A stretch of 64,000 bases of DNA from Methanocella arvoryzae MRE50. GTDB taxonomy: Archaea > Halobacteriota > Methanocellia > Methanocellales > Methanocellaceae. Position 1 is the stretch's first letter; the number at the start of each line of letters is the position of its first letter. Positions 1 through 64,000 of the stretch are shown piece by piece. The position numbers and the translations under genes are program-made. Below the pieces are notes generated by a model. That model was not told the DNA's origin, ran no database searches, and saw nothing but the letters and a program-made list of their open reading frames with translations. The stretch spans positions 1,798,001 through 1,862,000 of the forward strand of contig NC_009464.1 in assembly GCF_000063445.1 (NCBI RefSeq). The letters are read 5' to 3'.

Positions 1-1491
1 AACGACATTCTCAGAGGATATTTCATCAAGGAGTCGCTCAAGAGCATGGGCGTCAGGACGAGGCATGTCCACACCAGCGACGACCGTGATCCATTGAGAA
101 AGATCCCGGAGAGGATGCCCGACCGTGAGGGCAACTGGAAAATTCTGACGGAACAAGAGCTGAAAGAGCTGAACAAGTACGTCGGCCTCCCCTATGTGCA
201 TGTCCCCGACCCGTTCGGGTGCTGCAAGTCCTGGGCAGAGCACTTCAACAACGTGTGGCTCGACGGCGTCAGGTCCCTTGGAGTGGAAGTAGAGGACTAC
301 AGCAATCACGCCCTGTATAACGAGGGCAAGTTCGAGGCTCCGACGAGGACGATCCTCTCGGACATTCCCCTGGCGAGGGAAGTCATCTCAAAATACCAGA
401 AGAACACCCCCGAGGACTACATTCCCTTTAACCCGATATGCGAGAACTGCGGCCGTATCACGGCAAAGGCAGTCTCCGTCGACCTCGATAACTGGACCGT
501 GGACTACGTCTGCGAAAGCAAGTCGCTTGCGGGCGAGTTCGAGGTGCCGGGCTGCGGCCACAAGGGCACTACCTCTCTGAACAACGGCAAGCTGCCGTGG
601 CGGTTTGAATGGCCTTCCCAGTGGCAGATCTTCGACGTCAAGATGGAGCCCTTCGGCAAGGACCACTACGAAGGCTCGTGGCCATCCGGTCAGGAAATAT
701 CAAAGGTCATCCTCAAGAGGCAGCCGCCCGTGTATTCAGTATACGAGTTCTTCCTCGTGAACTCGGCCAAGATGTCCACAAGGCACGGCAACGTCTACAT
801 TACCCAGGACATGAACAAAATCATGGAGCCCGAGGCCTTCCTGTACTTCTACTCGCTCAACCCCATGAAGCAGAAGAACCTCGAAGTCAAGAACATCAAC
901 TTCCTCGTGGACGGCTTCGACCGGTTCGAGCGTTTATACTATAACGAAGTGGAAGCGGCTGACGCCGAGGAAAAGGAACTGGCCGATCGTGTGTACCCCA
1001 TGCTTCCGATCGAGAAGCGCCGCAAAATCAGGATACCGTACACCTTCGCCGCCATGGTCAGCGTCTCCAAGAACGAGGAGCACATCCTCCGCACCCTGAA
1101 GAAGACCGGCCACCTGCCCGCCGACGCCACGAAGGAACAGGAGCAGGACGCCCTCACCCGGGTCAAGCTCGCCGGCTACTGGGCCCGCAACTTCGGCCCC
1201 GAGGAGTACAACATCTCCATCAAGGAGGACCTGGAGATTCCGGCCGACATCACCGACGCCGAGAAGGACGCCCTGAGGGAGATGGCCGACTACATCGAGG
1301 CAAGGCACACTGAGGAAGAGACCCAGTACGAGATCTTCGAGATGGCCAAGCGCAGGGACATCAAACCCGCCAGGCTCTTCAAGACCGCGTACACACTGCT
1401 GCTCGGCAAGCCCAGAGGCCCGAAACTCGGGCCGTTCGTGCTGGCGCTGGATACCGAATTCGTGACGAAGAGGCTCAGGCTCGAGGCCTGA
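1..1491 (+). CDS. lysS: Class I lysyl-tRNA synthetase (5' end outside window)
   Basis: Charges tRNA-Lys with lysine in the cytoplasm. This is the class I form typical of many archaea. The reading frame is open from base 1, so the gene starts upstream and the Rossmann-fold HIGH region is not visible. The KMSKS-loop equivalent reads KMSTRHGN (about 772-795). The rest matches the C-terminal helical half of the class I family, ending FVTKRLRLEA. The last 335 bases are repeated in diverged form at 4427-4762, after an AT-rich insertion. This upstream copy is continuous with the catalytic part, so it is the functional one. Family assignment is firm. Confidence 0.95.
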   Translation, partial: NDILRGYFIKESLKSMGVRTRHVHTSDDRDPLRKIPERMPDREGNWKILTEQELKELNKYVGLPYVHVPDPFGCCKSWAEHFNNVWLDGVRSLGVEVEDYSNHALYNEGKFEAPTRTILSDIPLAREVISKYQKNTPEDYIPFNPICENCGRITAKAVSVDLDNWTVDYVCESKSLAGEFEVPGCGHKGTTSLNNGKLPWRFEWPSQWQIFDVKMEPFGKDHYEGSWPSGQEISKVILKRQPPVYSVYEFFLVNSAKMSTRHGNVYITQDMNKIMEPEAFLYFYSLNPMKQKNLEVKNINFLVDGFDRFERLYYNEVEAADAEEKELADRVYPMLPIEKRRKIRIPYTFAAMVSVSKNEEHILRTLKKTGHLPADATKEQEQDALTRVKLAGYWARNFGPEEYNISIKEDLEIPADITDAEKDALREMADYIEARHTEEETQYEIFEMAKRRDIKPARLFKTAYTLLLGKPRGPKLGPFVLALDTEFVTKRLRLEA

Positions 1492-1528
1492 GCATTTTAA
1501 CTTTTTATAAGAACAGTTTTGCCGAATC

Positions 1529-2296
1529 TTACCCTGTAGAGTCTGCGGAAATATTATCGATCGATGGCAAACCATAGGTCCCATTGACAGGTGTAAAGTG
1601 TCCGATACCTACCGGATGAATATATTTTACCAACGGGTCTTTCGATGCTCGGTCGATGAAGTCGGTTTGATTATTAGTTTCATACTCAATGGATTGTAAA
1701 TGCAAATTTTCCTCTGTCAGGCGGTATACCTTTCCGTCATATTTATCTCCGAATCTTTCCAGAGAACCAGGAAGTTTCCAGAATCCGATCGTTACAATAT
1801 TATGATCGTATTCAACCCCCTTCTCATCGAGGTCTGCGGGGTACACAATTTCAGGTTTTCCAGCTGATAAATTGGAAAGTTCATTCATCGAAGGCAAGCC
1901 AACTGTCACGTTTGCTGGGACTAAATGCCCTATGTAAACAGGGTTAATATACCTGACACGAGGGTCTTTTGATGCCCTTTCTATAAAGTCGGTCTGGTTT
2001 TCTGTTTCATATACTATACATTGGGACTGCATATTCCACTCTGTTAGGCGAATCGGCATTCCGCCATTCTTTTTCCCGAATCCTTGGATTGAGCCAGGAA
2101 GTTTCCAGAAAACGACAGATACATTGTTATGATCGTATTCAATTCCTTTCACATCAAGGTCTTTAGGGTACACAATTTCTGGTTTGCTATAGCTATAAAA
2201 ACGATCTGTAATTATTTCATAGGTCAAGGTTAATGTTAGCGATAGTACTATTATCAGTATTATTGATAAAAAATATTTTTGTAATAATTCTTTCAT
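1529..2296 (-). CDS. Membrane-anchored tandem subtilase-prodomain protein
   Basis: Unrecognised as a named family. The first ATG (2296) is chosen because a GGTGA Shine-Dalgarno lies four bases upstream; an in-frame ATG ten codons earlier lacks this. A hydrophobic segment (about residues 8-27) acts as signal anchor. Two repeats of about 90 residues follow, each starting KPEIVYP and containing FWKLPGS, then a pattern ending ASKDP.V.YI.P.. The same block forms the N-terminal prodomain of the subtilase just upstream. Subtilase prodomains fold their protease and also inhibit it, so this could be an inhibitor or folding helper acting in trans (inference). It lies 30 bases after the protease stop, so co-transcription is likely. 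Confidence 0.7.
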   Translation of the reverse strand: MKELLQKYFLSIILIIVLSLTLTLTYEIITDRFYSYSKPEIVYPKDLDVKGIEYDHNNVSVVFWKLPGSIQGFGKKNGGMPIRLTEWNMQSQCIVYETENQTDFIERASKDPRVRYINPVYIGHLVPANVTVGLPSMNELSNLSAGKPEIVYPADLDEKGVEYDHNIVTIGFWKLPGSLERFGDKYDGKVYRLTEENLHLQSIEYETNNQTDFIDRASKDPLVKYIHPVGIGHFTPVNGTYGLPSIDNISADSTG

Positions 2297-2325
2297 TTTA
2301 TCACCAAAAAATAAAAAATAGAGCA

Positions 2326-4218
2326 TTAATATATTAAGCTTAATGCTCTATATTCCCCTCCTCCTGTTTGCGCATATATCATGTTGTTCAACGTGCCTCC
2401 CCACGATGAAGTTAACGCAATTTCCTGCGCATCTATGCTTTGGCCTGTTGCATCATAGCTTGTCGTAGACACTGGTGCATTCCATCTCAGGTACAAGTTA
2501 AAGTTACTTCCATCGGGGCCTGAATTGAATGTATAACATCTTCCTTCACCATTGTTTTGGAATGTTGCGGAGTTTGTACCACCTGCGGAAATAATTCCAC
2601 CGCTTGTTGATACATACGATGGATTACCATTCATTATATATAACTTGAAATTGCCGCTACCACTATATGATATTACCATCACATACAGTGTTCCTGACCC
2701 TTTGATCGTCAAGCGTTCAAGGGAATCCACGGAATCTGACTTAGCATCATAGCTGCTTGTCGTAGGCAACGAATTCCACTTAGCATAGATGTCGAAATCC
2801 GCATTTTCATTTCCGACCATAACTACAGTTGTATACGAATCGACAGGTACGCTGTAGGTACACCAACCATAATAATTCGGCGCAGGTAGGCTACCAGATC
2901 CTCCGAATCCTATCGTCCCGGTCGTAACTGCAGAATATGCGTTGACTTTACCGTAGCCATACTCATTATCAAATCCACTTGGACCTAAATCAATAGCGGT
3001 TCTTCTAAGTACATCTCCAACCTTCCAACTGCTGTACGAAGGGTTCTGTGATACCACTAAAGCGGCAACACCTGAAACCAGAGCAGCGGCAGGAGAGGTG
3101 TCGCTGGCTGTTCCATATTGTGTTTGTGGTGTTGATCCAATTTGTGTACAGGCTATTTGTACACCAGGGGCCACGACATCAACATGGGGGCCATAATTTG
3201 AGATTCCCATACGGTTGTTACTATTATCAATTGCTCCAACAGCGATTACATTTCCATATCCTGCCGGATATTTTATTATAATACTATTGGCTTGTGGGTA
3301 TGTGTTTCCAGTAGAGGCAACTAAAACGCACCCTGCACCATAGGCATTATCAATTGCTTGCCGAAGGTTTGGATCATCGCCGTCTATCTCAAAACTCATG
3401 CTTATTACTCTTGCACCATGGCTTGCTGCATACTCTACTCCCTGTCTTGCATAGATCGAATCGGTACTTCCAGCGCTATCCATAATCTTAACTGGTAGTA
3501 TCCTCGATTGGGATACACCTGCAATACCTACCCCATTATCTATTGTGGCAGCGATGATACCGGACATCATTGTGCCATGCCCATTATCATCATTCGTGTT
3601 AGCATTATTACTAATAAAATTATAACCACTCAATATACGTCCAGTTAAGTCGGGGTGGCCGCTCCAAACACCGGTATCAAGAACGGCTACTATGATATTA
3701 CTATCACCTTTCTGATAGTTCCATGCATCCGGAACATAAATTGAATTTAAATAGTTCTGATTGCCACTTGTGAAACCGGGATCATTTGGCGAGTAACCAT
3801 CAATATGTCCAGTTATAGCAGGGCAGATATTGCTTACATATGGATCGCTTGATGCTTTGTTAATGAAATTGTCTATATTATCAGTTTCATAGACAATTGA
3901 TTGCAATTTTAGATCTCCATCGGTAGGTTGAACTAGTTTGCCTCCGTATTTTTTCCCAAATTCATCCAGGGATGCTGGAAGCTTCCAAAAACCGACTGTT
4001 ACTCTATCCGATTTATAACCAATACCCTTCTTTTTTAACTCTTCAGGATAGGTTATTTCGGGCTTAGTCTGGATAGTACGCGTTTTATTGAGGAACATGT
4101 AGGTGTCTTTCTTCACCGATTCTACCCTGGAATTATTTGCCATTTTCGCAATCGCATCGGTCGTTTTTATACTTGTTTCCCCGACAGTAAAATCTGTCGA
4201 TGTCTCAAAAGGAGGCAA
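2326..4218 (-). CDS. Subtilisin-like serine protease (S8), probably 5'-truncated
   Basis: Secreted-type endopeptidase of family S8. The triad is visible: Asp in VAVLDTGVW (about residue 180), His in NGHGTMMSG (about 213) and Ser in DTSPAAALVSG (about 373); the usual GTSMATP around Ser is altered. A fervidolysin-like prodomain precedes it (about 55-140). Two pre-peptidase C-terminal (PPC)-like beta domains follow. The only start available is TTG at 4218; the frame closes at a TAG just upstream and no signal peptide is present. Residues 15-45 look like the tail of another prodomain, so the true N-terminus was probably lost at the nearby lysS-duplication junction. Low GC and an adjacent partner gene suggest transfer. 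Confidence 0.85.
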   Translation of the reverse strand: MPPFETSTDFTVGETSIKTTDAIAKMANNSRVESVKKDTYMFLNKTRTIQTKPEITYPEELKKKGIGYKSDRVTVGFWKLPASLDEFGKKYGGKLVQPTDGDLKLQSIVYETDNIDNFINKASSDPYVSNICPAITGHIDGYSPNDPGFTSGNQNYLNSIYVPDAWNYQKGDSNIIVAVLDTGVWSGHPDLTGRILSGYNFISNNANTNDDNGHGTMMSGIIAATIDNGVGIAGVSQSRILPVKIMDSAGSTDSIYARQGVEYAASHGARVISMSFEIDGDDPNLRQAIDNAYGAGCVLVASTGNTYPQANSIIIKYPAGYGNVIAVGAIDNSNNRMGISNYGPHVDVVAPGVQIACTQIGSTPQTQYGTASDTSPAAALVSGVAALVVSQNPSYSSWKVGDVLRRTAIDLGPSGFDNEYGYGKVNAYSAVTTGTIGFGGSGSLPAPNYYGWCTYSVPVDSYTTVVMVGNENADFDIYAKWNSLPTTSSYDAKSDSVDSLERLTIKGSGTLYVMVISYSGSGNFKLYIMNGNPSYVSTSGGIISAGGTNSATFQNNGEGRCYTFNSGPDGSNFNLYLRWNAPVSTTSYDATGQSIDAQEIALTSSWGGTLNNMIYAQTGGGEYRALSLIY

Positions 4219-4426
4219 AATAGAGGTAAACTATATTTGATCATGAGTCTACCTAATTTTGCCTTTTGGCGATGGCGGCCCGGCATGTTGTTCCAGAACG
4301 TCGCCGGGTTTCCATCTACGTCTCATCTTGCAAGCGGTTGTACTACTTAATTATTTATTAATTTTTCGTCATAGATATTTATTCGATATATTTATCAAAC
4401 AAAAAAATGAAATTTATTTCATATTT

Positions 4427-4765
4427 ATGAGGGTCAGCCTCGCCGGCTTCTGGGCTCACCACTACGGCCCGGACGAGTATAACATCTCCATCAAGGACAA
4501 CCTGGAGATTCCCGCGGACATCACTGGGGCGGAGAAGGACGCGTTGAAGGAATTGGCCGATTACATCGAGGCGAAGCACACCGAGGAGGAGACGCAGTAC
4601 GAGATCTTCGAGATGGCCAAGCGCAGGGAGATCAAGCCCGCCAAGCTGTTCAAGACCGCGTACACACTGCTGCTCGGCAAGCCCAGAGGCCCGAAACTCG
4701 GGCCGTTCGTGCTGGCGCTGGACACAGAGTTCGTGACCAGGAGGCTCAGGCTCGAAGCCTGAGGC
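4427..4765 (+). pseudogene. Duplicated 3' end of lysS
   Basis: Open frame of 111 codons from an ATG at 4427 that matches only the C-terminal ~110 residues of the lysyl-tRNA synthetase ending at 1491, with about 15 mostly conservative changes. Similarity begins abruptly near RV.LAG and runs to the stop; the stretch corresponding to 1381-1450 is almost identical in DNA. It has no catalytic part and cannot be a synthetase. It marks one border of the protease cassette and is either the displaced native gene end or an end carried in by the imported DNA. Confidence 0.8.
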
Positions 4766-4812
4766 TCAACGTTATTGATAGTGTGCTCGGCGCCAGGACG
4801 CCTTGTTCTTAG

Positions 4813-4891
4813 TTCGCAAAGGCGCTAAGGCGCTAAGACGCCACGATCATCAAAAAATCTTTGCGTCCTTGCGTCTTAGCGTCTTTGCGAT
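4813..4891. repeat. Imperfect inverted repeat, GCGCTAAGGCG type
   Basis: Arms of about 28 bases built from CGCAAAGGCGCTAAGGCG and its complement GCGTCTTAGCGTCTTTGCG face each other across a short spacer. The arms are internally repetitive. This looks like a dispersed palindromic repeat rather than a gene; it fills the gap between the lysS remnant and the next operon. Confidence 0.6.
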
Positions 4892-4995
4892 TTAAAACCG
4901 AGGCCTCCCGGGGCCGAGCACATCGAGCTTTTTCTTCACAATGGACATAATACAACGTTAGTTTTTTAGACTAGCACACGAATGATTGACCAATC

Positions 4996-5508
4996 ATGAT
5001 CCTCGATTATTTTGGGAAACCCGAAATCTCGAAAACTGCTTTTGTCGCTGAGACCGCCGTGCTGATCGGTAACGTCCACGTGGAGGACGAGGCTAGCGTG
5101 TGGTACGGCGCTGTGCTCCGGGGAGACAAGGGGAAGATCGCTGTCGCCCGGAAAGCGAATGTACAGGATAACTCTGTGGTGCACTCCGGGCCAGGGGAGG
5201 ACGTCTTCATCGGCGAGGGCACGACGATCGGCCATGGGGCGATTATCCACGGGTGTACGATTGGGAAGTATGCGCTGATCGGCATGGGCGCTATAGTGCT
5301 GAGCAAAGCGGAGATCGGCGACCACTGCATCATCGGCGCCGGCGCCGTCGTCAAAGAGGGCGACAAAATCCCCGCAGGCTCGCTCGTCGTGGGCGTCCCG
5401 GCGAAGGTAGTCAAGCAGCTTTCCCCCGAGCAGATGAAGTACCCCGAGGGCAACTGCGAAGAGTACGTTGAGCTTTCCAGGAAGTACCTGGAAGCGATGC
5501 GGAGATGA
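4996..5508 (+). CDS. Gamma-carbonic anhydrase-like hexapeptide-repeat protein
   Basis: Left-handed beta-helix protein of 170 residues in the gamma-carbonic anhydrase/PaaY/CaiE group. Hexapeptide turns run from about residue 10 to 140. The three zinc-ligand histidines of the family are present in VVHS and GHGAIIHGC. Such proteins hydrate CO2 or serve as related metalloenzymes; which applies cannot be decided here. It lacks the acidic-loop extension of the Cam prototype, so it is the shorter Cam-H/YrdA-like form. First gene of an apparent three-gene operon; the coaD start lies four bases after its stop. Confidence 0.88.
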   Translation: MILDYFGKPEISKTAFVAETAVLIGNVHVEDEASVWYGAVLRGDKGKIAVARKANVQDNSVVHSGPGEDVFIGEGTTIGHGAIIHGCTIGKYALIGMGAIVLSKAEIGDHCIIGAGAVVKEGDKIPAGSLVVGVPAKVVKQLSPEQMKYPEGNCEEYVELSRKYLEAMRR

Positions 5509-5512
5509 GTAA

Positions 5513-5983
5513 GTGGTGAAGATCGCGGTCGGCGGCACTTTTCAGCCGCTGCACGACGGGCACAAGCTGCTGCTGCGCACAGCATATAACCTCGGCGCCG
5601 ACGTGGACATCGGCCTCACCTCCGACGACATGGCGACCGGCAAGCGGACCCGAGACGTGGAGACGTACGGTGAAAGAGAAAAGGCGGTCCGGGACTGGGT
5701 CAAAAAAGAGTTCGGCATCGAGCCCCACATCATGAAGATCGACGATCCCTACGGGAAGACGCTGGTCCAGGACTACGATTACATAGTGGTATCACCCGAG
5801 ACGTATCCGACGGCCGTGAAGATCAACCAGATTCGCAAAGAAAAGGGCATGAAGCCGATCAAGGTCGTGAGGGTGGAGTACGTCCTCGCCGAGGACGGCA
5901 GGCCCATTTCCTCCACACGGATCGTAGAGGGCGAGATCGACTCCCACGGCAACCTGCTGGCCAGAAAGGAAGGAGATTACTGA
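5513..5983 (+). CDS. coaD: Phosphopantetheine adenylyltransferase, archaeal type
   Basis: Transfers AMP from ATP to 4'-phosphopantetheine, giving dephospho-CoA. A nucleotidyltransferase fold is shown by GGTFQPLHDGHK near the N-terminus (the HxGH motif) and by ISSTRIVEGEID near the C-terminus, as in the archaeal/eukaryotic PPAT family. The start is GTG at 5513 (a second GTG follows at once), with GGAG at 5501-5504 as ribosome site inside the end of the upstream gene. Its stop overlaps the ATG of the next gene as TGATG, so translation is coupled. Confidence 0.93.
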   Translation: MVKIAVGGTFQPLHDGHKLLLRTAYNLGADVDIGLTSDDMATGKRTRDVETYGEREKAVRDWVKKEFGIEPHIMKIDDPYGKTLVQDYDYIVVSPETYPTAVKINQIRKEKGMKPIKVVRVEYVLAEDGRPISSTRIVEGEIDSHGNLLARKEGDY

Positions 5984-6507
5984 TGAAGGTGGCAGTTGGC
6001 ACCGTGAACCCGGTCAAGGTCAACGCGGTCAAAAACGTGTTCGGCAAGCTGTTTGACAACGTAGAGGTCGAAGGCCGCAAGGTCGGCTCGGGCGTGCCCG
6101 ACCAGCCCTTCGGATCCGAGACCATCAAGGGCGCCATCAACCGCGCCAAAAACGCTTACAGAACAGGAGATTACGACTACGGCGTCGGCATCGAGGCCGG
6201 CCTGACCGACGTGGAAGGCTACGTGTTAGACATCCAGTTCTGCGCCGTCTTCGACGGCCTGGACTGCACGACAGGCTGCGGCAGCGGCTTCCAGTACCCG
6301 CCCACAGTCCTCGCCGAAGTGCTCACCGGCAGAGAAGTCGGCGACGTCATGAGCGAACTCACGGGCATTGAGAATTTAGGACAGAAGATGGGCGCTATTG
6401 GTTATTTATCCCGTGGTATGCTGGATCGTACTCAGTTAACAGAGCAGAGCGTCCTCATGGCCATGATACCCCGGCTCAATCCAAAGCTGTACAGGCAGAT
6501 AGACTAA
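5983..6507 (+). CDS. Inosine/xanthosine triphosphatase, DUF84 (YjjX-like)
   Basis: Cleans the nucleotide pool by hydrolysing non-canonical purine triphosphates such as ITP and XTP. At 174 residues it has family length. It begins MKVAVGTVNPVK, the nucleotide-binding start of the DUF84/YjjX family, and contains GVGIEAGL and LSRGMLDR further on. The ATG overlaps the coaD stop codon (TGATG). Last gene of the operon; downstream is repeat DNA and then a gene on the opposite strand. Confidence 0.9.
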   Translation: MKVAVGTVNPVKVNAVKNVFGKLFDNVEVEGRKVGSGVPDQPFGSETIKGAINRAKNAYRTGDYDYGVGIEAGLTDVEGYVLDIQFCAVFDGLDCTTGCGSGFQYPPTVLAEVLTGREVGDVMSELTGIENLGQKMGAIGYLSRGMLDRTQLTEQSVLMAMIPRLNPKLYRQID

Positions 6508-6560
6508 AAACACCTTTTTATCCATTGCCTCAGACTAACCACCACGGCATGAGGCTGTTT

Positions 6561-6780
6561 TACCACAGAGGCACAGAGACGCACAGAGGTTCACGGAGTA
6601 CTGGTTTTACCACAGAGGCACAGAGATTCACAGAGACGCACAAAGGCTTACTAAATTATTAGAGATTATCAATCCAGATCATAAAAAAACTCTGTGTTTC
6701 TCTGTGCCTCTGTGGTTAACCGCTCTCTGTGTTTCTCTGTGCCTCTGTGGTGAATAGTACTCTGTATGTCTCGGTGGTGA
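6561..6780. repeat. ACCACAGAGGCACAGAG repeat cluster
   Basis: About 220 bases made of variants of ACCACAGAGGCACAGAG in forward orientation (6561-6650) followed by the complement CTCTGTGCCTCTGTGGT (6690-6755). The two blocks form a large imperfect palindrome between convergent genes. No open frame of interest is present. Similar motifs are scattered in many prokaryotic genomes; function unknown. Confidence 0.75.
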
Positions 6781-6790
6781 AATCGATATC

Positions 6791-7393
6791 TTATATGTCG
6801 CCAGGCGCTCGTTTAGACACACACGGGCTGTTTTTGTCATAGAACCGCCACGGCCGTAGCGCATCTTCGCCGGCGTAGTCGACGCCGATTCTCGGGCAGG
6901 CGACGATCTTCTTCACTGCCGGCCCGTCCTCGACGTACAGCTCGCCTGAAGCGCAGACGTCGGCGCCGTTTAGGGCTCTGGTAATGCTCATGGCGCCGCA
7001 CAGCTTGCCGGGCCCGGAGGCGATCTCATGGTGCTTTCTGGCCTTCGGGCGGAGGGAGGACATGATCTCCTCCCCCTCGATCGGCTCGCCTGCCCTGATG
7101 AGGACTGCGGCGGGGTAGCCGTCTTTCTCCGTTACGAGATTGAGGCAGTTGTACATGCCATAGATGAGGTAGACGTAAGCGTGGCCGGGCTGGCCGAACA
7201 TTACCCGGTTACGGGCTGTCATGCCCTTGCTGGCGTGGCAGGCTTTGTCGTTTTCACCGATATATGCCTCGGTCTCGACGATTCTCAGGGCGACTCTGCC
7301 AGCAGGGAGTTGCCGGACGAGGGTTTTGCCGAGCAGGTCTCTGGCTACCTCGAGCGTGGGCCGATCGTAGAAATCTCGGGGCAGTACTGGCAT
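6791..7393 (-). CDS. DNA-3-methyladenine glycosylase, AAG/MPG family
   Basis: Removes alkylated and deaminated purines from DNA as the first step of base excision repair. The 200-residue protein has the AAG signature: the active-site glutamate in IVETEAYIG, the tyrosine-rich AYVYLIYGMYN segment, and GPGKLCGAM. Length and order match the family. The ATG at 7393 begins MPVLPRDFY, close to the usual start. It stands alone, facing the coaD operon across a repeat cluster. Confidence 0.93.
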   Translation of the reverse strand: MPVLPRDFYDRPTLEVARDLLGKTLVRQLPAGRVALRIVETEAYIGENDKACHASKGMTARNRVMFGQPGHAYVYLIYGMYNCLNLVTEKDGYPAAVLIRAGEPIEGEEIMSSLRPKARKHHEIASGPGKLCGAMSITRALNGADVCASGELYVEDGPAVKKIVACPRIGVDYAGEDALRPWRFYDKNSPCVSKRAPGDI

Positions 7394-7442
7394 ATGCCTT
7401 TTAGTGGGACAGGAGAATACAAATAGCTTTGGTGGGCCGTTC

Positions 7443-7700
7443 TCAGGGCCTGCCGGCGATCTTCTCTACCAGGTCACCGAACTCTTCTTTCACTCTGAAG
7501 CCCCTGCTCTCAGGCTCCCTGATGATCAGTCCTCTGTCAGTAAGCTCTTTGGTGCACCGGCTGGCGATGCTCTCTGGATGTCCAGCTCGGTCGAAATCTC
7601 GCCATTGGAAGCCCCCGGTTTCCTGTGGAGAAAGCACAGAATTTCGCTTGTGAATCCTTCTCCGCGAGTGTTGCAGCGACGGATATCACCCTCCCCGACC
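7443..7700 (-). pseudogene. Frameshifted winged-helix regulator fragment
   Basis: Two adjacent reading frames together give one helix-turn-helix domain. The upstream frame (about 7580-7700) reads GFTSEILCFLHRKPGASNG followed by EISTELDIQ. The downstream frame (7443 to about 7575) continues ESIASRCTKELTDRGLI and ends VKEEFGDLVEKIAGR. The join needs a frameshift near 7575. No convincing start codon is seen. It is a relic or a sequencing error in a small regulator gene; confidence is limited because only about 80 residues are recognisable. Confidence 0.4.
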
Positions 7701-7950
7701 TCCTTACCTCCTTAAACCTCCCTTTTTTAAACCCTCCCCGACCTCCGTGTATCTCCTTTAACCTGCCTCCTTTCCTCCTGAACCTCCTTGGTCCTCTGCA
7801 TTTTGCTGGTGCAGGCCATCCCCGGCATATACCCGAGTAAAGGGAGGCACTGGAGGATAGGAGGCAGGTCAGGGAGGTCATCGAGGTTAAAGGAGGGTTT
7901 TAAAGAAGGAGGTCAGGGAGGTACAGATGTCAGGGAGGGCTGGATAATAG
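7685..7950. repeat. CCTCC-rich / GGAGG-rich inverted tract
   Basis: A strand-biased tract of CCTCC, ACCTCC and CCCTCCCCGACCTCC units (7685-7795) is followed by the opposite bias, GGAGGTC and GGGAGGTC units (7840-7945), forming a loose giant hairpin. A related tract lies at 54415-54525. No protein is supported here. Confidence 0.6.
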
Positions 7951-8027
7951 TGATGGGAGAATAGAGTGTAGAGACAGTCTTTTTCGGGGAGGCACGGGCG
8001 ATATCTGGCAGCATGCAAGCACCGCAA

Positions 8028-8037
8028 CATATTTATC
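8028..8037 (+). promoter_or_regulatory. TATA-like promoter element of tRNA-Pro
   Basis: An AT-rich box, TATTTATC, lies about 32 bases before the mature tRNA 5' end, in otherwise GC-richer DNA. Spacing suits an archaeal TATA box with a very short leader. Confidence 0.5.
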
Positions 8038-8068
8038 TTCCCGGCGCGACTACGATTCAGTCAAAGAC

Positions 8069-8143
8069 GGGACAATGGGGTAGCTTGGTCCATCCTCGAG
8101 CGTTTGGGACGCTTGGACCCCAGTTCAAATCTGGGTTGTCCCA
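8069..8143 (+). tRNA. tRNA-Pro (UGG anticodon)
   Basis: A full cloverleaf can be drawn. The acceptor stem GGGACAA pairs with TTGTCCC. The anticodon arm GAGCG-TTTGGGA-CGCTT places TGG at 8105-8107. The T arm is CCCAG-TTCAAAT-CTGGG. The discriminator base is A at 8143, and no CCA is encoded. Length is 75 bases with no intron. Confidence 0.93.
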
Positions 8144-8149
8144 TAAAAA

Positions 8150-8180
8150 ATTTGGGGGATATAAATCCCCTTCTTTTTAT
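8150..8180 (+). terminator. Terminator after tRNA-Pro
   Basis: A short hairpin, TGGGGGAT...ATCCCC, is followed by TTCTTTTTAT just after the tRNA gene. This is consistent with oligo-T termination in archaea. Confidence 0.5.
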
Positions 8181-8312
8181 GTCATATAATTCTGAGCTAT
8201 TAAAAATAAGTCAGTTTAAGCAGCGAGCAGCATAACTACGAATCTGGCTCCCATAGTGCAGTCGCCGGACGCCCGGTCTAATCATTTTTTACTCTCACTC
8301 TCTCGGATGACG

Positions 8313-9467
8313 CTATTTGATGTAGACGACCGATGGCGACTGGCTCAGGAAACGTCCGGTGTCTTCCGCTTCCTCTGCTACAAGCCTTCGAATGGTGTGG
8401 TCAAATGGCTTAAACGGCTTGATTTTCAGGTCCAGCCGTTTTCCACTGCGCTCGTACCGCCACACGCCGGCTACGAGGCCATCGATCAGCACGACAGGCA
8501 CGGTCTGGCCGCCATGGTATACTTCGCCATGATACGATTCAGGAACGAGGTATCTTCGGTCATCATAGCCCAGGACGTACGGGTCGAATGCTGGCAGGAG
8601 ATTCACCACCGTCCCACTAACAGCCAATTTATCGGAATGTTCATCTTGAGTCCGGAGCGACCAGAGTACCTGCCCTTCTACCGTAACCGGCATAATGGTC
8701 CCGTTCTCCCGCAATATGTCCCAGCCGCGCTTAGCCCTGGAAACCGACTGCCCGGACCACGAGGTAAAGTCTTTCAGGCTTGCAGGCCCGTACCCTGGCA
8801 GATACCGCCGGGCGAGTTCAGCCTGCCACTCTTCGTCAGACATACGCTTTCGTATGGCGCCAGGGTCAGCCACGAGGTAAAATGTTTGCTTGCCCTCATC
8901 GTTCTCCGGGCCTATGCCGACAATACCTTCGAGGGCTGCGCGGGCGAGTAAATGGTATGGTGCCTGACTTTTAGGGTCAATATCCACTCCCCGTTCGTTC
9001 AGCATTTCGACAAGCTCGCTCCGGGTGAGAGACCCCTCTTCACGAAGGATGTCTCGAATCTCCTCGAGCCCCAGTGCGACCTTCTTCTCGTCGAGCCCGA
9101 GCTCGAGGCGTCTCCCCATGCCCTTTTTTATGAGGCCCGGGCCGAGTAGCGGGACTATCCAGTTGAGGTCCTGCGGATCGACCAGGTGCAACGTTCCACG
9201 CATAGCCCACGTCCGCACCAGGCGTTTTTCCTCTAACGCTTTGTTTACATAGGCCGGCTCAAGCCCTCCGATACGTGCCCTGAGCGATAACATCATCGCC
9301 TGTCTGGACTGAGCGTTTGCCCCGCATAAAGAACGCACAACCTCAACGAGCCGATCCACAGGCGCCTTTACATCCAGGTGCTGAGCATGAAGACGCTGCC
9401 ACCGCACCTCTTCCGGGGACAGATGTGCCGGCTCACTGTTGACAGTAGTGTCTTCATGTACGCTCAA
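8313..9467 (-). CDS. AlkZ/YcaQ-type winged-helix DNA glycosylase family protein
   Basis: Member of the HTH_42 (winged helix DNA-binding domain, AlkZ) family, some of which unhook DNA interstrand crosslinks or remove bulky alkyl adducts. Seen: RTWAMRGTLHLVDPQDL in the N-terminal third, two further winged-helix regions, and LLPAFDPYVLGYDDR near residue 295. That last motif is the family's conserved C-terminal signature. A TTG start at 9467 is preferred over GTG at 9476 because AGAGGTG sits six bases before it, and the GTG is part of that ribosome site. A relative of the other subfamily lies at 30422-31642. Confidence 0.85.
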   Translation of the reverse strand: MSVHEDTTVNSEPAHLSPEEVRWQRLHAQHLDVKAPVDRLVEVVRSLCGANAQSRQAMMLSLRARIGGLEPAYVNKALEEKRLVRTWAMRGTLHLVDPQDLNWIVPLLGPGLIKKGMGRRLELGLDEKKVALGLEEIRDILREEGSLTRSELVEMLNERGVDIDPKSQAPYHLLARAALEGIVGIGPENDEGKQTFYLVADPGAIRKRMSDEEWQAELARRYLPGYGPASLKDFTSWSGQSVSRAKRGWDILRENGTIMPVTVEGQVLWSLRTQDEHSDKLAVSGTVVNLLPAFDPYVLGYDDRRYLVPESYHGEVYHGGQTVPVVLIDGLVAGVWRYERSGKRLDLKIKPFKPFDHTIRRLVAEEAEDTGRFLSQSPSVVYIK

Positions 9468-9775
9468 CCCGGGCACCTCTCGCTATCCTCATGCTAATCA
9501 AGAGTCCTATGGGTCGCAAAATATTTAGAGACAATGCTTCCGCACTCCGTGGACCTATACTTGAATTAGTCTGGGTCGACGCCGGTTACTTCTGCCCCGG
9601 GCATGGCGTCGATCATGGTACCAGTAGCCGCATCGATAGCGCAGGCCAACTGATACCTGACCAGCTTACGGAGTGAAAAATTCAGGCCAGCATGGCATGT
9701 ATAAAATTTTTTATCCTTATAACTTATTTAGCACCTATAAAAAAATTTATAACCTGGCAGTGCATAGGATAGGCC

Positions 9776-10450
9776 ATGCCTCATAAGCAAAGGCCGGACT
9801 CGGCGATTCAGGAAATCATGATTGTCGAAGATCCCCACGCCATCAAGTTGCTATGCAGTCCCAGGTATGCTGAGATCATTCGGATTATTAGCGGGGAAGA
9901 GTTTTCCGTGTCCGACGTGGCCCGGAAGCTCGGCGCCAATTCAGGCTCCGTATACTACCACATGAAGGAACTGGAAAAGCATGGCCTGGTCAAGCTGGTC
10001 AGGGAAGAGATCGTCGGAGGCGTGGTCAAGAAGTACTATCGGAAAGCGGCCATGAACTTCACCTTTAATATCTCTGATCCGTCGAGCCCGTCGGCTGCGG
10101 CAGCAGTTGCGGCCGGCATCAACGAGGAGTTCTGGGAGAAGCTGATCAAGTCGCTGAGCTACATGGGGTACAACGTCTTGCCGGGAAAAATGGCCGAGGC
10201 GAAGCGCGACCTGATGGCTATGGACAGGAGAAGCAAGGCCATTCTAGCGGAATTGCAGCAGTCGGGCCTGGAGCAGGTGGAGAAAGACCGCCTGGTCGTG
10301 GCTAACGCCTACCAGGTCGCGATCATGCTGCGGCTGGTAGAAGACGAGCAGTTCCTCGAGGCGGCCAGAAAGTTCAGCGGCGGGTTCCTGCGAGAACAGG
10401 CCGGGACCGGGAAACAGGATTCAAAGGAGAAAAGTGGAAAACATGACTAA
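9776..10450 (+). CDS. ArsR-like winged-helix regulator
   Basis: DNA-binding regulator of 224 residues. An N-terminal ArsR-type winged helix spans about residues 20-85, with SVSDVARKLGANSGSVYYHMKEL cut by the wing and the recognition part SGSVYYHMKELEKHGLV. The alanine-rich C-terminal half is helical and probably dimerises or senses a ligand. It overlaps the following hydrolase gene, so they form an operon, and it likely controls that hydrolase and itself (inference). A T/A-rich promoter block (about 9700-9755) precedes it. No ligand can be inferred. Confidence 0.8.
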   Translation: MPHKQRPDSAIQEIMIVEDPHAIKLLCSPRYAEIIRIISGEEFSVSDVARKLGANSGSVYYHMKELEKHGLVKLVREEIVGGVVKKYYRKAAMNFTFNISDPSSPSAAAAVAAGINEEFWEKLIKSLSYMGYNVLPGKMAEAKRDLMAMDRRSKAILAELQQSGLEQVEKDRLVVANAYQVAIMLRLVEDEQFLEAARKFSGGFLREQAGTGKQDSKEKSGKHD

Positions 10451-11429
10451 AACGGCAATCGAAAACAGAGAAGTATCGTGGAACGTACAGGGTATTACAG
10501 TAAATGGGACGATTACGGCGCCGGCAGATAAAGAAGCGCATTCGGCAGTTATCTTTATAGCAGGCAGCGGCCCGACAGACAGAGACTGGTGCACGCCGCT
10601 CCTGCCCGGAACGAACGGCAGCGCCAGATTGCTGGCTGAAGCGCTCGCAAGCCAGGGCTTTGCTACTCTGCGCTATGACAAGCTCGGATCCGGACCAAAC
10701 GTCGTAGAGAACTTATCAAAGTTTAACGGCAAAATCAGCATGCAATACTACATAGAGGAGATTACGGGCGCCGTTGAAACATTACTGGCAGAAACAAACG
10801 TTAAAAAGGATAATCTGTTCGTTCTGGCCAATAGTGAAGGCACTATTCATGCTGTTAACTACCAGTTGCAGGCAAAGATCAATCGCTTCAAAGGACTGGT
10901 GCTGACCGGGGCGCCCGCAAGATCGGTCGGCGACTTGGCCAGTGTCCAGCTCTCCAGGCAGTTTGAGCCTTTGCCCGGCGGAGACCTCGTCATGAAATAT
11001 TACGATGAGGCCATAGCACGGTTTATCGCCGGTAAGCCAGTTACCCCCGATCCTTCGCTTCCGGAAGTCCTCAAAAACATACTGCTAACTCTAGAAACCC
11101 CTTCCAACTTGCCGTTTTGCAGAGAACTATGGGCTTACAGCCTCGCAGACCACATTGCAAAGGTCAATGAGCCGCTACTCGTCGTCATCGGCAAAAAGGA
11201 CATCCAGGTCGACTGGAAGGCGGATGGCGAGGCCCTGGAAGAAGCAGTCAGGCATAATTCAGAGGCATCTTTCGTGTACCCTGAAACCGCAAATCACGTA
11301 CTGAAGCACGAAGAGGCCCCTGAAGAAAAGCTGGACGCCCAGTATGTTAGCATGAACTATAATGCGCCAGGCATAGAGCTTGATCAAGAAGCATTAAACG
11401 CTATCGTAAACTGGCTTAAGAAATATTAA
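10434..11429 (+). CDS. Alpha/beta hydrolase
   Basis: Serine hydrolase of the alpha/beta fold, about 330 residues. Seen: an oxyanion-hole region FIAGSGPTDRD, the nucleophile elbow LANSEGT (Ser about residue 127; NxSxG replaced by N-S-E-G), an acid in VIGKKDIQVDW and the histidine in ETANHVLKHE. The architecture resembles proline iminopeptidase-like or dienelactone hydrolase-like esterases; the substrate is unknown. GTG 10434 lies four bases after AAAGGAG; ATG 10443 is the alternative. Either way it overlaps the upstream regulator, so the two are translated together. Confidence 0.82.
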   Translation: MENMTKTAIENREVSWNVQGITVNGTITAPADKEAHSAVIFIAGSGPTDRDWCTPLLPGTNGSARLLAEALASQGFATLRYDKLGSGPNVVENLSKFNGKISMQYYIEEITGAVETLLAETNVKKDNLFVLANSEGTIHAVNYQLQAKINRFKGLVLTGAPARSVGDLASVQLSRQFEPLPGGDLVMKYYDEAIARFIAGKPVTPDPSLPEVLKNILLTLETPSNLPFCRELWAYSLADHIAKVNEPLLVVIGKKDIQVDWKADGEALEEAVRHNSEASFVYPETANHVLKHEEAPEEKLDAQYVSMNYNAPGIELDQEALNAIVNWLKKY

Positions 11430-11444
11430 AAGCTGCGAGGCTGG

Positions 11445-12566
11445 TTATCTGGTCACCGCAGCAGGCTTCTTGTGCAGGTAGTTGTAGACGGCGGTAAACC
11501 CGGTGATGAGCAGGGGCACCAGCATCTTCATAGTGTCGTCGCGGGAGAAGCCTTTCGCGATGCCAGTCTTGTTGATGACGTCCATGATCATGGACTCGCT
11601 GGGCTCCTTACCGCCGGCCATGGCAGACTCCATGTTGTTCGCGAAGAAAGTTTTCCCCAGGAAGCCGATAAAGTCCTGCTTGTCGCTGAACGTGCCCTTG
11701 CTGATGAGGGCGTTCAGCCCGGCCAGTGCGACGCCTGACAGCGGGAGGTTGAGGTTTTTGGCAATGTCTGCGATCTGCGGCGTTTTGTACGCGGCCGTGG
11801 ATTCCCGGACTTCTTTCATGGTCTCCTCGGGTGTGCGCCCGGTGGTCTCCGCATGTGCCCGCTCTTCCTCGTAGCGGGGTGCGGTCCGCTCAGCCGGAGC
11901 CTTCTCCCTGTATGCCTCCCGCGGTGCGGGCTCTGCATGTCTTCTGCGCTTCATCATCATGTATGCTCCAATCGCTATCAGTGCCAGCAGGCCCAGCGGC
12001 AGGATCCACCAGGGTAATCCCTGAGCGGGGGACTGGGCAGCCTGGGGCATGACGAAGCCCGGGGGAGTCATCACGCCGCTCACCGGATAGATGATGCCGT
12101 TGCTGCTGTCGATGCCCGAGCCTGTAACCGTGGCGCCTCCGACGGTTATTGTCCCGTCCGGCTGCCGGCTCACGGGCAGGGTCTTTCCGTCGATCGTCTG
12201 CAGCGAGTCCCGGTTTGCCAGGTCGGAAGCGGACAGTTTCCCGGGCACGACGTGGTAACTCATCAGCTCTCCCAGCTTCGCCTTATCGTTCATCAGCGCG
12301 CTGACGGACTCCTGCGGGATCTGGCCGAAGGCCGTGTTGCCCGGCGCGAAGACCGTGTAAGGCCCGGCTCCGGCCAGCGTGCTGTCCAGGCCGGCGGTCT
12401 TCGCCATGTTGGTCAGCGTCGAGTAGCCGCTGCTGCCGGCGAGGTTCTGGAGGATCGTGTTCTGGCTCGTAGTCTCAGCGGTCTGCGCGAGCGCCGGTAC
12501 AGCAAGCCCTGTGATAACTGACAGCGCGAGTAGTATCACGACTAGTCTTCTGATATCATCATCCAT
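11445..12566 (-). CDS. Fasciclin-domain membrane protein with DUF937-like tail
   Basis: Surface protein with a signal peptide (about residues 1-28, ending PALAQT) and one fasciclin (FAS1/beta-Ig-H3) domain (about 35-165; TVFAPGNTAF and YHVVPGKLS are its H1/H2-like motifs). A transmembrane helix follows (WWILPLGLLALIAIGAYMMM), then a basic stretch and a cytoplasmic helical domain of about 120 residues resembling DUF937. Fasciclin domains mediate adhesion. The ATG at 12566 is chosen because GGTGA stands seven bases upstream and the signal peptide begins there; an in-frame start 17 codons earlier would spoil it. It converges with the hydrolase gene. Confidence 0.85.
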   Translation of the reverse strand: MDDDIRRLVVILLALSVITGLAVPALAQTAETTSQNTILQNLAGSSGYSTLTNMAKTAGLDSTLAGAGPYTVFAPGNTAFGQIPQESVSALMNDKAKLGELMSYHVVPGKLSASDLANRDSLQTIDGKTLPVSRQPDGTITVGGATVTGSGIDSSNGIIYPVSGVMTPPGFVMPQAAQSPAQGLPWWILPLGLLALIAIGAYMMMKRRRHAEPAPREAYREKAPAERTAPRYEEERAHAETTGRTPEETMKEVRESTAAYKTPQIADIAKNLNLPLSGVALAGLNALISKGTFSDKQDFIGFLGKTFFANNMESAMAGGKEPSESMIMDVINKTGIAKGFSRDDTMKMLVPLLITGFTAVYNYLHKKPAAVTR

Positions 12567-12833
12567 GTGTCGTTCACCCAAAAAACCGAAAGAAACCAAA
12601 ATGATAATAGTTGACACAAGACTATCGTTCTAATTATCCGAAAGGGTCAACTTATCATCGGGGCCGGGGCCAGCAAGTATTGTGGCCGGCTTATTGCCCT
12701 TCTTTAGGGGCCGGGTGCTCAACGAAGAGCGATGCTATTACGGGCAGGCTCGCTCTTTTGGCGATGATGGCCAGTGTCCCGGAACGGCGTCTACCGTATT
12801 GCCTCTTTGGAGGCGCAATAAAAAGTTATGGGG

Positions 12834-12854
12834 CTCTCAGAGCGAATCTGAGAG
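12834..12854 (-). terminator. Hairpin terminator after aIF1A gene
   Basis: A perfect eight-base stem, CTCTCAGA with TCTGAGAG around a five-base loop, lies ten bases beyond the aIF1A stop and is followed on the minus strand by CATAACTTTTTATTG. Confidence 0.55.
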
Positions 12855-12864
12855 ATCTGTTTGA

Positions 12865-13203
12865 TCAGGACCCGGGCGCGCTCAGGTACCCTTTCTGCCG
12901 GAGCCAGTCTGCCTGCGGCCCTGTGTACCTGTATACGACATCGGCCTTATCTTCCTGGATCTCCCAGGGCACCACGATGACGATGTCGCCCTCGCGGATC
13001 CACGTCCTCTTTTTCATCGTGCCCTTGATGCGGCACATCCTGGTGACGCCGTCCATGCATACGACGTTCAGGTGGCTTGCCCCTAACAGCTTGGTCACGG
13101 TACCTAAAATTTCTCCGTCACCTCTCCGGGGGGTCCTGACCCTGGTTACTTCGCCGCCGGCTTGTGCCGGTTTCCTTTTTCCCTGGCTTCTTGGTTTATA
13201 CAA
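12865..13203 (-). CDS. eif1A: Translation initiation factor aIF1A
   Basis: Binds the A site of the small ribosomal subunit and helps start-codon selection. The 112-residue protein has a basic N-terminal tail and an S1/OB-type core: [13 protein letters not shown], then [13 protein letters not shown], then [12 protein letters not shown]. This is the archaeal aIF1A pattern, ending with a Tyr-rich helix. It is transcribed after the small zinc-protein gene at 13298-13471 in the same direction, about 95 bases apart. Confidence 0.94.
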
Positions 13204-13297
13204 TTTTCCACCTTCAGATTAAAAATTCAGTTGAATCATTTTCATTTTTATAAATCTAAAAAGAAAAAGATAGGCTCATGCAATAAGATATTTAATC

Positions 13298-13471
13298 TTA
13301 GAACCTGGGCTTTCTGTGCTTGGGGAAGCAGTCCTGGCAATAGACCGGCCTGTCTCCGCTGGGCGCAAAAGGTACTTCACATTCTTTCTTGCAGTCGGCG
13401 CAAACCGCCTTGTGCATCTCCCTCGGGCCACCGAAGCTTCTCCGGGGTCCTCTAAATCCACTGTCTCTCAT
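13298..13471 (-). CDS. Small CxxC-CxxC zinc-binding protein
   Basis: A 57-residue protein that can be read directly from the sequence. A basic Gly/Arg-rich N-terminus (about 1-18) precedes a zinc-ribbon core, VCADCKKECEVPFAP followed by RPVYCQDCF, and a basic end HRKPRF. This CxxC...CEVPF.P...RPVYCxxCF pattern is typical of small archaeal zinc proteins thought to bind nucleic acid. The ATG at 13471 is used; the ribosome site is weak. Placement upstream of aIF1A suggests a role around translation (inference). Confidence 0.75.
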   Translation of the reverse strand: MRDSGFRGPRRSFGGPREMHKAVCADCKKECEVPFAPSGDRPVYCQDCFPKHRKPRF

Positions 13472-13729
13472 GATAAATTCTCAAGCAGAAAAGGTTTCCA
13501 CGCCGGAGAAATGTTTCTCCACCGAAGAATTTCTCCGCATTAACCAAGAGGGTCAGGTACTATAAAAGGGTATGTATTGCTGGCAGTGTTGAAACTTCGG
13601 TTGGCTACTTAGAATAGAAGCGTTGAATTTGCGATTGTTGATAACGGTTGATGATTTATTGATTTAGATAGTTCTAATCTAACGGGATATCTCTTAGATG
13701 ATTCGTGAACACTATAAAGAGTCCAAGTA

Positions 13730-13915
13730 TTAAGCCGATATATCACATACTACGGCTAACAGGACTATACTTAATTGTATAATTGTTAAGGTATTATCGC
13801 CACCTATGAACTGGGTAAAGCCGGGATCGATATTTTTGAGTGAATCGAATATAGTTGATGCTATGAACCGCAACACAGCACTGATCGCTTCGTCTATAGC
13901 TGAGCAGATTAGCAT
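13730..13915 (-). CDS. Hypothetical small membrane peptide (candidate)
   Basis: Open frame of 61 codons in an otherwise empty AT-rich gap of about 600 bases. The ATG at 13915 follows AAGGTA, and an AT-rich box (TCATATAAAG) lies about 30 bases further up. The product has an amphipathic first half (SAVLRFIAST) and a hydrophobic helix near the C-terminus (TIIQLSIVLLAVVC). No family recognised. It could also be chance; the rest of 13472-14085 shows only AT-rich promoter-like DNA and a small hairpin at about 13502-13520. Confidence 0.3.
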   Translation of the reverse strand: MLICSAIDEAISAVLRFIASTIFDSLKNIDPGFTQFIGGDNTLTIIQLSIVLLAVVCDISA

Positions 13916-14085
13916 ACCTTATAGGGCTAATGTAATCTTTATATGATGATTGATACTTAAGTAAATATAAAATGTTTGATCACTAAGCGATTATTAAAAA
14001 ACTATAATATGATTAACTGCTTATATACTCCATCCATCCATCAATAACCCTACCGATAAGGGCACTGTTAAGCGTTCTGAATGGC

Positions 14086-15570
14086 ATGAAGGATTACTAT
14101 TCTATTCTTGGGCTTGATCGAGATTGTACTCGTGATGACATTAAAAACGCCTATCGGAGATTGGCGAAGCAATACCATCCCGATATCAATCATAGCCCAG
14201 ATGCTCCTGAAAAGTTTAGGGCAATCGTAGAAGCATATGAGTACCTTCTTGATGTGAAGGATGGTAAACGACCTGACATACCTAAATACACGGCAACGAG
14301 TACCCGTAGTACTCGTGCTACCACTGGAAATAATTCTAAACAATTCACGCCACTTGAAAAATTATTGGCAATGCTTGATAGCGCAGATGTAAACGTAAAA
14401 CGACAGGCAATTGAAGAACTTGGTTCAAGGCAGTACTACTCAAACCAGACTGTTATATCCGCTCTACTGAGCTTTATGAAATCGCCCAATATGATGTTAC
14501 GGAGGAACGCGATCATTTCACTTGGTAGGCTTGGAAATCCTATTGTTGTCGCGGACGTAGCTAAAGGGTTAAAAGATGATTGGGCACAAATTCGATTCGA
14601 TACAGCAGTCGCATTAGGCAATATTGGAGCACCCGAAGCGTTGCTATATCTTCAAAGAATGGACTCTACGGAGTACGAAAACAATGAAATGGTGATGAAC
14701 GCTGTACGAGAGTCCATCTATTGGATCAAGCGAAAAAACAAAATGTTCGATCAATCTAGAAAATGCCCATACTGCGAAGGATATGACAACACAAGTGTAT
14801 TACCACCGTTCGTATGCCATGATTGTGGTAGAACATTTCAGAACACCGCAAAAGAGCAACCCAAAAAACCACAACCTGAACAACGCCCACCGAGTTCAGA
14901 CACAACTAAACGATGCTCATATTGTTATGCTCAAGATGTACTTGAAAAATGTAGATACTGCGGAGGATTGTATTGTAGCGACCACATTAGTTCACAAGCC
15001 CACCATTGTACAAAGAGCAGAACAGACACAACTACTATCCGCACTGATACAATGGGTAATAATAAAACCGAAAAGCAATCCCCCATCGTTACGGCAGTGA
15101 ATTGGATTTACGCTAACGCAAAAACCCTTTTAATTGCTTTAGTTGTAGTCATGTTATTGCTGGCAACTACGCCTATGCTAATTGGTGCACTTACAACTCC
15201 ACAACAATCCGAACAGTCTTACACACCACAGCAGCCGCCTTTACCCACCGATTCACCACAATCTACTTACGAAGTACAATATGGTGATATCTCAGGTCAA
15301 GTGTATAAAGGGACGGATCAAGTGTCGCATGCAACTATATCTTATAAAAAAATGGGCGATGCCATCCTTACAGAATCAGGTTATGTATTAGTCCCCGCCG
15401 GTACACCCCAATCAGTAACCACCGACAATAATGGGTACTATTCTATCACCCATCTACAATATGGCAACTACTCAATCATGATCTGGGATGGAAGCGGTAG
15501 CAGTATCATCTATTCAGGGAACATTATCGTGGATCGCAAAACTGCTACTGTAAACTTCTTTACAAAATAG
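14086..15570 (+). CDS. DnaJ-HEAT-zinc finger-transmembrane-beta domain protein
   Basis: A 494-residue multidomain protein. A J-domain (1-65) carries the HPD motif at residues 31-33, which stimulates Hsp70 ATPases. HEAT/PBS-lyase-like repeats follow (about 90-215; ALGNIGAPEAL is typical). Next come a CPYC...CHDC zinc ribbon (about 226-247) and an AN1-like finger, CSYC..CRYC..CSDH..HHC (about 275-307). A transmembrane helix (about 346-370) leads to a carboxypeptidase-regulatory/CNA-B-like beta domain (about 395-494), probably outside the cell. It likely recruits Hsp70 to the membrane (inference). First gene of an AT-rich three-gene group; a TATA-like TTATATA lies at about 14021-14027. Confidence 0.8.
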   Translation: MKDYYSILGLDRDCTRDDIKNAYRRLAKQYHPDINHSPDAPEKFRAIVEAYEYLLDVKDGKRPDIPKYTATSTRSTRATTGNNSKQFTPLEKLLAMLDSADVNVKRQAIEELGSRQYYSNQTVISALLSFMKSPNMMLRRNAIISLGRLGNPIVVADVAKGLKDDWAQIRFDTAVALGNIGAPEALLYLQRMDSTEYENNEMVMNAVRESIYWIKRKNKMFDQSRKCPYCEGYDNTSVLPPFVCHDCGRTFQNTAKEQPKKPQPEQRPPSSDTTKRCSYCYAQDVLEKCRYCGGLYCSDHISSQAHHCTKSRTDTTTIRTDTMGNNKTEKQSPIVTAVNWIYANAKTLLIALVVVMLLLATTPMLIGALTTPQQSEQSYTPQQPPLPTDSPQSTYEVQYGDISGQVYKGTDQVSHATISYKKMGDAILTESGYVLVPAGTPQSVTTDNNGYYSITHLQYGNYSIMIWDGSGSSIIYSGNIIVDRKTATVNFFTK

Positions 15571-15627
15571 CGATGAATCTCATTTACAAAGTGTAATTTG
15601 ATAAAGACTTAAGAAACCCCGAATATT

Positions 15628-15984
15628 ATGGCTAATGGTAATAAAATTATTGGATTAGAGGGCATAACCCATGAACAACTCTCTGACGAATTAAACAACG
15701 GTAGCAAATTCGTAGTATACCAAAGATGTGTATCTCTTCTTATAGTAAGTAACCTAAGCAGTTCTGATATCTACCATATTAAGCCAAATGGCAAATACCC
15801 AAACGAACGCTATACGGCGACACTATTCTCTCTTCTTTTTGGGTGGTGGGGCTTCCCTTGGGGGTTTATATGGACGCCTATGGCAGCCATTAGAAATCTA
15901 TTGGGCGGTAAAAACGTGACAGAAGAAGCCATGTCCCAACTCCGCACAAATGTATGGGACACATCAGGAATGAGGTACAATTGA
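15628..15984 (+). CDS. Small membrane protein with GWWGFPWG motif
   Basis: Protein of 118 residues, not assigned to a named family. The N-terminal ~60 residues are soluble-looking. A hydrophobic hairpin or re-entrant segment follows, centred on FSLLFGWWGFPWGFIWTP, then GGKNVTEEAM. I recall similar GWWG.PWG segments followed by GGK-(D/N)VT in uncharacterised bacterial membrane proteins, but cannot name the domain. It lies 57 bases after the DnaJ gene, and its stop codon overlaps the TTG start of the next gene, so the three form an operon. Confidence 0.65.
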   Translation: MANGNKIIGLEGITHEQLSDELNNGSKFVVYQRCVSLLIVSNLSSSDIYHIKPNGKYPNERYTATLFSLLFGWWGFPWGFIWTPMAAIRNLLGGKNVTEEAMSQLRTNVWDTSGMRYN

Positions 15985-17207
15985 TCATCCAAGTTCGCAT
16001 CGGGCCTGAAAAGGAAAAGATCAAAGAGATCATTCAAAAAGCTCACAAGGGCAGTGGACTATATTCTAAGCACACCGTCCCCCATATGACTCTATATGGC
16101 GACTTCAAAGCGCCAGCCAGCTCTTTTCCAAGGATAAAGTCTGTAATTATGGAAACTGCAAAATGTTATGAGACATTACCGTTTCATATTGATGGATACG
16201 ACTTCTTTCAAGGGAAACATGGTTATGTATGTGCTTTAAAGGTCATACCATCTACACCGCTCGTGGATTTTAGACGTGACCTAAGTAGTAAGATGATCAA
16301 GGTAGCCCCATCTTTAAGAGATTGGGATTCTGACGATGACTTCAAATTTCATATCACAATAGCTCACCGACTTCGATACTCACAGTACAAGAATGTTCGC
16401 CAGTACCTCGAAACTGGCAAACAATCATTCATCCAAAAACTGCTTTCATTCCTAACAGGTTCAAAACCACAAATAAGGCAATTTCGTCCATATTTACCAA
16501 TGGATGGGGTACGTATCACAATGCTGAACGACAATCGCAGAATCTACTGCGAATACGACCTGCTACAAAAACGGATGCTTAACCGTACAAATGCACTAAA
16601 CAGGGACGTATATGCCACTACACTCAGCATACTCCGTAATAAAAAAGGGTTGCAACGAAATAATCCCTCATACTCGTCAGAGCCTACAATATTTCTGTAC
16701 TCTGATACACACTTTGACCACGAGAATATTATACGATACTGTGCCCGACCATTTATAAACGTGCATGATATGAATAGTGTATTGTTAACTAACTGGAATA
16801 ATACAATATCAAATAACGATACAGTGTACTTCTTAGGGGATTTAGTTTTCAAAGGGCGTAGAGCAACTTACTGGATGAACCAACTTAACGGCAATATATA
16901 CTTCATCGACGGCAATCATGACCGCTTTAATACAAAACCATATGAAATTCTGACATATGGTAAGTACCAATTTTTACTTGTCCATTCCCCAAAATCAATT
17001 CCAAATTGGGGTGGGTGGACGATCCACGGACACACCCACAACAATGACATCTACAACTATCCATTCATCAACGGCGAAACGAAAACCATTAATGTAAGCG
17101 CAGAACTCGTAAGTTACAAACCAGTAGACATTCGGAGTATAATTGCCCTTGATCCGGACTCTATAAAAAGAATGGACACCATCTCAAGCACTCCTGAAAG
17201 ATGGTAG
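15981..17207 (+). CDS. Fused 2H phosphoesterase / calcineurin-like phosphoesterase
   Basis: Two catalytic domains in one chain of 408 residues. The N-terminal half is a 2H (LigT-like) phosphoesterase with both signature motifs, HMTL (about residue 34) and HITI (about 123); such enzymes open 2',3'-cyclic phosphates or cut 2'-5' bonds in RNA. The C-terminal half is a metallophosphoesterase: SDTHFDHENI (about 241), GDLVF (286), GNHDR (311), VHSP and GHTHNN (350) supply the metal ligands. Together they could remove a cyclic phosphate and then the terminal phosphate from RNA or a nucleotide signal (inference). A TTG start at 15981 is chosen: GAGGT lies four bases before it, and it overlaps the upstream stop. 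An ATG nine codons earlier is the alternative. Confidence 0.82.
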   Translation: MIIQVRIGPEKEKIKEIIQKAHKGSGLYSKHTVPHMTLYGDFKAPASSFPRIKSVIMETAKCYETLPFHIDGYDFFQGKHGYVCALKVIPSTPLVDFRRDLSSKMIKVAPSLRDWDSDDDFKFHITIAHRLRYSQYKNVRQYLETGKQSFIQKLLSFLTGSKPQIRQFRPYLPMDGVRITMLNDNRRIYCEYDLLQKRMLNRTNALNRDVYATTLSILRNKKGLQRNNPSYSSEPTIFLYSDTHFDHENIIRYCARPFINVHDMNSVLLTNWNNTISNNDTVYFLGDLVFKGRRATYWMNQLNGNIYFIDGNHDRFNTKPYEILTYGKYQFLLVHSPKSIPNWGGWTIHGHTHNNDIYNYPFINGETKTINVSAELVSYKPVDIRSIIALDPDSIKRMDTISSTPERW

Positions 17208-17374
17208 CCTCATACCAACCGATTTCAACAACCGCTACTTCAACGCGTCTGATCTATAGACCCACCGAAGCTTCAACACTGCCGTATTACCTTGCTCTGT
17301 TGAATAATTCTGGGTATCCTGTACAATATATGGTGACTAAACCCTGCCCTTGCTTATGTACGGTGAGATAGCAT

Positions 17375-17639
17375 ACGAACGCTGCGCTGTGCCAAACCAC
17401 ACAGATTCCACGGATTCTGCCAGGATTCCACAGATTCCTACTCGATAGCACTGATGGCGACGGATTCCACAGATAAACAAAAATATCTGATCGATTGACT
17501 TATGATTGCAATCGGTGATCGAATTGTTAGCGTTTTCTTTCTGTGCTATCGAGTAGGAATCTGTGGATTCAGCAGAGGAATCTGTGGAATCAATTGACAT
17601 CTGTGGCATCTGTGAGGATTGGCACAGCGCAGCGTTCGT
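17375..17639. repeat. Palindromic element with 21-bp perfect terminal inverted repeats
   Basis: A 265-bp element whose ends, ACGAACGCTGCGCTGTGCCAA at left (17375-17395) and its exact complement at right (17619-17639), match 21 of 21. Inside, arms built from CACAGATTCC/GGAATCTGTG and GTGCTATCGAGTAGGAATC face each other around an AT-rich centre. There is no gene inside, so it looks like a non-autonomous mobile or structured repeat (MITE-like). A second copy, split by an insertion sequence, spans 61651-63322. It sits at the right border of the AT-rich island. Confidence 0.75.
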
Positions 17640-17750
17640 TTTGCAGTCTCGGGGAGCCTGTGCAATCAGGTGAGGCACAGCGCAGCGTTCGTTTTGCAGT
17701 CTCGGGGAGCCTGTGCAATCAGGTGAGGCACAGCGCAGCGTTCATCTGCA
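17621..17750. repeat. 53-bp tandem repeat, about 2.4 units
   Basis: Units start at 17621, 17674 and 17727, each beginning GGCACAGCGCAGCGTTC. The first two units are identical over 53 bases and include TCTCGGGGAGCCTGTGC. The first unit overlaps the right end of the palindromic element, so the array seems to have grown from that end. Confidence 0.8.
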
Positions 17751-17788
17751 GATCGACTTTTGACCTGTAACCCGTTTTGGTGATCGAC

Positions 17789-18406
17789 TCAATCAGACAG
17801 CCGCCGGGCATACAATATTGCGTTGCCCCTTTTTCCCACAGGTGTCAGGCAGCCGGCTTTCCGCATGCAGTAGGCCATTTTTCCCGCCAGCCATGCGGGT
17901 CTGGCGGTGGCCGCTGCCAGCTCGCTGACTGTGAATGGTTCGGCCAGGGTATCGGGGATGAAAGCGAGCATGTCTGCCGGCGTGCTCAGCGTCCGTTGAT
18001 CCACCACCTGCAGCAGCCTGCGTTCCTCTGTGACCCATCCTCTGCGCCTCCAGCCCCGGGCGCCGTCGTACCGGCGGACTTCTTCCTCCTCTATCAGCAG
18101 CAGCTCTATCGAGAAGCCGGGGTTCCGTAGCAGTTCAGGCAGCCTCACCAGCTCCAGGAAAGCGTCTTCGAAGGCGCCTCTTTTAGGGGATTTCCTGCGG
18201 ATGATAGGGCCGTCCCCGTTGTCTGCCAGCTTTACGATCCACTTCTCCCTGGCTATCGGGTAGACCAGCCGCACCGGATGGCTGCTTAAGAGCTTTTCCA
18301 GTTTCCGCTTTATGGCACTGAAGTTCCGGGTCTGGATCTCGATGAGGAGGCTTTTTGTGATGCAGTCGCCTCTCACTATGTCTACGTAAAACCCGTCCAC
18401 CGGCAC
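17789..18406 (-). CDS. Conserved hypothetical protein, possibly nuclease-like
   Basis: Not a family I can name. The first half (DIVRGDCITKSLLIEIQTRN broken by family variation, then HPVRLVYPIAREKWI) resembles a conserved prokaryotic protein with a PD-(D/E)xK-like D...EIQ core. The second half looks like a winged helix (LAAATARPAWLAGKMAYCM). The GTG at 18406 is only the first standard start. The same frame stays open and protein-like for 38 codons upstream (TLNEKPLHEALKQWYAQPGD). There AGAGGAGGA stands seven bases before a CTG at 18502, so the real product is probably about 237 residues. Confidence 0.6.
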   Translation of the reverse strand: MPVDGFYVDIVRGDCITKSLLIEIQTRNFSAIKRKLEKLLSSHPVRLVYPIAREKWIVKLADNGDGPIIRRKSPKRGAFEDAFLELVRLPELLRNPGFSIELLLIEEEEVRRYDGARGWRRRGWVTEERRLLQVVDQRTLSTPADMLAFIPDTLAEPFTVSELAAATARPAWLAGKMAYCMRKAGCLTPVGKRGNAILYARRLSD

Positions 18407-18729
18407 CTCGAACAGGTCACCGGGCTGCGCGTACCACTGCTTCAGGGCCTCGTGCAGCGGCTTTTCGTTCAGCGTGCCTATTTTAGACGTTCCCAGGATC
18501 AGCCCCTCGTCCTCCTCTGTTCATGAGCCTTCTTCCTTCATATCCGTTCTCTATACCTCAAGCGCAAGAGCCACCAAGATAGGGCGTGATTCGCCGGCCA
18601 GGCCAAAGATCAATGAAGGGCCGGGGCAGTTTGCGAAGGATGGCGGCGCTCTCTCTGCATTTATTCCCGGGTAATTACCGGGATAGGTATTACATTTACC
18701 GAGATCACCATTTATTCGGTGGCACACCG

Positions 18730-19962
18730 ATGCCGGGCCCGGCCAGCTTTTTCCAGGATCCTCTGTACCGTAACTCTGTGTTCATCATGCTTAACACGGG
18801 GCTGGTCACTCTCTTCAACTACGTGTTCTGGATCCTCGCGGTCAGGGTGGTTTCGTCTGAGCATGTTGGGCTGGCCACTGCGGTGGTTTCGGCGTCGATG
18901 ATGATCGCCGCAATCTCTCGGCTGGGCATGGATGACAGCATCACGAGGTTCCTGCCGCAGTCGAAGGACAGGGGCGGGTTTGTGAATGCCCTGATCGCCA
19001 TCATGCTGGCGGTGACGGTCGTCGTCCTCTTTGGTTTCATGGCGGGGCTGCGGCAGATCTCGCCGGCGCTGCTCTTTCTTCGGGAGTGGCAGTATCTTCT
19101 GCCGTTCGTGGTGCTGGTGTTCCTCACGTCGGTGTGCAACATGCAGGGCACCACCCTCGTGGCGAGCAGGAGAGCAGATCTGGCGCTGATGGAATACGCC
19201 CTCCTGTTTCTCAGGATTCCTTTGCTGCTCATTACCGGGTCTCTCGGCCTGTTCGGCATTTTCCTCGCCCTGGACGTCACCTACCTCATCATGATGTTGG
19301 TGGGCGTCGTGTTCCTGTACCGGCTGGGCATAGCCCGGGACCTCCGTGTAGACTTCGGCCAGGCCCGGAGAACCATGAAGTATTCTCTCAGCAACTACCT
19401 GGCCCTGATCATGTATACTGCGCCGTATACGCTGATCCCGATCCTGGTGGTGAACGTGATGGGGGCCAGCCAGCAGGCGTATTATTATGCGGCGTATTCC
19501 ATCGCCGCGTTCCTCCTGCTGGTCCCTGACGCTATCGTGGCTTCCATGTTTGTGGAAGGTGCCCACGAGCGGCCGCTCAGGGAAACCGCAAAAAAATCGC
19601 TCAGGTTCGCCCTCGCCATCCTGGTCCCGCTGGTGCTGGCGGCCGTTTTTTTCGGCGATAACCTGCTACGCTTGTTCAGCCCGGAGCACTCGGCCGCCGC
19701 TTATGAGCTGCTACTACTGCTCGCCCTGTCCAGCGTGTTCTACGCGGTCATCGAGGTCTACTTTACGGTGATGCAGGTCCGGAAGAACCTGGTGATGCTG
19801 AACTTCGTCCGCTTTTCCGTCACGGCTTTGACCCTCGGCCTCGGCTACGTGTTGCTGCAAAAGCTGGGCCTGATCGGCATAGGCTACGCCTGGTTCCTGG
19901 CCTGCGTGATCGTGTCGGCGATCTCGGGCTGGAAGATGATGTCGAGGAAGACATGGGAGTAA
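18730..19962 (+). CDS. Polysaccharide flippase (oligosaccharide flippase family)
   Basis: Membrane protein of 410 residues with about 12 hydrophobic helices across its length. It belongs to the polysaccharide-biosynthesis/MATE-like (RfbX, Wzx) superfamily, which flips lipid-linked sugars across the membrane. Typical features are an N-terminal amphipathic helix followed by NTGLVTLFNYVFWILAVRVV and ASRLGMDDSI-type loops. The ATG at 18730 is preferred over an upstream start 48 codons earlier because GGTGG lies seven bases before it and hydrophobicity starts soon after. No glycosyltransferase genes flank it, so the lipid cargo is unknown. Confidence 0.82.
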   Translation: MPGPASFFQDPLYRNSVFIMLNTGLVTLFNYVFWILAVRVVSSEHVGLATAVVSASMMIAAISRLGMDDSITRFLPQSKDRGGFVNALIAIMLAVTVVVLFGFMAGLRQISPALLFLREWQYLLPFVVLVFLTSVCNMQGTTLVASRRADLALMEYALLFLRIPLLLITGSLGLFGIFLALDVTYLIMMLVGVVFLYRLGIARDLRVDFGQARRTMKYSLSNYLALIMYTAPYTLIPILVVNVMGASQQAYYYAAYSIAAFLLLVPDAIVASMFVEGAHERPLRETAKKSLRFALAILVPLVLAAVFFGDNLLRLFSPEHSAAAYELLLLLALSSVFYAVIEVYFTVMQVRKNLVMLNFVRFSVTALTLGLGYVLLQKLGLIGIGYAWFLACVIVSAISGWKMMSRKTWE

Positions 19963-20082
19963 CGGCTGAGTCCAAATTCCTGCATGTAATAATCAGGATC
20001 TTGTGCATGACAAAGTTATAAGTTATAATAGTAAGTATAACTAATGTAATTATATTTACCGCTTATGGGGCTGCTTTAACGG

Positions 20083-22347
20083 ATGCGGGGTATGAGCAGG
20101 GGAAACGATCATTCCACGGCAAAGCGATGGTGGCAGTCGATCAGGGTGGAGATCGTATTGCTCGTGCTGCTTATGACCCTTCCTACCATCTTGTTGGGCG
20201 TAGCTGGTACTCTCTATTATCAGGGCATACTAAAGCAGGATATCGAAGACAACCAGCTTGGCTCGGCTATGACGATTTCTGCTCTCGCCCCGGATTATCT
20301 GCAAAGCTCTCAGCTGTACCTGAAGAGCCTTGCTGACAGGATTTTGGTGATCAGGGCGATGGAGAATAATGACCTTGTTCTTTTACACTCCGTCGCCGTC
20401 TACGGGAATAACTCCACCAGGGTCAGGGGCATATATTTCACCGATAGCAACGGCAAGATTATCGAGGGTACTTCGGAGGTCGCCGGCCTTATCGGTGCTG
20501 ATTATTATAACCATTCTTACGTCAGCGGTGTAATAAAAAGCGGCCGCCCGGTCATCGGTGACGCGGAGCCGGGGTTCGATCAGAGGCCGATGGTGCCTGT
20601 AGGCGTACCTGTGGTCGATGCGAACGGCACTGTTCTGGGAGTGCTGGTGGGCATCGTCGACCTCGAAGAGTACTCCCAGATCATGGATGAGTCGCTGGCA
20701 GGTCGCGGACAGTGCGCCTATCTGGTGAACCGGACCGGCCACGTCATGGCGCATACTAACCGCAGCCATGCCTGGATGATGACTAACTTTTCCTCCGTGC
20801 CCGTGGTGGAGCGTGTGCTGGGGGGAGGCTCGGGCATCCTCGAGTACGAGAACCCCGTTGATCGGATGCTCATGATCGGAGCATACGCTCCCGTAGAGTC
20901 GTTTGGGTGGGGCGTGGTCGTGGCGACGCCCACGGAGATCGCTTACCGGCCTGTATGGGGCGCAGCGTGGATCATGGCCGCGATGATCGGGATCTTTTCC
21001 GTGGGGGCGGTCCTGCTCGGCATACTGGTCGGTAACCGCATTGCGTCTCCGATCGCCAGCATGTCGATGGCCATGAAAAGAGTGAAGGAGTCGGGCGACT
21101 ATCGCAGGCTCCTGCCGCTGGAGCGTAAGGATGAGGTCGGAGACCTCGCGCGGGCGTTCGACGACATGGTGTATACTATCAGGAGGAATATGGCGGAGCA
21201 GGATGCCAGCAGGCGGGAAATTGAAGAGCTGGCCCGCAGGCAGGAAGCGAGCCTGGCACAGCTCCGGGAGAGCGAAGCCCGGTTCCGCAGCTACTTCGAG
21301 TCTCCCCTGGTCGGGATTGCCATCTCGTCGCCTGATAAGCAGTGGCTGGACCTGAATGATAAGGCCTGTGAGATCCTGGGCTATTCCCGGGAGGAGCTTT
21401 TAAAGATGACCTGGGATATGCTGACCTATCCCGAAGACCTGTCCAAAAACGTCGAGCTTTTAGACAGGGTCATAGCCGGCGAGATCGATACCTACACACT
21501 CGAGAAGAGGTTCGTCCGTAAGGACGGGAGCCTGGTATCCACGTACCTCTCGGCAGGCTGCATACGCAACCCCGACCGATCAGTTAAATACATGCTCTCC
21601 ATCATCCAGGACATCACGGAAGAAAAGCGGGCCGAGGAGGCTTTGAAGGATGCGAAGGCCCAGGCGGAACTGTACCTCGACCTGATGGGCCACGACATCA
21701 ATAACATGAACCAGATCGCGATAGGGTTCCTGGAAATGGCTCTTAGTACGATGGATTTGAGCGACGACGAGCGGGAGTTGCTGGATAAGCCGCTGAGATC
21801 GATCAGGAACAGCTCGGAGCTGATCAGCAACGTGGGGAAGCTGCAGAAGGCCGCGGGCAATCAGGAGTTCAAAATGAAGCGTACCGACCTGTGCAGCGTG
21901 CTGGGAGAGGTGGTCCGGAAGAGCTCCGACCTCCCGGGCAGGCCGATCACCGTCAATTTCGAGTGCCCGCCCGGATCTTTTGTTATAGCCAACGAGCTGC
22001 TCGAGGACCTGTTCTCCAACCTCATCGGTAACGCCATCAAGCATTCGGACCCCGGTAAGCCGCTGACGATCGACGTCCGCGTGAGCCGGCAAAAGGAGGA
22101 TGATAAGGATTACTACGAGATCAGCATAGAGGATAACGGGCCTGGCATACCGGACGCGCTGAAGGCGAAGCTCTTCCGCCGGTTCGAGAGGGGCCAGACT
22201 AAGGCAAGCGGCAGAGGGCTCGGCCTGTACCTGGTGAAAACGCTGGCGAGGGAGTTCGGGGGCAAGGTACGGGTCGAGGACCGGGTGCCTGGAGATTCCG
22301 GGCAAGGGGCGAAGTTCATCGTCCTGCTGCCCGTACTGGCAGAATAA
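20083..22347 (+). CDS. Sensor histidine kinase: Cache-HAMP-PAS-HK
   Basis: Membrane sensor of 754 residues. The first helix is at about 24-46. An extracellular double-Cache sensor follows (about 50-285), then a second helix, HAMP (GNRIASPIASM, about 310-365), a PAS domain (about 400-515) and the kinase core. The phospho-acceptor His lies in LMGHDINNMNQ. The ATPase boxes are FSNLIGNAIKHSD (N), EDNGPGIPD (G1) and GRGLGLYLV (G2). Start ATG 20083, or 20092. It is the first of three related kinases in a row; no receiver domain is encoded nearby. The stimulus is unknown, but Cache domains usually bind small molecules. Confidence 0.9.
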   Translation: MRGMSRGNDHSTAKRWWQSIRVEIVLLVLLMTLPTILLGVAGTLYYQGILKQDIEDNQLGSAMTISALAPDYLQSSQLYLKSLADRILVIRAMENNDLVLLHSVAVYGNNSTRVRGIYFTDSNGKIIEGTSEVAGLIGADYYNHSYVSGVIKSGRPVIGDAEPGFDQRPMVPVGVPVVDANGTVLGVLVGIVDLEEYSQIMDESLAGRGQCAYLVNRTGHVMAHTNRSHAWMMTNFSSVPVVERVLGGGSGILEYENPVDRMLMIGAYAPVESFGWGVVVATPTEIAYRPVWGAAWIMAAMIGIFSVGAVLLGILVGNRIASPIASMSMAMKRVKESGDYRRLLPLERKDEVGDLARAFDDMVYTIRRNMAEQDASRREIEELARRQEASLAQLRESEARFRSYFESPLVGIAISSPDKQWLDLNDKACEILGYSREELLKMTWDMLTYPEDLSKNVELLDRVIAGEIDTYTLEKRFVRKDGSLVSTYLSAGCIRNPDRSVKYMLSIIQDITEEKRAEEALKDAKAQAELYLDLMGHDINNMNQIAIGFLEMALSTMDLSDDERELLDKPLRSIRNSSELISNVGKLQKAAGNQEFKMKRTDLCSVLGEVVRKSSDLPGRPITVNFECPPGSFVIANELLEDLFSNLIGNAIKHSDPGKPLTIDVRVSRQKEDDKDYYEISIEDNGPGIPDALKAKLFRRFERGQTKASGRGLGLYLVKTLAREFGGKVRVEDRVPGDSGQGAKFIVLLPVLAE

Positions 22348-22588
22348 GGGGTTGCTCCGCCAGCTTTCCTGCGCCATGCCAGAACCCACCAGTCCCCTGG
22401 CGGTCGCTATCCTGGCAGAGCCTTTAGCTGTGTACTGGTATCCCACGACGTAGAGCTCATGTGTGTCAGTTATCCGGGAAAACCATATACGATATGGGCG
22501 TATTATAAAATATTACAAAATCTTTGATATATTACCCTGTTGAGAAAAATTTTATATGATTAATATTAAGGCTTATCTGATCTGAGGC

Positions 22589-24709
22589 GTGGTCGTGAAT
22601 ACTTACATCCGGGAATCAGGTATCGAAGTGCTTGGCCGCATACCATGGGGTACGCATTTCTGCCTTTTCTACCAGACGAGGCAGGACCTGGCAAACGTTC
22701 TCATCCCCTATTTCCGGGCAGGCCTGGAGAACAACGAGTATTGCGTGTGGATCACGTCCGAGCCCCTCGAGGAGGCCGAGGCGAAGGCCCGGATGTTTGA
22801 GGCGGTGCCCGACTTCGGCAAGTATCTGGAGCGGGGGCAGATAGAGATCATCCCGTACGACCAGTGGTACGTGATCGACGGCGTCTTCGACTCCGGCAGG
22901 GTGCTCAGCGGCTGGGTGCAAAAGCTGCAGAGCGCGCTGTCCAGAGGTTTCAGCGGGCTGAGGCTGTCGGGGAACACGTTCTGGCTGGAAAAGTCCGGCT
23001 GGAATGACTTCCTCGATTACGAGCAGGCTATCAACGATACCATTGGCAAATACAGCATGATCGCGCTCTGTACGTATTCCCTCGACCGGTGCAGTGCCAA
23101 CGACATCCTGGACGTGGTGAGCACCCACCAGTTCGCCATGAGCAAGCGGGATGGCGAGTGGAAGCTCATCGAAAGCAAGGAGCAGAAGGAGGCCAGAAAA
23201 GCCTTGCAGGAGACCGAGATCAGGTTCCGGTCGCTGATCCAGAACTCGTTCGACATCATCCGCATCCTTGACCGGGAGGGCCGCATCATCTTCGACTCCC
23301 CCTCGTCAGAGCGTATCCTCGGCTATCCCCCGAGCTTTACCCTGGGCAGGTCGCCTCTGGACTTCATTCACCCGGACGACAGGCAACTTGTACAGAGTTC
23401 CCTGGGCGAAGTTTACCTGAACGTTAACCGGGGGACGCCGACGGAGTTCAGGATCAGGAAAGCCGACGGGGAATACCTGGACGTCGAATCTACCGGGGTC
23501 AACATGATCGGCGTGCCAGGGGTGGACGGCATCGTGATCACCACCCGGCCCATCACGGAACGAAAGAGGACGGAAAAAGAAAATGAGCAGCTGCTGGCCC
23601 GGCTGAGAGAGACGCAGGTCTACCTGGAGAGCCTGATCAACTACGCCAACGCCCCTATCATCGTGTGGAACCCCAGCTTCACGATCACCCGGTTCAACAG
23701 GGCTTTCGAGCGGATCTCCGGGTACATGGCAGACGAAGTCGTCGGTAAGCCCCTGAGCATCCTCTTCCCTGCCTCCAGCCGGTATGAGTCGCTGGAGCAG
23801 ATCAAGAATACTCTGAAGGGCGAGCACTGGGAATCAGTCGAGATACCGATCCAGCACAAGAACGGCAGCGTACGCATAGCCCTCTGGAATTCCGCCAACG
23901 TCTACGACGAGGATAGCCATACCCTGGTGGCGACGATCGCCCAGGGACAGGATATCACCCGCCGCAAAAAGGCTGAAAAAGAGCTGGAAGAGGCGAAGCT
24001 GCAGGCCGAGCTGTACCTGGACCTGATCGCCCACGACATCTCCAACATGCACCAGATCATGCTGATGCAGATAGAGCTGGCGGAAGAAATCCTGCAGAGC
24101 GATGGAAAGCTGGACGGCGACGACCGGGAGATACTCCAGTCCCTGTCCAGAACCATGGATAAGGCCGCCAGGCTGATCGATAATGTGAGGAAGCTGCAGA
24201 AGCTGAACACCGGCGACTATCGCCTGGAGGCGCTGGACCTCGCCGCGCTGATCCAGGACGTCCTGAACACTTACACGAACATACCGGGCAGGGACATCAC
24301 CCTGACCTACACTCCCTGCAAGGGGAGCATAGTACGGGCTAACCTGCTCCTGAGGGACGTGTTCCTGAACCTGATCGACAACGCGGTGAAGCACTCCTCC
24401 GGCCCCCTCGAGATAGGGATCGACCTGCACAAGATCAACCTGAACGGCCGCTCGTACTACCGGGTAGCAGTAGAGGACAATGGCAAGGGCATCCCCGACG
24501 AGAAGAAGGATGAGATCTTCCAGCGCTTCAAGCGCGGGCACACGAAAACAAAGGGCACTGGACTCGGCCTGTACCTCGTCAGGAGTCTGGTGGAAGGCTT
24601 CGGCGGCTACGTCGAAGTACAGAACAGGGTCCTGGGAGACTACACTAAAGGCTCCCGGTTTTTAGTGTACCTGCCGGCGATCGGCGAAGCACAGAGAGGT
24701 GGAGAATAG
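22589..24709 (+). CDS. Sensor histidine kinase: MEDS-PAS-PAS-HK
   Basis: Soluble sensor kinase of 706 residues. The N-terminal MEDS domain (about 10-185; HFCLFYQTRQDL, YFRAGLENNEYCVW, LRLSGNTFW) is found in methanogens and methylotrophs and is linked to sensing of one-carbon or hydrocarbon compounds. Two PAS domains follow (about 215-340 and 350-470). In the kinase core, His lies in LIAHDISNMHQ, with FLNLIDNAVKHS, EDNGKGIPD and GTGLGLYLV. No membrane helix. GTG starts at 22589 or 22595 are possible. The gene is a close kin of its two neighbours in the kinase core, implying tandem duplication with swapped sensor domains. Confidence 0.9.
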   Translation: MVVNTYIRESGIEVLGRIPWGTHFCLFYQTRQDLANVLIPYFRAGLENNEYCVWITSEPLEEAEAKARMFEAVPDFGKYLERGQIEIIPYDQWYVIDGVFDSGRVLSGWVQKLQSALSRGFSGLRLSGNTFWLEKSGWNDFLDYEQAINDTIGKYSMIALCTYSLDRCSANDILDVVSTHQFAMSKRDGEWKLIESKEQKEARKALQETEIRFRSLIQNSFDIIRILDREGRIIFDSPSSERILGYPPSFTLGRSPLDFIHPDDRQLVQSSLGEVYLNVNRGTPTEFRIRKADGEYLDVESTGVNMIGVPGVDGIVITTRPITERKRTEKENEQLLARLRETQVYLESLINYANAPIIVWNPSFTITRFNRAFERISGYMADEVVGKPLSILFPASSRYESLEQIKNTLKGEHWESVEIPIQHKNGSVRIALWNSANVYDEDSHTLVATIAQGQDITRRKKAEKELEEAKLQAELYLDLIAHDISNMHQIMLMQIELAEEILQSDGKLDGDDREILQSLSRTMDKAARLIDNVRKLQKLNTGDYRLEALDLAALIQDVLNTYTNIPGRDITLTYTPCKGSIVRANLLLRDVFLNLIDNAVKHSSGPLEIGIDLHKINLNGRSYYRVAVEDNGKGIPDEKKDEIFQRFKRGHTKTKGTGLGLYLVRSLVEGFGGYVEVQNRVLGDYTKGSRFLVYLPAIGEAQRGGE

Positions 24710-24844
24710 CTCACGAGCCTCACCCCTGAACAGCTCCGGGCTCCGGGAGCCCCCGCTCGCTTCATTAAGCTGCATTAGGCAGCATCATTATTTAAGCACG
24801 GCTGTCAGACATAATCATTATACCATGGCAAATTCGGATGTGAT

Positions 24845-26401
24845 ATGTCCCGACCTACATATACTGTGAAACCCGGGATAAGGCCAAAGCCCGGGAAAAT
24901 TGCCGGCTCAGTCCCAGATCAGCGTGTCGATCAGGAAGAGAGGCTTCGCCTGACTCAGTACTCCATGGACCACTTCCCGGAGTCGGCAATCTGGACGGAC
25001 ATGGAAGCCCGCATCCTCTACGTAAACGACGCGACGTGCGACATGCTGGGCTACACCCGGGATGAGCTGCTGGCCATGTCGGTGTCCGATATCGCCCCCA
25101 ACTACTCCCGCGACCGCTTCGCCGCTTTTATCCAATCCATCCAGGAGCGTAAAGCTCTCACTTTCGAATCCGAGCACGTCACGAAATCGGGCCGCAGAAT
25201 CCCAGTGGAGGTCACCACACACTACCAGAAATACGGAGCCCAGGAGTACATCATCTCCTTCTCCCGGGACATCTCCGGGAGGAAGCAAGTGGAGGACACC
25301 CTGCGAAAGAACGAGAAATTTTTGAATCACATCTTCAACAGCTTCCAGGACGGGATCGGCATCCTCGACAAGGACCTGAACATCGTCCGGGTAAACAGGA
25401 TCATGGAGAACTGGCACCCCTACATGATGCCTCTGCAGGGTAAAAAGTGCTACCACGCCTTCCATTGCAGGGACAAGCCCTGCGAGGTATGCCCCAGCCT
25501 TCGGGCGATGAAGCTCAAGACTATGCAAAGCGAGATTGTCCCCCTCCATGGCGAGCACGGGGAGCAGAAGGGCTGGCTCGAAATATACTCGTTCCCCCTG
25601 CTGGACGACCGGGGCGACCTGACGGGAGTCATCGAGCACGTCCGGGACATCACTGCGCGCAAGCGGGCGGAGGACGCCCTGGAAGAGACCAAGACCCGGG
25701 CCGAGCTGTACCTTGATCTGATGAGCCACGACATCAACAACATGAACCATGCAGGCATCGGCTTCCTGGAACTGCTGCTGGACTCCCCCCGGCTTGACCG
25801 GCAGGAGCGGATGCTGCTGCACAAGGCGATCGACTCTCTGGAAGGCAGCACCCGGATCATCCGGAACGTCCGGAAGCTCCAGATGGCGCAGTCCGGGGAG
25901 ATGCGCAGCCATAAAGTCGACGTCGGGCAGGTGCTGGACGAGGTGAAGTCCCACTACGCGGGCACGAGGGGCGAGGCCCTCGTCGACTATGATAGACCTG
26001 CAGGTTGCGAGGTGATGGCAAACGAGCTGCTGTTCGACGTCTTCTCCAACCTGGTGGGCAACGCGATCAAACACTCGGCTGAAAAGGGCAGGCCTGTGGT
26101 GAAAGTCAGGGCCGGGCGAAGCGCAGAAGGCGGCAGGGTTTACTGCAGGATAACCGTCGAGGACGACGGCCCCGGGGTACCGGACGAGATGAAGGACAAA
26201 ATCTTCGGCCGGCTCCGCAGGGGCGAGACGAAGGCAGGCGGCAAAGGCCTGGGGCTGTACCTGGTAAAATACCTGGTCGAGAGCTACGGCGGCAAGGTGT
26301 GGGTCGAAGACAGAGTCTCAGGCGATCACACCCGGGGCGCCAGGTTCGTGGTCATGATACCGGCCGCGGAGCCGGAGGCCGCACCGGACGTGCCCGGGTG
26401 A
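24845..26401 (+). CDS. Sensor histidine kinase: PAS-PAS-HK
   Basis: Soluble sensor kinase of 518 residues. PAS 1 (about 35-150) and PAS 2 (about 155-280) precede the core. PAS 2 has a cysteine cluster (KKCYHAFHCRDKPCEVCP) seen in PAS domains that may bind metal or respond to redox. The core carries His in LMSHDINNMNH, then FSNLVGNAIKHSA, EDDGPGVPD and GKGLGLYLV. Third member of the kinase array; two thioredoxin genes follow on the same strand, which makes a redox link attractive (inference). A TATA-like TTATTTAAG lies about 55 bases before the start. Confidence 0.88.
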   Translation: MSRPTYTVKPGIRPKPGKIAGSVPDQRVDQEERLRLTQYSMDHFPESAIWTDMEARILYVNDATCDMLGYTRDELLAMSVSDIAPNYSRDRFAAFIQSIQERKALTFESEHVTKSGRRIPVEVTTHYQKYGAQEYIISFSRDISGRKQVEDTLRKNEKFLNHIFNSFQDGIGILDKDLNIVRVNRIMENWHPYMMPLQGKKCYHAFHCRDKPCEVCPSLRAMKLKTMQSEIVPLHGEHGEQKGWLEIYSFPLLDDRGDLTGVIEHVRDITARKRAEDALEETKTRAELYLDLMSHDINNMNHAGIGFLELLLDSPRLDRQERMLLHKAIDSLEGSTRIIRNVRKLQMAQSGEMRSHKVDVGQVLDEVKSHYAGTRGEALVDYDRPAGCEVMANELLFDVFSNLVGNAIKHSAEKGRPVVKVRAGRSAEGGRVYCRITVEDDGPGVPDEMKDKIFGRLRRGETKAGGKGLGLYLVKYLVESYGGKVWVEDRVSGDHTRGARFVVMIPAAEPEAAPDVPG

Positions 26402-26476
26402 AACCCACGGCCGAAGCCGTTCCGGCCGGGCGTATGTCCCTCTGCCTCCCGCCGAGCGCGTTTACCGCGCCAATCC

Positions 26477-26486
26477 TATAAATAAA
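26477..26486 (+). promoter_or_regulatory. TATA box upstream of first thioredoxin gene
   Basis: The sequence CCTATAAATAAAAG is a near-perfect archaeal TATA element, 36-46 bases before the ATG. TAGGAGT just before the ATG serves as ribosome site. It shows the thioredoxin gene has its own promoter and does not depend on the kinase gene. Confidence 0.65.
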
Positions 26487-26521
26487 AGCGTCGTCCTGCA
26501 TATGATATAGGAGTCATTTTC

Positions 26522-26857
26522 ATGGCCGAGACATCGCAGCTAGTAATGGATACCAGTGACGCCAGCTTTGACAGCGCTATCAAGAGCAGCCGGGTGGTCG
26601 TCGTCGACTGCTGGGCCCCATGGTGCGGGCCGTGCAGGATCCTGGCACCCACCATCGAGAGTCTCGCCAGGGACTACGACGGCCGGGTCAAGTTCTACAA
26701 GCTCAACACCGACGAAAACCCGCAGGTCGCGTCCCAGTTCCGCATCCGGAGCATACCCACGATCTTCATCTTCACCGACGGCAAGCTCGCCGACACCATC
26801 ATCGGCGCGGTACCCAGGCAGTACATCGAGGGCAAGCTGGAGCCGCTCCTCAAGTGA
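26522..26857 (+). CDS. Thioredoxin (first of tandem pair)
   Basis: Small disulfide reductant of 111 residues with the classic active site WAPWCGPCR (about residues 36-44) and the cis-proline segment RSIPTIFIF. It reduces protein disulfides in the cytoplasm, using electrons from a thioredoxin reductase not seen in this window. The neighbour at 26933 is a paralogue of the same length, beginning MAETS like this one, so the pair arose by tandem duplication. Confidence 0.95.
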   Translation: MAETSQLVMDTSDASFDSAIKSSRVVVVDCWAPWCGPCRILAPTIESLARDYDGRVKFYKLNTDENPQVASQFRIRSIPTIFIFTDGKLADTIIGAVPRQYIEGKLEPLLK

Positions 26858-26932
26858 ACGACGCTATAGCAACAGCCCGGCCATGCCCGAAACCATTTAA
26901 GCATTAAGCGCCTATAACCTAGGGGTAAACTT

Positions 26933-27274
26933 ATGGCAGAGACATCAAAATTCGTCACGGACCTCACTGACGCCACTTTCGACGACGCGGTCAAATCCAG
27001 CTCACTAGCAGTCATCGACTGCTGGGCCCCCTGGTGTGGGCCATGCAGAATGCTCGCTCCCACCATAGAGACGCTGGCACAGGAATACGAGGGCAAAGTC
27101 AAGTTCTACAAGCTCAACACCGACGAGAGCACCAGGGTAGTCCAGCAGTTCAAAATCTTCAGCATCCCCACCCTGCTCATCTTCGCCAAAGGCAAGCAAG
27201 TCGACACCATCGTCGGCGCCGTGCCCCGGCAGTACATCGAGTCGCGGCTGCAGCCGCTCCTGGAAAACCAGTAA
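26933..27274 (+). CDS. Thioredoxin (second of tandem pair)
   Basis: Thioredoxin of 113 residues with WAPWCGPCR and the cis-proline segment FSIPTLLIF. It shares the N-terminal MAETS, the KLNTDE segment and the PRQYIES/G C-terminus with the upstream copy. A separate promoter-like CCTATAACC and the ribosome site AGGGGT lie in the 75-base gap, so the two may be expressed separately. It converges with the topoisomerase VI-like operon. Confidence 0.95.
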   Translation: MAETSKFVTDLTDATFDDAVKSSSLAVIDCWAPWCGPCRMLAPTIETLAQEYEGKVKFYKLNTDESTRVVQQFKIFSIPTLLIFAKGKQVDTIVGAVPRQYIESRLQPLLENQ

Positions 27275-27317
27275 GCTTTTACTTTTCCCCTTTTTAGAAA
27301 GCATCACCACAGTACGC

Positions 27318-28604
27318 CTATACTCTTACTTTCAGCTTCTCCCGCAGCTTCGCCCGGAGGTAGCTCTTGTAGAACTCCTTCTTCTTCAGCGGAGACCCCG
27401 CGGCCGTACCTAACGCTTCCAGTTCGGTCTTTCTGGCGTGCCTGACGAACCACTCGTTCTCGCCTTTCCAGTAGTCGTCCTGCATGTACGGGAGAGACAG
27501 GTTGTTCTGCGCTCTCAAAAGATCGTTCTTGCTCAGGGGTTCCTGCACGCTCTTCCACACGTCTTTGAGCCACGTGTCCACGTCGGCGGACTCGATGCCG
27601 AGGAAGGCGGCCTTGGAGGCGTGGAGGCCGGATAAGTGCGCGGCGTTGATGCTGCCGCTCATGACGGACTTGGCGATCATGCCCGACCACGGGGAAAAGT
27701 CGGTGAGGACTCCTATGGGGATGCCCTTTTCTGACAATAGCTTGATCAGCGCCCTGCATCCTCTTGCCGGCTGGCCTCCGAGGTGGACGAGCCCGATGTT
27801 CAGTTCGTCCGCGACCTTCAGCTTCTTCAGGTCCATGAACACGCCGGTCTTCTCTATCGGAATGACAGCCTTGACGCCGTACTTCTTGATCTCCCACTGG
27901 CCGGCGAACCCGGTGATGCTCTGCTCCCTTTCCCCGCAGGTGAACTCGGTGCCCTCCTCGTCCACGATGGTGATGTCGCCGTAGATCAGCCCTTTGGGAT
28001 CGGCGATTACGTTGAGGTTTTCCCGGTTGAGGCGGATGATGCGCTCCAGGGTGTCGATCAGCCGGTCGCTTTCTCCCTGGCCGGTCAGGTCCATCCACGG
28101 GTACTTCTGGAACTGGTTCTTGAGCATGTAGTAGCAGTCCCTCTTCGTCGACACCGAGTTCGCCACTATGGTCTCGATGACGTGGTTGATCAGGAACTGC
28201 AGCTTCGCCAGCGACGCAGCCTGGTCGATGTTGGCCGTCGTCATGGAGAGCGTGTCCCCGGATGTGCTGTACCCCTCGACGTCGTCGTATTCGACCGAGG
28301 CCCGATCGACCTTCAGCGCCTTGAACGTGTACGGAAGGGCGTTCTCGGCCCGGATCACGGCGCCCAGGCAATACGCCGAGAGCACCTTGATAGACCGCTC
28401 CTGATCCCTGGTGAGGCGGCGCTCTTTCAGGATGTCGTGGGCCATGGCCATGGTGGAGCCGTCGCTGGTCCGGGAGGCGAGCATCTTCACGAAGTCCTGG
28501 CGCTTTGCGTCGTGAGCAATCTCGAAAATAGCCTCGAACTCGTCCGCGAGGGCGGCGTCCTCGATGGCCTCGTACAGCTTATCGTTCTTCCTTCTCGCTG
28601 CCAC
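27318..28604 (-). CDS. Divergent topoisomerase VI A / Spo11-like subunit
   Basis: Homologue of the DNA-cutting A subunit of topoisomerase VI (and Spo11), 428 residues. The winged-helix catalytic tyrosine is present in RDCYYML (about 156). The Toprim domain has the glutamate in PIEKTGVFMDL, then VHLGGQPARG and TDFSPWSGMIAKS. Standard enzymes, as I recall them, have TDGDPW, giving a metal-binding DxD; here it is DxS. The N-terminal ~90 residues do not resemble the usual extension. The GTG at 28604 is chosen: GGAGGTGA lies six bases upstream inside the end of the B gene. It forms an operon with the B-like subunit; no gyrase genes are near. It may be a repurposed paralogue. Confidence 0.85.
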   Translation of the reverse strand: MAARRKNDKLYEAIEDAALADEFEAIFEIAHDAKRQDFVKMLASRTSDGSTMAMAHDILKERRLTRDQERSIKVLSAYCLGAVIRAENALPYTFKALKVDRASVEYDDVEGYSTSGDTLSMTTANIDQAASLAKLQFLINHVIETIVANSVSTKRDCYYMLKNQFQKYPWMDLTGQGESDRLIDTLERIIRLNRENLNVIADPKGLIYGDITIVDEEGTEFTCGEREQSITGFAGQWEIKKYGVKAVIPIEKTGVFMDLKKLKVADELNIGLVHLGGQPARGCRALIKLLSEKGIPIGVLTDFSPWSGMIAKSVMSGSINAAHLSGLHASKAAFLGIESADVDTWLKDVWKSVQEPLSKNDLLRAQNNLSLPYMQDDYWKGENEWFVRHARKTELEALGTAAGSPLKKKEFYKSYLRAKLREKLKVRV

Positions 28605-28606
28605 GC

Positions 28607-30277
28607 TCAGTCACCTCCCGCCGCTGCCACTGCCCGCCTGCTTTCAGGGGCCCGTCTCTCCGGCTTCTCCTCCCGGAAGACGTCCAGACCGTACTCCTCC
28701 TCTACCTCGGAGACGCAGTTGTCGAAGCCGAAGGCAGCGGCATACTCGGGGCCCGCGACCTTCGCCCCCGCGTACCGGTTGAGCTGTCTCAGGAGCAGAG
28801 AGTGAATGATCGCCTTCCGCTTGCCTTTGACCGCCTCTTCCTCGGACTTCTTGATCCGGCGGATATGCTTCGAGATCTTGCGACCACACTCCTGGATCGC
28901 GAGGCGGATTTCCTCGTAGTACTCGTCCACGAACTTGATCGCCTCCTTGCTCTCGCTCGTGTAGGGGATGTTCACGCCCGCCACGTGTACGAATAAGTGA
29001 CTGCGAGTCTCCGGGGCGATCTCGTACCGGGCCAGCCCCGCGTCCCTCGCCGCTTTCAGCGTCACGTCGCCCGACTCCGAGAAGAGGAGGGGCACCCGGT
29101 TGACGAACCGGTGAATGTAGACGCCGGTGACCGGGTCGATGGAGGACTCCCCTGTGCCGCCGAGCTCGGCGCCGCAGCCGTAGGCGATGATCACCTCCAC
29201 CAGGAATGGCTGGCCTCTCATCGCCCGGGGCTTTCTCGTGACCGCCTCGATAAAGGCGGGCTGTAGCCTGCTCACCACGCCCTGCACCAGGGTGGCTTCG
29301 CCTACTGGCGACAGGCACTCGGTGGAAGGCGGGAGCGTCTGAGCACCGCTCATAGCTTCGGCGAGCGCCATCAGCTCCTCCTTGCAGAGGTCTGCGGGCT
29401 TCTTCCTCACGTCTAGCCGGTCCTTGCAGCCCGCGATGATCTGCTTCGAGACGTCGGACCGGACCCGGTCGAACTCGCCCTTCAGGAAATCGTTGAGCGT
29501 ACTATATCTTGTCCTGGCGGCGAGCCGCTTCAGCAGGTCGTAGTCAGCCCCCGAGGGGTGGGGCTTCGTCTCCACCGGGATGGCCGGCAGCTCCTCGGTG
29601 CGCCTGGGCACTTCGAGCCGGTCGGCCTCGTTCACGCCATCATAGTGCAGGCTCAGATGCGGGTTGATGGCCGCGGTCAGCTCGATGTACTCCATGATGC
29701 GGGCGGAGAACTGGGCCTCGAGGATCACGGAGATTTCGACGCCCTTCCAGCCTTCGGCCTTCTCCTCGTGCGAGTCGTGCACCTTCGCCGAGTTCCGGTC
29801 CACGTCCACCGAAAGCTCGAAGACGTGGGACTTCTTCCCGTTCGTCGACGTCTTCACGATCGCGTGCTCGCCCGTCTTGATCTGCGATATGAGAACGACC
29901 GCGGACACGCCGATGCCCTGTTGCCCTCTGGACTGCCGGCGGACGCCGAACTTGCTGCCGTACAGCAGCTTGCCGAACACGAGAGGGACATTCTTAGGGA
30001 GGATGCCGGGCCCGTTGTCCCGGACCGTCAATTTGTAGCGCTTGAGCCGGCCCTTATCGTCCAGGCTCTTCAGGTCTATCCAGACCTCGGGGAGGATGCC
30101 TGCCGATTCGCAGGCGTCGAGTGAGTTGGTGAGAATCTCGTGGATGGACATGGGGATCATCTTCACCGAGCTCTCGAAGCCGACTAAATGAGGGTTAGTG
30201 GCGATGAACTCGCTGAAGGAGATCTCCTTCATTTCCTTTGCAAGTTCCTTTGCCGTCTTACAGTTTTTAGGTGCCAT
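28607..30277 (-). CDS. Divergent topoisomerase VI B-like subunit (GHKL ATPase)
   Basis: GHKL-type ATPase subunit of 556 residues. The Bergerat fold is intact: IHEILTNSLDA (N box), VRDNGPGI (G1) and RGQQGIGVSA. The transducer region contains SPPSTECLSP-like PPSTECLSPVGE and the family motif NIPYTSESKEAI. Two elements of canonical TopoVI-B seem to be missing: the KGRR loop (here AQFSARIMEYI) and the WKxY motif (here GLARYEI), both known to contact or sense DNA. The C-terminal Ig-like domain of methanogen enzymes is also absent. Stop and next start are two bases apart. It probably pairs with the A-like subunit; its reaction is uncertain. Confidence 0.85.
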   Translation of the reverse strand: MAPKNCKTAKELAKEMKEISFSEFIATNPHLVGFESSVKMIPMSIHEILTNSLDACESAGILPEVWIDLKSLDDKGRLKRYKLTVRDNGPGILPKNVPLVFGKLLYGSKFGVRRQSRGQQGIGVSAVVLISQIKTGEHAIVKTSTNGKKSHVFELSVDVDRNSAKVHDSHEEKAEGWKGVEISVILEAQFSARIMEYIELTAAINPHLSLHYDGVNEADRLEVPRRTEELPAIPVETKPHPSGADYDLLKRLAARTRYSTLNDFLKGEFDRVRSDVSKQIIAGCKDRLDVRKKPADLCKEELMALAEAMSGAQTLPPSTECLSPVGEATLVQGVVSRLQPAFIEAVTRKPRAMRGQPFLVEVIIAYGCGAELGGTGESSIDPVTGVYIHRFVNRVPLLFSESGDVTLKAARDAGLARYEIAPETRSHLFVHVAGVNIPYTSESKEAIKFVDEYYEEIRLAIQECGRKISKHIRRIKKSEEEAVKGKRKAIIHSLLLRQLNRYAGAKVAGPEYAAAFGFDNCVSEVEEEYGLDVFREEKPERRAPESRRAVAAAGGD

Positions 30278-30421
30278 ATATACGGGAATTTTCTGTATTT
30301 AGAGGTTAATACCGCTCTGATAGAGCGAATTGAAAGTATTATTGCTACATTTGAAAAAGGTGCTGGATTATATACTTTCATCAGCCGGAGAGCCCTGTTA
30401 CCGCGCAAACGGCTGCCAGTT

Positions 30422-31642
30422 TCACTGTGCCAGCCAGTCCAGCTTCTCTCTTCTTGAAACTTTCTTATCGGCAGCGACCCGACCCGCGCCCAGGTAGCGG
30501 GAGAACTGGCGGAAGCAGGCGAGCAGGCCGGACCGCAGCTCCTCAGATTGTTCGATCTCAGGCTCCCACCACCAGTTCTTGATCAGCAGGGCTCCGTCCT
30601 CGCCCCTGCCCGGCTCGAACCGGGCGACGAAACGGTCGCCGTACAGCACCGGGAGCACATAGTACCCGTAGCGGCGCTCCGCGGCGGGCTTGTACACTTC
30701 CCACAGGTACTCGAAGCCGAAAAGCTCCTTCACGAGTTTGCGGTCCCAGATCAGGTTGTCCAGCGGAGCAAGAACCGACGCCCGGGCCTGAGGGCTTCTG
30801 CGAGACCTCAGCGCCCTCTCCATGCATGCCATGTCCTCGTTTCGGAGGTAGAAAGGATGGCTGATACCCTCCACCCATACCTCTACGATCTTTTCCTGCC
30901 GGAGCAGCCGCCCGATCGCATCGTTCCTGTCCTTGCTCTTGATGTCGTGGATGCCCAGCCACGCGTCTCCCGCACGGTTCCAGAGCAGCCCGATGCTGCC
31001 TATCCGCCGGTGAACGTACCAGTCGTAATATTGCTTCTCCGTCCGGTTCCGGTCGGGCGCGCTCAGGATCTCGTCCGAAAGGTGGCGGCGTGCGAAGTCG
31101 TAGGCCCTGCGGGTGCCGACTTTATGGTGGACGATGAGCTCTCCCCAGAAGTACATGCTCTCCAGCGCGGCCCTCGATACTCTTGTCGGGCCCCAGGGCC
31201 AGTCGATCCTGTCGTCGAAAGCCAGATCGGCAGAGGTCAGCGGCCCTTTTTCCTCGATCTCTCTTCTGATCAGGTCCAGGTAAGGGGTAATCGGGTGGGA
31301 CTTGCCGCCCAGTCTCTTCCTCGCCCTCTCCCGGGCACGCCGGAAGTACGACCAGTCCTCCGCAGGATAGATACACATGTTCTTATCCCACCCGTCGATC
31401 AAAGTGCGGTCCCGGTAAAGCAGCTCCTGCAGCATGGAAGAGCGAAAATCCTTCACCCGGGCCTGCAGCACCAGCTCGTGGTTCGGGCCCGCGACGTTCA
31501 AAGGATCGAACTGGATGCAGTTGACTCGCCTGATGTACGCCGATACGCCTGCCTTGCCTTCCAGCTCTCCCGGCGGCCACAGGCCCTGGTGGGCGAGCAA
31601 AAAGCTACGGGCCTGCTGTCTGGTGATCTCGAGTCTCTCCAT
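30422..31642 (-). CDS. YcaQ/AlkX-type winged-helix DNA glycosylase
   Basis: A 406-residue member of the YcaQ branch of the HTH_42/AlkZ family; bacterial YcaQ unhooks interstrand crosslinks and removes N7-alkylguanine. Seen: the N-terminal winged helix with CIQFDPLNVAG, the motif LAPLDNLIWDRKLVKELF (about 285-302) that marks this branch, and RYGYYVLPVLYGDRFV. Length is typical. It is the second HTH_42 member in this window, the other being of the AlkZ-like branch at 8313-9467. It stands alone between the topoisomerase-like operon and the exporter genes. Confidence 0.88.
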   Translation of the reverse strand: MERLEITRQQARSFLLAHQGLWPPGELEGKAGVSAYIRRVNCIQFDPLNVAGPNHELVLQARVKDFRSSMLQELLYRDRTLIDGWDKNMCIYPAEDWSYFRRARERARKRLGGKSHPITPYLDLIRREIEEKGPLTSADLAFDDRIDWPWGPTRVSRAALESMYFWGELIVHHKVGTRRAYDFARRHLSDEILSAPDRNRTEKQYYDWYVHRRIGSIGLLWNRAGDAWLGIHDIKSKDRNDAIGRLLRQEKIVEVWVEGISHPFYLRNEDMACMERALRSRRSPQARASVLAPLDNLIWDRKLVKELFGFEYLWEVYKPAAERRYGYYVLPVLYGDRFVARFEPGRGEDGALLIKNWWWEPEIEQSEELRSGLLACFRQFSRYLGAGRVAADKKVSRREKLDWLAQ

Positions 31643-31780
31643 CCATTACGCACTCCGGCTGCCCATGGTACAAATAGTAGCTGGGAGCTTCTCTGGCAGC
31701 CGGGCTATTAAGCGTGATGTAAGCTGGCTGAAAATATTGATGCTCCCCCGCCTGCTGGCAGGGCAGCATTTGAAAGTCCT

Positions 31781-32518
31781 TTAACTTATCTTATGCATCT
31801 TGCGATCGAAGAGCTTCAACAATACCAGGATCAGCACCGCATGGAAGACGGCCGCTCCCAGCACGTATGGCCAGAAGTTCGCCCCTCCGGTCGAGCCCTC
31901 CCAGAACGCCCTGACCGGCCAGAAGGTCGGGATGACGTAGAAGACGAACTCCCACTTCGGGTCGATCAGGTAGGCGAGCAGGGGAATCGACAGGACCGTG
32001 CCCAGCATCTTCTGGATGGCGAAGCCCTGTACCTTGTTCTCCGCAAATACGCCGAAGACCAGCGCAAACAGGGGCGCCTCCAGAGAGGCGACCAGCGCAA
32101 CCACCACCAGCGTGGTGAGGTCGACGCCGGTCAGCCCGGCTATTGGGCAGGCGATCAGCGTGGTGACGAAGCTCACGATCACCGGCGCCGAGATCCTGTA
32201 CGCCAGGTACTGCGCCATGGAGACCGGCGTCACCTTCAGCGCGGCCAGCATGCCCTCGTCCCGCTCGTCCAGCAGCAGAAACCCGATGCAGACCCCGAAG
32301 AACATGGGTATCATGACTATCAGCAGGCCCATGAGCATGGGGTAGAACGGCACCAGGTCGAACATCGGGGCAGCCCAGGCCGCGATTACCGGTATCAGGT
32401 ACCGGTATGCCAGTGCGATCACGAAGGGTATCACTATCATCCACTTCAGCAGCGGATCCCGGATCACGTTCAGCAGGTCGCCGGAGCCGAAAGAGCGGAG
32501 CATTTTCAGGTAGTCCAT
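31781..32518 (-). CDS. ABC-2 type transporter permease
   Basis: Integral membrane subunit of an ABC exporter, 245 residues, six predicted helices. The charged loop GFLLLDERDEGMLAALKVTPVS is the usual ABC-2 coupling segment (split here by length). Third gene of an ATPase-permease-permease operon transcribed leftward; only a one-base gap separates it from the preceding permease gene. It probably forms a heterodimer with that permease. The cargo is unknown; ABC-2 exporters of this size often move drugs or lipids. Confidence 0.85.
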   Translation of the reverse strand: MDYLKMLRSFGSGDLLNVIRDPLLKWMIVIPFVIALAYRYLIPVIAAWAAPMFDLVPFYPMLMGLLIVMIPMFFGVCIGFLLLDERDEGMLAALKVTPVSMAQYLAYRISAPVIVSFVTTLIACPIAGLTGVDLTTLVVVALVASLEAPLFALVFGVFAENKVQGFAIQKMLGTVLSIPLLAYLIDPKWEFVFYVIPTFWPVRAFWEGSTGGANFWPYVLGAAVFHAVLILVLLKLFDRKMHKIS

Positions 32519-32519
32519 C

Positions 32520-33227
32520 TCAGTTACCTCCCTTCCTGTTGATGATGTGTCGATCGAACGCCCTCTTCGAGAGGACGAACGCTACAGCAATCACTATTAG
32601 TGAATACAGCACGCCGTAGGCGAGCTGCCACGACTCTACCGGCACAAATGCGGCCTTCATGACCAGCAGCGGCGCCTGCATCGGGTGTAAGTATACTAAA
32701 GGCGTCTCGAAGATCTGCAGGTAGTCGACCAGCGGCAGCATCAGGGCGACTATCACGAAAGCAGCGGGCATGAGGTACTCGCTGATCGACTTGAACCGGG
32801 ACACCATCACGAACCCCAGCAGGACGTAGATCACCGCTGCCAGTATAGTGCCGGCGGCCAGCAGCAGCACGTTGTAGCCCGTGCCAAAGATGGCCAGGAC
32901 GATCGCCATGTTCTCGATGAAGGCCAGCGCAGTCAGCGTAAGTACCTTGGAGCCCAGGTATTCCTCCACCCGGAGGGGGCTGACGATCAGCGCCTGCAGG
33001 ACTCCCTCGCCCTTCTCGAACAGCACCATTCCCCCGATGAAGAAGAAGGTGCCGATCATCAGGTTGCCGAAGACGAACAGAGGGACGAAAACCGGGGACC
33101 CGTACTGGCTGAACTGGCTGAGCATGGCGATGAAGACGATCATCGTGAACAGCGAGGCAACGATAAAGCCGTACCGGACCTGCTGCCTGAAGTCTACCAG
33201 CAGCGTGGGGACCAGCCTGTTGATCAT
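32520..33227 (-). CDS. ABC-2 type transporter permease
   Basis: Second membrane subunit of the exporter, 235 residues with six predicted helices. It has the ABC-2 coupling loop FEKGEGVLQALIVSPLRVEE. Its start overlaps the end of the ATPase gene by four bases, so it is translated together with it. It is paralogous to the following permease in layout but not in detail. Confidence 0.85.
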   Translation of the reverse strand: MINRLVPTLLVDFRQQVRYGFIVASLFTMIVFIAMLSQFSQYGSPVFVPLFVFGNLMIGTFFFIGGMVLFEKGEGVLQALIVSPLRVEEYLGSKVLTLTALAFIENMAIVLAIFGTGYNVLLLAAGTILAAVIYVLLGFVMVSRFKSISEYLMPAAFVIVALMLPLVDYLQIFETPLVYLHPMQAPLLVMKAAFVPVESWQLAYGVLYSLIVIAVAFVLSKRAFDRHIINRKGGN

Positions 33228-34078
33228 GCGAGACTCCTTCCTGTAGCCTTGATAAAGATGTCCTCCAGCGTCGCCTCTTCAGTGTGGATGGTCTGGACGC
33301 TATTCGAGCGTAGAAGTGCCAGGAACTCGGCATTATCCCCCAGGTCCTTAAGGTTGAATTCCCGGGTCTCTACGTGAGAGTTCTCGCTGTACTCGACCCT
33401 TACGACGCGCCTGCCGTGCTGCAGCTTCAGCTGCCGGGGCGAGTCGATGAGCTTGATCTCCCCGTCCACGATGAAGGCGACCCGGTCGCACAGCTCGTCC
33501 GCGAGGGCCATGTTGTGCGTGGTGAGGAAGATTGTCTTGCCCTCCGTCTTCTTCCGCAGGATGATGTCCCTGATGATCCGGCTATTGACAGGGTCCAGGC
33601 CCGAGGTCGGCTCGTCCAAAAACAGCAGGTCCGGCTTGTTCAGCAGCGCCCGAATGAAGCCCAGCCTCACTTTCATTCCCTTGGAGAACTGGGCCACGCG
33701 GTTGTTGGCGTCGGTCTCCAGGCCCACCAGCTTCAGCAGCTCCATGGGGTCTTCGGTCTCCCCGCTGTAGAGCGAGCGGAAATAGTTTAAATTTTCGAGG
33801 GCCGTCAGCTTGAGATAGTGGTTGGGGATCTCGAAGGAGACCCCGACCTTCTCGTAGAACGAGGACTTCCAGGAGCTGACGTCCCTGCCCATGACCGCTA
33901 CCTTTCCCCTGTACCCCGTGAGCTGGCCGGTCAGGATCTTCTGCGTAGTGCTCTTCCCGGCGCCACTGGGGCCCAGGAACCCGAAGATTTCCCCGGGCTT
34001 CACTTCGAAGGAGATGTTCCTGACGGCCTCTTTCTTGCCGCCCGGATAAGTGAATGTAAGGTCTTTGACTTCTATCAT
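33224..34078 (-). CDS. ABC transporter ATP-binding protein
   Basis: ATPase of the exporter, 284 residues from the ATG at 34078. Walker A GPSGAGKST, signature QFSKGMKVRLGF in place of the LSGGQ core, Walker B LLFLDEPTSGLDP and the H-loop FLTTHNM are all present. A C-terminal extension of about 70 residues is typical of drug/lipid exporters. GAGG nine bases before supports this ATG over one 12 codons earlier. The gene is divergent from a TetR gene with palindromic operators between them. Confidence 0.93.
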   Translation of the reverse strand: MIEVKDLTFTYPGGKKEAVRNISFEVKPGEIFGFLGPSGAGKSTTQKILTGQLTGYRGKVAVMGRDVSSWKSSFYEKVGVSFEIPNHYLKLTALENLNYFRSLYSGETEDPMELLKLVGLETDANNRVAQFSKGMKVRLGFIRALLNKPDLLFLDEPTSGLDPVNSRIIRDIILRKKTEGKTIFLTTHNMALADELCDRVAFIVDGEIKLIDSPRQLKLQHGRRVVRVEYSENSHVETREFNLKDLGDNAEFLALLRSNSVQTIHTEEATLEDIFIKATGRSLA

Positions 34079-34119
34079 AGCACTCGCCTCATATGGTAAA
34101 GTGAATGCGCTCACAAAAA

Positions 34120-34134
34120 GTGAACGACGTTCAC
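34120..34134. promoter_or_regulatory. TetR operator candidate 1
   Basis: The perfect palindrome GTGAAC-GAC-GTTCAC lies between the divergent exporter and TetR genes, 42 bases before the ATPase start. Symmetric half-sites with a three-base centre are usual for TetR-family dimers. A weaker relative, GTGAATGCGCTCAC, lies at 34101-34114. Confidence 0.6.
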
Positions 34135-34173
34135 TACAAAAAAGGATAAGTAAATAAGGTATTAATAAAGTTA

Positions 34174-34188
34174 TTGAACAAGGTTCAC
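34174..34188. promoter_or_regulatory. TetR operator candidate 2
   Basis: TTGAAC-AAG-GTTCAC has the same half-sites and the same three-base spacing as candidate 1, with one mismatch. It lies 17 bases before the first TetR ATG, where it could block transcription of that gene. The two sites are 54 bases apart, centre to centre. Confidence 0.58.
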
Positions 34189-34204
34189 CAGGTCCTATAA
34201 AAAG

Positions 34205-34840
34205 ATGGCGGAGGCGGAGGATGGCATGCCGGAGAAAAAGACTGTGCGTAACAAGGCTGAGAAGATACGCTCTATCCTCAGCGCCAGTAAAACGCTCATA
34301 GAAACTGTCGGCTACCAGGATGTCACCATCCGGGACATCGCCCGGGAAGCCGGGGTCAGCGTAGGGCTGATCTACAAATACTTCCCCGGGGGCAAGCCTG
34401 AAATTATCAGGGAGATCGGCATGGGCCTCATCACCGAGATGACCGGGGCGGGCAAGCCCGGCAGCGTCGACTTCGACGACTTCCCCGGCTTTCTGCGCGT
34501 GTTCTTCAGCAGGACCGTCGAGTACTACCGAAATAACAAACGCTTCATCGCCGCTCTCATGGTGGCCACTCTCCAGGACCGGAAGATTTTCGAGGGGTTC
34601 GAGGAGGCCGGCCTGGAAAACCTGGACGGCCTCGTCCTGTTCCTGGGCAACTTCCGGGGAATCGACCTCTCCGACAAGGGCGAGCCCCGACTATTCATGG
34701 CCAAATGGTCCGACATAGTCAAGAGCATCATGCTGCATCACGCGGTCTACCCCACGCCCTTCGACTCCGATGAGGAGATAGTGGAGCTATTGGTGAAAAT
34801 ATCGCTGATGATGTGGGGCTATAAAAGTATGGAGAAATGA
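34205..34840 (+). CDS. TetR-family regulator of the adjacent exporter
   Basis: Repressor-type regulator of 211 residues (or 204 from the ATG at 34226, which has GGAGG six bases upstream and is the better start). The N-terminal helix-turn-helix reads VTIRDIAREAGVSVGLIYKYFP, here noted in parts: DIAREAGVSVG and LIYKYFPG. The helical C-terminal half probably binds an inducer. Divergent from the ABC exporter operon, with two matching palindromes between, so it likely represses both (inference). Confidence 0.88.
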   Translation: MAEAEDGMPEKKTVRNKAEKIRSILSASKTLIETVGYQDVTIRDIAREAGVSVGLIYKYFPGGKPEIIREIGMGLITEMTGAGKPGSVDFDDFPGFLRVFFSRTVEYYRNNKRFIAALMVATLQDRKIFEGFEEAGLENLDGLVLFLGNFRGIDLSDKGEPRLFMAKWSDIVKSIMLHHAVYPTPFDSDEEIVELLVKISLMMWGYKSMEK

Positions 34841-34861
34841 CCCTCGGACGTGCAGATCTTT

Positions 34862-36085
34862 TTACTCTGCCAGCGGCCTGACGTTCTTCAGGTATTCACG
34901 GAAAAGCGGATTGTAGAGACGATACCTGCCCCTGGCCACCTTGACGACCAGCTCCTTTTTAACAAGCCGGTCCAATAGCTTGGTCACACTGCTGCCTTTC
35001 AGCTCGGACGGGGTGATTTCGCTCTGCTGAGCCAGGGCCATCCGGAATAGCAACTCTTGTTCTGCATCCGAGGCTCTGTCCAGATCATCGTGGAACTTAA
35101 GCCTTGCGAAGTGCTCGATGAGTGCCGGGCAGATTCCCTTGAATTCCATGATCGTCAGGCGGCCTTCGTTCATCTCGTCGAGCACGTCCCGCATGGTCAC
35201 AGTCAAGAAATATGGGTGGCCATCGGTGATCTGGTGAATTTTCTCGACGACGGGATCATCGATCGTGAGATCAATGCCTTCGGCTTCGAGGGGCTTTTCG
35301 ATTAGCTGGCGGGTCCCTTCTATGTCAAATGGTTCCAGATCAAACCGCTCGAATAGTCTGGTAAACGGCTCGGCTTTATCCCTCATCTCCGGGTAAAGGT
35401 TGGCCGGCCCGGTGATGATGAACATGAACTGGGCGCCAGATGCCGACAACCCCTGCATTACCGTCCGCAGGTCGTACAGCAGCTCGGCGTTTTCCCGGGA
35501 GGCGAGGGCATAGTGAATGTCGTCCAGCATAACGACGGCAAGCTGGATCCCGCCGGCATGAAGCTTTTCCCAGAACTTGATCATGGTCTCCTTGAAATTT
35601 ATACCTCTGGGCGGAGAGTGTTCTCTGCGCTCGATCTCCGGGGTCATAGATACCTTTGAGATTTTCCAGTTCTCGAAGACGTTCAGCTCCTCTCTGATAA
35701 AGTCTACGACTCGCTGCGGTAGCTCCACAGTGCTCTCGTACTCTCGAAATATGCTCTCCATGAGGTATACGAAGAACGTATCTGCATCAGAGCAGCAGTT
35801 AGGGCTTAATGGTACGCATGCAGAAAAGATCCTGGCACCTTCACTCTCGTTTTTAATCATATCCTTGAACTTCAGGAGCGTAGACGTCTTACCTACTCCC
35901 CAGCCCCCCATGACAGCGATGTTAACCGGGCGAGTGACGCCTCCCGACCGTGATACCGCCATTACGCTGCGATGGAAGGTCAGCAGGAGCTTTTCCCGGT
36001 TAGCATAGTACTTCGGGTTGGTCGGCCCCTGGGCATTGAAAGGATTAACGAAGCGCATGGTTTTAGCTTTTGTCATTTTTGTCAT
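34862..36085 (-). CDS. AAA+ ATPase of ORC/Cdc6-like or STAND type
   Basis: P-loop ATPase of about 407 residues. Walker A VMGGWGVGKTS and Walker B AVVMLDDIH are clear. Sensor-like ITGPANL and the motif FDLEPFDIEGTRQLIEKPL resemble archaeal ATPases of the ORC/Cdc6-like superfamily. A C-terminal winged helix follows (SSVTKLLDRLVKKELVVK). The start is ATG 36085, or GTG 36094, which overlaps the stop of the upstream zinc-finger gene as GTGA. Its first codons (MTIMTKMTK) are encoded by a 23-nt repeat that recurs twice upstream. The role is unknown: replication, signalling or defence are all possible. Confidence 0.72.
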   Translation of the reverse strand: MTKMTKAKTMRFVNPFNAQGPTNPKYYANREKLLLTFHRSVMAVSRSGGVTRPVNIAVMGGWGVGKTSTLLKFKDMIKNESEGARIFSACVPLSPNCCSDADTFFVYLMESIFREYESTVELPQRVVDFIREELNVFENWKISKVSMTPEIERREHSPPRGINFKETMIKFWEKLHAGGIQLAVVMLDDIHYALASRENAELLYDLRTVMQGLSASGAQFMFIITGPANLYPEMRDKAEPFTRLFERFDLEPFDIEGTRQLIEKPLEAEGIDLTIDDPVVEKIHQITDGHPYFLTVTMRDVLDEMNEGRLTIMEFKGICPALIEHFARLKFHDDLDRASDAEQELLFRMALAQQSEITPSELKGSSVTKLLDRLVKKELVVKVARGRYRLYNPLFREYLKNVRPLAE

Positions 36086-36294
36086 GATTGTCACTTTCTC
36101 CTGCCGACACTGAACCACAATGCTTCCGCTTTTCCCTCGCACCGTTTGTGGATAAGCCTGCCATTATAGTACATCCCTGTCCCGGGGTACACTTGCCTGC
36201 CACATATTGCACAAGTCTTTCCAGGCATCTTATACTACCACTGTGTCATTTTTGTCATGATTGTCATTTCTTGTCATTTTTGTCATGATTGTCA
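36071..36294. repeat. Three identical 23-nt repeats around a zinc finger-ATPase operon
   Basis: Copies at 36071-36093, 36244-36266 and 36272-36294, on the plus strand starting TGTCATTTTTGTCATGATTG and ending TCA. Each holds three TTGTCA units spaced nine or so bases apart. Two copies lie upstream of the operon; the third covers the ATPase start codon. They resemble iterons or protein-binding arrays. Confidence 0.85.
36091..36228 (-). CDS. 45-residue zinc-finger protein
   Basis: Short gene read directly from the sequence. The product has a CAIC knuckle near the N-terminus, a Gly/Tyr-rich middle (YPGTGMYYNGRL) and HKRC, giving a CxxC...HxxxC treble-clef-like or HNH-like zinc site. It ends basic (VGRRK). 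ATG at 36228; stop overlaps a GTG start of the AAA+ ATPase gene, so the two are coupled. Such small fingers often bind nucleic acid or tether a partner. No family name is offered. Confidence 0.65.
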   Translation of the reverse strand: MPGKTCAICGRQVYPGTGMYYNGRLIHKRCEGKAEALWFSVGRRK

Positions 36295-36360
36295 TTTTGG
36301 ATATGCAAGCATATACTTTACTATAGTCCGTGACGGAACTATTCGAGCCTGACCTGCACA

Positions 36361-37140
36361 TCACTCGTTCGTCCTGTTACCGTCCGGCGCTCTCAACAGC
36401 CACTTTTTCCTGATCCAGGCCAGCCCCGCCAGGCCTGTGATGCCCATGGCGATCACGAATACTTCGATGATTCCGTACCTGGCGTACGTGCCCATGCCTG
36501 CCAGGAGATAATTTGATATCGGCAGCATCCCATCCAGCACCGTCTTATATAGTATCGATAAGGCCAGCCATACGATGGCGTGGAATCTGGCCGCATAGAC
36601 CAGCAGCACCGTGGCGAAGACGTGGCAGAACAGCGTGAACAGCCTCTCGATGATCGGCACCGGTATCATGAACAGCGCGAACTGTTCCTGTGCTGATGCC
36701 GGCAGTGTCGCGAACAGTTCCGGCACCATCAACAGGGCAGCCGTATTGACGAGCGACAGCAAGCCCAGCAGTGCAGCCTCAGTCCCCCCGAACCCGATGC
36801 CTAGGGCTACTGCCTCATCGAAACCGGACTTTGAGAGTTTAGTGAACCGGACGGCGAGGTACGAGATGCCGCTTTCGAGGATGCCCGTCCTCAGGCCGTA
36901 ATAGATTCCAAGGAGGACCGCGGCCGCGAGCGGGGTGAAGATGATCATCGCCTGCTGGGCCAGCGCAGGGCTGATGGTCAGGTCCATTATCAATTTGATC
37001 GCTATGGCGGCCGCCCACAGGATACCTCCCAGGAGGAAGTATACGGGGCTGATCCGCTTCTTGTAGTACCAGTACGCCATGGCGCCTGCGCCGACAGCGA
37101 TCATGCCCAGCCCGGGCAGCAGGTTAAGCCACGAGATCAT
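36361..37140 (-). CDS. YhfC-family intramembrane endopeptidase-like protein
   Basis: Membrane protein of 259 residues with seven or eight helices. It shows YhfC (formerly DUF2324) features: the glycine-rich GIGFGGTEAALLG with its glutamate, and a second conserved segment ERLFTLFCHVFATVLLV with Glu and His. The family is predicted to be glutamic intramembrane proteases related to CPBP/Rce1 enzymes. The ATG at 37140 has GAGGTG seven bases before it. It follows a DUF3887 lipoprotein gene, with the coding ends about 18 bases apart. Confidence 0.8.
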   Translation of the reverse strand: MISWLNLLPGLGMIAVGAGAMAYWYYKKRISPVYFLLGGILWAAAIAIKLIMDLTISPALAQQAMIIFTPLAAAVLLGIYYGLRTGILESGISYLAVRFTKLSKSGFDEAVALGIGFGGTEAALLGLLSLVNTAALLMVPELFATLPASAQEQFALFMIPVPIIERLFTLFCHVFATVLLVYAARFHAIVWLALSILYKTVLDGMLPISNYLLAGMGTYARYGIIEVFVIAMGITGLAGLAWIRKKWLLRAPDGNRTNE

Positions 37141-37157
37141 CGGATGACACCTCTCCG

Positions 37158-37577
37158 CTAAATGCCGTTGGGGAACCACAGTCCGTCGACGAGGGACTGG
37201 TTATCAGGGTTCATGACCAGCCGGATCTTCAAGGTGCCCTTCTCAAACTGCGCATCGTAGAAGAAGTTATTGTACCCGTTGATCACGCTGCCCTGCGGAG
37301 CAGGCTTCGAGGTGTAGTTGCCATACTTGTCGTGGATCTGGTTCCTGATGTCCATGAAGCTGCTCTCGTTTACGCCTTTCTTCATCGGGTCGGTCAGGTA
37401 CGCCGAGAACTGGCCGTAGTCCCCGGTGTTGAACGACTGGAACACCGCCTCGGCGGTGGGGTCCGCAGCGTCGAAAGCCTCCTGCGGCGGAGCCTGGTTG
37501 AAGATGCAGCCGGAGAGCAGAACGCAGAGGGCGACGGTAAGTATTGTCATGCCCACGAGAACAAAACGGTTTGACAT
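37158..37577 (-). CDS. DUF3887-like lipoprotein
   Basis: Secreted protein of about 139 residues. The N-terminus has a positively charged start, a hydrophobic stretch and LLSGC, a lipobox-like end, so it is probably attached to the membrane by a lipid. The globular part (AEAVFQSFNTGDYGQFSAYL, shown to 20 residues) resembles DUF3887, a family of cystatin/NTF2-like folds. The ATG at 37577 or 37583 can serve. The gene precedes yhfC on the same strand, and I recall the two families occurring together elsewhere. Confidence 0.75.
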   Translation of the reverse strand: MSNRFVLVGMTILTVALCVLLSGCIFNQAPPQEAFDAADPTAEAVFQSFNTGDYGQFSAYLTDPMKKGVNESSFMDIRNQIHDKYGNYTSKPAPQGSVINGYNNFFYDAQFEKGTLKIRLVMNPDNQSLVDGLWFPNGI

Positions 37578-37640
37578 AAGCATATTTTAATATCGGCCGA
37601 TATTTAAGAATATTGAGTGCTGGCAGACACACTAGTTTAG

Positions 37641-37880
37641 GGCGGAGCTTCTCCTGGCGACAAGCGTAACTTCATCGACGGCAAGTGCTTCTATGTGCCT
37701 GTCGGCGAGATCAGGGAGAACGGCTACGATCGTTCGATATCCCGGTACAAGGAGATGGAGTACGAGGAAGTGGAGTACGAGAAGCCCGAGGTCATCATCC
37801 ATAGGATAGAAGAGATCGAGGGGCAGATATTGACGAACATCGCCGAGCTGAAGAAGCTGCTGGCGGAGAGTAAAAAGTGA
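37641..37880 (+). pseudogene. 3' relic of a type I restriction-modification methylase (hsdM)
   Basis: The frame is open from 37641, just after a TAG, and reads only the C-terminal end of an HsdM adenine methyltransferase: FIDGKCFYVPVGEIRENGYD, then SISRYKEMEYEEVEY and a coiled-coil tail LTNIAELKKLLAE. The catalytic N-terminal 80 percent is missing, and no hsdS or hsdR is nearby. It is a leftover of a lost defence system. Confidence 0.75.
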
Positions 37881-37907
37881 CCGGCTATTGTTCTAATCTG
37901 GTGTTTG

Positions 37908-38056
37908 CAGGCCGCCAAGCTCGCCAAGGAGCCAAGCTCGCCAAGGACTTTGTGATTAGGATCGGAAGATATCGCTAAAATAAATCTTAGCGTTCCATGA
38001 AAAATTTATCTCTTGGCGAGCTTGGCTCCTTGGTGGGCTTGGCGGTATTTTCGACC
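37908..38056. repeat. Inverted repeat of GCCAAGCTCGCCAAGGA type
   Basis: Left arm GCCGCCAAGCTCGCCAAGGA then GCCAAGCTCGCCAAGGA (37911-37947); right arm CTTGGCGAGCTTGGCTCCTT then GGTGGGCTTGGCGG (38013-38049). It forms a large imperfect palindrome in the gap between the hsdM relic and a regulator gene. The short open frame over the right arm is not credible as a protein. Confidence 0.65.
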
Positions 38057-38124
38057 TATGCAGGATCAATGGCCAATTATCGGCGCGTCGATCTTCGCCT
38101 GACAATTAAAGAAGAACCAAATAA

Positions 38125-38553
38125 TTATTTTATTTGCGTAGGGTGCCTCGACGAAAGCTTCATATTTCTATTATTATTTCCACGCTCCGCTGGTGTGTAG
38201 TAGCGGTTCTCACTATACTCCGGCTTCCGGTCGATCTCAGCGCCGATCTTATCGAGTGCTACGCTGTCCGCTTCAGCGTCGGCCATCAGGAAACTGTGCT
38301 GATAAACGGCAGTGATCAGAGTCCCGACAAATTCGTTCCTGGCCAGCCTGTACGTTTTCACGTGGCCTGCCTGGCTGTCGATTTCTATGAGACGGTTATG
38401 AATTAACATCGGCAGCTTACTGTGCACAGTAGGCCTGGAAAGCCCGGTGAACTCGCTGATCTCTGAGATGGTATAAGCGAAATCGTTGTTTTCAGCCAGG
38501 AAGTCGACGATGGTGATCTCGGATGAGCGCCCGAGAAACGATTGGAGAGACAT
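38125..38553 (-). CDS. Winged-helix transcription regulator
   Basis: Small regulator of 142 residues. The N-terminal 75 residues form a winged helix with ISEISEFTGLSRPTVHSKL as helix-turn-helix and a wing LIEIDSQAGHVKTYRLA. The C-terminal part is acidic then basic and probably unstructured, ending in a run of Asn/Arg. It resembles archaeal MarR/ArsR-like regulators with no clear ligand. It stands alone, divergent from the glycosyltransferase gene across about 290 bases. Confidence 0.72.
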   Translation of the reverse strand: MSLQSFLGRSSEITIVDFLAENNDFAYTISEISEFTGLSRPTVHSKLPMLIHNRLIEIDSQAGHVKTYRLARNEFVGTLITAVYQHSFLMADAEADSVALDKIGAEIDRKPEYSENRYYTPAERGNNNRNMKLSSRHPTQIK

Positions 38554-38690
38554 AGTTCTTCAAAGCCTGTTTTAGCTTCATGGTATAAAATTGTATTTAC
38601 AATATGTTAAATCAATTTAACATATGATCCGTATAGGTTATTTAATCACAAAACTAGATCTTTGCTTGCTACTATCGTTCTCGAAATTGA

Positions 38691-38700
38691 ACTATAAATA
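38691..38700 (+). promoter_or_regulatory. TATA box of glycosyltransferase gene, with leader hairpin
   Basis: ACTATAAATA is a strong archaeal TATA element. Transcription should begin near 38720, leaving a leader of about 120 bases. That leader contains a small hairpin, CCCGG(38739-38743)...CCGGG(38753-38757), followed by ATTTTGATTT. It could slow or end transcription, or stabilise the mRNA. Confidence 0.55.
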
Positions 38701-38842
38701 CGGCCTGGGTACGCATTTCTTTGGACTGCCTCTGCTTACCCGGTTTGTTAAGCCGGGCCAATTTTGATTTATTAGGCTAGCTACGCTATCACATTTGCTG
38801 AAAGCAAAGACCTTATACCGTATGAACATTCTTTATCTTCAG

Positions 38843-40045
38843 ATGAAAATGAAGATCGCCGTATTCACCGACACCTTCTACCCTCAGGTCAACGGGGTGG
38901 TCAACGCCATCCGCAACTTCAACTCTCAGCTAACTGCCCGGGGCCACGAAATTACAGTTTATACCTCCGGCAAGAAGCCCGGGGTCTCGAAGATGGACGG
39001 CGCCGAAGTCCGGCGGTACATCGCTTTCACGCTGCCCCCCTACCCCGAGTTCGAGCCCTCGCCCAACGTGATCGGCCCCGCAGCGAGCGCCATCAAGTTC
39101 AAGCCCGACATCGTGCACGCCCACACCCAGTTCATGATGGGCTACAGCGCATGGATGGCGGCGAAGCGGCTCGGCGTGCCCCTCGTGGGCACTTTTCACA
39201 CCCCGGTCGACGAGTACGTGATGTACGTGGCGAAGCACTCGAAAATGAGCCAGCGTTTATTGAAGAGAATCGCCAGAGAGTACCAGGATTTCTTCTACAA
39301 GCGGTGCGACATCATCATAGTCCCCGCCCCGTCGGCGGCGAAGTACCTTCACGTGAAGAACAAGCCGATCGTCACCGTGTCCAACGGCCTGAACCTCTCG
39401 AGATATGGCCCCGAAGGCAGGGAGGAAGTTCGGAAGCGGTTCGGCCTGACCGGGCCCGTAATCATGCACGGCGGCCGGCTCAGCTACGAGAAGCGGATCG
39501 AGGGAGTTATCGACGCTATGCCTCTGGTTTTAGAGAAAGTGCCGGACGCGAAGCTCATGATAGTTGGCAGAGGCCCGGCGATGAAATTCTTAGAGTGCAG
39601 AGTGAAAGCCCTCGGGATCGAGCAGAGCGTCGTGTTTACCGGCTATGTCAGCGACGAGGACTTCCCGAAGATGTTCGCCGCCGCGGACGTTTTAGCCATC
39701 AACTCCCCCGTGGAGACGCAGTCCCTCATCGTGCTGGAGGCCATGGCGACCGGGCTGCCCGTGGTGGGCGCCGACTCCGCTGCCATCCCCGACGCGGTGG
39801 TCAGCGGGGAAAACGGCTACCTGTTCAAGCCGGACGACAGCAAGGCGCTGGCAGAGCACCTGACCAGAATTTTGACCGATGGCGAACTGCGGGCGAAGCT
39901 GAAGGCCGGGGCGCTGAGGACGGCGTCAGAGCACTCGCTGGAGAAGTCGGCGGACAAGTTATTAAAGGTCTATGAGCAGGCGCTGGAGATAAAGGCGAAA
40001 AAGAAGAGCCTTCTGCAGGCTATTCGCAGCCGCAGAAGTTCCTGA
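38843..40045 (+). CDS. GT4-family glycosyltransferase
   Basis: GT-B fold retaining glycosyltransferase of about 400 residues. Seen: FTDTFYPQVNGVVNAI at the start (glycine loop of GT4 lipid glycosyltransferases), HAHTQFMMGYSAW, and VSNGLNLSRYGPEGR. In the C-terminal half are GGRLSYEKRIEGVIDA and the EX7E motif around SPVETQSLIVLEAMATGLPV. It resembles diacylglycerol glucosyltransferases and mannosyltransferases that decorate membrane lipids. ATG 38843 or 38849 fits the family start; upstream in-frame ATGs add non-conserved residues. There is no clear Shine-Dalgarno. Confidence 0.9.
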   Translation: MKMKIAVFTDTFYPQVNGVVNAIRNFNSQLTARGHEITVYTSGKKPGVSKMDGAEVRRYIAFTLPPYPEFEPSPNVIGPAASAIKFKPDIVHAHTQFMMGYSAWMAAKRLGVPLVGTFHTPVDEYVMYVAKHSKMSQRLLKRIAREYQDFFYKRCDIIIVPAPSAAKYLHVKNKPIVTVSNGLNLSRYGPEGREEVRKRFGLTGPVIMHGGRLSYEKRIEGVIDAMPLVLEKVPDAKLMIVGRGPAMKFLECRVKALGIEQSVVFTGYVSDEDFPKMFAAADVLAINSPVETQSLIVLEAMATGLPVVGADSAAIPDAVVSGENGYLFKPDDSKALAEHLTRILTDGELRAKLKAGALRTASEHSLEKSADKLLKVYEQALEIKAKKKSLLQAIRSRRSS

Positions 40046-40053
40046 TTTAATAC

Positions 40054-40494
40054 TTACCGGGACACGCTCCGGAGCTCTCTCAGCACTTTCAGCGAGGTCT
40101 CCAGGATCTCCATGTACATCTTGATGCGCTCGGGGTAAATCTCGGTAGCCATCCGGCCCGCTATCTCGTTGATCTTGGCGATCACAACAGTCTCGATCGC
40201 TGCCTCATCTAAACTTGTGTCCCCCATGACGACGCTGACCTGCCGCTGCTGCGGTATCTCCGCCACTCTGCCCTTCTTTACGGGCTCTAAGGCCTGAGGT
40301 GATACAGCAGGCCTGGTCTCCACGGGCACTGCGAGCCTGGACTCCTCTTCCTTCTTCTCCCCGGAGTCGCATACCGGGCAGACTACCTTGCCGTGGTACT
40401 TGAACATGGGGGCGCCGCACTGGCAGTGCTTGGCCAGCATCGTGCCGCCGCGCTCCAGCATCTGGGTCACCTTTTTCAGGTCCTGGTCTTCCAT
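40054..40494 (-). CDS. UPF0148 / Sjogren autoantigen-type zinc ribbon protein
   Basis: Protein of 146 residues. The N-terminal zinc ribbon is CQCGAPMFKYHGKVVCPVCD, in the pattern of the archaeal UPF0148/Sjogren-scleroderma autoantigen 1 family. A low-complexity linker follows, then a helical domain with KINEIAGRMATEI. Function unknown. The ATG at 40494 (MEDQD) has GGACGTGA upstream and is preferred to one 12 codons earlier. It converges with the glycosyltransferase gene, the two stops nine bases apart. Confidence 0.8.
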   Translation of the reverse strand: MEDQDLKKVTQMLERGGTMLAKHCQCGAPMFKYHGKVVCPVCDSGEKKEEESRLAVPVETRPAVSPQALEPVKKGRVAEIPQQRQVSVVMGDTSLDEAAIETVVIAKINEIAGRMATEIYPERIKMYMEILETSLKVLRELRSVSR

Positions 40495-40616
40495 CGTATC
40501 ACGTCCTATCAGTTTTAGGGGCGTTATCATAAATGTTTTCTTCTGCCCCCACTCCGGCTCTGCCCTGTCCTATCCTGCTCTGCTAAAGTATATAGCCTTG
40601 AAATGCCGCCTAGTAG

Positions 40617-41114
40617 ATGATGAGCGACGTGTTGAACCGGTCGTTAGAGGCGCAGGCGAGGAAGATTTTGCGGATGGAGAGGGCGCTGGTAGTGGTGACG
40701 GGTGTCCTGACTCTGGTGACTCTGGGCGGGGCGATCTACTTCGAGAAGATCTTCGGGGTACCGCCGTACTCGTTCGCCGTCGTCCTGGCTGCTTTCCTTG
40801 TCTCGTACGCGTGCTTCTGGGCGGTGTTCAGCTTTTTCAGGGGCGATTTCCAGCACCGGGCTCCGGGCAGGGGGAAAGCCCGGGCTGCGCTCTGGGCAGC
40901 GACGCTCTACATTGCCATTGCCTCTACCGTGGCCTACATTGCGGCTTTCGGCATGCTGGGGCTGAGCGTGCCCTGGGCGGGTCCGGGCCGGGAGAACCTC
41001 TATATCTTCTACTTCCTGGCTGCGGTCTGCGCCATCTTCCTGTCCAGAAGCGTGGCATTCTACCTCAAGCTACGCTCATACGTCTTGCGCTCGCTTAACA
41101 GCCTGGCCCGGTAA
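40617..41114 (+). CDS. Hypothetical four-helix membrane protein
   Basis: Membrane protein of 165 residues with four hydrophobic helices (about 24-44, 51-73, 88-110 and 125-145) and a cytoplasmic helical start rich in Arg. No family recognised. Start ATG 40617 or 40620 without clear ribosome site, but AGTATATAGCC 25-35 bases upstream is TATA-like, so the message may be nearly leaderless. Confidence 0.6.
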   Translation: MMSDVLNRSLEAQARKILRMERALVVVTGVLTLVTLGGAIYFEKIFGVPPYSFAVVLAAFLVSYACFWAVFSFFRGDFQHRAPGRGKARAALWAATLYIAIASTVAYIAAFGMLGLSVPWAGPGRENLYIFYFLAAVCAIFLSRSVAFYLKLRSYVLRSLNSLAR

Positions 41115-41264
41115 GGTTCCGGTAAGGTTTATATGTATGCCCTGCGATTATTCATATAGAGAAGACCGAAAATTTTTTTCCATAAAACGATGAGTACCGG
41201 CAGCCCCTCACAGGCGCCGTACTGATCTGATTTTCGATCGATCAAGCAACCAAGGTGGTGCCAC

Positions 41265-41534
41265 ATGTCATCAAACGCTGACGCCGTAATCAAGCAGTGT
41301 GTGGAAGTGCTGTCCCGTATCAAGGACGACGACACAGTACCCCGCAACATCAGGAGAAACGCGGATTCCGTGAAAAACATATTGCTCAACAACAGCGAGA
41401 CGCCGGCGGTTAGGGCAGCGTCGAGCATATCCATCCTCGACGAGATTTCCAACGACCCCAACATCCCGCTGCACACGAGGACGCTGATCTGGAACATCGC
41501 CAGCCAGCTGGAGACGATCTCCGTCGACGGCTGA
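41265..41534 (+). CDS. UPF0147 family protein
   Basis: Small all-helical protein of 89 residues belonging to UPF0147, which is restricted to archaea and has no known function. Typical pieces are [36 protein letters not shown] and [17 protein letters not shown]. The ATG at 41265 follows GGTGGTG. Two hairpins lie directly downstream of the stop. Confidence 0.9.
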
Positions 41535-41577
41535 AGCCTTTAGCCGTCCAGAGACAACGGCTGAAATTCCAGCCGTT
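41526..41577 (+). terminator. Double hairpin after UPF0147 gene
   Basis: Two stems in a row: GACGGCT...AGCCGTC (41526-41549) and AACGGCTG-AAATTC-CAGCCGTT (41556-41577). They share the GGCTG/CAGCC core and run into the dispersed 24-nt repeat, which contains CCCCTTTATTT. Probably a terminator; the first stem overlaps the stop codon. Confidence 0.5.
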
Positions 41578-41599
41578 AACCCCTTTATTTCTACTGGAA
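41576..41599. repeat. Dispersed 24-nt repeat, copy 1
   Basis: Begins TTAACCCCTTTATTTCTACT and ends GGAA. It is identical to 52827-52850 and similar to 61479-61502. All three copies lie in intergenic DNA downstream of genes. The rest of 41600-41816 holds a GC-rich hairpin (near 41608-41630) and a TATA-like CTATATACA at 41777-41785 for the next gene. Confidence 0.75.
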
Positions 41600-41816
41600 T
41601 CCACCCGCCTGCGCCCGCCTTATGGGGCGAGGCCCGTCTTTTTGTTGCCATTCTTCCACCGGTGGCCGGGGAAGCTCGCGTTTCCGGCGCTTATTGCCGG
41701 ATCAACCGCTCTTTTTACGGCCATATGCCCTGATAACCGTTCAGACGGCAGCTTTTTTGGTTTAGGGACCATCAAAGCTATATACAAACATACGACTAAT
41801 TACAGCTAACACGGAA

Positions 41817-42485
41817 GTGTCCTTAGTGACCATCATTGTGAGCGAAGAAGACGACGAAGCGGATTATAGTCCGTTTGCTTTTCTCCAGTCGTCCGTGAAG
41901 GGCGACGTTTTGAACGTATCACACGACTACCGGTACCAGAAAATGGGGTATTACGTATCCATGCACGCCGAGATGTGCGGCAGCCCGGTAACCCCGAGGT
42001 GCTCCGACATCCTCGACTCGCACCGCAACCCGCTGCTCATGATCCGGGCGGCCCGGGCGGGCATTCCCTGCCTCCCGTACACCCTCGTCTCAAGGTACGA
42101 GCGGAACATGTGCCTGCCGGCGCTGTGCTTTGCCGTAAACCCGTACACGTGCAACTCCGTCACCCAGGTCAAGTCGGAGTCCAAGATGCTCCGCACGCTC
42201 AAAAGCCTCAGCATGAACAACCGCTACCCGGTGTCGGTCCAGCCTCTTGTGGGCGACGTCATCGAGGCTGTACAGGTGTTCGGGGAGACTGACGTACCCG
42301 AGGCTAAGTCGATCGCCCGGAAGTTCTACGAGGAGTTCAGGATTCCGATCGGCAAGCTCATCCTCCAGGTGGTCGACGGCGGAGAGGCTCGCCTGTCCCA
42401 CTTCGAGCCGGCGCTCAGGAGCGAGGTCGACTGGGGCTATGTCCATGATCAGGTGCGCTGCCTCCGGAGCTCATCATGCGTATAG
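41817..42485 (+). CDS. RLAN-domain protein, partner of ATP-grasp ligase
   Basis: Protein of 222 residues resembling the RLAN domain that is normally the N-terminal part of RimK-related ATP-grasp proteins. Conserved-looking pieces are SHDYRYQKMGYYVSMHAEM and NPLLMIRAARAGIPCLP. Here it is a separate gene, overlapping the following ATP-grasp gene by ten bases. The start is GTG 41817, or GTG 41826. It probably recognises the substrate or partner of the ligase (inference). Confidence 0.7.
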   Translation: MSLVTIIVSEEDDEADYSPFAFLQSSVKGDVLNVSHDYRYQKMGYYVSMHAEMCGSPVTPRCSDILDSHRNPLLMIRAARAGIPCLPYTLVSRYERNMCLPALCFAVNPYTCNSVTQVKSESKMLRTLKSLSMNNRYPVSVQPLVGDVIEAVQVFGETDVPEAKSIARKFYEEFRIPIGKLILQVVDGGEARLSHFEPALRSEVDWGYVHDQVRCLRSSSCV

Positions 42486-43426
42486 GGTGCTTCGTAGAGA
42501 AGTATAACTTCCACACCAAAGACGAGACCCTTGCACTGGAGCGGTTCAAAAGCGCGGCCGAGGCCATGGGGCACGGTTTCGAGTTCATCTTCAAGAAGGA
42601 CCTCAACCGGCTGCAGGACTTCGACTCGATCTTCATCCGGGCGAACACCGACCCGATGAATACGGCGTACGTCGTGTCCCGGATGGCCGACTCCATGGGC
42701 AAGGTCGTCATCGATGACCCCCACTCGATCAGGATCTGCTCGAGCAAAGTCGTGCTGGACGGGCTGTTCAAGCAGAACGGCATCCCCTCGCCGAAGTCGC
42801 TGCTGTTCGAGGGCGACTATCACCCGGAGCGGCTGCGCAGCATATCCGGCTACCTCGGATACCCGATCGTGGTAAAGGCCCCGTACACCAAGTTCTCCTC
42901 CCACGTGGAGAAGGCCCACGACGAAACTGAGTTCAGGGAGGTCACGGCCCGGTACCTCAAGAACGCCACTCCTATCGTCTTGCAGGAGTTCATGCCCACC
43001 TCCTTCGACTGGCGGGTCGGCATGCTCGACAATAAAGTGCTGTATCTCTGCAAGTATATGATGCCCAGGGGCGGGTGGAAGGTCAAGTCCATCGTCAACG
43101 GCAGGCACGTCTGGGGCGACACCGTGCCCATTTTCAGGAAGAACATTCCCCGGAAGCTGGAAGAGCTGGCCGTCAGGGTCTCGAAGTGCGTCGGAGACGG
43201 TCTCTATGGCCTGGACATCAAAGAGGTCGACGGCGAATACTACTGCATCGAGATCAACGACAACCCCAGCTTTTACGGCGGGCTGGAAGACGCCAAGGAC
43301 CGGGACATCTACGAGAAGATCATCGAGCGTCTCGTATCCGGCAGGCCGGTCAAGCCGGGCACCTACCGGATAGGGCCGGAGGCCGCCGCCTCCGGGGCCG
43401 GCCGGGGCCGGGCTGCCGGATGCTGA
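42476..43426 (+). CDS. RimK-like ATP-grasp ligase
   Basis: ATP-grasp enzyme of 316 residues, likely joining an amino acid or peptide to a carboxylate through an acyl phosphate. ATP-binding pieces are YPIVVKAPYTKFSSHVEK, IVLQEFMPTSFDWRVGML and the metal site YCIEINDNPSFYGG. These match RimK-like ligases of the RLAN-associated group. The C-terminal 15 residues are Gly/Ala/Arg-rich and probably disordered. ATG 42476 follows GGAG; it overlaps the RLAN gene. Substrate unknown. Confidence 0.85.
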   Translation: MRIGCFVEKYNFHTKDETLALERFKSAAEAMGHGFEFIFKKDLNRLQDFDSIFIRANTDPMNTAYVVSRMADSMGKVVIDDPHSIRICSSKVVLDGLFKQNGIPSPKSLLFEGDYHPERLRSISGYLGYPIVVKAPYTKFSSHVEKAHDETEFREVTARYLKNATPIVLQEFMPTSFDWRVGMLDNKVLYLCKYMMPRGGWKVKSIVNGRHVWGDTVPIFRKNIPRKLEELAVRVSKCVGDGLYGLDIKEVDGEYYCIEINDNPSFYGGLEDAKDRDIYEKIIERLVSGRPVKPGTYRIGPEAAASGAGRGRAAGC

Positions 43427-43438
43427 GCTATAAAAGGT

Positions 43439-43477
43439 GAAGGCAGCCACGGCCAGGGCTGGCCTTCGGCATTTTTT
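43439..43477. terminator. Hairpin between convergent ATP-grasp and ferritin genes
   Basis: GAAGGC...GCCAGGGCTGGCCTTC forms a stable GC-rich stem and is followed on the plus strand by GGCATTTTTTAC. It lies just after the ATP-grasp stop and can end transcription in that direction. Confidence 0.6.
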
Positions 43478-43479
43478 AC

Positions 43480-43899
43480 TTATATCTCTTCGTTCAGCGA
43501 GGTGAACGTGTCCAGGTGGTCTTCCTCATCTTCCAGGATCGACCTGAAGATGTGGGCCGTAGTCACGTCCCCTTCCTTTTCAGCCTTCTGGATGATCTCC
43601 TTGTAGAAGTCGACCGCGAACTTTTCAGACCCGATGTCCGACTCGACCATCTGCTTCAGGTTGTCCCCGACGACGATCTCCTCCGGCTTCGTGGTGGGCT
43701 TCCCTCCCAGGTAGAACAGCCTCTCCCCGATCTTCTCCGCGTGCTTCATCTCCGCGATGGCGATGCTCCTGAACGCGTCCCTGGTCGCGTAACCCTTTAC
43801 CCCGGACCACTGCACGTGCTGCCACATGTACTGGATGGATACCTGCAGTTCCCGCGCAATGGCTTTATTCAGCATATCTAGTAGCTCTTGCGATGCCAT
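43480..43899 (-). CDS. Ferritin-like / bacterioferritin-type protein
   Basis: Four-helix-bundle di-iron protein of 139 residues. Ferroxidase-type ligands are visible in the right order: Glu in ARELQVSIQYM, ExxH in AEMKHAEKI, Glu in FYKEIIQKAEK and ExxH in EDEEDHLDTF. It stores iron or detoxifies peroxide/oxygen, the latter attractive in an anaerobe. A DtxR-type iron regulator remnant lies less than 1 kb away, though on the other strand. Confidence 0.88.
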   Translation of the reverse strand: MASQELLDMLNKAIARELQVSIQYMWQHVQWSGVKGYATRDAFRSIAIAEMKHAEKIGERLFYLGGKPTTKPEEIVVGDNLKQMVESDIGSEKFAVDFYKEIIQKAEKEGDVTTAHIFRSILEDEEDHLDTFTSLNEEI

Positions 43900-44065
43900 G
43901 TTTATCTACCCTCATATAATAATAGCATAATAAATTTGGCTTAATGATTATATAAAACAGTACCCGATAAAAAATCGGCATTTTAACCGGGGCCTGGCGG
44001 CTCCGGTTACCGGCTGCCTTCCGACGAGCGGCCGTATGCCCGCGTAAGTTTACTTACTTACCTGC

Positions 44066-44338
44066 CTACCTGCCGCCGCCGAGGGCCTCGTGCACTTCTG
44101 CGCCGGCGATCTTCGTGATAGGCCTGCCGGTGATGCAGTAGTAGTTCGTGCCGAGGAAGTTCTTGTTCTTGTACACGTCGCAGGTGGGGCAGATGCAGGC
44201 CACCGCGTTGGGCTTCGCCTCGCTCCGGTCGTTGTAGCAGTACGCTTTTTTAGCCTCTTCCTTGGGCTTGGTCGGACACTCCGGACACTTGCACGATGAT
44301 TCTATCCACTTCTTCTCTTCGTCAGATACGCCGATCAT
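44066..44338 (-). CDS. DUF2769 cysteine-rich protein
   Basis: Protein of 90 residues with two cysteine clusters, SCKCPECPT and ACICPTCDVYKNKN followed by NYYCITGRP, the DUF2769 pattern found mostly in methanogens. It probably binds a metal or FeS cluster (inference). The ATG at 44338 is chosen because GGTGAT sits four bases upstream; a longer frame from 44416 would add a hydrophobic stretch with no ribosome site. Its upstream end butts against a DtxR fragment on the other strand. Confidence 0.75.
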   Translation of the reverse strand: MIGVSDEEKKWIESSCKCPECPTKPKEEAKKAYCYNDRSEAKPNAVACICPTCDVYKNKNFLGTNYYCITGRPITKIAGAEVHEALGGGR

Positions 44339-44403
44339 CAGTATCACCGATACTAAAACGAAGAGCGCGGATAAAATGGTGTCCTGCGGTATCTGCGGAA
44401 TGG

Positions 44404-44667
44404 CGAATACTGGCACTCGGCCGCTACGAGAAGTACGGAGGCATCGTACTGACCCCGGAGGGGGAGGAGATCGCCCGTACCATCAAAGACCGGCACGATA
44501 CTCTTGTCCGGCTTTTGTCTATTGCCGGCGTGCCCGCCGATATAGCCGATAAGGACGCCTGCGTCATCGAGCATCACCTGAGCCCGAAGTCGCTGGAGCA
44601 GCTGAAGAAGCTGGTGGCCGCCCTTGAGGGCGGCCAGAGAGCACAGGCTATCAGCATCGCAAACTAG
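44404..44667 (+). pseudogene. DtxR-type metal-dependent repressor, C-terminal fragment
   Basis: The frame reads LGRYEKYGGIVLTPEGEEIA, then RHDTLVRLL and ADKDACVIEHHLSPKSLEQL. This is the end of the DNA-binding wing plus the dimerisation/metal domain of DtxR/MntR-type repressors. The helix-turn-helix part before LGRYEKYG is missing; the bases in front belong to the DUF2769 region. The metal-site residues Cys and Glu-His are still there. It is either a deletion relic or the product of an internal start, and cannot bind DNA normally. Confidence 0.7.
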
Positions 44668-44815
44668 GGCCGGCACCGGCGAGTCTAGTTTTTTTAGAGA
44701 TGCATCGGCATCTCCGAACATCGATCGGGGAGGCGTTATTGCCACCTAACGGCCATGTAGTGTTTGTCGGCGCGGTGCCGCAACCCCGCGCCAGATCAAA
44801 GAAAGAGGTAATAAC

Positions 44816-44938
44816 ATGGGATGCAACTGCGGTGGAAACTGTAAAAACTATGGAAAGCCCGGGTGCCTGTGCGCACTACGAGACCAGAAAGCCCTGACCG
44901 AGACTGCGGACGATTCTCAGGACCTCGAGTCCGAGTGA
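44816..44938 (+). CDS. 40-residue Cys-rich (metallothionein-like) miniprotein
   Basis: Very short gene with an excellent ribosome site (AGAGGT six bases before the ATG). The product starts MGCNCGGNCKNYGKPGCLC: five cysteines in CxC...C...CxC spacing within 19 residues, followed by an acidic tail (DDSQDLESE). This suggests binding of a soft metal ion. No family is recognised. A hairpin (GAGATGC..GCATCTC, 44697-44713) lies upstream. Nearby DtxR and ferritin genes suggest a metal-handling neighbourhood (inference). Confidence 0.65.
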   Translation: MGCNCGGNCKNYGKPGCLCALRDQKALTETADDSQDLESE

Positions 44939-45032
44939 GATCGTAGCCAGCTCCGTTTCAGGCACCAGCCGCCTCAATAAAACTTCCCGTCATGCCGGCA
45001 CTCTCCGACCAATATTTCCTCCGGTGCCGGCA

Positions 45033-45128
45033 ATGACTGAAAACCGCCAGATTCTTCTTATCCTCGCTGTCCTACTGCTCCCGTATTATCCCGGCCTATC
45101 TATTTATGAGGATGCGGGTTTAATATGA
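45033..45128 (+). CDS. Hypothetical 31-residue membrane peptide (candidate)
   Basis: A 32-codon frame in the gap before the ribosomal operon. GGTG lies six bases before the ATG. The peptide begins MTENRQ and continues with a hydrophobic helix (ILLILAVLLLPYY). Nothing else supports it, so it may be chance. The remaining gap (45129-45205) holds GC-rich inverted repeats such as GCCGGCCGG...CCGGCCGGG. Confidence 0.3.
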   Translation: MTENRQILLILAVLLLPYYPGLSIYEDAGLI

Positions 45129-45209
45129 ACAGCAGCTTTGCCGGCCGGCGTTATCCGGCCGGGAATCAGGTTTCAGCATGCCGCCGGGCATCAGCCCGGC
45201 CATGAAAAA

Positions 45210-45217
45210 CTATAAGT
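45210..45217 (+). promoter_or_regulatory. TATA box of the S19e operon
   Basis: AAACTATAAGTACC is a good archaeal TATA element. Its position predicts transcription starting at about 45237-45241, exactly where the tandem hairpin leader begins. Confidence 0.65.
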
Positions 45218-45240
45218 ACCCATAACCCATCAAATGTGCT

Positions 45241-45298
45241 GGATTATCGAGCCTTATCAATTAGGCTGGATTATCTACCTGGCCTTATCAAAGAGGCT
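45241..45298 (+). promoter_or_regulatory. Tandem two-hairpin leader of the S19e operon
   Basis: Two copies of one motif stand in a row: GGATTATC, a short spacer, then AGCC-TTATCAATTA-GGCT (first, 45241-45267) and GGCC-TTATCAAAGA-GGCT (second, 45268-45298). Each gives a short stem with the same TTATCAA loop start. They lie 25-80 bases before the AAGGAGGA ribosome site. The arrangement suits a binding site for a ribosomal protein or a regulator of this operon (inference). Confidence 0.6.
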
Positions 45299-45323
45299 AA
45301 ACTTTCCTATAAGGAGGAATCAG

Positions 45324-45764
45324 ATGGCAGTAGTTTATGATGTGCCGGCCACTGCATTTATCAACAGGACCGCACAGAAGCTTAAGGAGACCGGCAAAGT
45401 CACGCCGCCCGCCTGGGCAGCTGACGTCAAGACCGGCATGCACAGACAGCTGCCGCCCGCACAGCCTGACTGGTTCTACACCAGAAGCGCCTCACTGCTG
45501 AGGAGGATCTACACAGATGGTCCCGTCGGCGTACAGAGGCTCAGGTCGCTATACGGCGGCAAGAAGAACCGTGGAGCCCGTCCGGACAGGCACGAGCGCA
45601 GCGGCGGCGCAATCATCCGCAACTCGCTCCAGCAGCTGGAGAAGGCAGGGTACGTCAAGGCCGTAAAAGACGGCAGGGTCATCACCCCCGAAGGCATGTC
45701 GTTCCTGGACAAGATCGCCACGGAAATGGTGAACGAAAAGGCTCAGCAGAAGCCTCAGGCATAA
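45324..45764 (+). CDS. rps19e: Ribosomal protein S19e
   Basis: Small-subunit protein of archaea and eukaryotes, 146 residues, needed for 40S-type head assembly. The winged-helix core shows DWFYTRSASLLRRIY, GVQRLRSLYGGKKNRG and GGAIIRNSLQQLEKAGYV. The ATG at 45324 follows AAGGAGGA and gives the usual start MAVVYDVPA. First gene of a nine-gene operon for ribosomal, initiation and SRP functions. Confidence 0.97.
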   Translation: MAVVYDVPATAFINRTAQKLKETGKVTPPAWAADVKTGMHRQLPPAQPDWFYTRSASLLRRIYTDGPVGVQRLRSLYGGKKNRGARPDRHERSGGAIIRNSLQQLEKAGYVKAVKDGRVITPEGMSFLDKIATEMVNEKAQQKPQA

Positions 45765-45822
45765 GCAACCTGAAACCTGAACTGCTAACAACGTAATATA
45801 CGTAATATAACACTAACCGGAG

Positions 45823-46756
<934 letters not shown>

Positions 46757-46760
<4 letters not shown>

Positions 46761-46909
46761 CTAAGAAGTCGAAGGGCAAGAAGATGCGGTTGGCAAAATA
46801 CACCAACCAGAACAGAAGAGTTCCGGCGTGGGTGATCATGAAGACCAACAGGGCTGTCATGAGCCACCCGCAGAGGCGGAGCTGGCGCAGAACCAGCCTG
46901 CCCGAGTAA
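46757..46909 (+). CDS. rpl39e: Ribosomal protein L39e
   Basis: Tiny basic large-subunit protein of 50 residues that lines the peptide exit tunnel. The sequence [20 protein letters not shown] and the end [11 protein letters not shown] match L39e, with the Trp-Val-Ile core [11 protein letters not shown] overlaps the upstream stop (ATGA). Confidence 0.97.
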
Positions 46910-46924
46910 AGGAAGTGTCGGATT

Positions 46925-47200
46925 ATGGCAGAAGAGAACAAGGCAACTGAGCAGATCTACACTATTCCGCTCAGGGAAGTCAAGGATTACCCCGTGTGGA
47001 AGCGGAGCAACAAGGCGATCAAGGTCATCCGTGAGTACCTCAGCAAGCACATGAAGATTGAGGAGGAAAAGATCAAGATCAGCTCTGAGCTCAACGAAGC
47101 TGTCTGGGAGCACGGCATCGAGAAGCCGCCCAGCGCAGTCCGTGTCAAGGCCGTCCGTTCCGAGGAAGGCGTGACCGCGCAGGTAGTGGGTGCCGAATAA
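46925..47200 (+). CDS. rpl31e: Ribosomal protein L31e
   Basis: Large-subunit protein of 91 residues near the tunnel exit. It has the L31e pattern: [20 protein letters not shown], then [14 protein letters not shown] and [16 protein letters not shown] at 46925 lies 15 bases after the L39e stop. Confidence 0.97.
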
Positions 47201-47268
47201 ACCGCTATTAGCGGTTTATTCATTAATGGCAGCGAGTAAAGCGAGAGATACTAAAAGGCGATTAACCG

Positions 47269-47937
47269 ATGATGATCAGGCAGATTGACTTTTACGGCTA
47301 TCCGTACGTGGGCATCTACGCCGCGAACACAGAGCAGGTGGTAGTGCTCCCGCCAGATCTGCCGCAGGCCACCGTGGACCTCGTCGCCGAGACGCTGGGC
47401 ACAGCCGTCGTCCGTACCCTCATCAACGAGAGCACTCTGATAGGCTCCATGATGACGGGCAACAGCAACGGCTTCATCGTCTCGGACCTGACGCTGGACA
47501 GGGAGGCGAATCTGCTGCAGGAGCACGGCAAAGTAACCCGGCTCAAGGGCAAGATGACCGCGGCAGGCAACCTCATCCTGGCCAACGATACGGCTGCGCT
47601 GGTTCACCCGGCGCTGACCGACAAGAACATCGAGGCGATCGAGAAGACCCTCAAGGTCGAAGTCAGGCGAGGCACTATCGGCGGCCTCAAAACCGTCGGC
47701 ATGGCCGGATGCGCCACCAACAAGGGCATTCTCGTCCACCCCCGGGCGACCGAGGAGGAGCTCACAGTATTAGAAGACCTGTTCAAGCTCCCGGTGGACA
47801 TCGGCACAGTCAGCTTCGGGTCCCCGCTCGTGGGATCCGCCATCCTCGCTACCACTAAGGGACTGATTACAGGCACCAGGACATCCGGTCCGGAGCTAGG
47901 CCGGATCGAGGATGCTCTGGGCTTTATCGAGGAGTGA
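47269..47937 (+). CDS. eif6: Translation initiation factor aIF6
   Basis: Anti-association factor of 222 residues that keeps the large ribosomal subunit from joining too early. The pentein fold appears as repeated segments, for example GIYAANTEQVVVLP, VANDTAALVHP-like LANDTAALVHPALTDKN, GMAGCATNKGILVHP and GSAILATTKGLITG. Start ATG 47269 or the next ATG. An inverted repeat (TAAACCGCTATTAGCGGTTTA, 47198-47218) sits between L31e and this gene. Confidence 0.96.
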   Translation: MMIRQIDFYGYPYVGIYAANTEQVVVLPPDLPQATVDLVAETLGTAVVRTLINESTLIGSMMTGNSNGFIVSDLTLDREANLLQEHGKVTRLKGKMTAAGNLILANDTAALVHPALTDKNIEAIEKTLKVEVRRGTIGGLKTVGMAGCATNKGILVHPRATEEELTVLEDLFKLPVDIGTVSFGSPLVGSAILATTKGLITGTRTSGPELGRIEDALGFIEE

Positions 47938-47944
47938 ATTCATT

Positions 47945-48121
47945 ATGGCTAAATTCGTAGTGCAGGGATCCTTCCAGGCCGGCGTCCAGCGGGAGAAGTT
48001 CTCCGTGGAAGTCGAGGCCGTGAATGCCAGGAACGCCGAGGAGAAGGTTTACACCACCTTCGGCAGCAAGCACAAGGTCGAGCGCCGGCTGATCAAGATC
48101 GAGTCCGTGAAAGAGGCGTAA
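47945..48121 (+). CDS. rplX: Ribosomal protein L18Ae / LX
   Basis: Archaeal LX (one repeat of eukaryotic L18a/L20a), 58 residues: FVVQGSFQAGVQREKFSVEV and AEEKVYTTFGSKHKVERRLI. The ATG at 47945 lies seven bases after the aIF6 stop. Confidence 0.95.
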   Translation: MAKFVVQGSFQAGVQREKFSVEVEAVNARNAEEKVYTTFGSKHKVERRLIKIESVKEA

Positions 48122-48124
48122 GCC

Positions 48125-48541
48125 ATGGCAGCCGAGGCAAATGAGGACCAGATTCGCGAACTAGTCGCGAAGATGCAGGCCTACCAGGGCCGCATGGAGG
48201 CGCTGCAGCAGCAGGCTAACCTGATCCAGGCCTCCATCAACGACGTGGACTCCGCCCTCAAGGCGATCACCTCTCTGGAAGGCGCCGGCGAAGGCCACGA
48301 ACTGCTGGTTCCCATCGGCGCCGGCTCGTTCGTCCACGCGACCATCGCGAAGCCGGACAAGGTGCTCGTCGGCCTGGGCGCGGACATCAGCGTCGAGCGG
48401 ACCGTCGCCGACGCCCGGAAAATTTTCCAGGCGAGGCGCACCGAGCTTGAAAAAGCCCTGGCCGAGACCAACGGCGTCCTCAACAAGGTCGCCGGAGAGC
48501 TCATGAGGCTCCAGCAAGAGGCTGAGAAATACAGACAATAG
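48125..48541 (+). CDS. pfdA: Prefoldin subunit alpha
   Basis: Subunit of the hexameric prefoldin chaperone that passes unfolded proteins to the chaperonin. Its 138 residues form two coiled-coil helices (about 8-50 and 95-138) joined by the beta hairpins [15 protein letters not shown] and [14 protein letters not shown], the standard GimC-alpha pattern. The gene follows LX by three bases. Confidence 0.95.
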
Positions 48542-48573
48542 ACAGAGACTAATAGCGGCCGGAGGTGCCTTTG

Positions 48574-49707
<1,134 letters not shown>

Positions 49708-49771
49708 GTTTTTTGAGAGATCTTCCGGTCTGTTCAGCAGGCCGGGACGTCCGCTTTTCTTGTTATCCCCG

Positions 49772-50653
49772 TTATACGCCGACCGAATACTGGTAGCGGA
49801 CTTCCACCGGCACGTAGCCTGTCACGCCGCCGGGGATTGTCTCGTCGATCGTGTAGGTGTGGATTTCGAACCTGCGGACGCCCTCTTCCGGGGCGTTCAC
49901 CTTGTTGTGGTTGAGATTCACCTTCAGCTTCCCCTCTACCCGGAGGTTGCTGTCATTGCTGAGGGGCCTGAGCGCCGGGTCTACGTAGATGTACGTGCTG
50001 TAATTGGTCTCCAGGGTGCAAAGCTCGGGCACGTAAGCGACGGGCAGCAGCGGCGTGTCGAGGAACCGCTTTACCGCTGCCCGGCCTTCGCTGCCGGTCG
50101 GGTAGTTCAGCGCCTCCACATACCCTGAAGCGATGACATGCACGTCATCGAAGGACGGTGTCTTGTTGATCCTGTCCGGCACCACCCCCGGAAGCGTTGA
50201 TGTATCCTGGCCGGGAGAAACGGCTATAGGAGTAGCACCGGCATAGCTCTCGTAATAGTCAGTCGTGACGATCCGGGCTTCTAGCATGGGGCCTTCTGTG
50301 GCATCCACGGGTTTCAGGCTTTGCATCCCGTGGTACCTGTACCTGCCGTCCTTGTTGTAGTTTACCCACCAGCCCTCCTCAAGCACCGGAGTGCCGTTGA
50401 CGCCGGGCAGGGGCATCATGATCACGGCGGTGCCGTTTTCCGAGGCGAAGCCTTCGAGGCCGGTGACCGATAGCTCGTATTCGTAGTAGGGGGCCCGGGG
50501 CGCAAAGGGATCGTCGATCGAGCCTATGTAGGCGAAGAAGAGGCCGAAGAAAGCGGCCAGCGCCAGCATGGAGACGATGATCAGGAGCGTGATCGCGATA
50601 GACAGCAGTTTCAACCTTCTCCGGTACCGATCTGACTTCTCCTGTTCTACCAT
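49772..50653 (-). CDS. Hypothetical membrane-anchored extracellular protein
   Basis: Protein of 293 residues with a short basic cytoplasmic start, a signal-anchor helix (about 15-40) and a large beta-rich outer domain with several N-glycosylation-type sites (NGT, NKT, NYS, NDS). No family recognised. The ATG at 50653 (MVEQEK) is favoured because the anchor follows directly; a longer frame begins 13 codons upstream. It converges with ftsY. Confidence 0.65.
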   Translation of the reverse strand: MVEQEKSDRYRRRLKLLSIAITLLIIVSMLALAAFFGLFFAYIGSIDDPFAPRAPYYEYELSVTGLEGFASENGTAVIMMPLPGVNGTPVLEEGWWVNYNKDGRYRYHGMQSLKPVDATEGPMLEARIVTTDYYESYAGATPIAVSPGQDTSTLPGVVPDRINKTPSFDDVHVIASGYVEALNYPTGSEGRAAVKRFLDTPLLPVAYVPELCTLETNYSTYIYVDPALRPLSNDSNLRVEGKLKVNLNHNKVNAPEEGVRRFEIHTYTIDETIPGGVTGYVPVEVRYQYSVGV

Positions 50654-50820
50654 AGTAATCCTCTCTGGCCTGAAACACTCATGGGTCTGCAATGTCTTAA
50701 AGATCGCCCTCGTCTCCGGCGCCAGCCTGCCCGGCCTGCAACGTTCGTCCGGATACCGGCATTTGCCATTCCATAATTATTTTAAAGCGGAGGGCGACTT
50801 TTCCTCGCAGGTACGTGCAG

Positions 50821-52728
50821 ATGAGACCGCTCATATTCGGAAACGGCTCGCTCCTCGTCTGCGTGGACGAGAGGGGCATAGTGAGGGACTTTTACTACCC
50901 GTATGCCGGCATGGAGAACCACGGCGGGTTCATGCGGCTCGGGCTGTACGACCTCGCCAGGAAGCGGTTCGCGTGGCTGGAGGACTGGGATAAGAGCCAG
51001 AGCTATGTCCGGGAAGCGCCAGACCTTTCAGGGTCGGCATACGATGTCTCCATGGTGGGGGAAACGGACTACTTCAGCCCCGACTTCGGGGCGGAGGTGG
51101 CGGTCAGGAGCATGGTGCATCACGAGCGGAACTTTTTCCTACGGACCGTCACCGTGAAAAACACCTCGGGAGAGCCTTCCCGGCTGCGGCTGTTCTCCTC
51201 CCAGAGCTACCACATCCTGGAGAACAACTTCGCCAACACGGCGGTGAGGGACGGCCCCATGCTGAACCACTACAAGCGAGACCGGTTCTTCATCCAGAGC
51301 TCCAGGCCGGTGTTCGACCAGTTCACCACGGGGATCTCCGAGTGGAGGGACCGTCAGGGCACCTGGAAGGACGCGGAGGACGGCGTGCTGGAGGGCAACA
51401 TCGTCGCCCACGGCACAGTGGACTCCACCGTGGGCTGGACACTGCCTGAGCTACCGCAGGGCGAAAGTGCGGTAGTGCACTTCTGGGTCTGCGTCGGCCG
51501 CCACTTCCGGGAGGCCAAGGAGGTACACGACTGGGTCAGGTCCCGTGACCTGGACAGCCTCTACCGGGAAAGCTCACGCTACTGGAAATCCTTCTCGGTA
51601 AAAGCCCAGAGCCACGGCCATCTATCCAGTTACTCCTCCCTGCCGGACGACGTGCGGGACGCGTTCTCCCGGAGCCTGCTCACGGTGTTCTGCCACATCG
51701 ATCGGGGCGGCTCTATCATAGCGTCCTGCGACTCCCAGATCAAGCAGCAGGGAGCCGATTACTACACTTATTGCTGGCCCCGGGACGCCGCGTGGGTAGC
51801 GATGGCGCTGGACCGGGCCGGCTACCGGTACCTGTGCCGCAACACCTACAAATTCTTCAGCAAAATCCTCGACCGCCGGGGCTTCTTCCGCCACAAGTAC
51901 ACGCCAGCCGGCGATCTGGGAAGCACCTGGCATCCCCTGCCCATGGTCCAGATCGATGAGACAGGGCTGCCGTTGTACGCGCTGTACCGGCACTGGCTGG
52001 AGGACAGGAACATCATGACCATCTCGGCCCTGTACGAGCCCCTCGTCCGGCCGGCCGCCGACTTTCTCGTAAGCTTCATCGATCCAGGTACTGGCCTGCC
52101 CCAGCCCAGCTTCGACCTGTGGGAGGAGCGCAAAGGTGTCTACGCCTATTCCTGCGCCTGCGTATATGCCGGCTTGCGCAGCGCCGCGGAAATGGCCTCT
52201 CTCATAGGTGACGAGGGTGCCAGAGCCCGGTGGGACTCGGCTGCAGCCTCAGTCAGGGACGCCACAATCCGCCGCATGTATGATCCCGCGCTCGGCCGGT
52301 TCAGGCGGGGCGTCGGAGACGATACGGTAGACGCGTCGCTGTTCGCCGTCTGGTACCTGGGCCTGGTTCCGCCTGACCATCCTGCGGCCTCGGGCACCAT
52401 GAAGGCGGTGGAAGACCGCCTCACCCGGCCCGACGGGGGGATCGCCAGATACGAGGGCGACCAGTACCAGGGCTTCATGAATAGCTGGCCCCTCTGTACA
52501 TTGTGGCTGGCACAATGGTACCTGTGCAGAGGAGACCTGGAACGGGGAATGTCGCTGATCCGCTGGGCAATCAGCCATTCGGCAAAGGGGGGCCTCATGC
52601 CCGAGCAGGTGAACGAAAGGGGTGAGCCCGTCTCAGTGCTCCCTCTCGCCTGGTCGCACTCCACGTTCATGACCGCGGTGATCGAGTACCTCGAGGCTCA
52701 GGCAGGGCGATTCTGGTCTCCATTTTAG
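50821..52728 (+). CDS. GH15 glucoamylase-like glycoside hydrolase
   Basis: Inverting glycosidase of 635 residues. An N-terminal beta-sandwich (about 1-260; IFGNGSLLVCVDERGIVRDF, FYYPYAGMENH) leads to an (alpha/alpha)6 barrel. The general acid is in DLWEERKG and the general base in KGGLMPEQV, with YYTYCWPRDAAWVA forming part of the substrate cleft. Archaeal GH15 enzymes hydrolyse maltose-like oligosaccharides or trehalose. No signal peptide, so it acts in the cytoplasm, probably on storage polysaccharide or trehalose. ATG 50821 is preferred to GTG 50815. Confidence 0.92.
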   Translation: MRPLIFGNGSLLVCVDERGIVRDFYYPYAGMENHGGFMRLGLYDLARKRFAWLEDWDKSQSYVREAPDLSGSAYDVSMVGETDYFSPDFGAEVAVRSMVHHERNFFLRTVTVKNTSGEPSRLRLFSSQSYHILENNFANTAVRDGPMLNHYKRDRFFIQSSRPVFDQFTTGISEWRDRQGTWKDAEDGVLEGNIVAHGTVDSTVGWTLPELPQGESAVVHFWVCVGRHFREAKEVHDWVRSRDLDSLYRESSRYWKSFSVKAQSHGHLSSYSSLPDDVRDAFSRSLLTVFCHIDRGGSIIASCDSQIKQQGADYYTYCWPRDAAWVAMALDRAGYRYLCRNTYKFFSKILDRRGFFRHKYTPAGDLGSTWHPLPMVQIDETGLPLYALYRHWLEDRNIMTISALYEPLVRPAADFLVSFIDPGTGLPQPSFDLWEERKGVYAYSCACVYAGLRSAAEMASLIGDEGARARWDSAAASVRDATIRRMYDPALGRFRRGVGDDTVDASLFAVWYLGLVPPDHPAASGTMKAVEDRLTRPDGGIARYEGDQYQGFMNSWPLCTLWLAQWYLCRGDLERGMSLIRWAISHSAKGGLMPEQVNERGEPVSVLPLAWSHSTFMTAVIEYLEAQAGRFWSPF

Positions 52729-52826
52729 ATGCCCCCGGAAGCCCTTCAGTTGCAGCCGGCTCAAATGATCTCCGGCAGCCGGTACCGGCGCGGTTGTATC
52801 CTATTCCATTAATGCCAGCGCAATAA

Positions 52827-52850
52827 TTAACCCCTTTATTTCTACTGGAA
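52827..52850. repeat. Dispersed 24-nt repeat, copy 2
   Basis: Exact second copy of the repeat at 41576-41599 (starts TTAACCCCTTTATTTCTACT), about 100 bases after the GH15 gene. The surrounding gap (52729-53004) has nothing else convincing except a T/A-rich stretch near 52960-52990 before the next gene. Confidence 0.75.
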
Positions 52851-53004
52851 AGCCTGTATTTCAGCCCTGTCGTCCCGGATATCCTGCAATGGCGCCAGTA
52901 GCTGAATTCCCGTACTCCAGCAGACGTAAAGCTTATTATCCCACCGCCTGATATGGCTAGTATTCGCTTAGTATTAACCGGGTAAAATAAAAGGCGGTAT
53001 TCTT

Positions 53005-54294
53005 GTGTTGAGGCTCAGAAGGTTTGCGTTGATCGCTTCTTTGATCGTATTCGCCGTGGCGCTGTTCGCGCAGCCGGCCATGGCTGAACAGCCGGAGCAG
53101 GAGTGGACTTATTCCACGAACGCGTACATTACCGGCTCGCCGGTGTACCAGAACAACGTGCTCTACGTGGGTACCCAGAGCGGCAAGCTCTACTCGCTCT
53201 ACGCTCCCTACGGTTCGGCCCAGTGGACCTTCACCACTGACAACAAGACCCCAACGGCTATATCTGCTGCACCCCTTGTGGCGACTGACGAGGTGACCCG
53301 ACAGCGCATGATATACTTCGGCAGCGGTCAGGGCACCCTGTTCGCTGTTGATATCAATGGGAAAGAAGTATGGCGCTTCCAGGCGGACTCCTCCATCGAC
53401 TGTACCCCGGTGCTCTACAACGGCGTCATCTTCTTCGGCACCTTCAACGGTAAAGTGTACGCACTGTCGGCAGAGGATGGCAACCAGTGCTGGAACTTCA
53501 CCGCCGACGGGTGGATCAGCGACGGCCTGGCGGCTATGGACAACCAGATCTACTTCGGCTCCTGGGACGGCCACCTCTACAGCCTGGACGTCGGCAACGG
53601 CAAGCAGAAGCTGAAGGTGGACCTCAACAGCCGGGTGAACGCTCCCGTCGTCTCGGGGGATAACATCTATGTGGGCACTCAGGACGGGGTACTCTACTGT
53701 ATCAACCGCTTCAGCGGTAACGTGCAGTGGAAGTTCGAAACAGACGGCGCCATCGTATCCCGGCCCCTGGTACAGCTGAACACCGTCTACTTCGGCTCTG
53801 CAGATGGCAACCTGTACGCAGTCAACGAAACCAACGGCAGGCAGATATGGAAGTTCGCGGCCCAGAACGGTATCAGGGCTACCCCCGGCTTCGACAGCGG
53901 CATCCTCTACTTTGGCTCGAGCGACGGGCACGTCTACGCCGTCGACGCCAGAATGGGCCTGGAGTACTGGAGGTACAACGCTGGCAGCGCCGTAGACACC
54001 ACCCCCATGGCGGGCCTGGGGACGGACAGGAAGAAACACCTCTACTTCGCCACCGTGAATGGAGATGTCATCTCCCTGATGCTGCCCGACTCCCTGATCA
54101 TGGCCACCCCCACCCCGAATCCCTCACCGACAGTGACGCCCACGATCGTGCCCACCCCGACCGTGACCGTGACCCCAACCCCGGTGCCTCTGCCCACCGC
54201 CGGCCCTGAGCCCCAGTCCTCATGGTGCCCGCTCCCCGGGCTGCTCGCAGCTGCGCTGGCAGTCGTTGGAATAGTATATTACAGGCGTCGTTAA
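53005..54294 (+). CDS. Secreted PQQ-like beta-propeller protein with C-terminal anchor
   Basis: Surface protein of 429 residues. It has a signal peptide (about 1-28, ending PAMAEQ) and at least seven repeats of the PQQ/quinoprotein-like beta-propeller type. Each repeat carries a variant of VYFGSxDGxLYAVD and W.F...G; the inter-blade spacing is about 40 residues. A Thr/Pro-rich linker (TPTPNPSPTVTPT) and a C-terminal hydrophobic helix followed by RRR resemble archaeal sortase (PGF-CTERM-like) signals. Probably attached to the cell surface; no catalytic residues seen. GTG start at 53005. Confidence 0.85.
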   Translation: MLRLRRFALIASLIVFAVALFAQPAMAEQPEQEWTYSTNAYITGSPVYQNNVLYVGTQSGKLYSLYAPYGSAQWTFTTDNKTPTAISAAPLVATDEVTRQRMIYFGSGQGTLFAVDINGKEVWRFQADSSIDCTPVLYNGVIFFGTFNGKVYALSAEDGNQCWNFTADGWISDGLAAMDNQIYFGSWDGHLYSLDVGNGKQKLKVDLNSRVNAPVVSGDNIYVGTQDGVLYCINRFSGNVQWKFETDGAIVSRPLVQLNTVYFGSADGNLYAVNETNGRQIWKFAAQNGIRATPGFDSGILYFGSSDGHVYAVDARMGLEYWRYNAGSAVDTTPMAGLGTDRKKHLYFATVNGDVISLMLPDSLIMATPTPNPSPTVTPTIVPTPTVTVTPTPVPLPTAGPEPQSSWCPLPGLLAAALAVVGIVYYRRR

Positions 54295-54411
54295 GAGACG
54301 CCTGTTCTAATTCTACAGGCCGGCTGACTGGCAAAAGTCGGGGAGATGCCCGAAGATCTGAGGGGAGGTTATGTGAGGCACCTGGGGGCAGGAGCGAATA
54401 TATTTAAGTAA

Positions 54412-54530
54412 ATCCTCCCAAACCTTTCCACACTCCCAGACCTCCTCTCTGACCTCTGACCCTCCCTAACCTCCCAGCCTGAAAATCCTCCCCGTCCTCC
54501 CTGGAACTCCCCGACCTCCAGGAGCTCTTC
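54412..54530. repeat. CCTCC-rich tract
   Basis: About 120 bases of C/T-rich DNA with many CCTCC, ACCTCC and CCCTCCC units (for example GACCTCTGACCCTCCCTAAC). It resembles the tract at 7685-7795. The 54295-54668 gap otherwise holds only an AT-rich promoter stretch (ATAATATAATAAAC, 54628-54643) for the next gene. Confidence 0.55.
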
Positions 54531-54668
54531 GTCGGCTTAACTTGAAAAACCACCTTACATTAGATAGTGTTCATAGGGCTCATTTTCTCGCGTACTACCC
54601 GCTGGCGCCGCCCTTTGTCCTCGCACAACAATAATATAATAAACACATCATATAATTTTGGTGATCCG

Positions 54669-55664
54669 ATGGAGACTGTGAATGTCAAGGTCGACGAACA
54701 ATTTCAGGACCGGGAGTTTTACCGCGAGAGCCCGCTGAAGACTGATAAGATCGCTTTCAGCCTCTACAATTTCAAGCCGTGGCAGGCGCTGCCCATGCAG
54801 CGGAACCCCGGGAGCGACACGATCATGTACTTCGTCGACGGGGAGGCATTCATGCTCATCAACGACGCCGTGTTCTCCGTCAGCCCCGGCGATGCCATGT
54901 ATGTGCCAGCCGGCGCCACTTACGGGGTGCTGGCAGGGGAGAACGACCTGAACGTGGTCACGGTGCAGGGCCCGAAGCCGGTGGAAGTACAGCAGGAACG
55001 AGGCCTTTTCTTCAGGTGTCCTGACTGCGAGCTGGAGGCGCCGCTGACCACCGGGACCGAGACCGGAGACTTCAACATGTGCCCCCGGTGCGAGACCATG
55101 GTAAAGCTGACCAAAGGGCAGGACAGCTACAGGGCTGAGAAGACGACCGAGACGCCTCCGCCGGAGCCGGAGCTCTCTCACATGAGCGGTGAAGCCTCCG
55201 CAGGAGAAGAGCGGAAAGAGCCGGAGGCTAAGCTGGAGTTCAGCGTGATCGACTTCCAGCCCTGGCAGGCGCTATCCATGCATAAGAACCCCGGGAGCGA
55301 CACGCTTCTCTACGTCGTCCAGGGCCAGGGGATCATGTTCGTCGACGACGAGGAGAAGTCGGTAGACGCCAACGAAGCCATCTACGTGCCGGCAGGTTCT
55401 GCCTACGGGATCATGGCCGCCGATAACCCGATGACAGTCATGAGCATACAGGGCCCGGTACCGGTCGAATCAGAGGAAGTCGGCGGCCTCGAGTACGAAT
55501 GCCCTGTCTGCAGCCTCGAGACTCCGGTGACCACAAATACGTATGACGGGTGCATCACGGTCTGCCCGAGGTGCAACGTCAAGCTCAGGCTGACCCGGGC
55601 GGGAGATACGTTCAAGGCCGAGGAGACCACGGAACAGGCGCCGACGGAGGCCGAAGCTCAGTAA
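54669..55664 (+). CDS. Double cupin-zinc ribbon protein
   Basis: Protein of 331 residues made of one module in duplicate: a cupin (FKPWQALPMQRNPGSDTIMY; FQPWQALSMHKNPGSDTLLY) followed by a zinc ribbon (CPDC...CPRC; CPVC...CPRC). The modules span about 25-160 and 195-320 with an acidic linker between. The usual histidine metal ligands of the cupin seem to be largely replaced, so it may bind a ligand rather than catalyse. The ATG at 54669 is three bases after GGTGATC. No family name known to me. Confidence 0.75.
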   Translation: METVNVKVDEQFQDREFYRESPLKTDKIAFSLYNFKPWQALPMQRNPGSDTIMYFVDGEAFMLINDAVFSVSPGDAMYVPAGATYGVLAGENDLNVVTVQGPKPVEVQQERGLFFRCPDCELEAPLTTGTETGDFNMCPRCETMVKLTKGQDSYRAEKTTETPPPEPELSHMSGEASAGEERKEPEAKLEFSVIDFQPWQALSMHKNPGSDTLLYVVQGQGIMFVDDEEKSVDANEAIYVPAGSAYGIMAADNPMTVMSIQGPVPVESEEVGGLEYECPVCSLETPVTTNTYDGCITVCPRCNVKLRLTRAGDTFKAEETTEQAPTEAEAQ

Positions 55665-55829
55665 AAGACGGACAGATAATAATTCTATTACTGGCCTATA
55701 GGGTTAGCCGACCAGGCCCGTTAACGATGATGGCTGTCCTGATGTGCTAATGCCGGAAGCGTAGATGCTTAAAAAGCAAAACGAGATAGTTGATATATCT
55801 TTAGCGGCATACAAGTAAGCCGTTAAACT

Positions 55830-57236
55830 ATGTCAGACGGCGAGCCTGAAACCGGCCGGATCAGGATAGTGGTCCTCCTGGTCGCCATTGCCATAACCAT
55901 TCTTCTGCTGGCCGGCATCGGAGCGATCGGCTACAGCATCCTGTTTCCGCCAGTATGGTCGGAGGAACTGCCATTCAAGAACAGCACAGGCCAGTACGAC
56001 GTGGTGACGAAATACCGCAACGCTACCGACGTCTCTGCAGCTAACCTCTCCATCTTCCTAGACTCTGTAACGCCGGCTATAGAGGCCTCGATCTTCGAGG
56101 ATCCGCAATACCGGCCGGTGGAGTACGCGGTCCTGCTGCACGACGAAGCCCAGCGGCACCAGATCAACTGCAGCGTGATCGGCACCAGTATGGCCGGCAA
56201 CGTTCCCCGCCACGCCCTCGTAGCGTTTCATACCACGGACGAAGGCATGGTCTACGTCGACCTGACCGCCATGAACGTCTCCGCCTCCGACTACCCGGGG
56301 CTGGACTACTCCCGGATCCGGCTGCTCAGGGACTCGTGGAAGTTCCGGCTGCCCCCGATGAACGCCAGCGGAGGACACCCTGAAGCGATCGAGCGCAGGG
56401 ACTCGCAGCCCGTAACATACGCCGAGCTGGAGCGCTTCCTCGCAGCAGACCGTACTGAGGACCAGATCTACGTCATGCCCGAGTACACCTGCCTCGACTT
56501 CGCGGTAGCCCTGCACGACCGGGCCGGGGAGGCGGGGATCAAGAGCGGCATCGTCGCCGTATCCTTCGAGGGCAGGAAGGACGGCCACGCGTTCAACGTG
56601 TTCCCCACCACCGACAAAGGACTGGTCTACATCGACAGCACCGGCCTGAACCAGACCCGCCTCGCCGACGGCGACCGGCCCACCGACAACGTGATCTACC
56701 TCAAAAAGGGAGAAGAGCTCGGCTCTCTCCCCATGACACAGGTCGCGGGCAACCTCGACTACGACTTCTACCTCGATCGCAAGGCGAAGATCCTCGCCTA
56801 CCACGAGCAGTGGAAACAGTACGGCGAAAATCTCTCGGAGTATAACCTCGAAGTGGTCGCCTTCAACGCCCAGTCCGCCGCCAACAACCGCTTCTATGAC
56901 TCATACAGCGCCGAATGCGACCAGTACGCCGCAGCCATAGCAGCCTACAACTACCAGATGAGCCTGCACAACCAGGCCATACTGACCGGTAGCAAGCCAG
57001 TGCCCCCCGCTCCCACAAACCTGGCCGAGCTGCAGGCCTGGAAAGCCCGGCTCGACGATAAGTACGACCAGTACTCCGCGGAGTGGTCCCGGCTGAACGC
57101 GTGGAGCAGACAGCTCGACAGCAAGCTCGCAAACCTCAAAGCCTGGCGCAGCAAGCTCGTGAACTCGGAAGAATACCACTGGATCACATACACCCCGCCA
57201 GGAGTGGTGGACGTGATCGAGGTCTACTGGGGCTGA
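55830..57236 (+). CDS. Membrane-anchored transglutaminase-like protein with coiled tail
   Basis: Protein of 468 residues. A signal-anchor helix (about 12-36) is followed by two copies of a transglutaminase-like half-domain. The second has the Cys-His-Asp set (YTCLDFAVALHDRAG; DGHAFNVF; YIDST), while the first has Val in place of Cys (RPVEYAVLLHDEAQ). A long helical region rich in Tyr, Gln and Ala (about 325-445) probably forms a coiled coil. It probably acts outside the cell on surface proteins; the exact reaction is unknown. Not a classical protease or transglutaminase by length. Confidence 0.7.
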   Translation: MSDGEPETGRIRIVVLLVAIAITILLLAGIGAIGYSILFPPVWSEELPFKNSTGQYDVVTKYRNATDVSAANLSIFLDSVTPAIEASIFEDPQYRPVEYAVLLHDEAQRHQINCSVIGTSMAGNVPRHALVAFHTTDEGMVYVDLTAMNVSASDYPGLDYSRIRLLRDSWKFRLPPMNASGGHPEAIERRDSQPVTYAELERFLAADRTEDQIYVMPEYTCLDFAVALHDRAGEAGIKSGIVAVSFEGRKDGHAFNVFPTTDKGLVYIDSTGLNQTRLADGDRPTDNVIYLKKGEELGSLPMTQVAGNLDYDFYLDRKAKILAYHEQWKQYGENLSEYNLEVVAFNAQSAANNRFYDSYSAECDQYAAAIAAYNYQMSLHNQAILTGSKPVPPAPTNLAELQAWKARLDDKYDQYSAEWSRLNAWSRQLDSKLANLKAWRSKLVNSEEYHWITYTPPGVVDVIEVYWG

Positions 57237-57316
57237 AAGCTGCGCTGTCAGGCGTTGGTAGTAGGTCTGAAAACACATGAATTCGCAATGCAGGAGATAA
57301 AAGTACGCAGAGCGGT

Positions 57317-57345
57317 GAACTGCACACCGCTCCTGCATTTACTCA
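57317..57345. terminator. Hairpin between convergent surface-protein genes
   Basis: GAGCGGTGAACTGCACACCGCTC forms an eight-base stem in written order GAGCGGTG / CACCGCTC with a short loop. It lies between the two stops and could end transcription from either side. Followed on plus by CTGCATTTACTCATTTTC. Confidence 0.5.
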
Positions 57346-58503
57346 TTTTCTCTTTTTCAGGTAACCTGTCGCCCCGATGGCGAAGGCCGCTCCGATAAGC
57401 GCCATAATCAGTAAGGCCGGATTGTTGAACGGCGACGGCGCCGGCCGGGCGGTGGCATTTGCTGCCGGCGTATCTGTGGCTGCCGGGGTGAACTGATCGG
57501 CGACGAAGGTCATGGCATTCGTGTCCAGGTACTTCCAGGCAGGCAGGACGTCGATGCTGACCGGCTTCGACTTGAGGCTGCCGTTAGCGTCGACGTGCTC
57601 AGCGTAAGCGGTGTATTTGCCGACGGGGACTTCGGAGATGAAGCCCGGGGCCTCTGCGGAGTCGTAGGTCGGTATAGTCAGGTTCGCTGTCTCGTTGGCG
57701 AGATATACGGTGCCGGTCAGCGGGTTTCCGGCGGCATCGGTGATGCTACCCCAGACGAATCCTGAATCAGATGGGCCAGGATAGTCTGTCAACTGGGTAT
57801 CCTGCGCATTAAACCTGACAATGCCAGTGTCAGTAGGATACCAGAGCACGTTGTTCAGCCGGGTCTCATAACTTGTTCCATCTGCCGCAGTATAGTTCAC
57901 CTTCGCTTTGCAGCCGGGGGAACTGGCTATCACATTTGTGAAGACAAACGTGCCATCCTGATTGGTTGTGTTAGTCCCTATCACCTGGTAGATGCCATCG
58001 TAGAGGGTGACTGTCGCACCGGCAATGCCATTGCCGCCAGCGTCAATAACCTGCCCCAGAGCCGTAAATGGCTTACCAAGAGACTGTCCTGCCTGCCCTG
58101 CATCACCGGCGGGCGTAGTCATAGGCGTGGCTATGTGGGTATCTGACAGACTGACGTTGATGATTGACTGGTTAGCCGGGTACCATTCCGGGCTAAACCT
58201 GGTAATATTGTACGTGGTGGCACCCAGAGTGTACCATGTGATAACTCTGATCCTGCCGGTCCCGCCGTCGCTGACGTTGGTGAAACTAAAGTTGCCGCTG
58301 CTGTCGCTGATCGTTCTGGCGATCTGGTTGTGGGAGCCGTCTTCGATCACGACGTCGGCCCCGGGCAGCGGCTCCCAGTTCGCATTTGTTACCTGGCCAT
58401 GGACTAAATCAATCGTTCCCGTTTTGGCGAGCGAAGGGCTGGCGAAAAATGCAAATGCCAGCACTGCGATGAGCAAGCACGTGATAAATATATTGACTCT
58501 CAT
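57343..58503 (-). CDS. Secreted protein with three carboxypeptidase-regulatory-like domains
   Basis: Surface protein of 386 residues. A signal peptide (about 1-26) is followed by three beta-sandwich domains of the CarboxypepD_reg/CNA-B type. Each begins with a variant of G.V.DAxGNPLxGAxVxL and has [10 protein letters not shown]-like or [11 protein letters not shown] strands. A Thr/Ala/Pro linker leads to a C-terminal helix and KKRK. Probably a structural or adhesive surface protein. GTGAT five bases before the ATG at 58503 supports the start. Confidence 0.82.
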
Positions 58504-58621
58504 GTAATCACAAATTAAAAAATATAGAGAATATATATAGCGTTTCTCTCACGATCTATCAACGAGCATACGTCTCTCACACTAGCCTGATTGCCCTTCG
58601 GGCTGTGATCGGGCGTCGAGA

Positions 58622-58656
58622 GTCGGGGGAACCTTTTTGGAAAAGGTTCCCCCGAC
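58622..58656. promoter_or_regulatory. Perfect 16-bp hairpin in pyrB leader
   Basis: GTCGGGGGAACCTTTT and its exact complement flank a three-base loop, 57 bases before the pyrB ATG. As RNA it would be very stable. It may end or slow transcription, or be a dispersed repeat: the core GGAACCTTTTTGGAAAAGG looks like a widespread palindromic sequence. Confidence 0.6.
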
Positions 58657-58712
58657 ACCCCCTCCAAAACTACTCCCAAAACGTTTTATCTACCTTTCAC
58701 CAATTAGCTACG

Positions 58713-59639
58713 ATGAATTTCGAGAGGAAGCACATCATCTCTACCAAGGACTTCTCCAGAGATGAGATTGACTTCATACTGGACAGGGCGGCCAGGCTTG
58801 AGCCGTTTGCCCGCAAGGGTAGCACTGTTCTCAACGGCAGCATTGTTGCCACACTTTTCTACGAGCCTTCTACCAGAACCCGTCTTTCTTTTGATACCGC
58901 TGTCAAGAGGCTGGGCGGCACGACCATCGGCTTCGACAGCGCCGCTTCTTCCTCTACGGTGAAGGGCGAGACGCTGGCCGATACCATCAGGATCATCGAC
59001 TCTTACGCGGACGCCATCGTCCTGCGGCACCCTAAGGAGGGGGCTGCCCGCATGGCCTCCGAGATCTCCCGGGTGCCGGTCATCAACGCGGGCGACGGGG
59101 CGGGGCATCACCCGACTCAGACGCTGCTCGACCTGTACACGATGCGGAAGGAGTGCAAAAAGGCCATCTGCGACCTCAACGTGGCCATCGTGGGAGACCT
59201 CAAGTACGGGCGGACCGTGCACTCGCTGGCCTACGCTCTGTCGCTCTACGGCGCCAACCTGTCGTTCGTCTCCCCGGAGCAGCTGAAGATGCCGGGAAGC
59301 ATCATCAACTATTTGAAGCGAAAAGGCCTCAGCATCACCGAGACCTCCAGCTTGCAGGACGTGCTTGGCCGGGCGGACGTGATCTACATGACCCGCATCC
59401 AGAAGGAGCGGTTCCCGGACCCCGCCGAGTACCAGAAGGTGGCCGGGACTTACCGGATCACTCCGGAGACGCTGGCCGGCGTCGGCAGGGATACGATCGT
59501 GATGCACCCTCTCCCGAGGGTGGACGAGATCGCCCCCGAGGTAGACGCGACGAAGCACGCGCGGTACTTCCAGCAGTCCTTCTACGGAGTCCCCGTACGC
59601 ATGGCAGTCCTCTCGCTGGTAATGGGTGTGGACATATGA
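58713..59639 (+). CDS. pyrB: Aspartate carbamoyltransferase catalytic subunit
   Basis: Makes carbamoyl aspartate in pyrimidine synthesis. Carbamoyl phosphate loop [11 protein letters not shown], then [17 protein letters not shown], and HPLPRVDEI near the C-terminus are the signature motifs. At 308 residues the length is standard. The ATG at 58713 gives the usual [10 protein letters not shown] start; a longer frame upstream runs through the leader hairpin and is not credible. The stop overlaps the pyrI start (ATGA). Confidence 0.97.
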
Positions 59640-60106
59640 CAGGCAAAAGAGAGCTCAGGGTCAAGCCGATCGTCAACGGCACGGTGATCGATCACATCAC
59701 CTCAGGGCAGTCCCTCAACGTGCTGAAAATTCTGGGCATCAACGCCGCCTCCAGGTACGTGGTGAGCGTGCTCATGAACGTCCCCAGCGGGGAGATGAAG
59801 GGCAAAGACGTGGTCAAGATCGAGAACAGGGAACTAGACCCTGAAGAACTGGACAGTATCGCTTTGATCGCCCCCAGGGCGACCATCAACATCATCCGCA
59901 ACTACGAAGTCGTGGGCAAGCACCGGGTGGACCCGCCCCGGGAAGTCTCGGGCCTGGTCCGGTGCGGCAACCCCAACTGCATTTCTAACACGAACGAGCC
60001 GGTCACCTCCCGCTTCACCGTAGAGCGCACAGGCGACGACATACAGCTGCGCTGTTCGTACTGCGAATACGTCATCGACCAGGAGATCGCAGATCACCTG
60101 CTCTGA
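59636..60106 (+). CDS. pyrI: Aspartate carbamoyltransferase regulatory subunit
   Basis: Binds CTP/ATP and tunes PyrB by allostery. The 156-residue protein has the allosteric domain with [19 protein letters not shown] and the zinc domain CGNPNC...CSYC, four cysteines that hold the catalytic interface. Start ATG 59636 overlaps the pyrB stop, so expression is coupled. Confidence 0.97.
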
Positions 60107-60141
60107 TAACATTTACTCTAACAAGTTTCGAGGGTACAGGG

Positions 60142-61368
60142 ATGGAAAGGGAAGAGATCGTCAGGAAGCTCGTCAACGGCGAGCTGAAGTTTTACCAGGT
60201 GGAAGAAGTCACCGCGACCAGGAAGGACGCCGTAGAGGCCCGCAGGGCCGCGATCGAGACGCTCACCGGCGTCAGGCTGGATTCAATCGGCCACTACTCT
60301 TACGACACGGAGACCGTCACCAAGAAGAACATCGAGAACGCCATCGGCGCCGTCCAGGTGCCTGTGGGCGTGGCGGGGCCGATCCGCATCAACGGCGAAT
60401 ACGCGCAGGGAAACTTCTACATTCCTCTCGCAACCACCGAGGGAGCCCTCGTGGCCAGCGTCAACCGGGGCTGCTCAGTCTGCACCCTGGCCGGCGGGGT
60501 GAACACCGTGGTCTTCCAGGACGAGATGACCCGGGCGCCGGTGATGACTGTCCAGAGCCTCGCGCAGGCGAAGGAGATCATGGCCGCGCTGAAGACTCCT
60601 GAACTAATGGCCGAGATCCGGGCCGTAGTGGCCACGACCACGAGGCATGGCGAGCTGTTGAGGGTGGATCCTTATGTGGTAGGCAAGAGCGTCTTCCTGC
60701 GCTTTGCTTACGACACCAAGGACGCCATGGGCATGAACATGGTCACCATCGCCAGCGAGGCCGTGATGAACTTCCTCGAGAAGAAATTCCCCGGCACCAG
60801 GCACGTCACCGTGTCGAGCAACATGTGCACGGACAAAAAGCCGGCCGCCATCAACGTCACCGAAGGCAGAGGCCGGACCACCGTAGCCGAGATCACCATC
60901 CCTAAAGACATAGTCGCCTCGAAGCTCAAGGCCACCCCGGAGCGCATCTGCTACGTACACTACCGCAAAAACTTCCTGGGGTCGGCCAGGGCCGTGTCGT
61001 TCGGCTTCAACTCCCACGTGGCCAACGTGGTCGCCGCCATGTACATCGCCTGCGGCCAGGACCCCGCCCACGTGGTCGAAGGCAGCAACGCCATCACCTC
61101 CGCAGAACTGACCGAAAACGGCGACCTCCAGTTCTCCGTCTCCATGCCGTCCCTGCCGCTGGGCACCGTCGGAGGCGGCACCGGGCTCTGCACCCAGGCC
61201 GAATGCCTCAACCTGCTGGGCGTCAGAGGAGGCGGCAACCCGCCCGGCTCCAACGCCCGCAAGCTGGCGGAGATCGTCGCGTCCGCATCCCTGGCCGGGG
61301 AACTGTCCCTGATAGGGGCGCAGGCCTCCCACGACCTCGCCCGGGCCCACGCGAAGTACGGGCGGTAA
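60142..61368 (+). CDS. hmgA: HMG-CoA reductase (class I)
   Basis: Makes mevalonate for archaeal isoprenoid lipids, using NADPH. Seen: ENAIGAVQVPVGVAGP, the catalytic Glu in PLATTEGALVAS, DAMGMNMV, TDKKPAAINV with the catalytic Lys, GTVGGGTGL, and the His in ASHDLARAH. At 408 residues it is the short archaeal class I form. ATG at 60142 after GAGGG. It lies 35 bases after pyrI and may share a transcript. Confidence 0.97.
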   Translation: MEREEIVRKLVNGELKFYQVEEVTATRKDAVEARRAAIETLTGVRLDSIGHYSYDTETVTKKNIENAIGAVQVPVGVAGPIRINGEYAQGNFYIPLATTEGALVASVNRGCSVCTLAGGVNTVVFQDEMTRAPVMTVQSLAQAKEIMAALKTPELMAEIRAVVATTTRHGELLRVDPYVVGKSVFLRFAYDTKDAMGMNMVTIASEAVMNFLEKKFPGTRHVTVSSNMCTDKKPAAINVTEGRGRTTVAEITIPKDIVASKLKATPERICYVHYRKNFLGSARAVSFGFNSHVANVVAAMYIACGQDPAHVVEGSNAITSAELTENGDLQFSVSMPSLPLGTVGGGTGLCTQAECLNLLGVRGGGNPPGSNARKLAEIVASASLAGELSLIGAQASHDLARAHAKYGR

Positions 61369-61478
61369 GAAATATACCATCGCTACGCTGTGCCCGGCTA
61401 TCGCGGCACAGCCCGTACCCGTTTTTGCCTGCGCAGGCACTACCTAATCGCTCTGGCGGAGAGCGCCATGCAAATGTC

Positions 61479-61502
61479 TTAACCCCTTCATTTCCTGTGG
61501 AA
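61479..61502. repeat. Dispersed 24-nt repeat, copy 3 (diverged)
   Basis: TTAACCCCTTCATTTCCTGT then GGAA; matches the other two copies at all but four positions. Like them it lies downstream of a gene (hmgA). Confidence 0.6.
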
Positions 61503-61600
61503 CAAGCCTGCTAATACGATAACTGTCGAATAGCAACCTATATTGTCCCTACAGCCATACGATAAGGCGCCAAATGGCGAAAAGAGGTAAGAGTAAAGAC

Positions 61601-61636
61601 ATGGCCGACATCACAGTCCTGGGACTGTTCATATGA
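61601..61636 (+). pseudogene. Possible truncated gene start
   Basis: AGAGGT eleven bases before an ATG, then a short frame MADITVLGLFI and a stop, 15 bases before the palindromic element begins. This looks like the beginning of a gene cut off when the element arrived. The evidence is only a ribosome site and eleven codons. Confidence 0.25.
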
Positions 61637-61875
61637 GGCGAGACAGCAAGACGAACGCTGCGCTGTGCAAAACCTCACAGATTCCACGGATTATGCAGAA
61701 TCTGATGATTCTGCCAGATTCCACAGATTCCTACGGATTATGCAGAATCTGATTATTCTGATATTCCACAAATAAAAAATAAGTTATGGGCTATGCATCT
61801 CAAACTTGTCTGATCGATGAACGGTACCTGCGATATCTTCATTCATCTGTGCTATCGAGCCAGAATCTGTGGAAT

Positions 61876-63269
61876 CCAGTATCCCCGTGTTTGTGGTGTT
61901 GGTGGTTGGGTTGCTGGTGGTTTGGGGGGTGGAGTAAAGTGAGGTATTTGTGTGGGGGCGGGGTTATCTCATGGTTTGTGGTAATAACGTATGAGACAGC
62001 CTCTTCCGCCCTCAGATGTGAATCATAAGTGTGTTGGTTTAAAGTCTTTATCTCGGGTGTTTAATGCATACTTCCAGTTCAGTAGGGCTGGTTGGTATTT
62101 CCTCCTATTGATCTGGTGTGCGTTGGAGAAGACTAGTATGGAGGATTTGTCTGAAAAATTGTTTTTCAGCAGCGATCAACTCTTTGTATTCTTGGGGCGG
62201 ATGAGTATTGAAGAGATCACTTGCGGGGTGAACCTGCTTCTGTATCATTCTTTCAAGTTGTTATGGAAAAGAGCGGTTCAGTATTGTCCGGATATCGTGG
62301 ATTCACCGGTCCTCTTGGCTATTGATACTACGGATAAACGGTATTATGGAGTCGATAATGAATATGTGCATCGTACTTTGAAGATGGAGGGGCGGAAGAA
62401 GAAACGGGTTAGTGTTCTCCGGTATGCCTCGATCAGTATCGTGACGAAGAACTTTAAATTCACTTTGGGGGTTACGCCTAAAAAGAGGGATGAACCCCTG
62501 GACCGGGTGGTGGAACGACTTTTAAAGTTGGTCCCGGAGGAACTCAGTGTTTTCGCAGTGCTCATGGATAAAGGATTCTACCTGAGCAGTGTTATGAAAA
62601 CAGTGGACAAGCAGGGTTACAAGTACATTATACCGGTGAAACAGTATGGTAGCATGTCCCTCCTGTACCGGTTGTTAGAGCTTACCGGAGTGTCTCATTG
62701 GAAGTACACGATGCGTGGTGGGGAGTCTTTGGAGTACACGTATGACGTGTACCTCGAGGATCTTGGAATTGAAGCGTACTGTGGCTTCGCTACCAACCTC
62801 CCGGTAACCAGGATGAGTTTCACAATTCTTGCTGAAGCGTACGCTAACCGTTGGAATATTGAGAACGGGTATAAAGAGACTAAGGAGTACACGATAAAAA
62901 CAAACAGTCGGAATCACGGTTACCGCACCTTAGTATTCGGTTTAAGCCACCTAATCCTGAACCTGCACGGCATCATGAAAAAGACACATCAAAAAGCAAA
63001 GATCACTGTTAACCAGATGAAAAACATGCTGAAACAATTTTTGGAAAGAATTTTACAACTACCTAAGAGACCAGACAACATGATCTCAAAACACCTAAAA
63101 GTTGCCTGGTAACAGCCAACCGGATAGCTCAGGCTATCAACAAAAACCTATTAAACCCCCAATTTTTAACACCGACTCGTAAATAAGCCCGCCCCCGGAT
63201 AAGCACACCAATCCCACCCCACACAAACCACACCCACCCAACCACCACCACACACCACGTGGATACTGG
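61876..63269 (+). mobile_element. IS4/ISH3-like insertion sequence
   Basis: A 1394-bp element. The ends are inverted repeats beginning CCAGTATCC, followed by GTG/GGTGG-rich arms with imperfect matches over about 40 bases. The four-base target copy GAAT is found on both sides (61872-61875 and 63270-63273). One transposase gene fills the middle. The intact ends and full-length gene suggest recent arrival. Confidence 0.85.
61991..63112 (+). CDS. DDE transposase, IS4/ISH3 type
   Basis: Transposase of 373 residues that cuts and joins the element ends. The DDE residues are visible: Asp in AIDTTDKRYYG, Asp in VLMDKGFYL, and Glu within the Y(2)R(3)E(6)K signature YANRWNIENGYKETK, the hallmark of the IS4 group. 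The gene is intact. It belongs to the insertion sequence 61876-63269. Confidence 0.9.
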   Translation: MRQPLPPSDVNHKCVGLKSLSRVFNAYFQFSRAGWYFLLLIWCALEKTSMEDLSEKLFFSSDQLFVFLGRMSIEEITCGVNLLLYHSFKLLWKRAVQYCPDIVDSPVLLAIDTTDKRYYGVDNEYVHRTLKMEGRKKKRVSVLRYASISIVTKNFKFTLGVTPKKRDEPLDRVVERLLKLVPEELSVFAVLMDKGFYLSSVMKTVDKQGYKYIIPVKQYGSMSLLYRLLELTGVSHWKYTMRGGESLEYTYDVYLEDLGIEAYCGFATNLPVTRMSFTILAEAYANRWNIENGYKETKEYTIKTNSRNHGYRTLVFGLSHLILNLHGIMKKTHQKAKITVNQMKNMLKQFLERILQLPKRPDNMISKHLKVAW

Positions 63270-63350
63270 GAATCTGTCACAATCCGTGGATTCTGTGAGG
63301 ACTAGCACAGCGCATTGTTCGTTATCTTTCCCCCAAGCCTTAAAAGGGCA

Positions 63351-64000
63351 TTAAAATTTCCGGGCTATTGTTATGAACCCGGTGTGCCCCACTCTGGTCG
63401 AAGGTCTGGTCCCGCGCTTGCTGTACTCCATCTCGTGCTCGCTGACGGTGATGGTGAAAATATCCTGGAACCCCTCTGTTTCCACTGCAGCTCTCACTGC
63501 GGAGGCCTGTTCGAAAAACGGGGAATATGTTGCGAGGAATCCGCCCGTGCGGAGGAGTTTGCGGGCTCCCGGGACTGCCAGGGCTGCGTCCTGCAGGTCC
63601 AGCGTGATCACGTCGAACACGAGGCCTTCGCCCTGGAGCTTCTCCATCTCCTGGAGGATGTCGGCGTGCCTGACTTCCACGTTGTGCAGGCCCGCCTTCT
63701 GCATGTTCTTGCGGGCGTTGGCGGCGAACTGCTCGCTGGCCTCGCAGGTGATGACCTTTCTGGCGATGATCCCCATGTAGGCGGCAAGCACGCCCGAGCC
63801 GGTGCCCGCGTCCAGCACCACGTCCGTGGGGCATAGCCCTGTATAGGCGATGATAGCCCCTATGTCCTTGGGCATGACGGGGGCGCCCGTCCGTTTCATG
63901 TGCCTGAACAGGTCCGGCGCCCTCGGCCTGACGACCGTGAACCCGACGCCCTTGTGAGATGCTATTGTGTCGCCCCACTCCCTCCCCGGGACGGCTTTCA
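63351..64000 (-). CDS. trmI: tRNA (adenine-N1)-methyltransferase TrmI (5' end outside window)
   Basis: SAM-dependent methyltransferase of the TrmI family, which makes m1A at position 57/58 of the tRNA T loop. The frame is open to the window edge: RAPDLFRHMKRTGAPVMPKD, then DVVLDAGTGSGVLAAYMG (SAM loop), ITLDLQDAALAVPGARKLLR and TGFITIARKF at the end. An ATG at 63899 is internal, since family homology continues upstream. The start is missing from the window. Confidence 0.9.
   Translation of the reverse strand, partial: KAVPGREWGDTIASHKGVGFTVVRPRAPDLFRHMKRTGAPVMPKDIGAIIAYTGLCPTDVVLDAGTGSGVLAAYMGIIARKVITCEASEQFAANARKNMQKAGLHNVEVRHADILQEMEKLQGEGLVFDVITLDLQDAALAVPGARKLLRTGGFLATYSPFFEQASAVRAAVETEGFQDIFTITVSEHEMEYSKRGTRPSTRVGHTGFITIARKF

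Follow-up and report, generated by a model that had tools for sequence, protein, structure and literature searches.

A 64,000-nucleotide stretch of the Methanocella arvoryzae MRE50 chromosome (the window) carries, in addition to the housekeeping topoisomerase VI (topo VI) encoded elsewhere in the genome, a divergent topo VI pair that is real, conserved in the Methanocellales and apparently undescribed. Our preferred explanation, in which we place about even confidence, is that the pair forms a Methanocellales-specific, neofunctionalised holoenzyme of the topo VI type (predicted A2B2), which would be ATP-gated and DNA-breaking and would not serve as a bulk relaxase or decatenase. Spo11, which initiates recombination in germ cells, is descended from a topo VI, and the pair could offer a directly testable prokaryotic parallel to that transition; as a chromosomal, vertically inherited second topo VI that has lost strand-passage elements it represents a natural separation-of-function variant. 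Archaea are described as having one type IIB topoisomerase each, topo VI, with a few adding Topo VIII or Mini-A, mainly on mobile elements (PMC8185306); in contrast, the extra type IIB enzyme reported here is chromosomal and is found beside the housekeeping enzyme in methanogens. Among open-licence papers on Methanocella and topo VI we found no study or description of these genes, and Methanocella is absent from the main text of a survey of topoisomerase distribution (PMC11302465). The NCBIfam record NF003335 (PRK04342.1-4, “DNA topoisomerase VI subunit A”) holds the group of the window A subunit under this generic name, and gives neither a function nor a distinction from topo VI.

The original prediction of a topo VI-like pair at 27318-30277 was correct in its open reading frames and coordinates, and both subunits were identified by Pfam and NCBIfam. 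The genes form a two-gene operon on the minus strand, B followed by A with 2 bp between them, in a genome that is a single contig of 3,179,916 bp and 99.99% complete. The locus contains the following genes:

28607-30277, minus strand: B-like subunit gene (top6B paralogue), 556 amino acids, with GHKL ATPase, H2TH region, transducer and stalk, and without an Ig-like C-terminal domain
27318-28604, minus strand: A-like subunit gene (top6A paralogue), 428 amino acids, GTG start, with winged helix and Toprim
26522-27274, plus strand: two thioredoxin genes, convergent with A, a synteny marker separate from the B-A operon
30422-38794: AlkZ-like glycosylase, ABC transporter, TetR-like and AAA-ATPase genes, between B and its usual glycosyltransferase neighbour

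The product of the A gene has the winged helix with the catalytic Tyr and the Toprim fold of a topo VI A subunit, and was matched by TOP6A-Spo11_Toprim (3e-24) and TP6A_N (7e-12) in Pfam and by NF003335 (557 bits, model positions 1-373) in NCBIfam; Foldseek with the predicted structure confirmed the Top6A/Spo11 match and gave nothing beyond it. The B product combines a GHKL ATPase with a Topo-VIb transducer, as seen from the Pfam matches Topo-VIb_trans (4e-49) and HATPase_c (1e-9) and from NCBIfam TIGR01052 (407.7 bits against a cut-off of 380.7). When compared with the topo VI enzymes of M. mazei and S. shibatae, to which it is ~28% (A) and ~32% (B) identical, the paralogue has the same domain sets, the same B-A order, the ATP site and switch Lys, the catalytic Tyr, the metal-A Glu and Asp and the clasp Arg and Glu. 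It differs in that the second Asp of the DxD motif is Ser, in the loss of KGRR, WKxY and R236/R240, in an added helical N-terminus on A and in the missing Ig-like domain, the last being a difference that the housekeeping B of the host shares.

At 3.10 Mb the same genome encodes another topo VI pair, its hallmarks intact, and the objection that there might be no other topo VI therefore fails. Neither are the DxS motif and the missing loops normal for the housekeeping enzyme of the genus, as its A subunit reads TDMDPWG and its B subunit has WKHY together with a basic RGK loop. The housekeeping A belongs to NF003333 as opposed to NF003335 for the window A, and the two pairs are 25% (A) and 33% (B) identical. 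The absence of adjacent gyrase genes, which had been used as an argument for a repurposed enzyme, turned out to be uninformative, since gyrA stands alone at 2.66 Mb, distant from the window pair and from the housekeeping topo VI as well.

Residue numbers below follow M. mazei topo VI unless residues of the window are named. The elements of the A subunit are:

28128-28142, minus strand: catalytic motif RDCYY, with R155 corresponding to M. mazei R102 (clasp Arg) and Y159 to Y106; kept
27852-27854, minus strand: Toprim Glu E251, corresponding to M. mazei E202, a ligand of metal site A; kept
27693-27701, minus strand: Toprim D302-F-S304, corresponding to D254-x-D256; first Asp kept, second changed to Ser
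27423-27425, minus strand: clasp Glu E394, corresponding to M. mazei E342; kept
28311-28604, minus strand: N-terminal extension, residues 1-98, present in 4/4 orthologues and predicted to be all-helical

The alignment shows that R102, Y106, E202, D254 and E342 are conserved in all four paralogue A orthologues, in agreement with the claim that A keeps the catalytic Tyr (RDCYYM) and the Toprim Glu. It is also clear that TDFSPW has taken the place of the DxD motif, as had been predicted, with Ser at D256 in the four orthologues and Asp in the other 46 A sequences aligned (46/46); of the acidic triad E...DxD of topo VI, window A accordingly has the Glu and the first Asp. Two Toprim arginines that are invariant in 46/46 other A sequences are lost in 4/4 orthologues (R236 to Ala and R240 to Leu in window A). 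The latch residues V57/W58 are changed in window A and in the housekeeping A too. The N-terminal part of A, described originally as ~90 unrelated residues, gave no match to Pfam or PDB over its ~98 residues. AlphaFold predicts this extension as helical at a pLDDT of ~67-86, the rest of the model being poor; the models were built on four sequences only and have a mean pLDDT of 53 and 55.

For the B subunit the relevant sites are:

30017-30139, minus strand: ATP site, from E47 and N51 (N box) to D87 (G1 box), window residues; kept
29699-29713, minus strand: site of the deleted KGRR crossing-sensor loop, now QFSAR, residues 189-193
29024-29035, minus strand: position of the lost WKxY motif, now LARY, residues 415-418
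28820-28831, minus strand: 4-residue insertion in the transducer stalk helix, around residues 483-486, in 4/4 orthologues

The prediction for B, an ATP site still in place but no KGRR loop and no WKxY motif, holds for all four orthologues: E44, N48, D80, the switch Lys K435 and the stalk R457 are conserved, the KGRR loop (sensor of the T-segment) is deleted and WKxY (W[K/R]xY) has become L(A/S/G)RY. The Trp of WKxY is invariant in 43/43 other B sequences, those of S. shibatae and of the housekeeping copy included. The KGRR loops of S. shibatae and the haloarchaea were also found to be shorter or different in the alignment. The Ig-like C-terminal domain (PF18000) is indeed missing from window B; since it is missing from the housekeeping B of the same genome as well, it does not count as a specific loss of the paralogue.

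The paralogue and the housekeeping pair occur together in all four genomes of the family that were examined (three genera; the same four make up the sample of the order and of the class), and NF003335 scored above its cut-off in only those four of 393 genomes drawn across the phylum. A contig scan with window A gave only one relative (Methanocella sp. PtaU1.Bin125), and, being insensitive enough to miss two orthologues of ~80% identity, it says nothing on absence beyond the phylum. The viral contigs searched held no relatives of window A, phage records gave no match to the pair, and plasmid records matched only with a haloarchaeal B of the housekeeping type. Between species the paralogue is 78-87% (A) and 69-81% (B) identical, compared with 80-87% and 74-87% for the housekeeping subunits, and its pairwise dN/dS is ~0.08-0.24 where dS is unsaturated. 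On the A side the pair is flanked by a thioredoxin gene in 4/4 genomes. On the B side, the three genomes whose flanking sequence is long enough share one glycosyltransferase gene together with its neighbour. In the present genome alone, B is parted from the glycosyltransferase by an extra stretch of ~8.5 kb (AlkZ-like, ABC transporter, AAA ATPase and others); the two relatives with sufficient flanking sequence do not have it at this position. Judged from this gene order, the locus is an ancestral chromosomal locus of the Methanocellales; and from one syntenic locus, 69-87% identity and low dN/dS we conclude, as far as sequence comparison can tell, that the pair is under purifying selection with its losses fixed, and that both a relic and a mobile insertion can be dismissed. 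Together with the complete hallmark pair elsewhere and the presence of both pairs in 4/4 genomes, this gives good support to the original idea of a repurposed paralogue.

The AlkZ-like glycosylase gene beside B was considered as a functional partner and rejected, as it sits in the stretch found in this genome only. The thioredoxin gene at 26522-27274 is a tandem duplicate here and a single-copy orthologue in the three relatives. Farther along, at 20083-26401, there are three successive PAS-type sensor histidine kinase genes whose products are alike in the C-terminal kinase domain, apparently a tandem expansion.

With regard to the origin of the two pairs, the top6A genes of all other Halobacteriota share 55-95% identity among themselves, but the housekeeping top6A of the Methanocellales (L035:10110-11210, ~3.106 Mb) reaches just ~29% with them; the best relative found for it, at 315 bits, is on contig L129, which looks bacterial. 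The Methanocellales housekeeping A clusters in the A tree with S. shibatae and this contig, away from the rest of the phylum, and a Halobacteriota clade containing it is rejected by the AU test (p=0.0003). The housekeeping B adjoining this non-Halobacteriota-type A is of the Halobacteriota type (~52% identity). It is likely, as far as the trees indicate, that the housekeeping A is itself non-native, of crenarchaeal or bacterial type, and was brought in by replacement of the A subunit inside the operon. Window A is placed on the M. jannaschii/Halobacteriota side (support 98/97) on a very long branch, and a clade of the paralogue and the housekeeping copies gave AU values of p=0.14 (A) and 0.26 (B) in trees with limited outgroup sampling from other phyla. 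A history where a foreign A became the housekeeping subunit, and the lineage it displaced was put to a new use, is plausible but unproven. A recent duplication of the housekeeping pair is disfavoured by the low identity between the pairs, while a joint clade is allowed by the AU tests.

The functional consequences of the losses may be judged from work on related enzymes. In M. mazei topo VI, mutation of KGRR or of Stalk/WKxY abolishes relaxation (PMC5922973), and topo VI relaxation requires an intact stalk, with the latch being of importance too (PMC13040014); since both KGRR and WKxY are gone from the paralogue, normal strand passage is unlikely. In yeast Spo11 the Glu and the first Asp are essential for breaks, while D290, the equivalent of D256, is considered to act solely at metal site B, which is non-catalytic, D290N having little effect and D290A causing a partial drop in breaks (PMC11746154; PMC11922746). 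As the break-essential residues are kept and the D256 equivalent is dispensable in yeast Spo11, cutting is still plausible, and probably the paralogue is still gated by ATP and able to cleave, but passes strands poorly. ATP would then drive dimerisation of B and A would use metal site A to make a covalent 5' break, while DNA crossing would no longer be sensed, resulting in a poor coupling to strand passage. The outcome might be ATP-gated breakage, possibly with resealing, directed to DNA in a particular state or by a partner that the N-terminal extension binds.

On the same residues the original suggestion of controlled cleavage or recombination stands as a possibility; the step from being able to cut to making programmed breaks is one that we infer. 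That the pair makes deliberate, ATP-gated, protein-linked double-strand breaks (e.g. for starting recombination or for chromosome rearrangement), having evolved independently of eukaryotic Spo11 and being kept beside the housekeeping topo VI throughout the Methanocellales, we put forward tentatively and regard as unlikely. Several points could count against our preferred explanation. The R236/R240 residues, invariant in all other A subunits, could be needed for cleavage; the M. mazei Stalk/WKxY mutants, which have lost the DNA-stimulated ATPase and bind DNA poorly (PMC5922973), could by analogy argue against efficient cleavage; and as the stalk R457 and much of the basic character of the H2TH region remain, and S. 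shibatae topo VI lacks a literal KGRR as well, strand passage might survive in an altered form.

A reading that we find possible but less likely is that the pair is still a topoisomerase, specialised as an ATP-dependent type IIB enzyme whose contacts with the G- and T-segments have been rewired (e.g. a relaxase for particular conditions or a decatenase). The full domain set and conserved operon order, the retained ATP site, switch Lys, stalk Arg and cleavage residues, and the natural variation of the KGRR loop in S. shibatae and the haloarchaea all agree with it, and the basic stalk with its insertion could stand in for the lost contacts; it has to account, however, for the disappearance in all four orthologues of two elements that M. 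mazei topo VI, to judge from mutants, needs for relaxation, one of them containing a Trp that no other B in the alignment lacks. Another case, an ATP-gated DNA clamp or scaffold in which B would shut around DNA and A would grip the duplex without breaking it, draws on the loss of the metal-B Asp, R236 and R240 from Toprim. We take the invariance of Tyr, R102, Glu, the first Asp and the clasp Glu in 4/4 orthologues, a preservation not expected for a clamp, as evidence that this non-cutting role, which had been among the original suggestions, is decidedly unlikely.

It is most improbable that the pair is a decaying relic of a native topo VI, redundant once the current housekeeping A had been acquired. 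The non-Halobacteriota housekeeping A and the best placement of window A on the M. jannaschii/Halobacteriota side make displacement a plausible origin, but displacement may explain the origin and not the maintenance, and the clade of the paralogue with the housekeeping copies is itself unrejected (p=0.14 for A). The genes are intact in four species with a dN/dS of ~0.1-0.2 and an A subunit conserved about as well as that of the housekeeping enzyme, and on these grounds a pseudogene was rejected. A role as defence nuclease in phage or plasmid interference had also been suggested, and related Toprim dimers are in fact used in the MksG/Wadjet and Gabija defence systems (PMC13040014); here, PADLOC gave no match, no defence island or defence genes alongside the pair are conserved between the genomes, and the locus is one and the same in all members, leaving this role highly doubtful.

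The enzyme that we favour, ATP-gated and breaking DNA, may be compared with the Spo11 core complex and Top6BL. All are derived from topo VI, the residues essential for breaks (catalytic Tyr, metal-A Glu and Asp) are kept, the second DxD Asp is lost in the paralogue and tolerably lost in Spo11, and the partner B is altered in strand-passage elements. In contrast to the degenerate ATP site of yeast and animal Top6BL, that of the paralogue B looks intact, and its GHKL and transducer regions are complete; moreover, the paralogue is archaeal, and programmed breaks are here put forward as a proposal. Topo VIII and Mini-A resemble the paralogue as additional type IIB enzymes in some archaea, but they are mostly homodimeric and borne on mobile elements (PMC8185306), whereas the paralogue has two subunits and a conserved chromosomal locus. 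A mobile or plasmid-borne Topo VIII/Mini-A is ruled out by the separate A and B genes and by the synteny in all members.

Other topo VI genes encountered in the searches deserve mention. The viral contig IMGVR_UViG_3300028558_000016 (482 kb; L130:4977-7803) has adjacent top6B and top6A genes and apparently belongs to a huge phage that encodes a topo VI itself. A Top6B of 1064 amino acids (L060:242-3436, genome G020, family f10) has an intein-like insertion of ~420 residues in the ATP lid, just before SRGQQG. Finally, the top6A matches in both genomes of family f15 (G025:C3:237556-238560; G081:C56) contain one in-frame TGA, possibly a recoded stop.

Follow-up and report, generated by a model that had tools for sequence, protein, structure and literature searches.

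A 9-bp-phased DNA element, most likely an operator, at the genes of an uncharacterised family of archaeal AAA+ ATPases

Orc1-2, a non-initiator Orc1 protein, binds promoters through its winged helix, in which a pair of arginine residues (R381 and R383) confers specific binding (PMC9738581). PimR, an ATPase regulator, binds cooperatively to triplets of direct repeats separated by 4-nt spacers (PMC5930380). Here, we report that triplets of a short word accompany the gene of an Orc-fold ATPase in Methanocella arvoryzae MRE50. They form part of a DNA element that is real, conserved, and specific to the locus of this ATPase, which belongs to an uncharacterised family of archaea. This element is most likely an operator.

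The window analyzed here comprises 64,000 nucleotides (positions 1,798,001 to 1,862,000) of the single 3,179,916-base contig of M. arvoryzae (NC_009464.1), and coordinates refer to the window unless a locus is named. The operon lies on the minus strand and consists of a gene for a 45-residue zinc-finger miniprotein with a CxxC..HxxC motif (36091 to 36228), followed by the gene for an AAA+ ATPase with a C-terminal winged helix (34862 to 36085; 407 residues from ATG 36085). An earlier note on this DNA reported three identical 23-nt repeats, two upstream of the operon and one covering the first codons of the ATPase gene and the stop codon of the zinc-finger gene. The repeats (TGTCATTTTTGTCATGATTGTCA) are indeed identical at 23/23 positions, at 36071 to 36093 (copy A), 36244 to 36266 (copy B), and 36272 to 36294 (copy C), all on the minus strand, whereas shuffled sequences lead to an expectation of 0. 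Each consists of the word TGACA present three times at a 9-nt step, i.e., 5-base words separated by 4-base spacers (TGACAatcaTGACAaaaaTGACA on the coding strand). The upstream location of copies B and C also held and could be refined to a tandem pair of direct 28-nt units (36244 to 36271 and 36272 to 36299), in which the six words follow each other at steps of 9, 9, 10, 9, and 9 nt. Copy B lies within the zinc-finger gene leader. Copy C follows a TATA-like box (AAAGTATATGC; 36309 to 36319, minus strand) at a distance of ~20 nt, in the probable start-site region, this box being weak, recognized by eye, and not significant by its consensus score (P = 0.29). The inverted repeat ATATGC-TT-GCATAT (36300 to 36320) overlaps the same box.

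Copy A contains the TGA stop codon of the zinc-finger gene (36091 to 36093) and the ATPase codons MTKMT, as proposed in the earlier note, although its coding character depends on the ATPase start chosen. The open reading frame offers alternative starts at GTG 36094, ATG 36076, and ATG 36058. Translation could begin at ATG 36058, making copy A a leader sequence, since most homologs begin just before an NPF motif. The ten ATPase residues contributed by copy A are predicted to be disordered (pLDDT of about 37). Because of this disorder and of the position of the start in most homologs, the N-terminal extension resembles a DNA site whose translation is incidental, or even an untranslated leader. 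Elsewhere in the window, an ABC transporter gene and a divergent TetR-type gene are separated by two palindromes at 34101 to 34134 (GTGAATGCGCTCAC, 34101 to 34114; GTGAACGACGTTCAC, 34120 to 34134) that form a probable TetR operator.

Searching the whole 3.18-Mb genome for the exact pattern TGTCAN4TGTCAN4TGTCA recovered these three copies only, and the other matches at 2 mismatches did not exceed those of a reversed control. The 23-mer is therefore not a dispersed repeat, and it was not found in its exact form in viral contigs.

Homologous ATPase genes (28 to 48% identity), which occur in scattered, more distant archaea of two phyla, have 9-nt-phased repeats at the same position. These are mostly triplets, and their words differ (ATGACAAAG, AAGATARCA, AAAGTTAMA, TTAATTTTC, and TTACACAAA). 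L011, from an Altiarchaeales metagenome-assembled genome (48% identity to the window ATPase), has the same layout as the window, with a zinc-finger ORF followed by ATGACAAAG ATGACAAAG ATGACA at the ATPase start, a placement similar to that of copy A; no triplet was seen upstream of its zinc-finger gene. L019 (47%) contains a 49-nt repeat before the finger gene, in four units that each comprise AAGATAGCA AAGATAACA AAGATAGCA. Identity decreases to 46% for L073, 35% for L017 and L018, 30 to 34% for L005, L006, and L007, and 28% for L022/L074, for which the longest-frame start was not used, the reading frame being interrupted close to it. The ATPase copies of L021, L023, L024, L025, L075, and L076 are broken or partial. 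Some loci have their triplets as an inverted pair: in L018, AAAGTTACA AAAGTTAAT AAAGTTAAA is followed 10 nt further by three TAAC words at a 9-nt step, the two triplets flanking an A/T-rich spacer. Triplets occur in both orientations in L075, and TTAATTTTC is present three times in L076. In both L074 and L076, the word runs opposite to the direction of the gene. In six relatives (L005, L006, L007, L023, L074, and L076), the site starts 17 to 26 nt past a TATA-like box, i.e., in the start-site region, the box score being significant in five of these six relatives and, as stated above, not in the window. No related genome with the operon but without the repeats, nor any dispersion of the 23-mer, turned up to contradict the earlier proposal that the DNA itself is under selection. 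This proposal is well supported by the recurrence of the same 9-nt step at the same place despite different words and by the nondispersed character of the 23-mer.

The 9-nt step was evaluated by scoring three-way matches in regions of 180 nt, or of 360 nt where the finger gene intervenes. The match at lag 9 reached the smallest attainable P value (0.001) for the window, L011, L019, L073, L017, L018, L074, L075, and L076. Combining ten loci that we selected as independent by Fisher's method, with gene starts also chosen by us, gave a P value of 4e-12 for lag 9, and values not below 0.2 for every other lag between 6 and 15. The pattern was visible by eye and individually nonsignificant in L005, L006, and L023, and L021 displayed pairs rather than triplets. 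Six matches at lag 9 were obtained for 0 of 632 control windows of real DNA and for 4 of 106 windows of an A/T-rich control whose pool includes family loci. The upstream lag-9 score never exceeded 4 for 33 distant AAA+ relatives, which include Orc1-type proteins and some duplicate loci. With a motif learned from the relatives, A/T tracts outranked the window copies, which came 6th, 11th, and 18th of about 128,000 positions.

These results bear on the possibility that the repeats are the site of a host regulator or functionless local tandem duplications. Simple tandem growth can yield 9-nt repeats, and the ATPase promoter region itself is visibly duplicated with a period of 139 to 141 nt in L005 (1179 to 1387) and L006 (1210 to 1462). 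However, tandem growth does not account for the recurrence of lag 9 alone across separate lineages, and further genomic sites would be expected for a host regulator, whereas none stands out. We therefore regard this explanation as unlikely. L005 also contains a perfect 24-nt tandem at 1422 to 1469.

The miniprotein weakly resembles ribosomal protein L24e, below the cut-off, and is 49% identical in L011 and L019. It is found beside the ATPase only in the window, L011, L019, and L073, which form the subclade closest to the window locus. Since the finger is confined to this subclade, the site tracks the ATPase rather than the finger. The earlier note had considered iterons or autoregulation, with binding by either the ATPase or the finger protein. 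Binding by the ATPase fits the data, whereas the finger is a less likely binder, as relatives devoid of it keep the sites; for the same reason, the miniprotein is probably a partner or modifier. The L24e family binds RNA, and the miniprotein or another factor might instead control expression at the RNA level by binding AUGACA repeats, both in the leader and at the start codon of the ATPase gene. All window copies are indeed within the probable mRNA, one of them at the start codon, which together with the weak L24e likeness would suit this mechanism. Its probability is nonetheless very low in our estimation, since sites are present in relatives lacking the miniprotein and the word may be reversed relative to the gene (L074 and L076). 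The occurrence of triplets both ways on one strand (L018 and L075) also suits double-stranded DNA better than RNA.

Sites were confined to ATPase loci wherever genomes were searched. All four sites of genome G361 and the single site of G415 are at the ATPase locus. Two pattern searches in 159 genomes gave 9 sites, all marking present, decayed, or lost ATPase copies. Five of them adjoin an ATPase gene or a broken copy of it, two adjoin a short remnant, and two persist at loci from which the ATPase coding sequence is cleanly absent. The inverted triplet was detected in 4 of the 51 genomes of one family (0 for the control), at ATPase loci in two of them and, in the other two (G092 and G312), at a site kept in spite of the loss of the ATPase. 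In a second family (108 genomes), the TTAATT triplet was present at 5 places, 3 of them with an ATPase gene or a broken copy of it and the other two with ATPase remnants of about 40 residues (L116:1371-1493 and L117:1377-1478); the control of this search does not discriminate because the backwards pattern matches the same A/T palindromic words. The site can outlive its gene. A viral match to the inverted triplet (L120) was dismissed as fortuitous because it corresponds to a repeat of three codons within the coding sequence of an unrelated protein. Three other observations concern repeats near ATPase genes. In L012, a 9-nt-phased array (TAATAATAG TAACAAAAG twice; 2690 to 2735) lies between convergent genes and is not adjoined by an ATPase gene, the nearest being at 2.3 kb; it is perhaps another orphan site. 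TAACAnATAAGTTACTAACA-like DNA devoid of 9-nt phasing is found upstream of ATPase genes of a different subfamily (L008, L026, and L050) and is perhaps another self-recognition site. Direct repeats of about 325 nt flank an ATPase fragment in L119 (688 to 1040 and 2354 to 2677), with one more copy in L117.

The flanks of the site in G092 and G312 align to an ATPase-bearing locus at about 95% and 88 to 95%, and comparison with the syntenic loci of G112 and G150, respectively, revealed that the ATPase coding sequence is missing almost exactly from the site to the stop codon. Such precision, with the site retained, would be expected if the ATPase gene were a mobile cassette gained and lost at an attachment or homing site provided by the phased repeats. 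The distribution of the gene is also patchy, as it is missing from the other three genomes searched in the same order, and synonymous divergence between G112 and G150 is lower for the ATPase (dS of 0.25) than for the neighboring transporter (0.46; P = 0.002), which leaves room for lateral spread. The YhfC gene neighboring the window operon is not syntenic in G001 to G003. However, the two deletion junctions are unlike each other (TTAA/TTAA versus CATTT/CCTTT), as for independent microhomology deletions, which are the simplest account of the two losses because of this difference. In addition, there is no recombinase and no target duplication common to both loci, the abutting transporter gene accounts for the right edge, and unrelated loci have their own, different words. 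A mobile cassette is thus quite improbable. The same low probability applies to a one-gene archaeal cassette in which an initiator-like AAA+ protein would recognize its own 9-bp-phased triplet and be cleanly gained or lost next to it. The site would then serve as operator and also as place of insertion or excision, with word and protein diverging together.

The window ATPase contains Walker A (GGWGVGKTS) and Walker B (VVMLDD) motifs. The dN/dS ratio of the ATPase is about 0.07, indicating that the protein is under selection. The structural model (pLDDT of 83) displays an AAA+ core, a helical lid, and a C-terminal winged helix, which is the domain composition of Orc1/Cdc6 proteins. It matched 1w5t (ApORC2; Z, 22.3; rmsd, 5.2; 344 aligned residues), 2qen (PAB2304; Z, 21.6; rmsd, 4.3; 322 aligned residues), DNA-bound Orc1/Cdc6 2qby (Z, 20.4), and 2fna (SSO1545; Z, 20.3). 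Weak Orc1/Cdc6 profile matches were obtained for 9 of 10 family members. The window protein scored 35.2 bits against a TIGR02928 cut-off of 181.3 and falls outside the curated Orc1/Cdc6 definition, which also relies on PRK00411 models. From the model, the protein would be of the Orc-fold, DNA-binding type, yet outside Orc1/Cdc6 membership by sequence score. In the winged helix, an R-G-x-Y motif (R385, G386, and Y388) is invariant in the family alignment; by analogy, it may parallel the arginine pair of Orc1-2, a likeness offered as a lead only. The nSTAND1 profile matched 6 of 10 members (best E value, 1.7e-7) and was not listed for the window protein. Matches to PADLOC defense models were weak only, the best (AbiEi; E value, 0.0043) covering the C-terminal 40 residues.

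Origins of replication adjoin orc1/cdc6 genes, and the initiator-clade fold, together with the weak Orc1/Cdc6 profile matches, the inverted triplets around an A/T-rich spacer in L018, and the four 49-nt units of L019, raises the possibility that the triplets are replicator- or partition-type iterons. The ATPase would then be an initiator-like AAA+ protein domesticated from a plasmid or virus, whereas the triplets would be an origin or centromere kept beside its gene. We consider this improbable. The flanking regions were read without finding a relaxase, Rep, ParA, or integrase gene, the window copies are direct rather than inverted, and the sites lie at the probable transcription start rather than in a separate origin region. 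Close ATPase relatives were absent from viral contigs and phages, and plasmid-borne relatives were only 20 to 25% identical; for lack of close relatives, homology did not point to a viral or plasmid origin.

The reading that we favor, at slightly better than even, is that the operon is autoregulated, the ATPase binding its own operator cooperatively as a small oligomer and repressing transcription. The site is probably a switch through which the ATPase regulates its own expression, since it sat only at the ATPase gene wherever a genome was checked. Phased repeats occur at the gene's own promoter across homologs, with words that diverge and a step that is constant, as expected of a binder and a site that co-evolve. 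Autorepression is favored because transcription is expected to start within the site, so that an oligomer bound there would obstruct the polymerase. In this mechanism, the Orc1/Cdc6-like ATPase with its C-terminal winged helix would contact one core word per protomer, with neighbors 9 bp apart, a step that would set successive protomers along a spiral rather than on one face of the DNA. In the window, the oligomer would occupy the two triplets just past the TATA-like box and the third at the junction of the zinc-finger and ATPase genes, thereby blocking transcription initiation and ATPase expression, with ATP as the presumed switch. Several observations run counter to this reading: G092 and G312 keep the site without the ATPase coding sequence, for which an operator alone would not account unless the loss is recent, and L019 has at least four triplets, which is many for a repressor. 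The triplet of L011 only at the ATPase start, the individually nonsignificant L005, L006, and L023, the pairs of L021, the ranking of the window copies behind A/T tracts, and the nonsignificant TATA score of the window also weigh against it. The locus ties an unnamed archaeal AAA+ family to a specific, checkable DNA target, and its natural protein-site pairs, with several words at one 9-bp step, could be used to derive a recognition rule for Orc1/Cdc6-like winged helices.

Neither this ATPase family nor an archaeal operator with a 9-bp step was found described in the open-licence literature, within which, as far as could be found, the 9-bp geometry of the probable operator is new. To our knowledge, no operator is known for ATPases of the PAB2304 (2qen) and SSO1545 (2fna) type, archaeal Walker-type ATPases of the Pfam ATPase_2 family (PF01637) whose fold is similar over nearly the whole length, although the window ATPase scores below the gathering cut-off of that family (21.5 versus 33.2 bits). 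Orc1/Cdc6 proteins, including Orc1-2, share the AAA+ module and the C-terminal winged helix and provide the best structural matches, but the sequence score is far under their family cut-offs (35 versus 181 bits) and, by inspection, the site (TGACAATCATGACAAAAATGACA) has no ORB-type G-tract. Orc1-2 acts at promoters as a global regulator through an ANTTTC element (PMC9738581), whereas the site described here is confined to its own locus. Plasmid iterons are similarly short, direct, and adjacent to a gene encoding an initiator-like protein, but the present repeats have a promoter position, a 9-bp step, and no plasmid context. The SARP-LAL and STAND regulators PimR (PMC5930380) and MalT (PMC4381067) are likewise ATPase regulators. 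PimR is bacterial, has another DNA-binding domain, and recognizes repeats of 7 + 4 = 11 bp, or one helical turn; the window repeats measure 5 + 4 = 9 bp. The archaeal family could reveal how DNA is read by an AAA+ oligomer whose protomers are spaced by less than a helical turn.

Follow-up and report, generated by a model that had tools for sequence, protein, structure and literature searches.

The start of the ribosomal protein S19e operon in Methanocella arvoryzae MRE50 carries a tandem motif of 20-nt repeat units, whose presence, uniqueness in the genome, promoter position and conservation in one congener can be read directly from the sequence. A regulatory role is suggested by the restriction of the motif to this operon and by the strong conservation of its first part in the congener. 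We tentatively interpret the motif, at somewhat less than an even chance, as a dedicated cis-regulatory element of the S19e operon that would act mainly as DNA, i.e., as a repeat-unit operator or initiator lying across the start site. The whole stretch analyzed, referred to as the window, is 64,000 nt long and belongs to a genome (G000) with a single contig of 3,179,916 bases. Four genomes of its class were compared: the window's own, the sole other Methanocella in the comparison (G002) and two other genera of the same family (G001 and G003).

The S19e locus and its promoter core

The motif is located at the predicted transcript start of the rps19e operon, as the preliminary description had placed it, with a TATA box upstream and operon genes identified by Pfam.

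45204-45218, plus strand: BRE/TATA promoter core, GAAAAACTATAAGTA; exact at S19e in G000, G002 and G003
45302-45319, plus strand: short hairpin covering the Shine-Dalgarno sequence (CUUUCC...GGAGGAA), from folding
45324-45764, plus strand: rps19e, first gene of the operon (Pfam PF01090, E = 1.3e-55)
45826-46161, plus strand: PDCD5-type gene (Pfam dsDNA_bind, PF01984, E = 6.2e-30), second gene of the operon
46158-48541, plus strand: remaining operon, with DUF7411, L39e, L31e, eIF6, L18Ae and prefoldin (Pfam)

Judging from their spacing, the genes are probably co-transcribed, and the product of the PDCD5-type gene is a candidate regulator of the operon. Transcription is predicted to start near 45237-45241, a position placed from the TATA box at 45204-45218. 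In Methanolobus psychrophilus, BRE/TATA elements are about 19-22 nt from transcript starts, according to the accessible part of the source (PMC5378194). Within the hairpin covering the Shine-Dalgarno sequence, CTTTCC and AAGGAGGAATCAG are identical in G002. Upstream of the S19e promoter lies a cysteine-rich small ORF of 40 residues (44816-44938) with no Pfam match.

The S19e promoter of G001 is a one-letter variant (AAAAAG) of GAAAAACTATAAGTA. Promoters of the GAAAAACTATAAGTA type also precede rRNA-like and tRNA-like transcripts of M. arvoryzae (transcript identity read by eye), with short G+C-rich inverted repeats found at a similar distance in the rRNA-like transcripts, again judged by eye. 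Both observations would fit an extended initiator combined with a 5'-end stabilizing hairpin, at a very strong promoter working without a specific regulator. We consider this explanation unlikely, because such a role does not need the 43 of 44 identical bases that are shared with the congener (see below), and no sequence is common to the rRNA-like leaders and the S19e leader. Among the rRNA-like operons, L100, L103, L115, L101, L104 and L098 have a common GAAAAACTATAARTA promoter, and shortly downstream of the predicted start they carry short inverted repeats rich in G+C.

Repeat units and hairpins in the leader

The tandem hairpin motif reported in the preliminary description is real: GCCTTATCNNNNAGGC occurs exactly twice in the genome, both times in the S19e leader and 31 nt apart. 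The 26 further matches in the genome have one mismatch each, and the octamer GGATTATC alone is common, with 86 occurrences. Within the leader, the sequence TGGATTATC is found at 45240 and 45267. The extent of the repeat had been drawn too narrowly, since the first unit starts at 45229 rather than at 45237 and a third, decayed copy follows at 45287.

45229-45248, unstranded: repeat unit copy 1, ATCAAATGTGCTGGATTATC; its first base precedes the predicted transcript start; 20 of 20 bases identical in G002
45251-45266, plus strand: hairpin 1, GCCU-UAUCAAUU-AGGC (GCCTTATCAATTAGGC), from folding and exact match
45256-45275, unstranded: repeat unit copy 2, ATCAATTAGGCTGGATTATC, 85% identical to copy 1, from repeat search
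45282-45297, plus strand: hairpin 2, GCCU-UAUCAAAG-AGGC (GCCTTATCAAAGAGGC), from folding and exact match
45287-45306, unstranded: repeat unit copy 3, decayed (65%); absent from G002

The 20-nt units are spaced by 27 and 31 nt, and the two hairpins form where the terminal GCCT of one unit meets the AGGC of the next. Of 2000 dinucleotide shuffles of the region, 0.1% score as high as its best direct repeat of 20 nt (17 of 20 bases at a spacing of 27). An equal score is found in 24 of the 1359 tiles of the whole window, so the direct repeat alone is not rare and is unremarkable here; Tandem Repeats Finder gave no report for it. Strong 20-nt direct repeats (17-20 of 20) are also present in other window tiles, at 6486-6815, 17578-17813, 36190-36378 and 37647-38023. 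The hexamer ATCRAW, which was picked post hoc, has three copies in G000 at spacings of 27 and 31 (shuffle P = 0.0004) and four copies in G002 at spacings of 27, 17 and 17 (shuffle P = 0.0036).

Conservation in Methanocella and in the class

45224-45267, unstranded: block conserved in the congener G002; 43 of 44 bases identical, the sole change being A to G at 45259

Comparison with the congener covered 58 of the 64 kb. Among the 110 matches listed (14 + 81 + 15), the S19e promoter block ranks first in identity with 93%, followed by tRNA-Pro with 89%. The similarity ends after 45267 and resumes at the Shine-Dalgarno region; of copy 2, the initial 12 bases are retained in the congener with one change, and the remainder mostly is not. 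The pattern at 45228-45249 has a single occurrence in each of the two Methanocella genomes, both at S19e, and is absent from G001 and G003 with up to three mismatches allowed. A lack of conservation in relatives, named beforehand as counting against the motif, is thus seen outside the genus (in two of the four class genomes), whereas the motif is conserved within it. No convincing paralogous copy of the leader was found in the four class genomes. Matches outside S19e with E ≤ 1 were rejected as paralogues, namely L041 (where a short ORF adjacent to a methylase-like gene ends), L042 (within an NrdD-like ORF), L044, L045 (an rRNA-like promoter) and L047 (an inverted repeat after a small gene), where the identities were named by eye.

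The lack of conservation of copies 2 and 3 in the congener and the equal-scoring direct repeats elsewhere in the window could also be explained by a mostly neutral history, in which promoter-proximal DNA was recently duplicated in place and selection acts on the promoter only. This is quite unlikely, given that the source of such a duplication, copy 1 with its flank, is kept at 43 of 44 bases well past the TATA box.

Two reading frames, one opening at ATG 45234, in the frame of rps19e, and one at GTG 45236, span the leader (45234-45335). A short leader ORF starting at either codon, with its translation controlling S19e, is highly improbable. G000 and G002 both keep the two frames open, and the one change, at 45259, is synonymous when read in the GTG frame (by eye), but chance alone gives open frames of that length. 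The predicted transcript start falls at or after the start codons, which have no ribosome site; the peptides diverge after approximately 11 residues, and the conservation starts 5' of the codons.

A wider S19e promoter element in Halobacteriota

Of 392 Halobacteriota genomes, 377 were found to contain S19e. On reading 86 S19e upstream regions (27 of the 30 loci L009-L038, plus 39 and 20 others; L017, L018 and L030 were left out because a contig end had shifted their coordinates), a promoter motif near AACCGATAGATTAATCAACCTTATTCC was seen. Within 20 chosen genomes, all nine matches to ACCGATARATTAATCAA with 0-1 mismatch precede S19e; with two mismatches there are 28 matches, two of them placed at S19e by coordinates. 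In the full set of 392 genomes, allowing 0-1 mismatch gives 17 matches, distributed over 17 genomes; 12 of these matches (all three exact ones included) are upstream of S19e and the other five elsewhere. The 12 S19e-linked matches (L162, L164-L170, L172, L221, L224 and L225) come from families f3, f7, f12, f16 and f30. Judged on these sequence matches, an S19e-specific promoter element exists in Halobacteriota, with most genomes having no match to the strict ACCGATARATTAATCAA pattern. In f7, f12 and f16, the element follows the stop codon of the upstream gene, and at L023, L026, L032, L224 and L225 it lies directly 3' of the stop codon of a yhbY-like upstream gene (both by eye).

Resemblance to the wider element was estimated for each class genome. 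It is seen in G003 and G001 (shuffle P = 0.015 and 0.003; position weight matrix [PWM] scores 12.2 and 5.6), which also resemble each other (shuffle P = 0.0002). The two Methanocella genomes, G000 and G002, have no significant resemblance to it (P = 0.25 and 0.29), and G000 resembles neither G003 (P = 0.39) nor G001 (P = 0.86); the corresponding values for G002 are P = 0.02 and P = 0.13. G000 is absent from the 17 genomes with ACCGATARATTAATCAA at no more than one mismatch, and its PWM score is -1.8. A held-out PWM, built from 11 relatives with the window's family excluded, has its best position in 400 nt at 45234; measured from the TATA box, this differs by 1 nt from the place in G001 and G003. 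This PWM is noisy, with 17 window positions scoring at least 5 and the top score of 16.9 inside an ORF, and we therefore do not claim homology of the M. arvoryzae-type motif to the wider element. Because only the position agrees, the Methanocella motif is treated as occupying the place of the wider element, and descent is not claimed. The two are alike in belonging to the same operon, in their comparable promoter position and in their operon specificity; they differ in that G000 has no significant match to ACCGATARATTAATCAA and in that the distance of the wider element from the TATA box varies between families.

RNA folding of the leader

If the motif acts as an RNA leader, S19e, L31e, L39e or eIF6 would bind to one of the hairpins with CUUAUCAA loops, or to both, and exert feedback control. 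The feedback leader proposed in the preliminary description retains its position, its uniqueness to the operon and the strong conservation of its first part. For the 88-nt M. arvoryzae leader, the folding energy is -29.2 kcal/mol (z = -3.18), a value matched by 2 of 200 shuffles; including the gene start gives z = -2.0. The loop is identical in both hairpins, and the pairing probability of hairpin 1 is 0.97-1.0. The stem of hairpin 1 is unchanged in the congener as part of the 43/44 identical block, an invariance that covers two species only, and no covariation is scorable for it because the stem has no variation.

Conservation of the tandem hairpin as an RNA structure, by contrast, is not supported. 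The congener's leader is longer (151 nt), has a different fold no better than shuffles (z = -0.98), and does not keep hairpin 2 or the outer long helix. Its own sequence disfavors hairpin 1, whose stem probability drops from 0.74-0.77 when the first 35 nt are folded to 0.25-0.47 with 50-60 nt, and is 0.0 for the first 86 nt as well as for the entire leader of 151 nt. Rfam gave no match at gathering score in the window, and at E up to 10 over 44900-45500 none overlapped 45224-45323; a weak ZMP/ZTP match at 45338-45425 (20 bits against a cut-off of 39), inside rps19e, was rejected. Mimicry of rRNA was likewise rejected, as GGATTATC, GATTATC, CTTATCA and CCTTATC are absent from 6 kb of the organism's own rRNA-like operon, a stretch that may not include a complete 23S gene since the usual 3' motif was not found there. 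The best matches between the leader and these 6 kb are 8 nt exact or 11 of 12. With no rRNA resemblance and no Rfam match, and with a congener that lacks hairpin 2 and the outer helix, we regard the RNA leader as rather doubtful.

Four candidate archaeal ribosomal-protein leaders (eL15, L4 and two S15) were described by Eckert and Weinberg (2020; PMC7247131), and S19e is not named in the accessible part of their leader text. The S19e element is like these leaders in preceding an archaeal ribosomal-protein operon and in the feedback hypothesis. However, as far as that part of the source goes, their leaders rest on covariation and some mimic rRNA, whereas the S19e element has an invariant stem, no rRNA resemblance and conservation starting 5' of the predicted RNA. 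L7Ae controls archaeal transcripts through k-turns (PMC5539422, accessible part), a parallel in that a ribosomal protein acts on archaeal mRNA, but no k-turn was seen by eye in the S19e leader. No archaeal S19e promoter element or leader was found in the open-access literature.

Methanosarcina-type relatives do have a covarying hairpin in the S19e leader, which favors an RNA role, but its loop UUGAGUCC is absent from the M. arvoryzae leader. This hairpin is located after CCAGC and has the near-invariant loop YUUGAGUCC with compensatory stem changes (L025, L028, L031, L033, L035, L120, L121, L123-L125, L130, L131, L186, L187, L189 and L190). Among nine distinct rows, which are related and for which the stem was chosen by eye, all 36 cells pair, three of the four pairs change on both sides, and covariation is 0.556 compared with 0.155 when shuffled; slid controls fail. 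L188 (in a different register) and L012 were left out. TTGAGTCC occurs in 17 of the 86 S19e upstream regions, 16 of them Methanosarcina-type and one from G001, and not in the window. Rfam had no match in the 12 relatives scanned. The YUUGAGUCC hairpin is a candidate S19e leader RNA distinct from the motif in the window.

A putative DNA operator across the start site

The S19e element is more likely a DNA switch than an RNA hairpin switch. Both copy 1 and the conserved block already start 10-16 nt before the predicted transcript start, within presumably untranscribed DNA. ATCRAW is retained between the two Methanocella genomes while spacing and structure change, and the block stands above tRNA-Pro and all other listed matches over 58 kb. 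Moreover, the motif is unique to its operon, and the S19e promoters of relatives have an operon-specific element at a comparable place. These observations argue for action as DNA.

Several points weigh against it. The start is a predicted one, and if transcription began 10 nt further 5', copy 1 would be part of the RNA. Copy spacings of 27 and 31 do not correspond to a uniform number of helical turns, the M. arvoryzae RNA fold beats most shuffles, and neither Methanocella genome has a significant match to the wider S19e element. That element follows an upstream stop codon in f7, f12 and f16, so it may have an RNA role as well. Constraint on DNA and on RNA is inseparable by covariation, since the sequence is carried by two species only.

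Archaeal repressor operators may overlap the TATA box or the start site. The S19e element is like them in having repeated sites over the predicted start, at one operon only and conserved past the core promoter in one congener; it differs in its irregular spacing and in being a putative operator known from sequence alone. Under the DNA-operator interpretation, units with the core ATC[A/G]A-N6-GCTGGATTATC would extend from approximately 11 nt upstream of the predicted start into the leader, and a sequence-specific protein is proposed to bind them. As the units overlap the start site, the bound protein could block or tune initiation at a strong stable-RNA-type promoter, and the supply of S19e, L39e, L31e and eIF6 would thereby track ribosome demand. 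Hairpins 1 and 2 may simply result from the repeat, or may serve as a secondary structure at the 5' end. In this model, we infer the start site, the binding of a protein, the repression and the signal.

S19e is winged-helix-like, and naming S19e or the PDCD5-type protein as the binder of the repeat units is a guess. It is distinctly improbable that one S19e promoter element has been kept across Halobacteriota families, rewritten and multiplied in Methanocella, and bound by one of these two operon-encoded proteins. If this were true, ribosomal-protein feedback would act on DNA and not on mRNA. Little is known about how archaea adjust ribosomal-protein output to demand, and an operon-specific promoter element of defined sequence in cultivable methanogens offers a handle on the regulator and on the question of DNA versus RNA.
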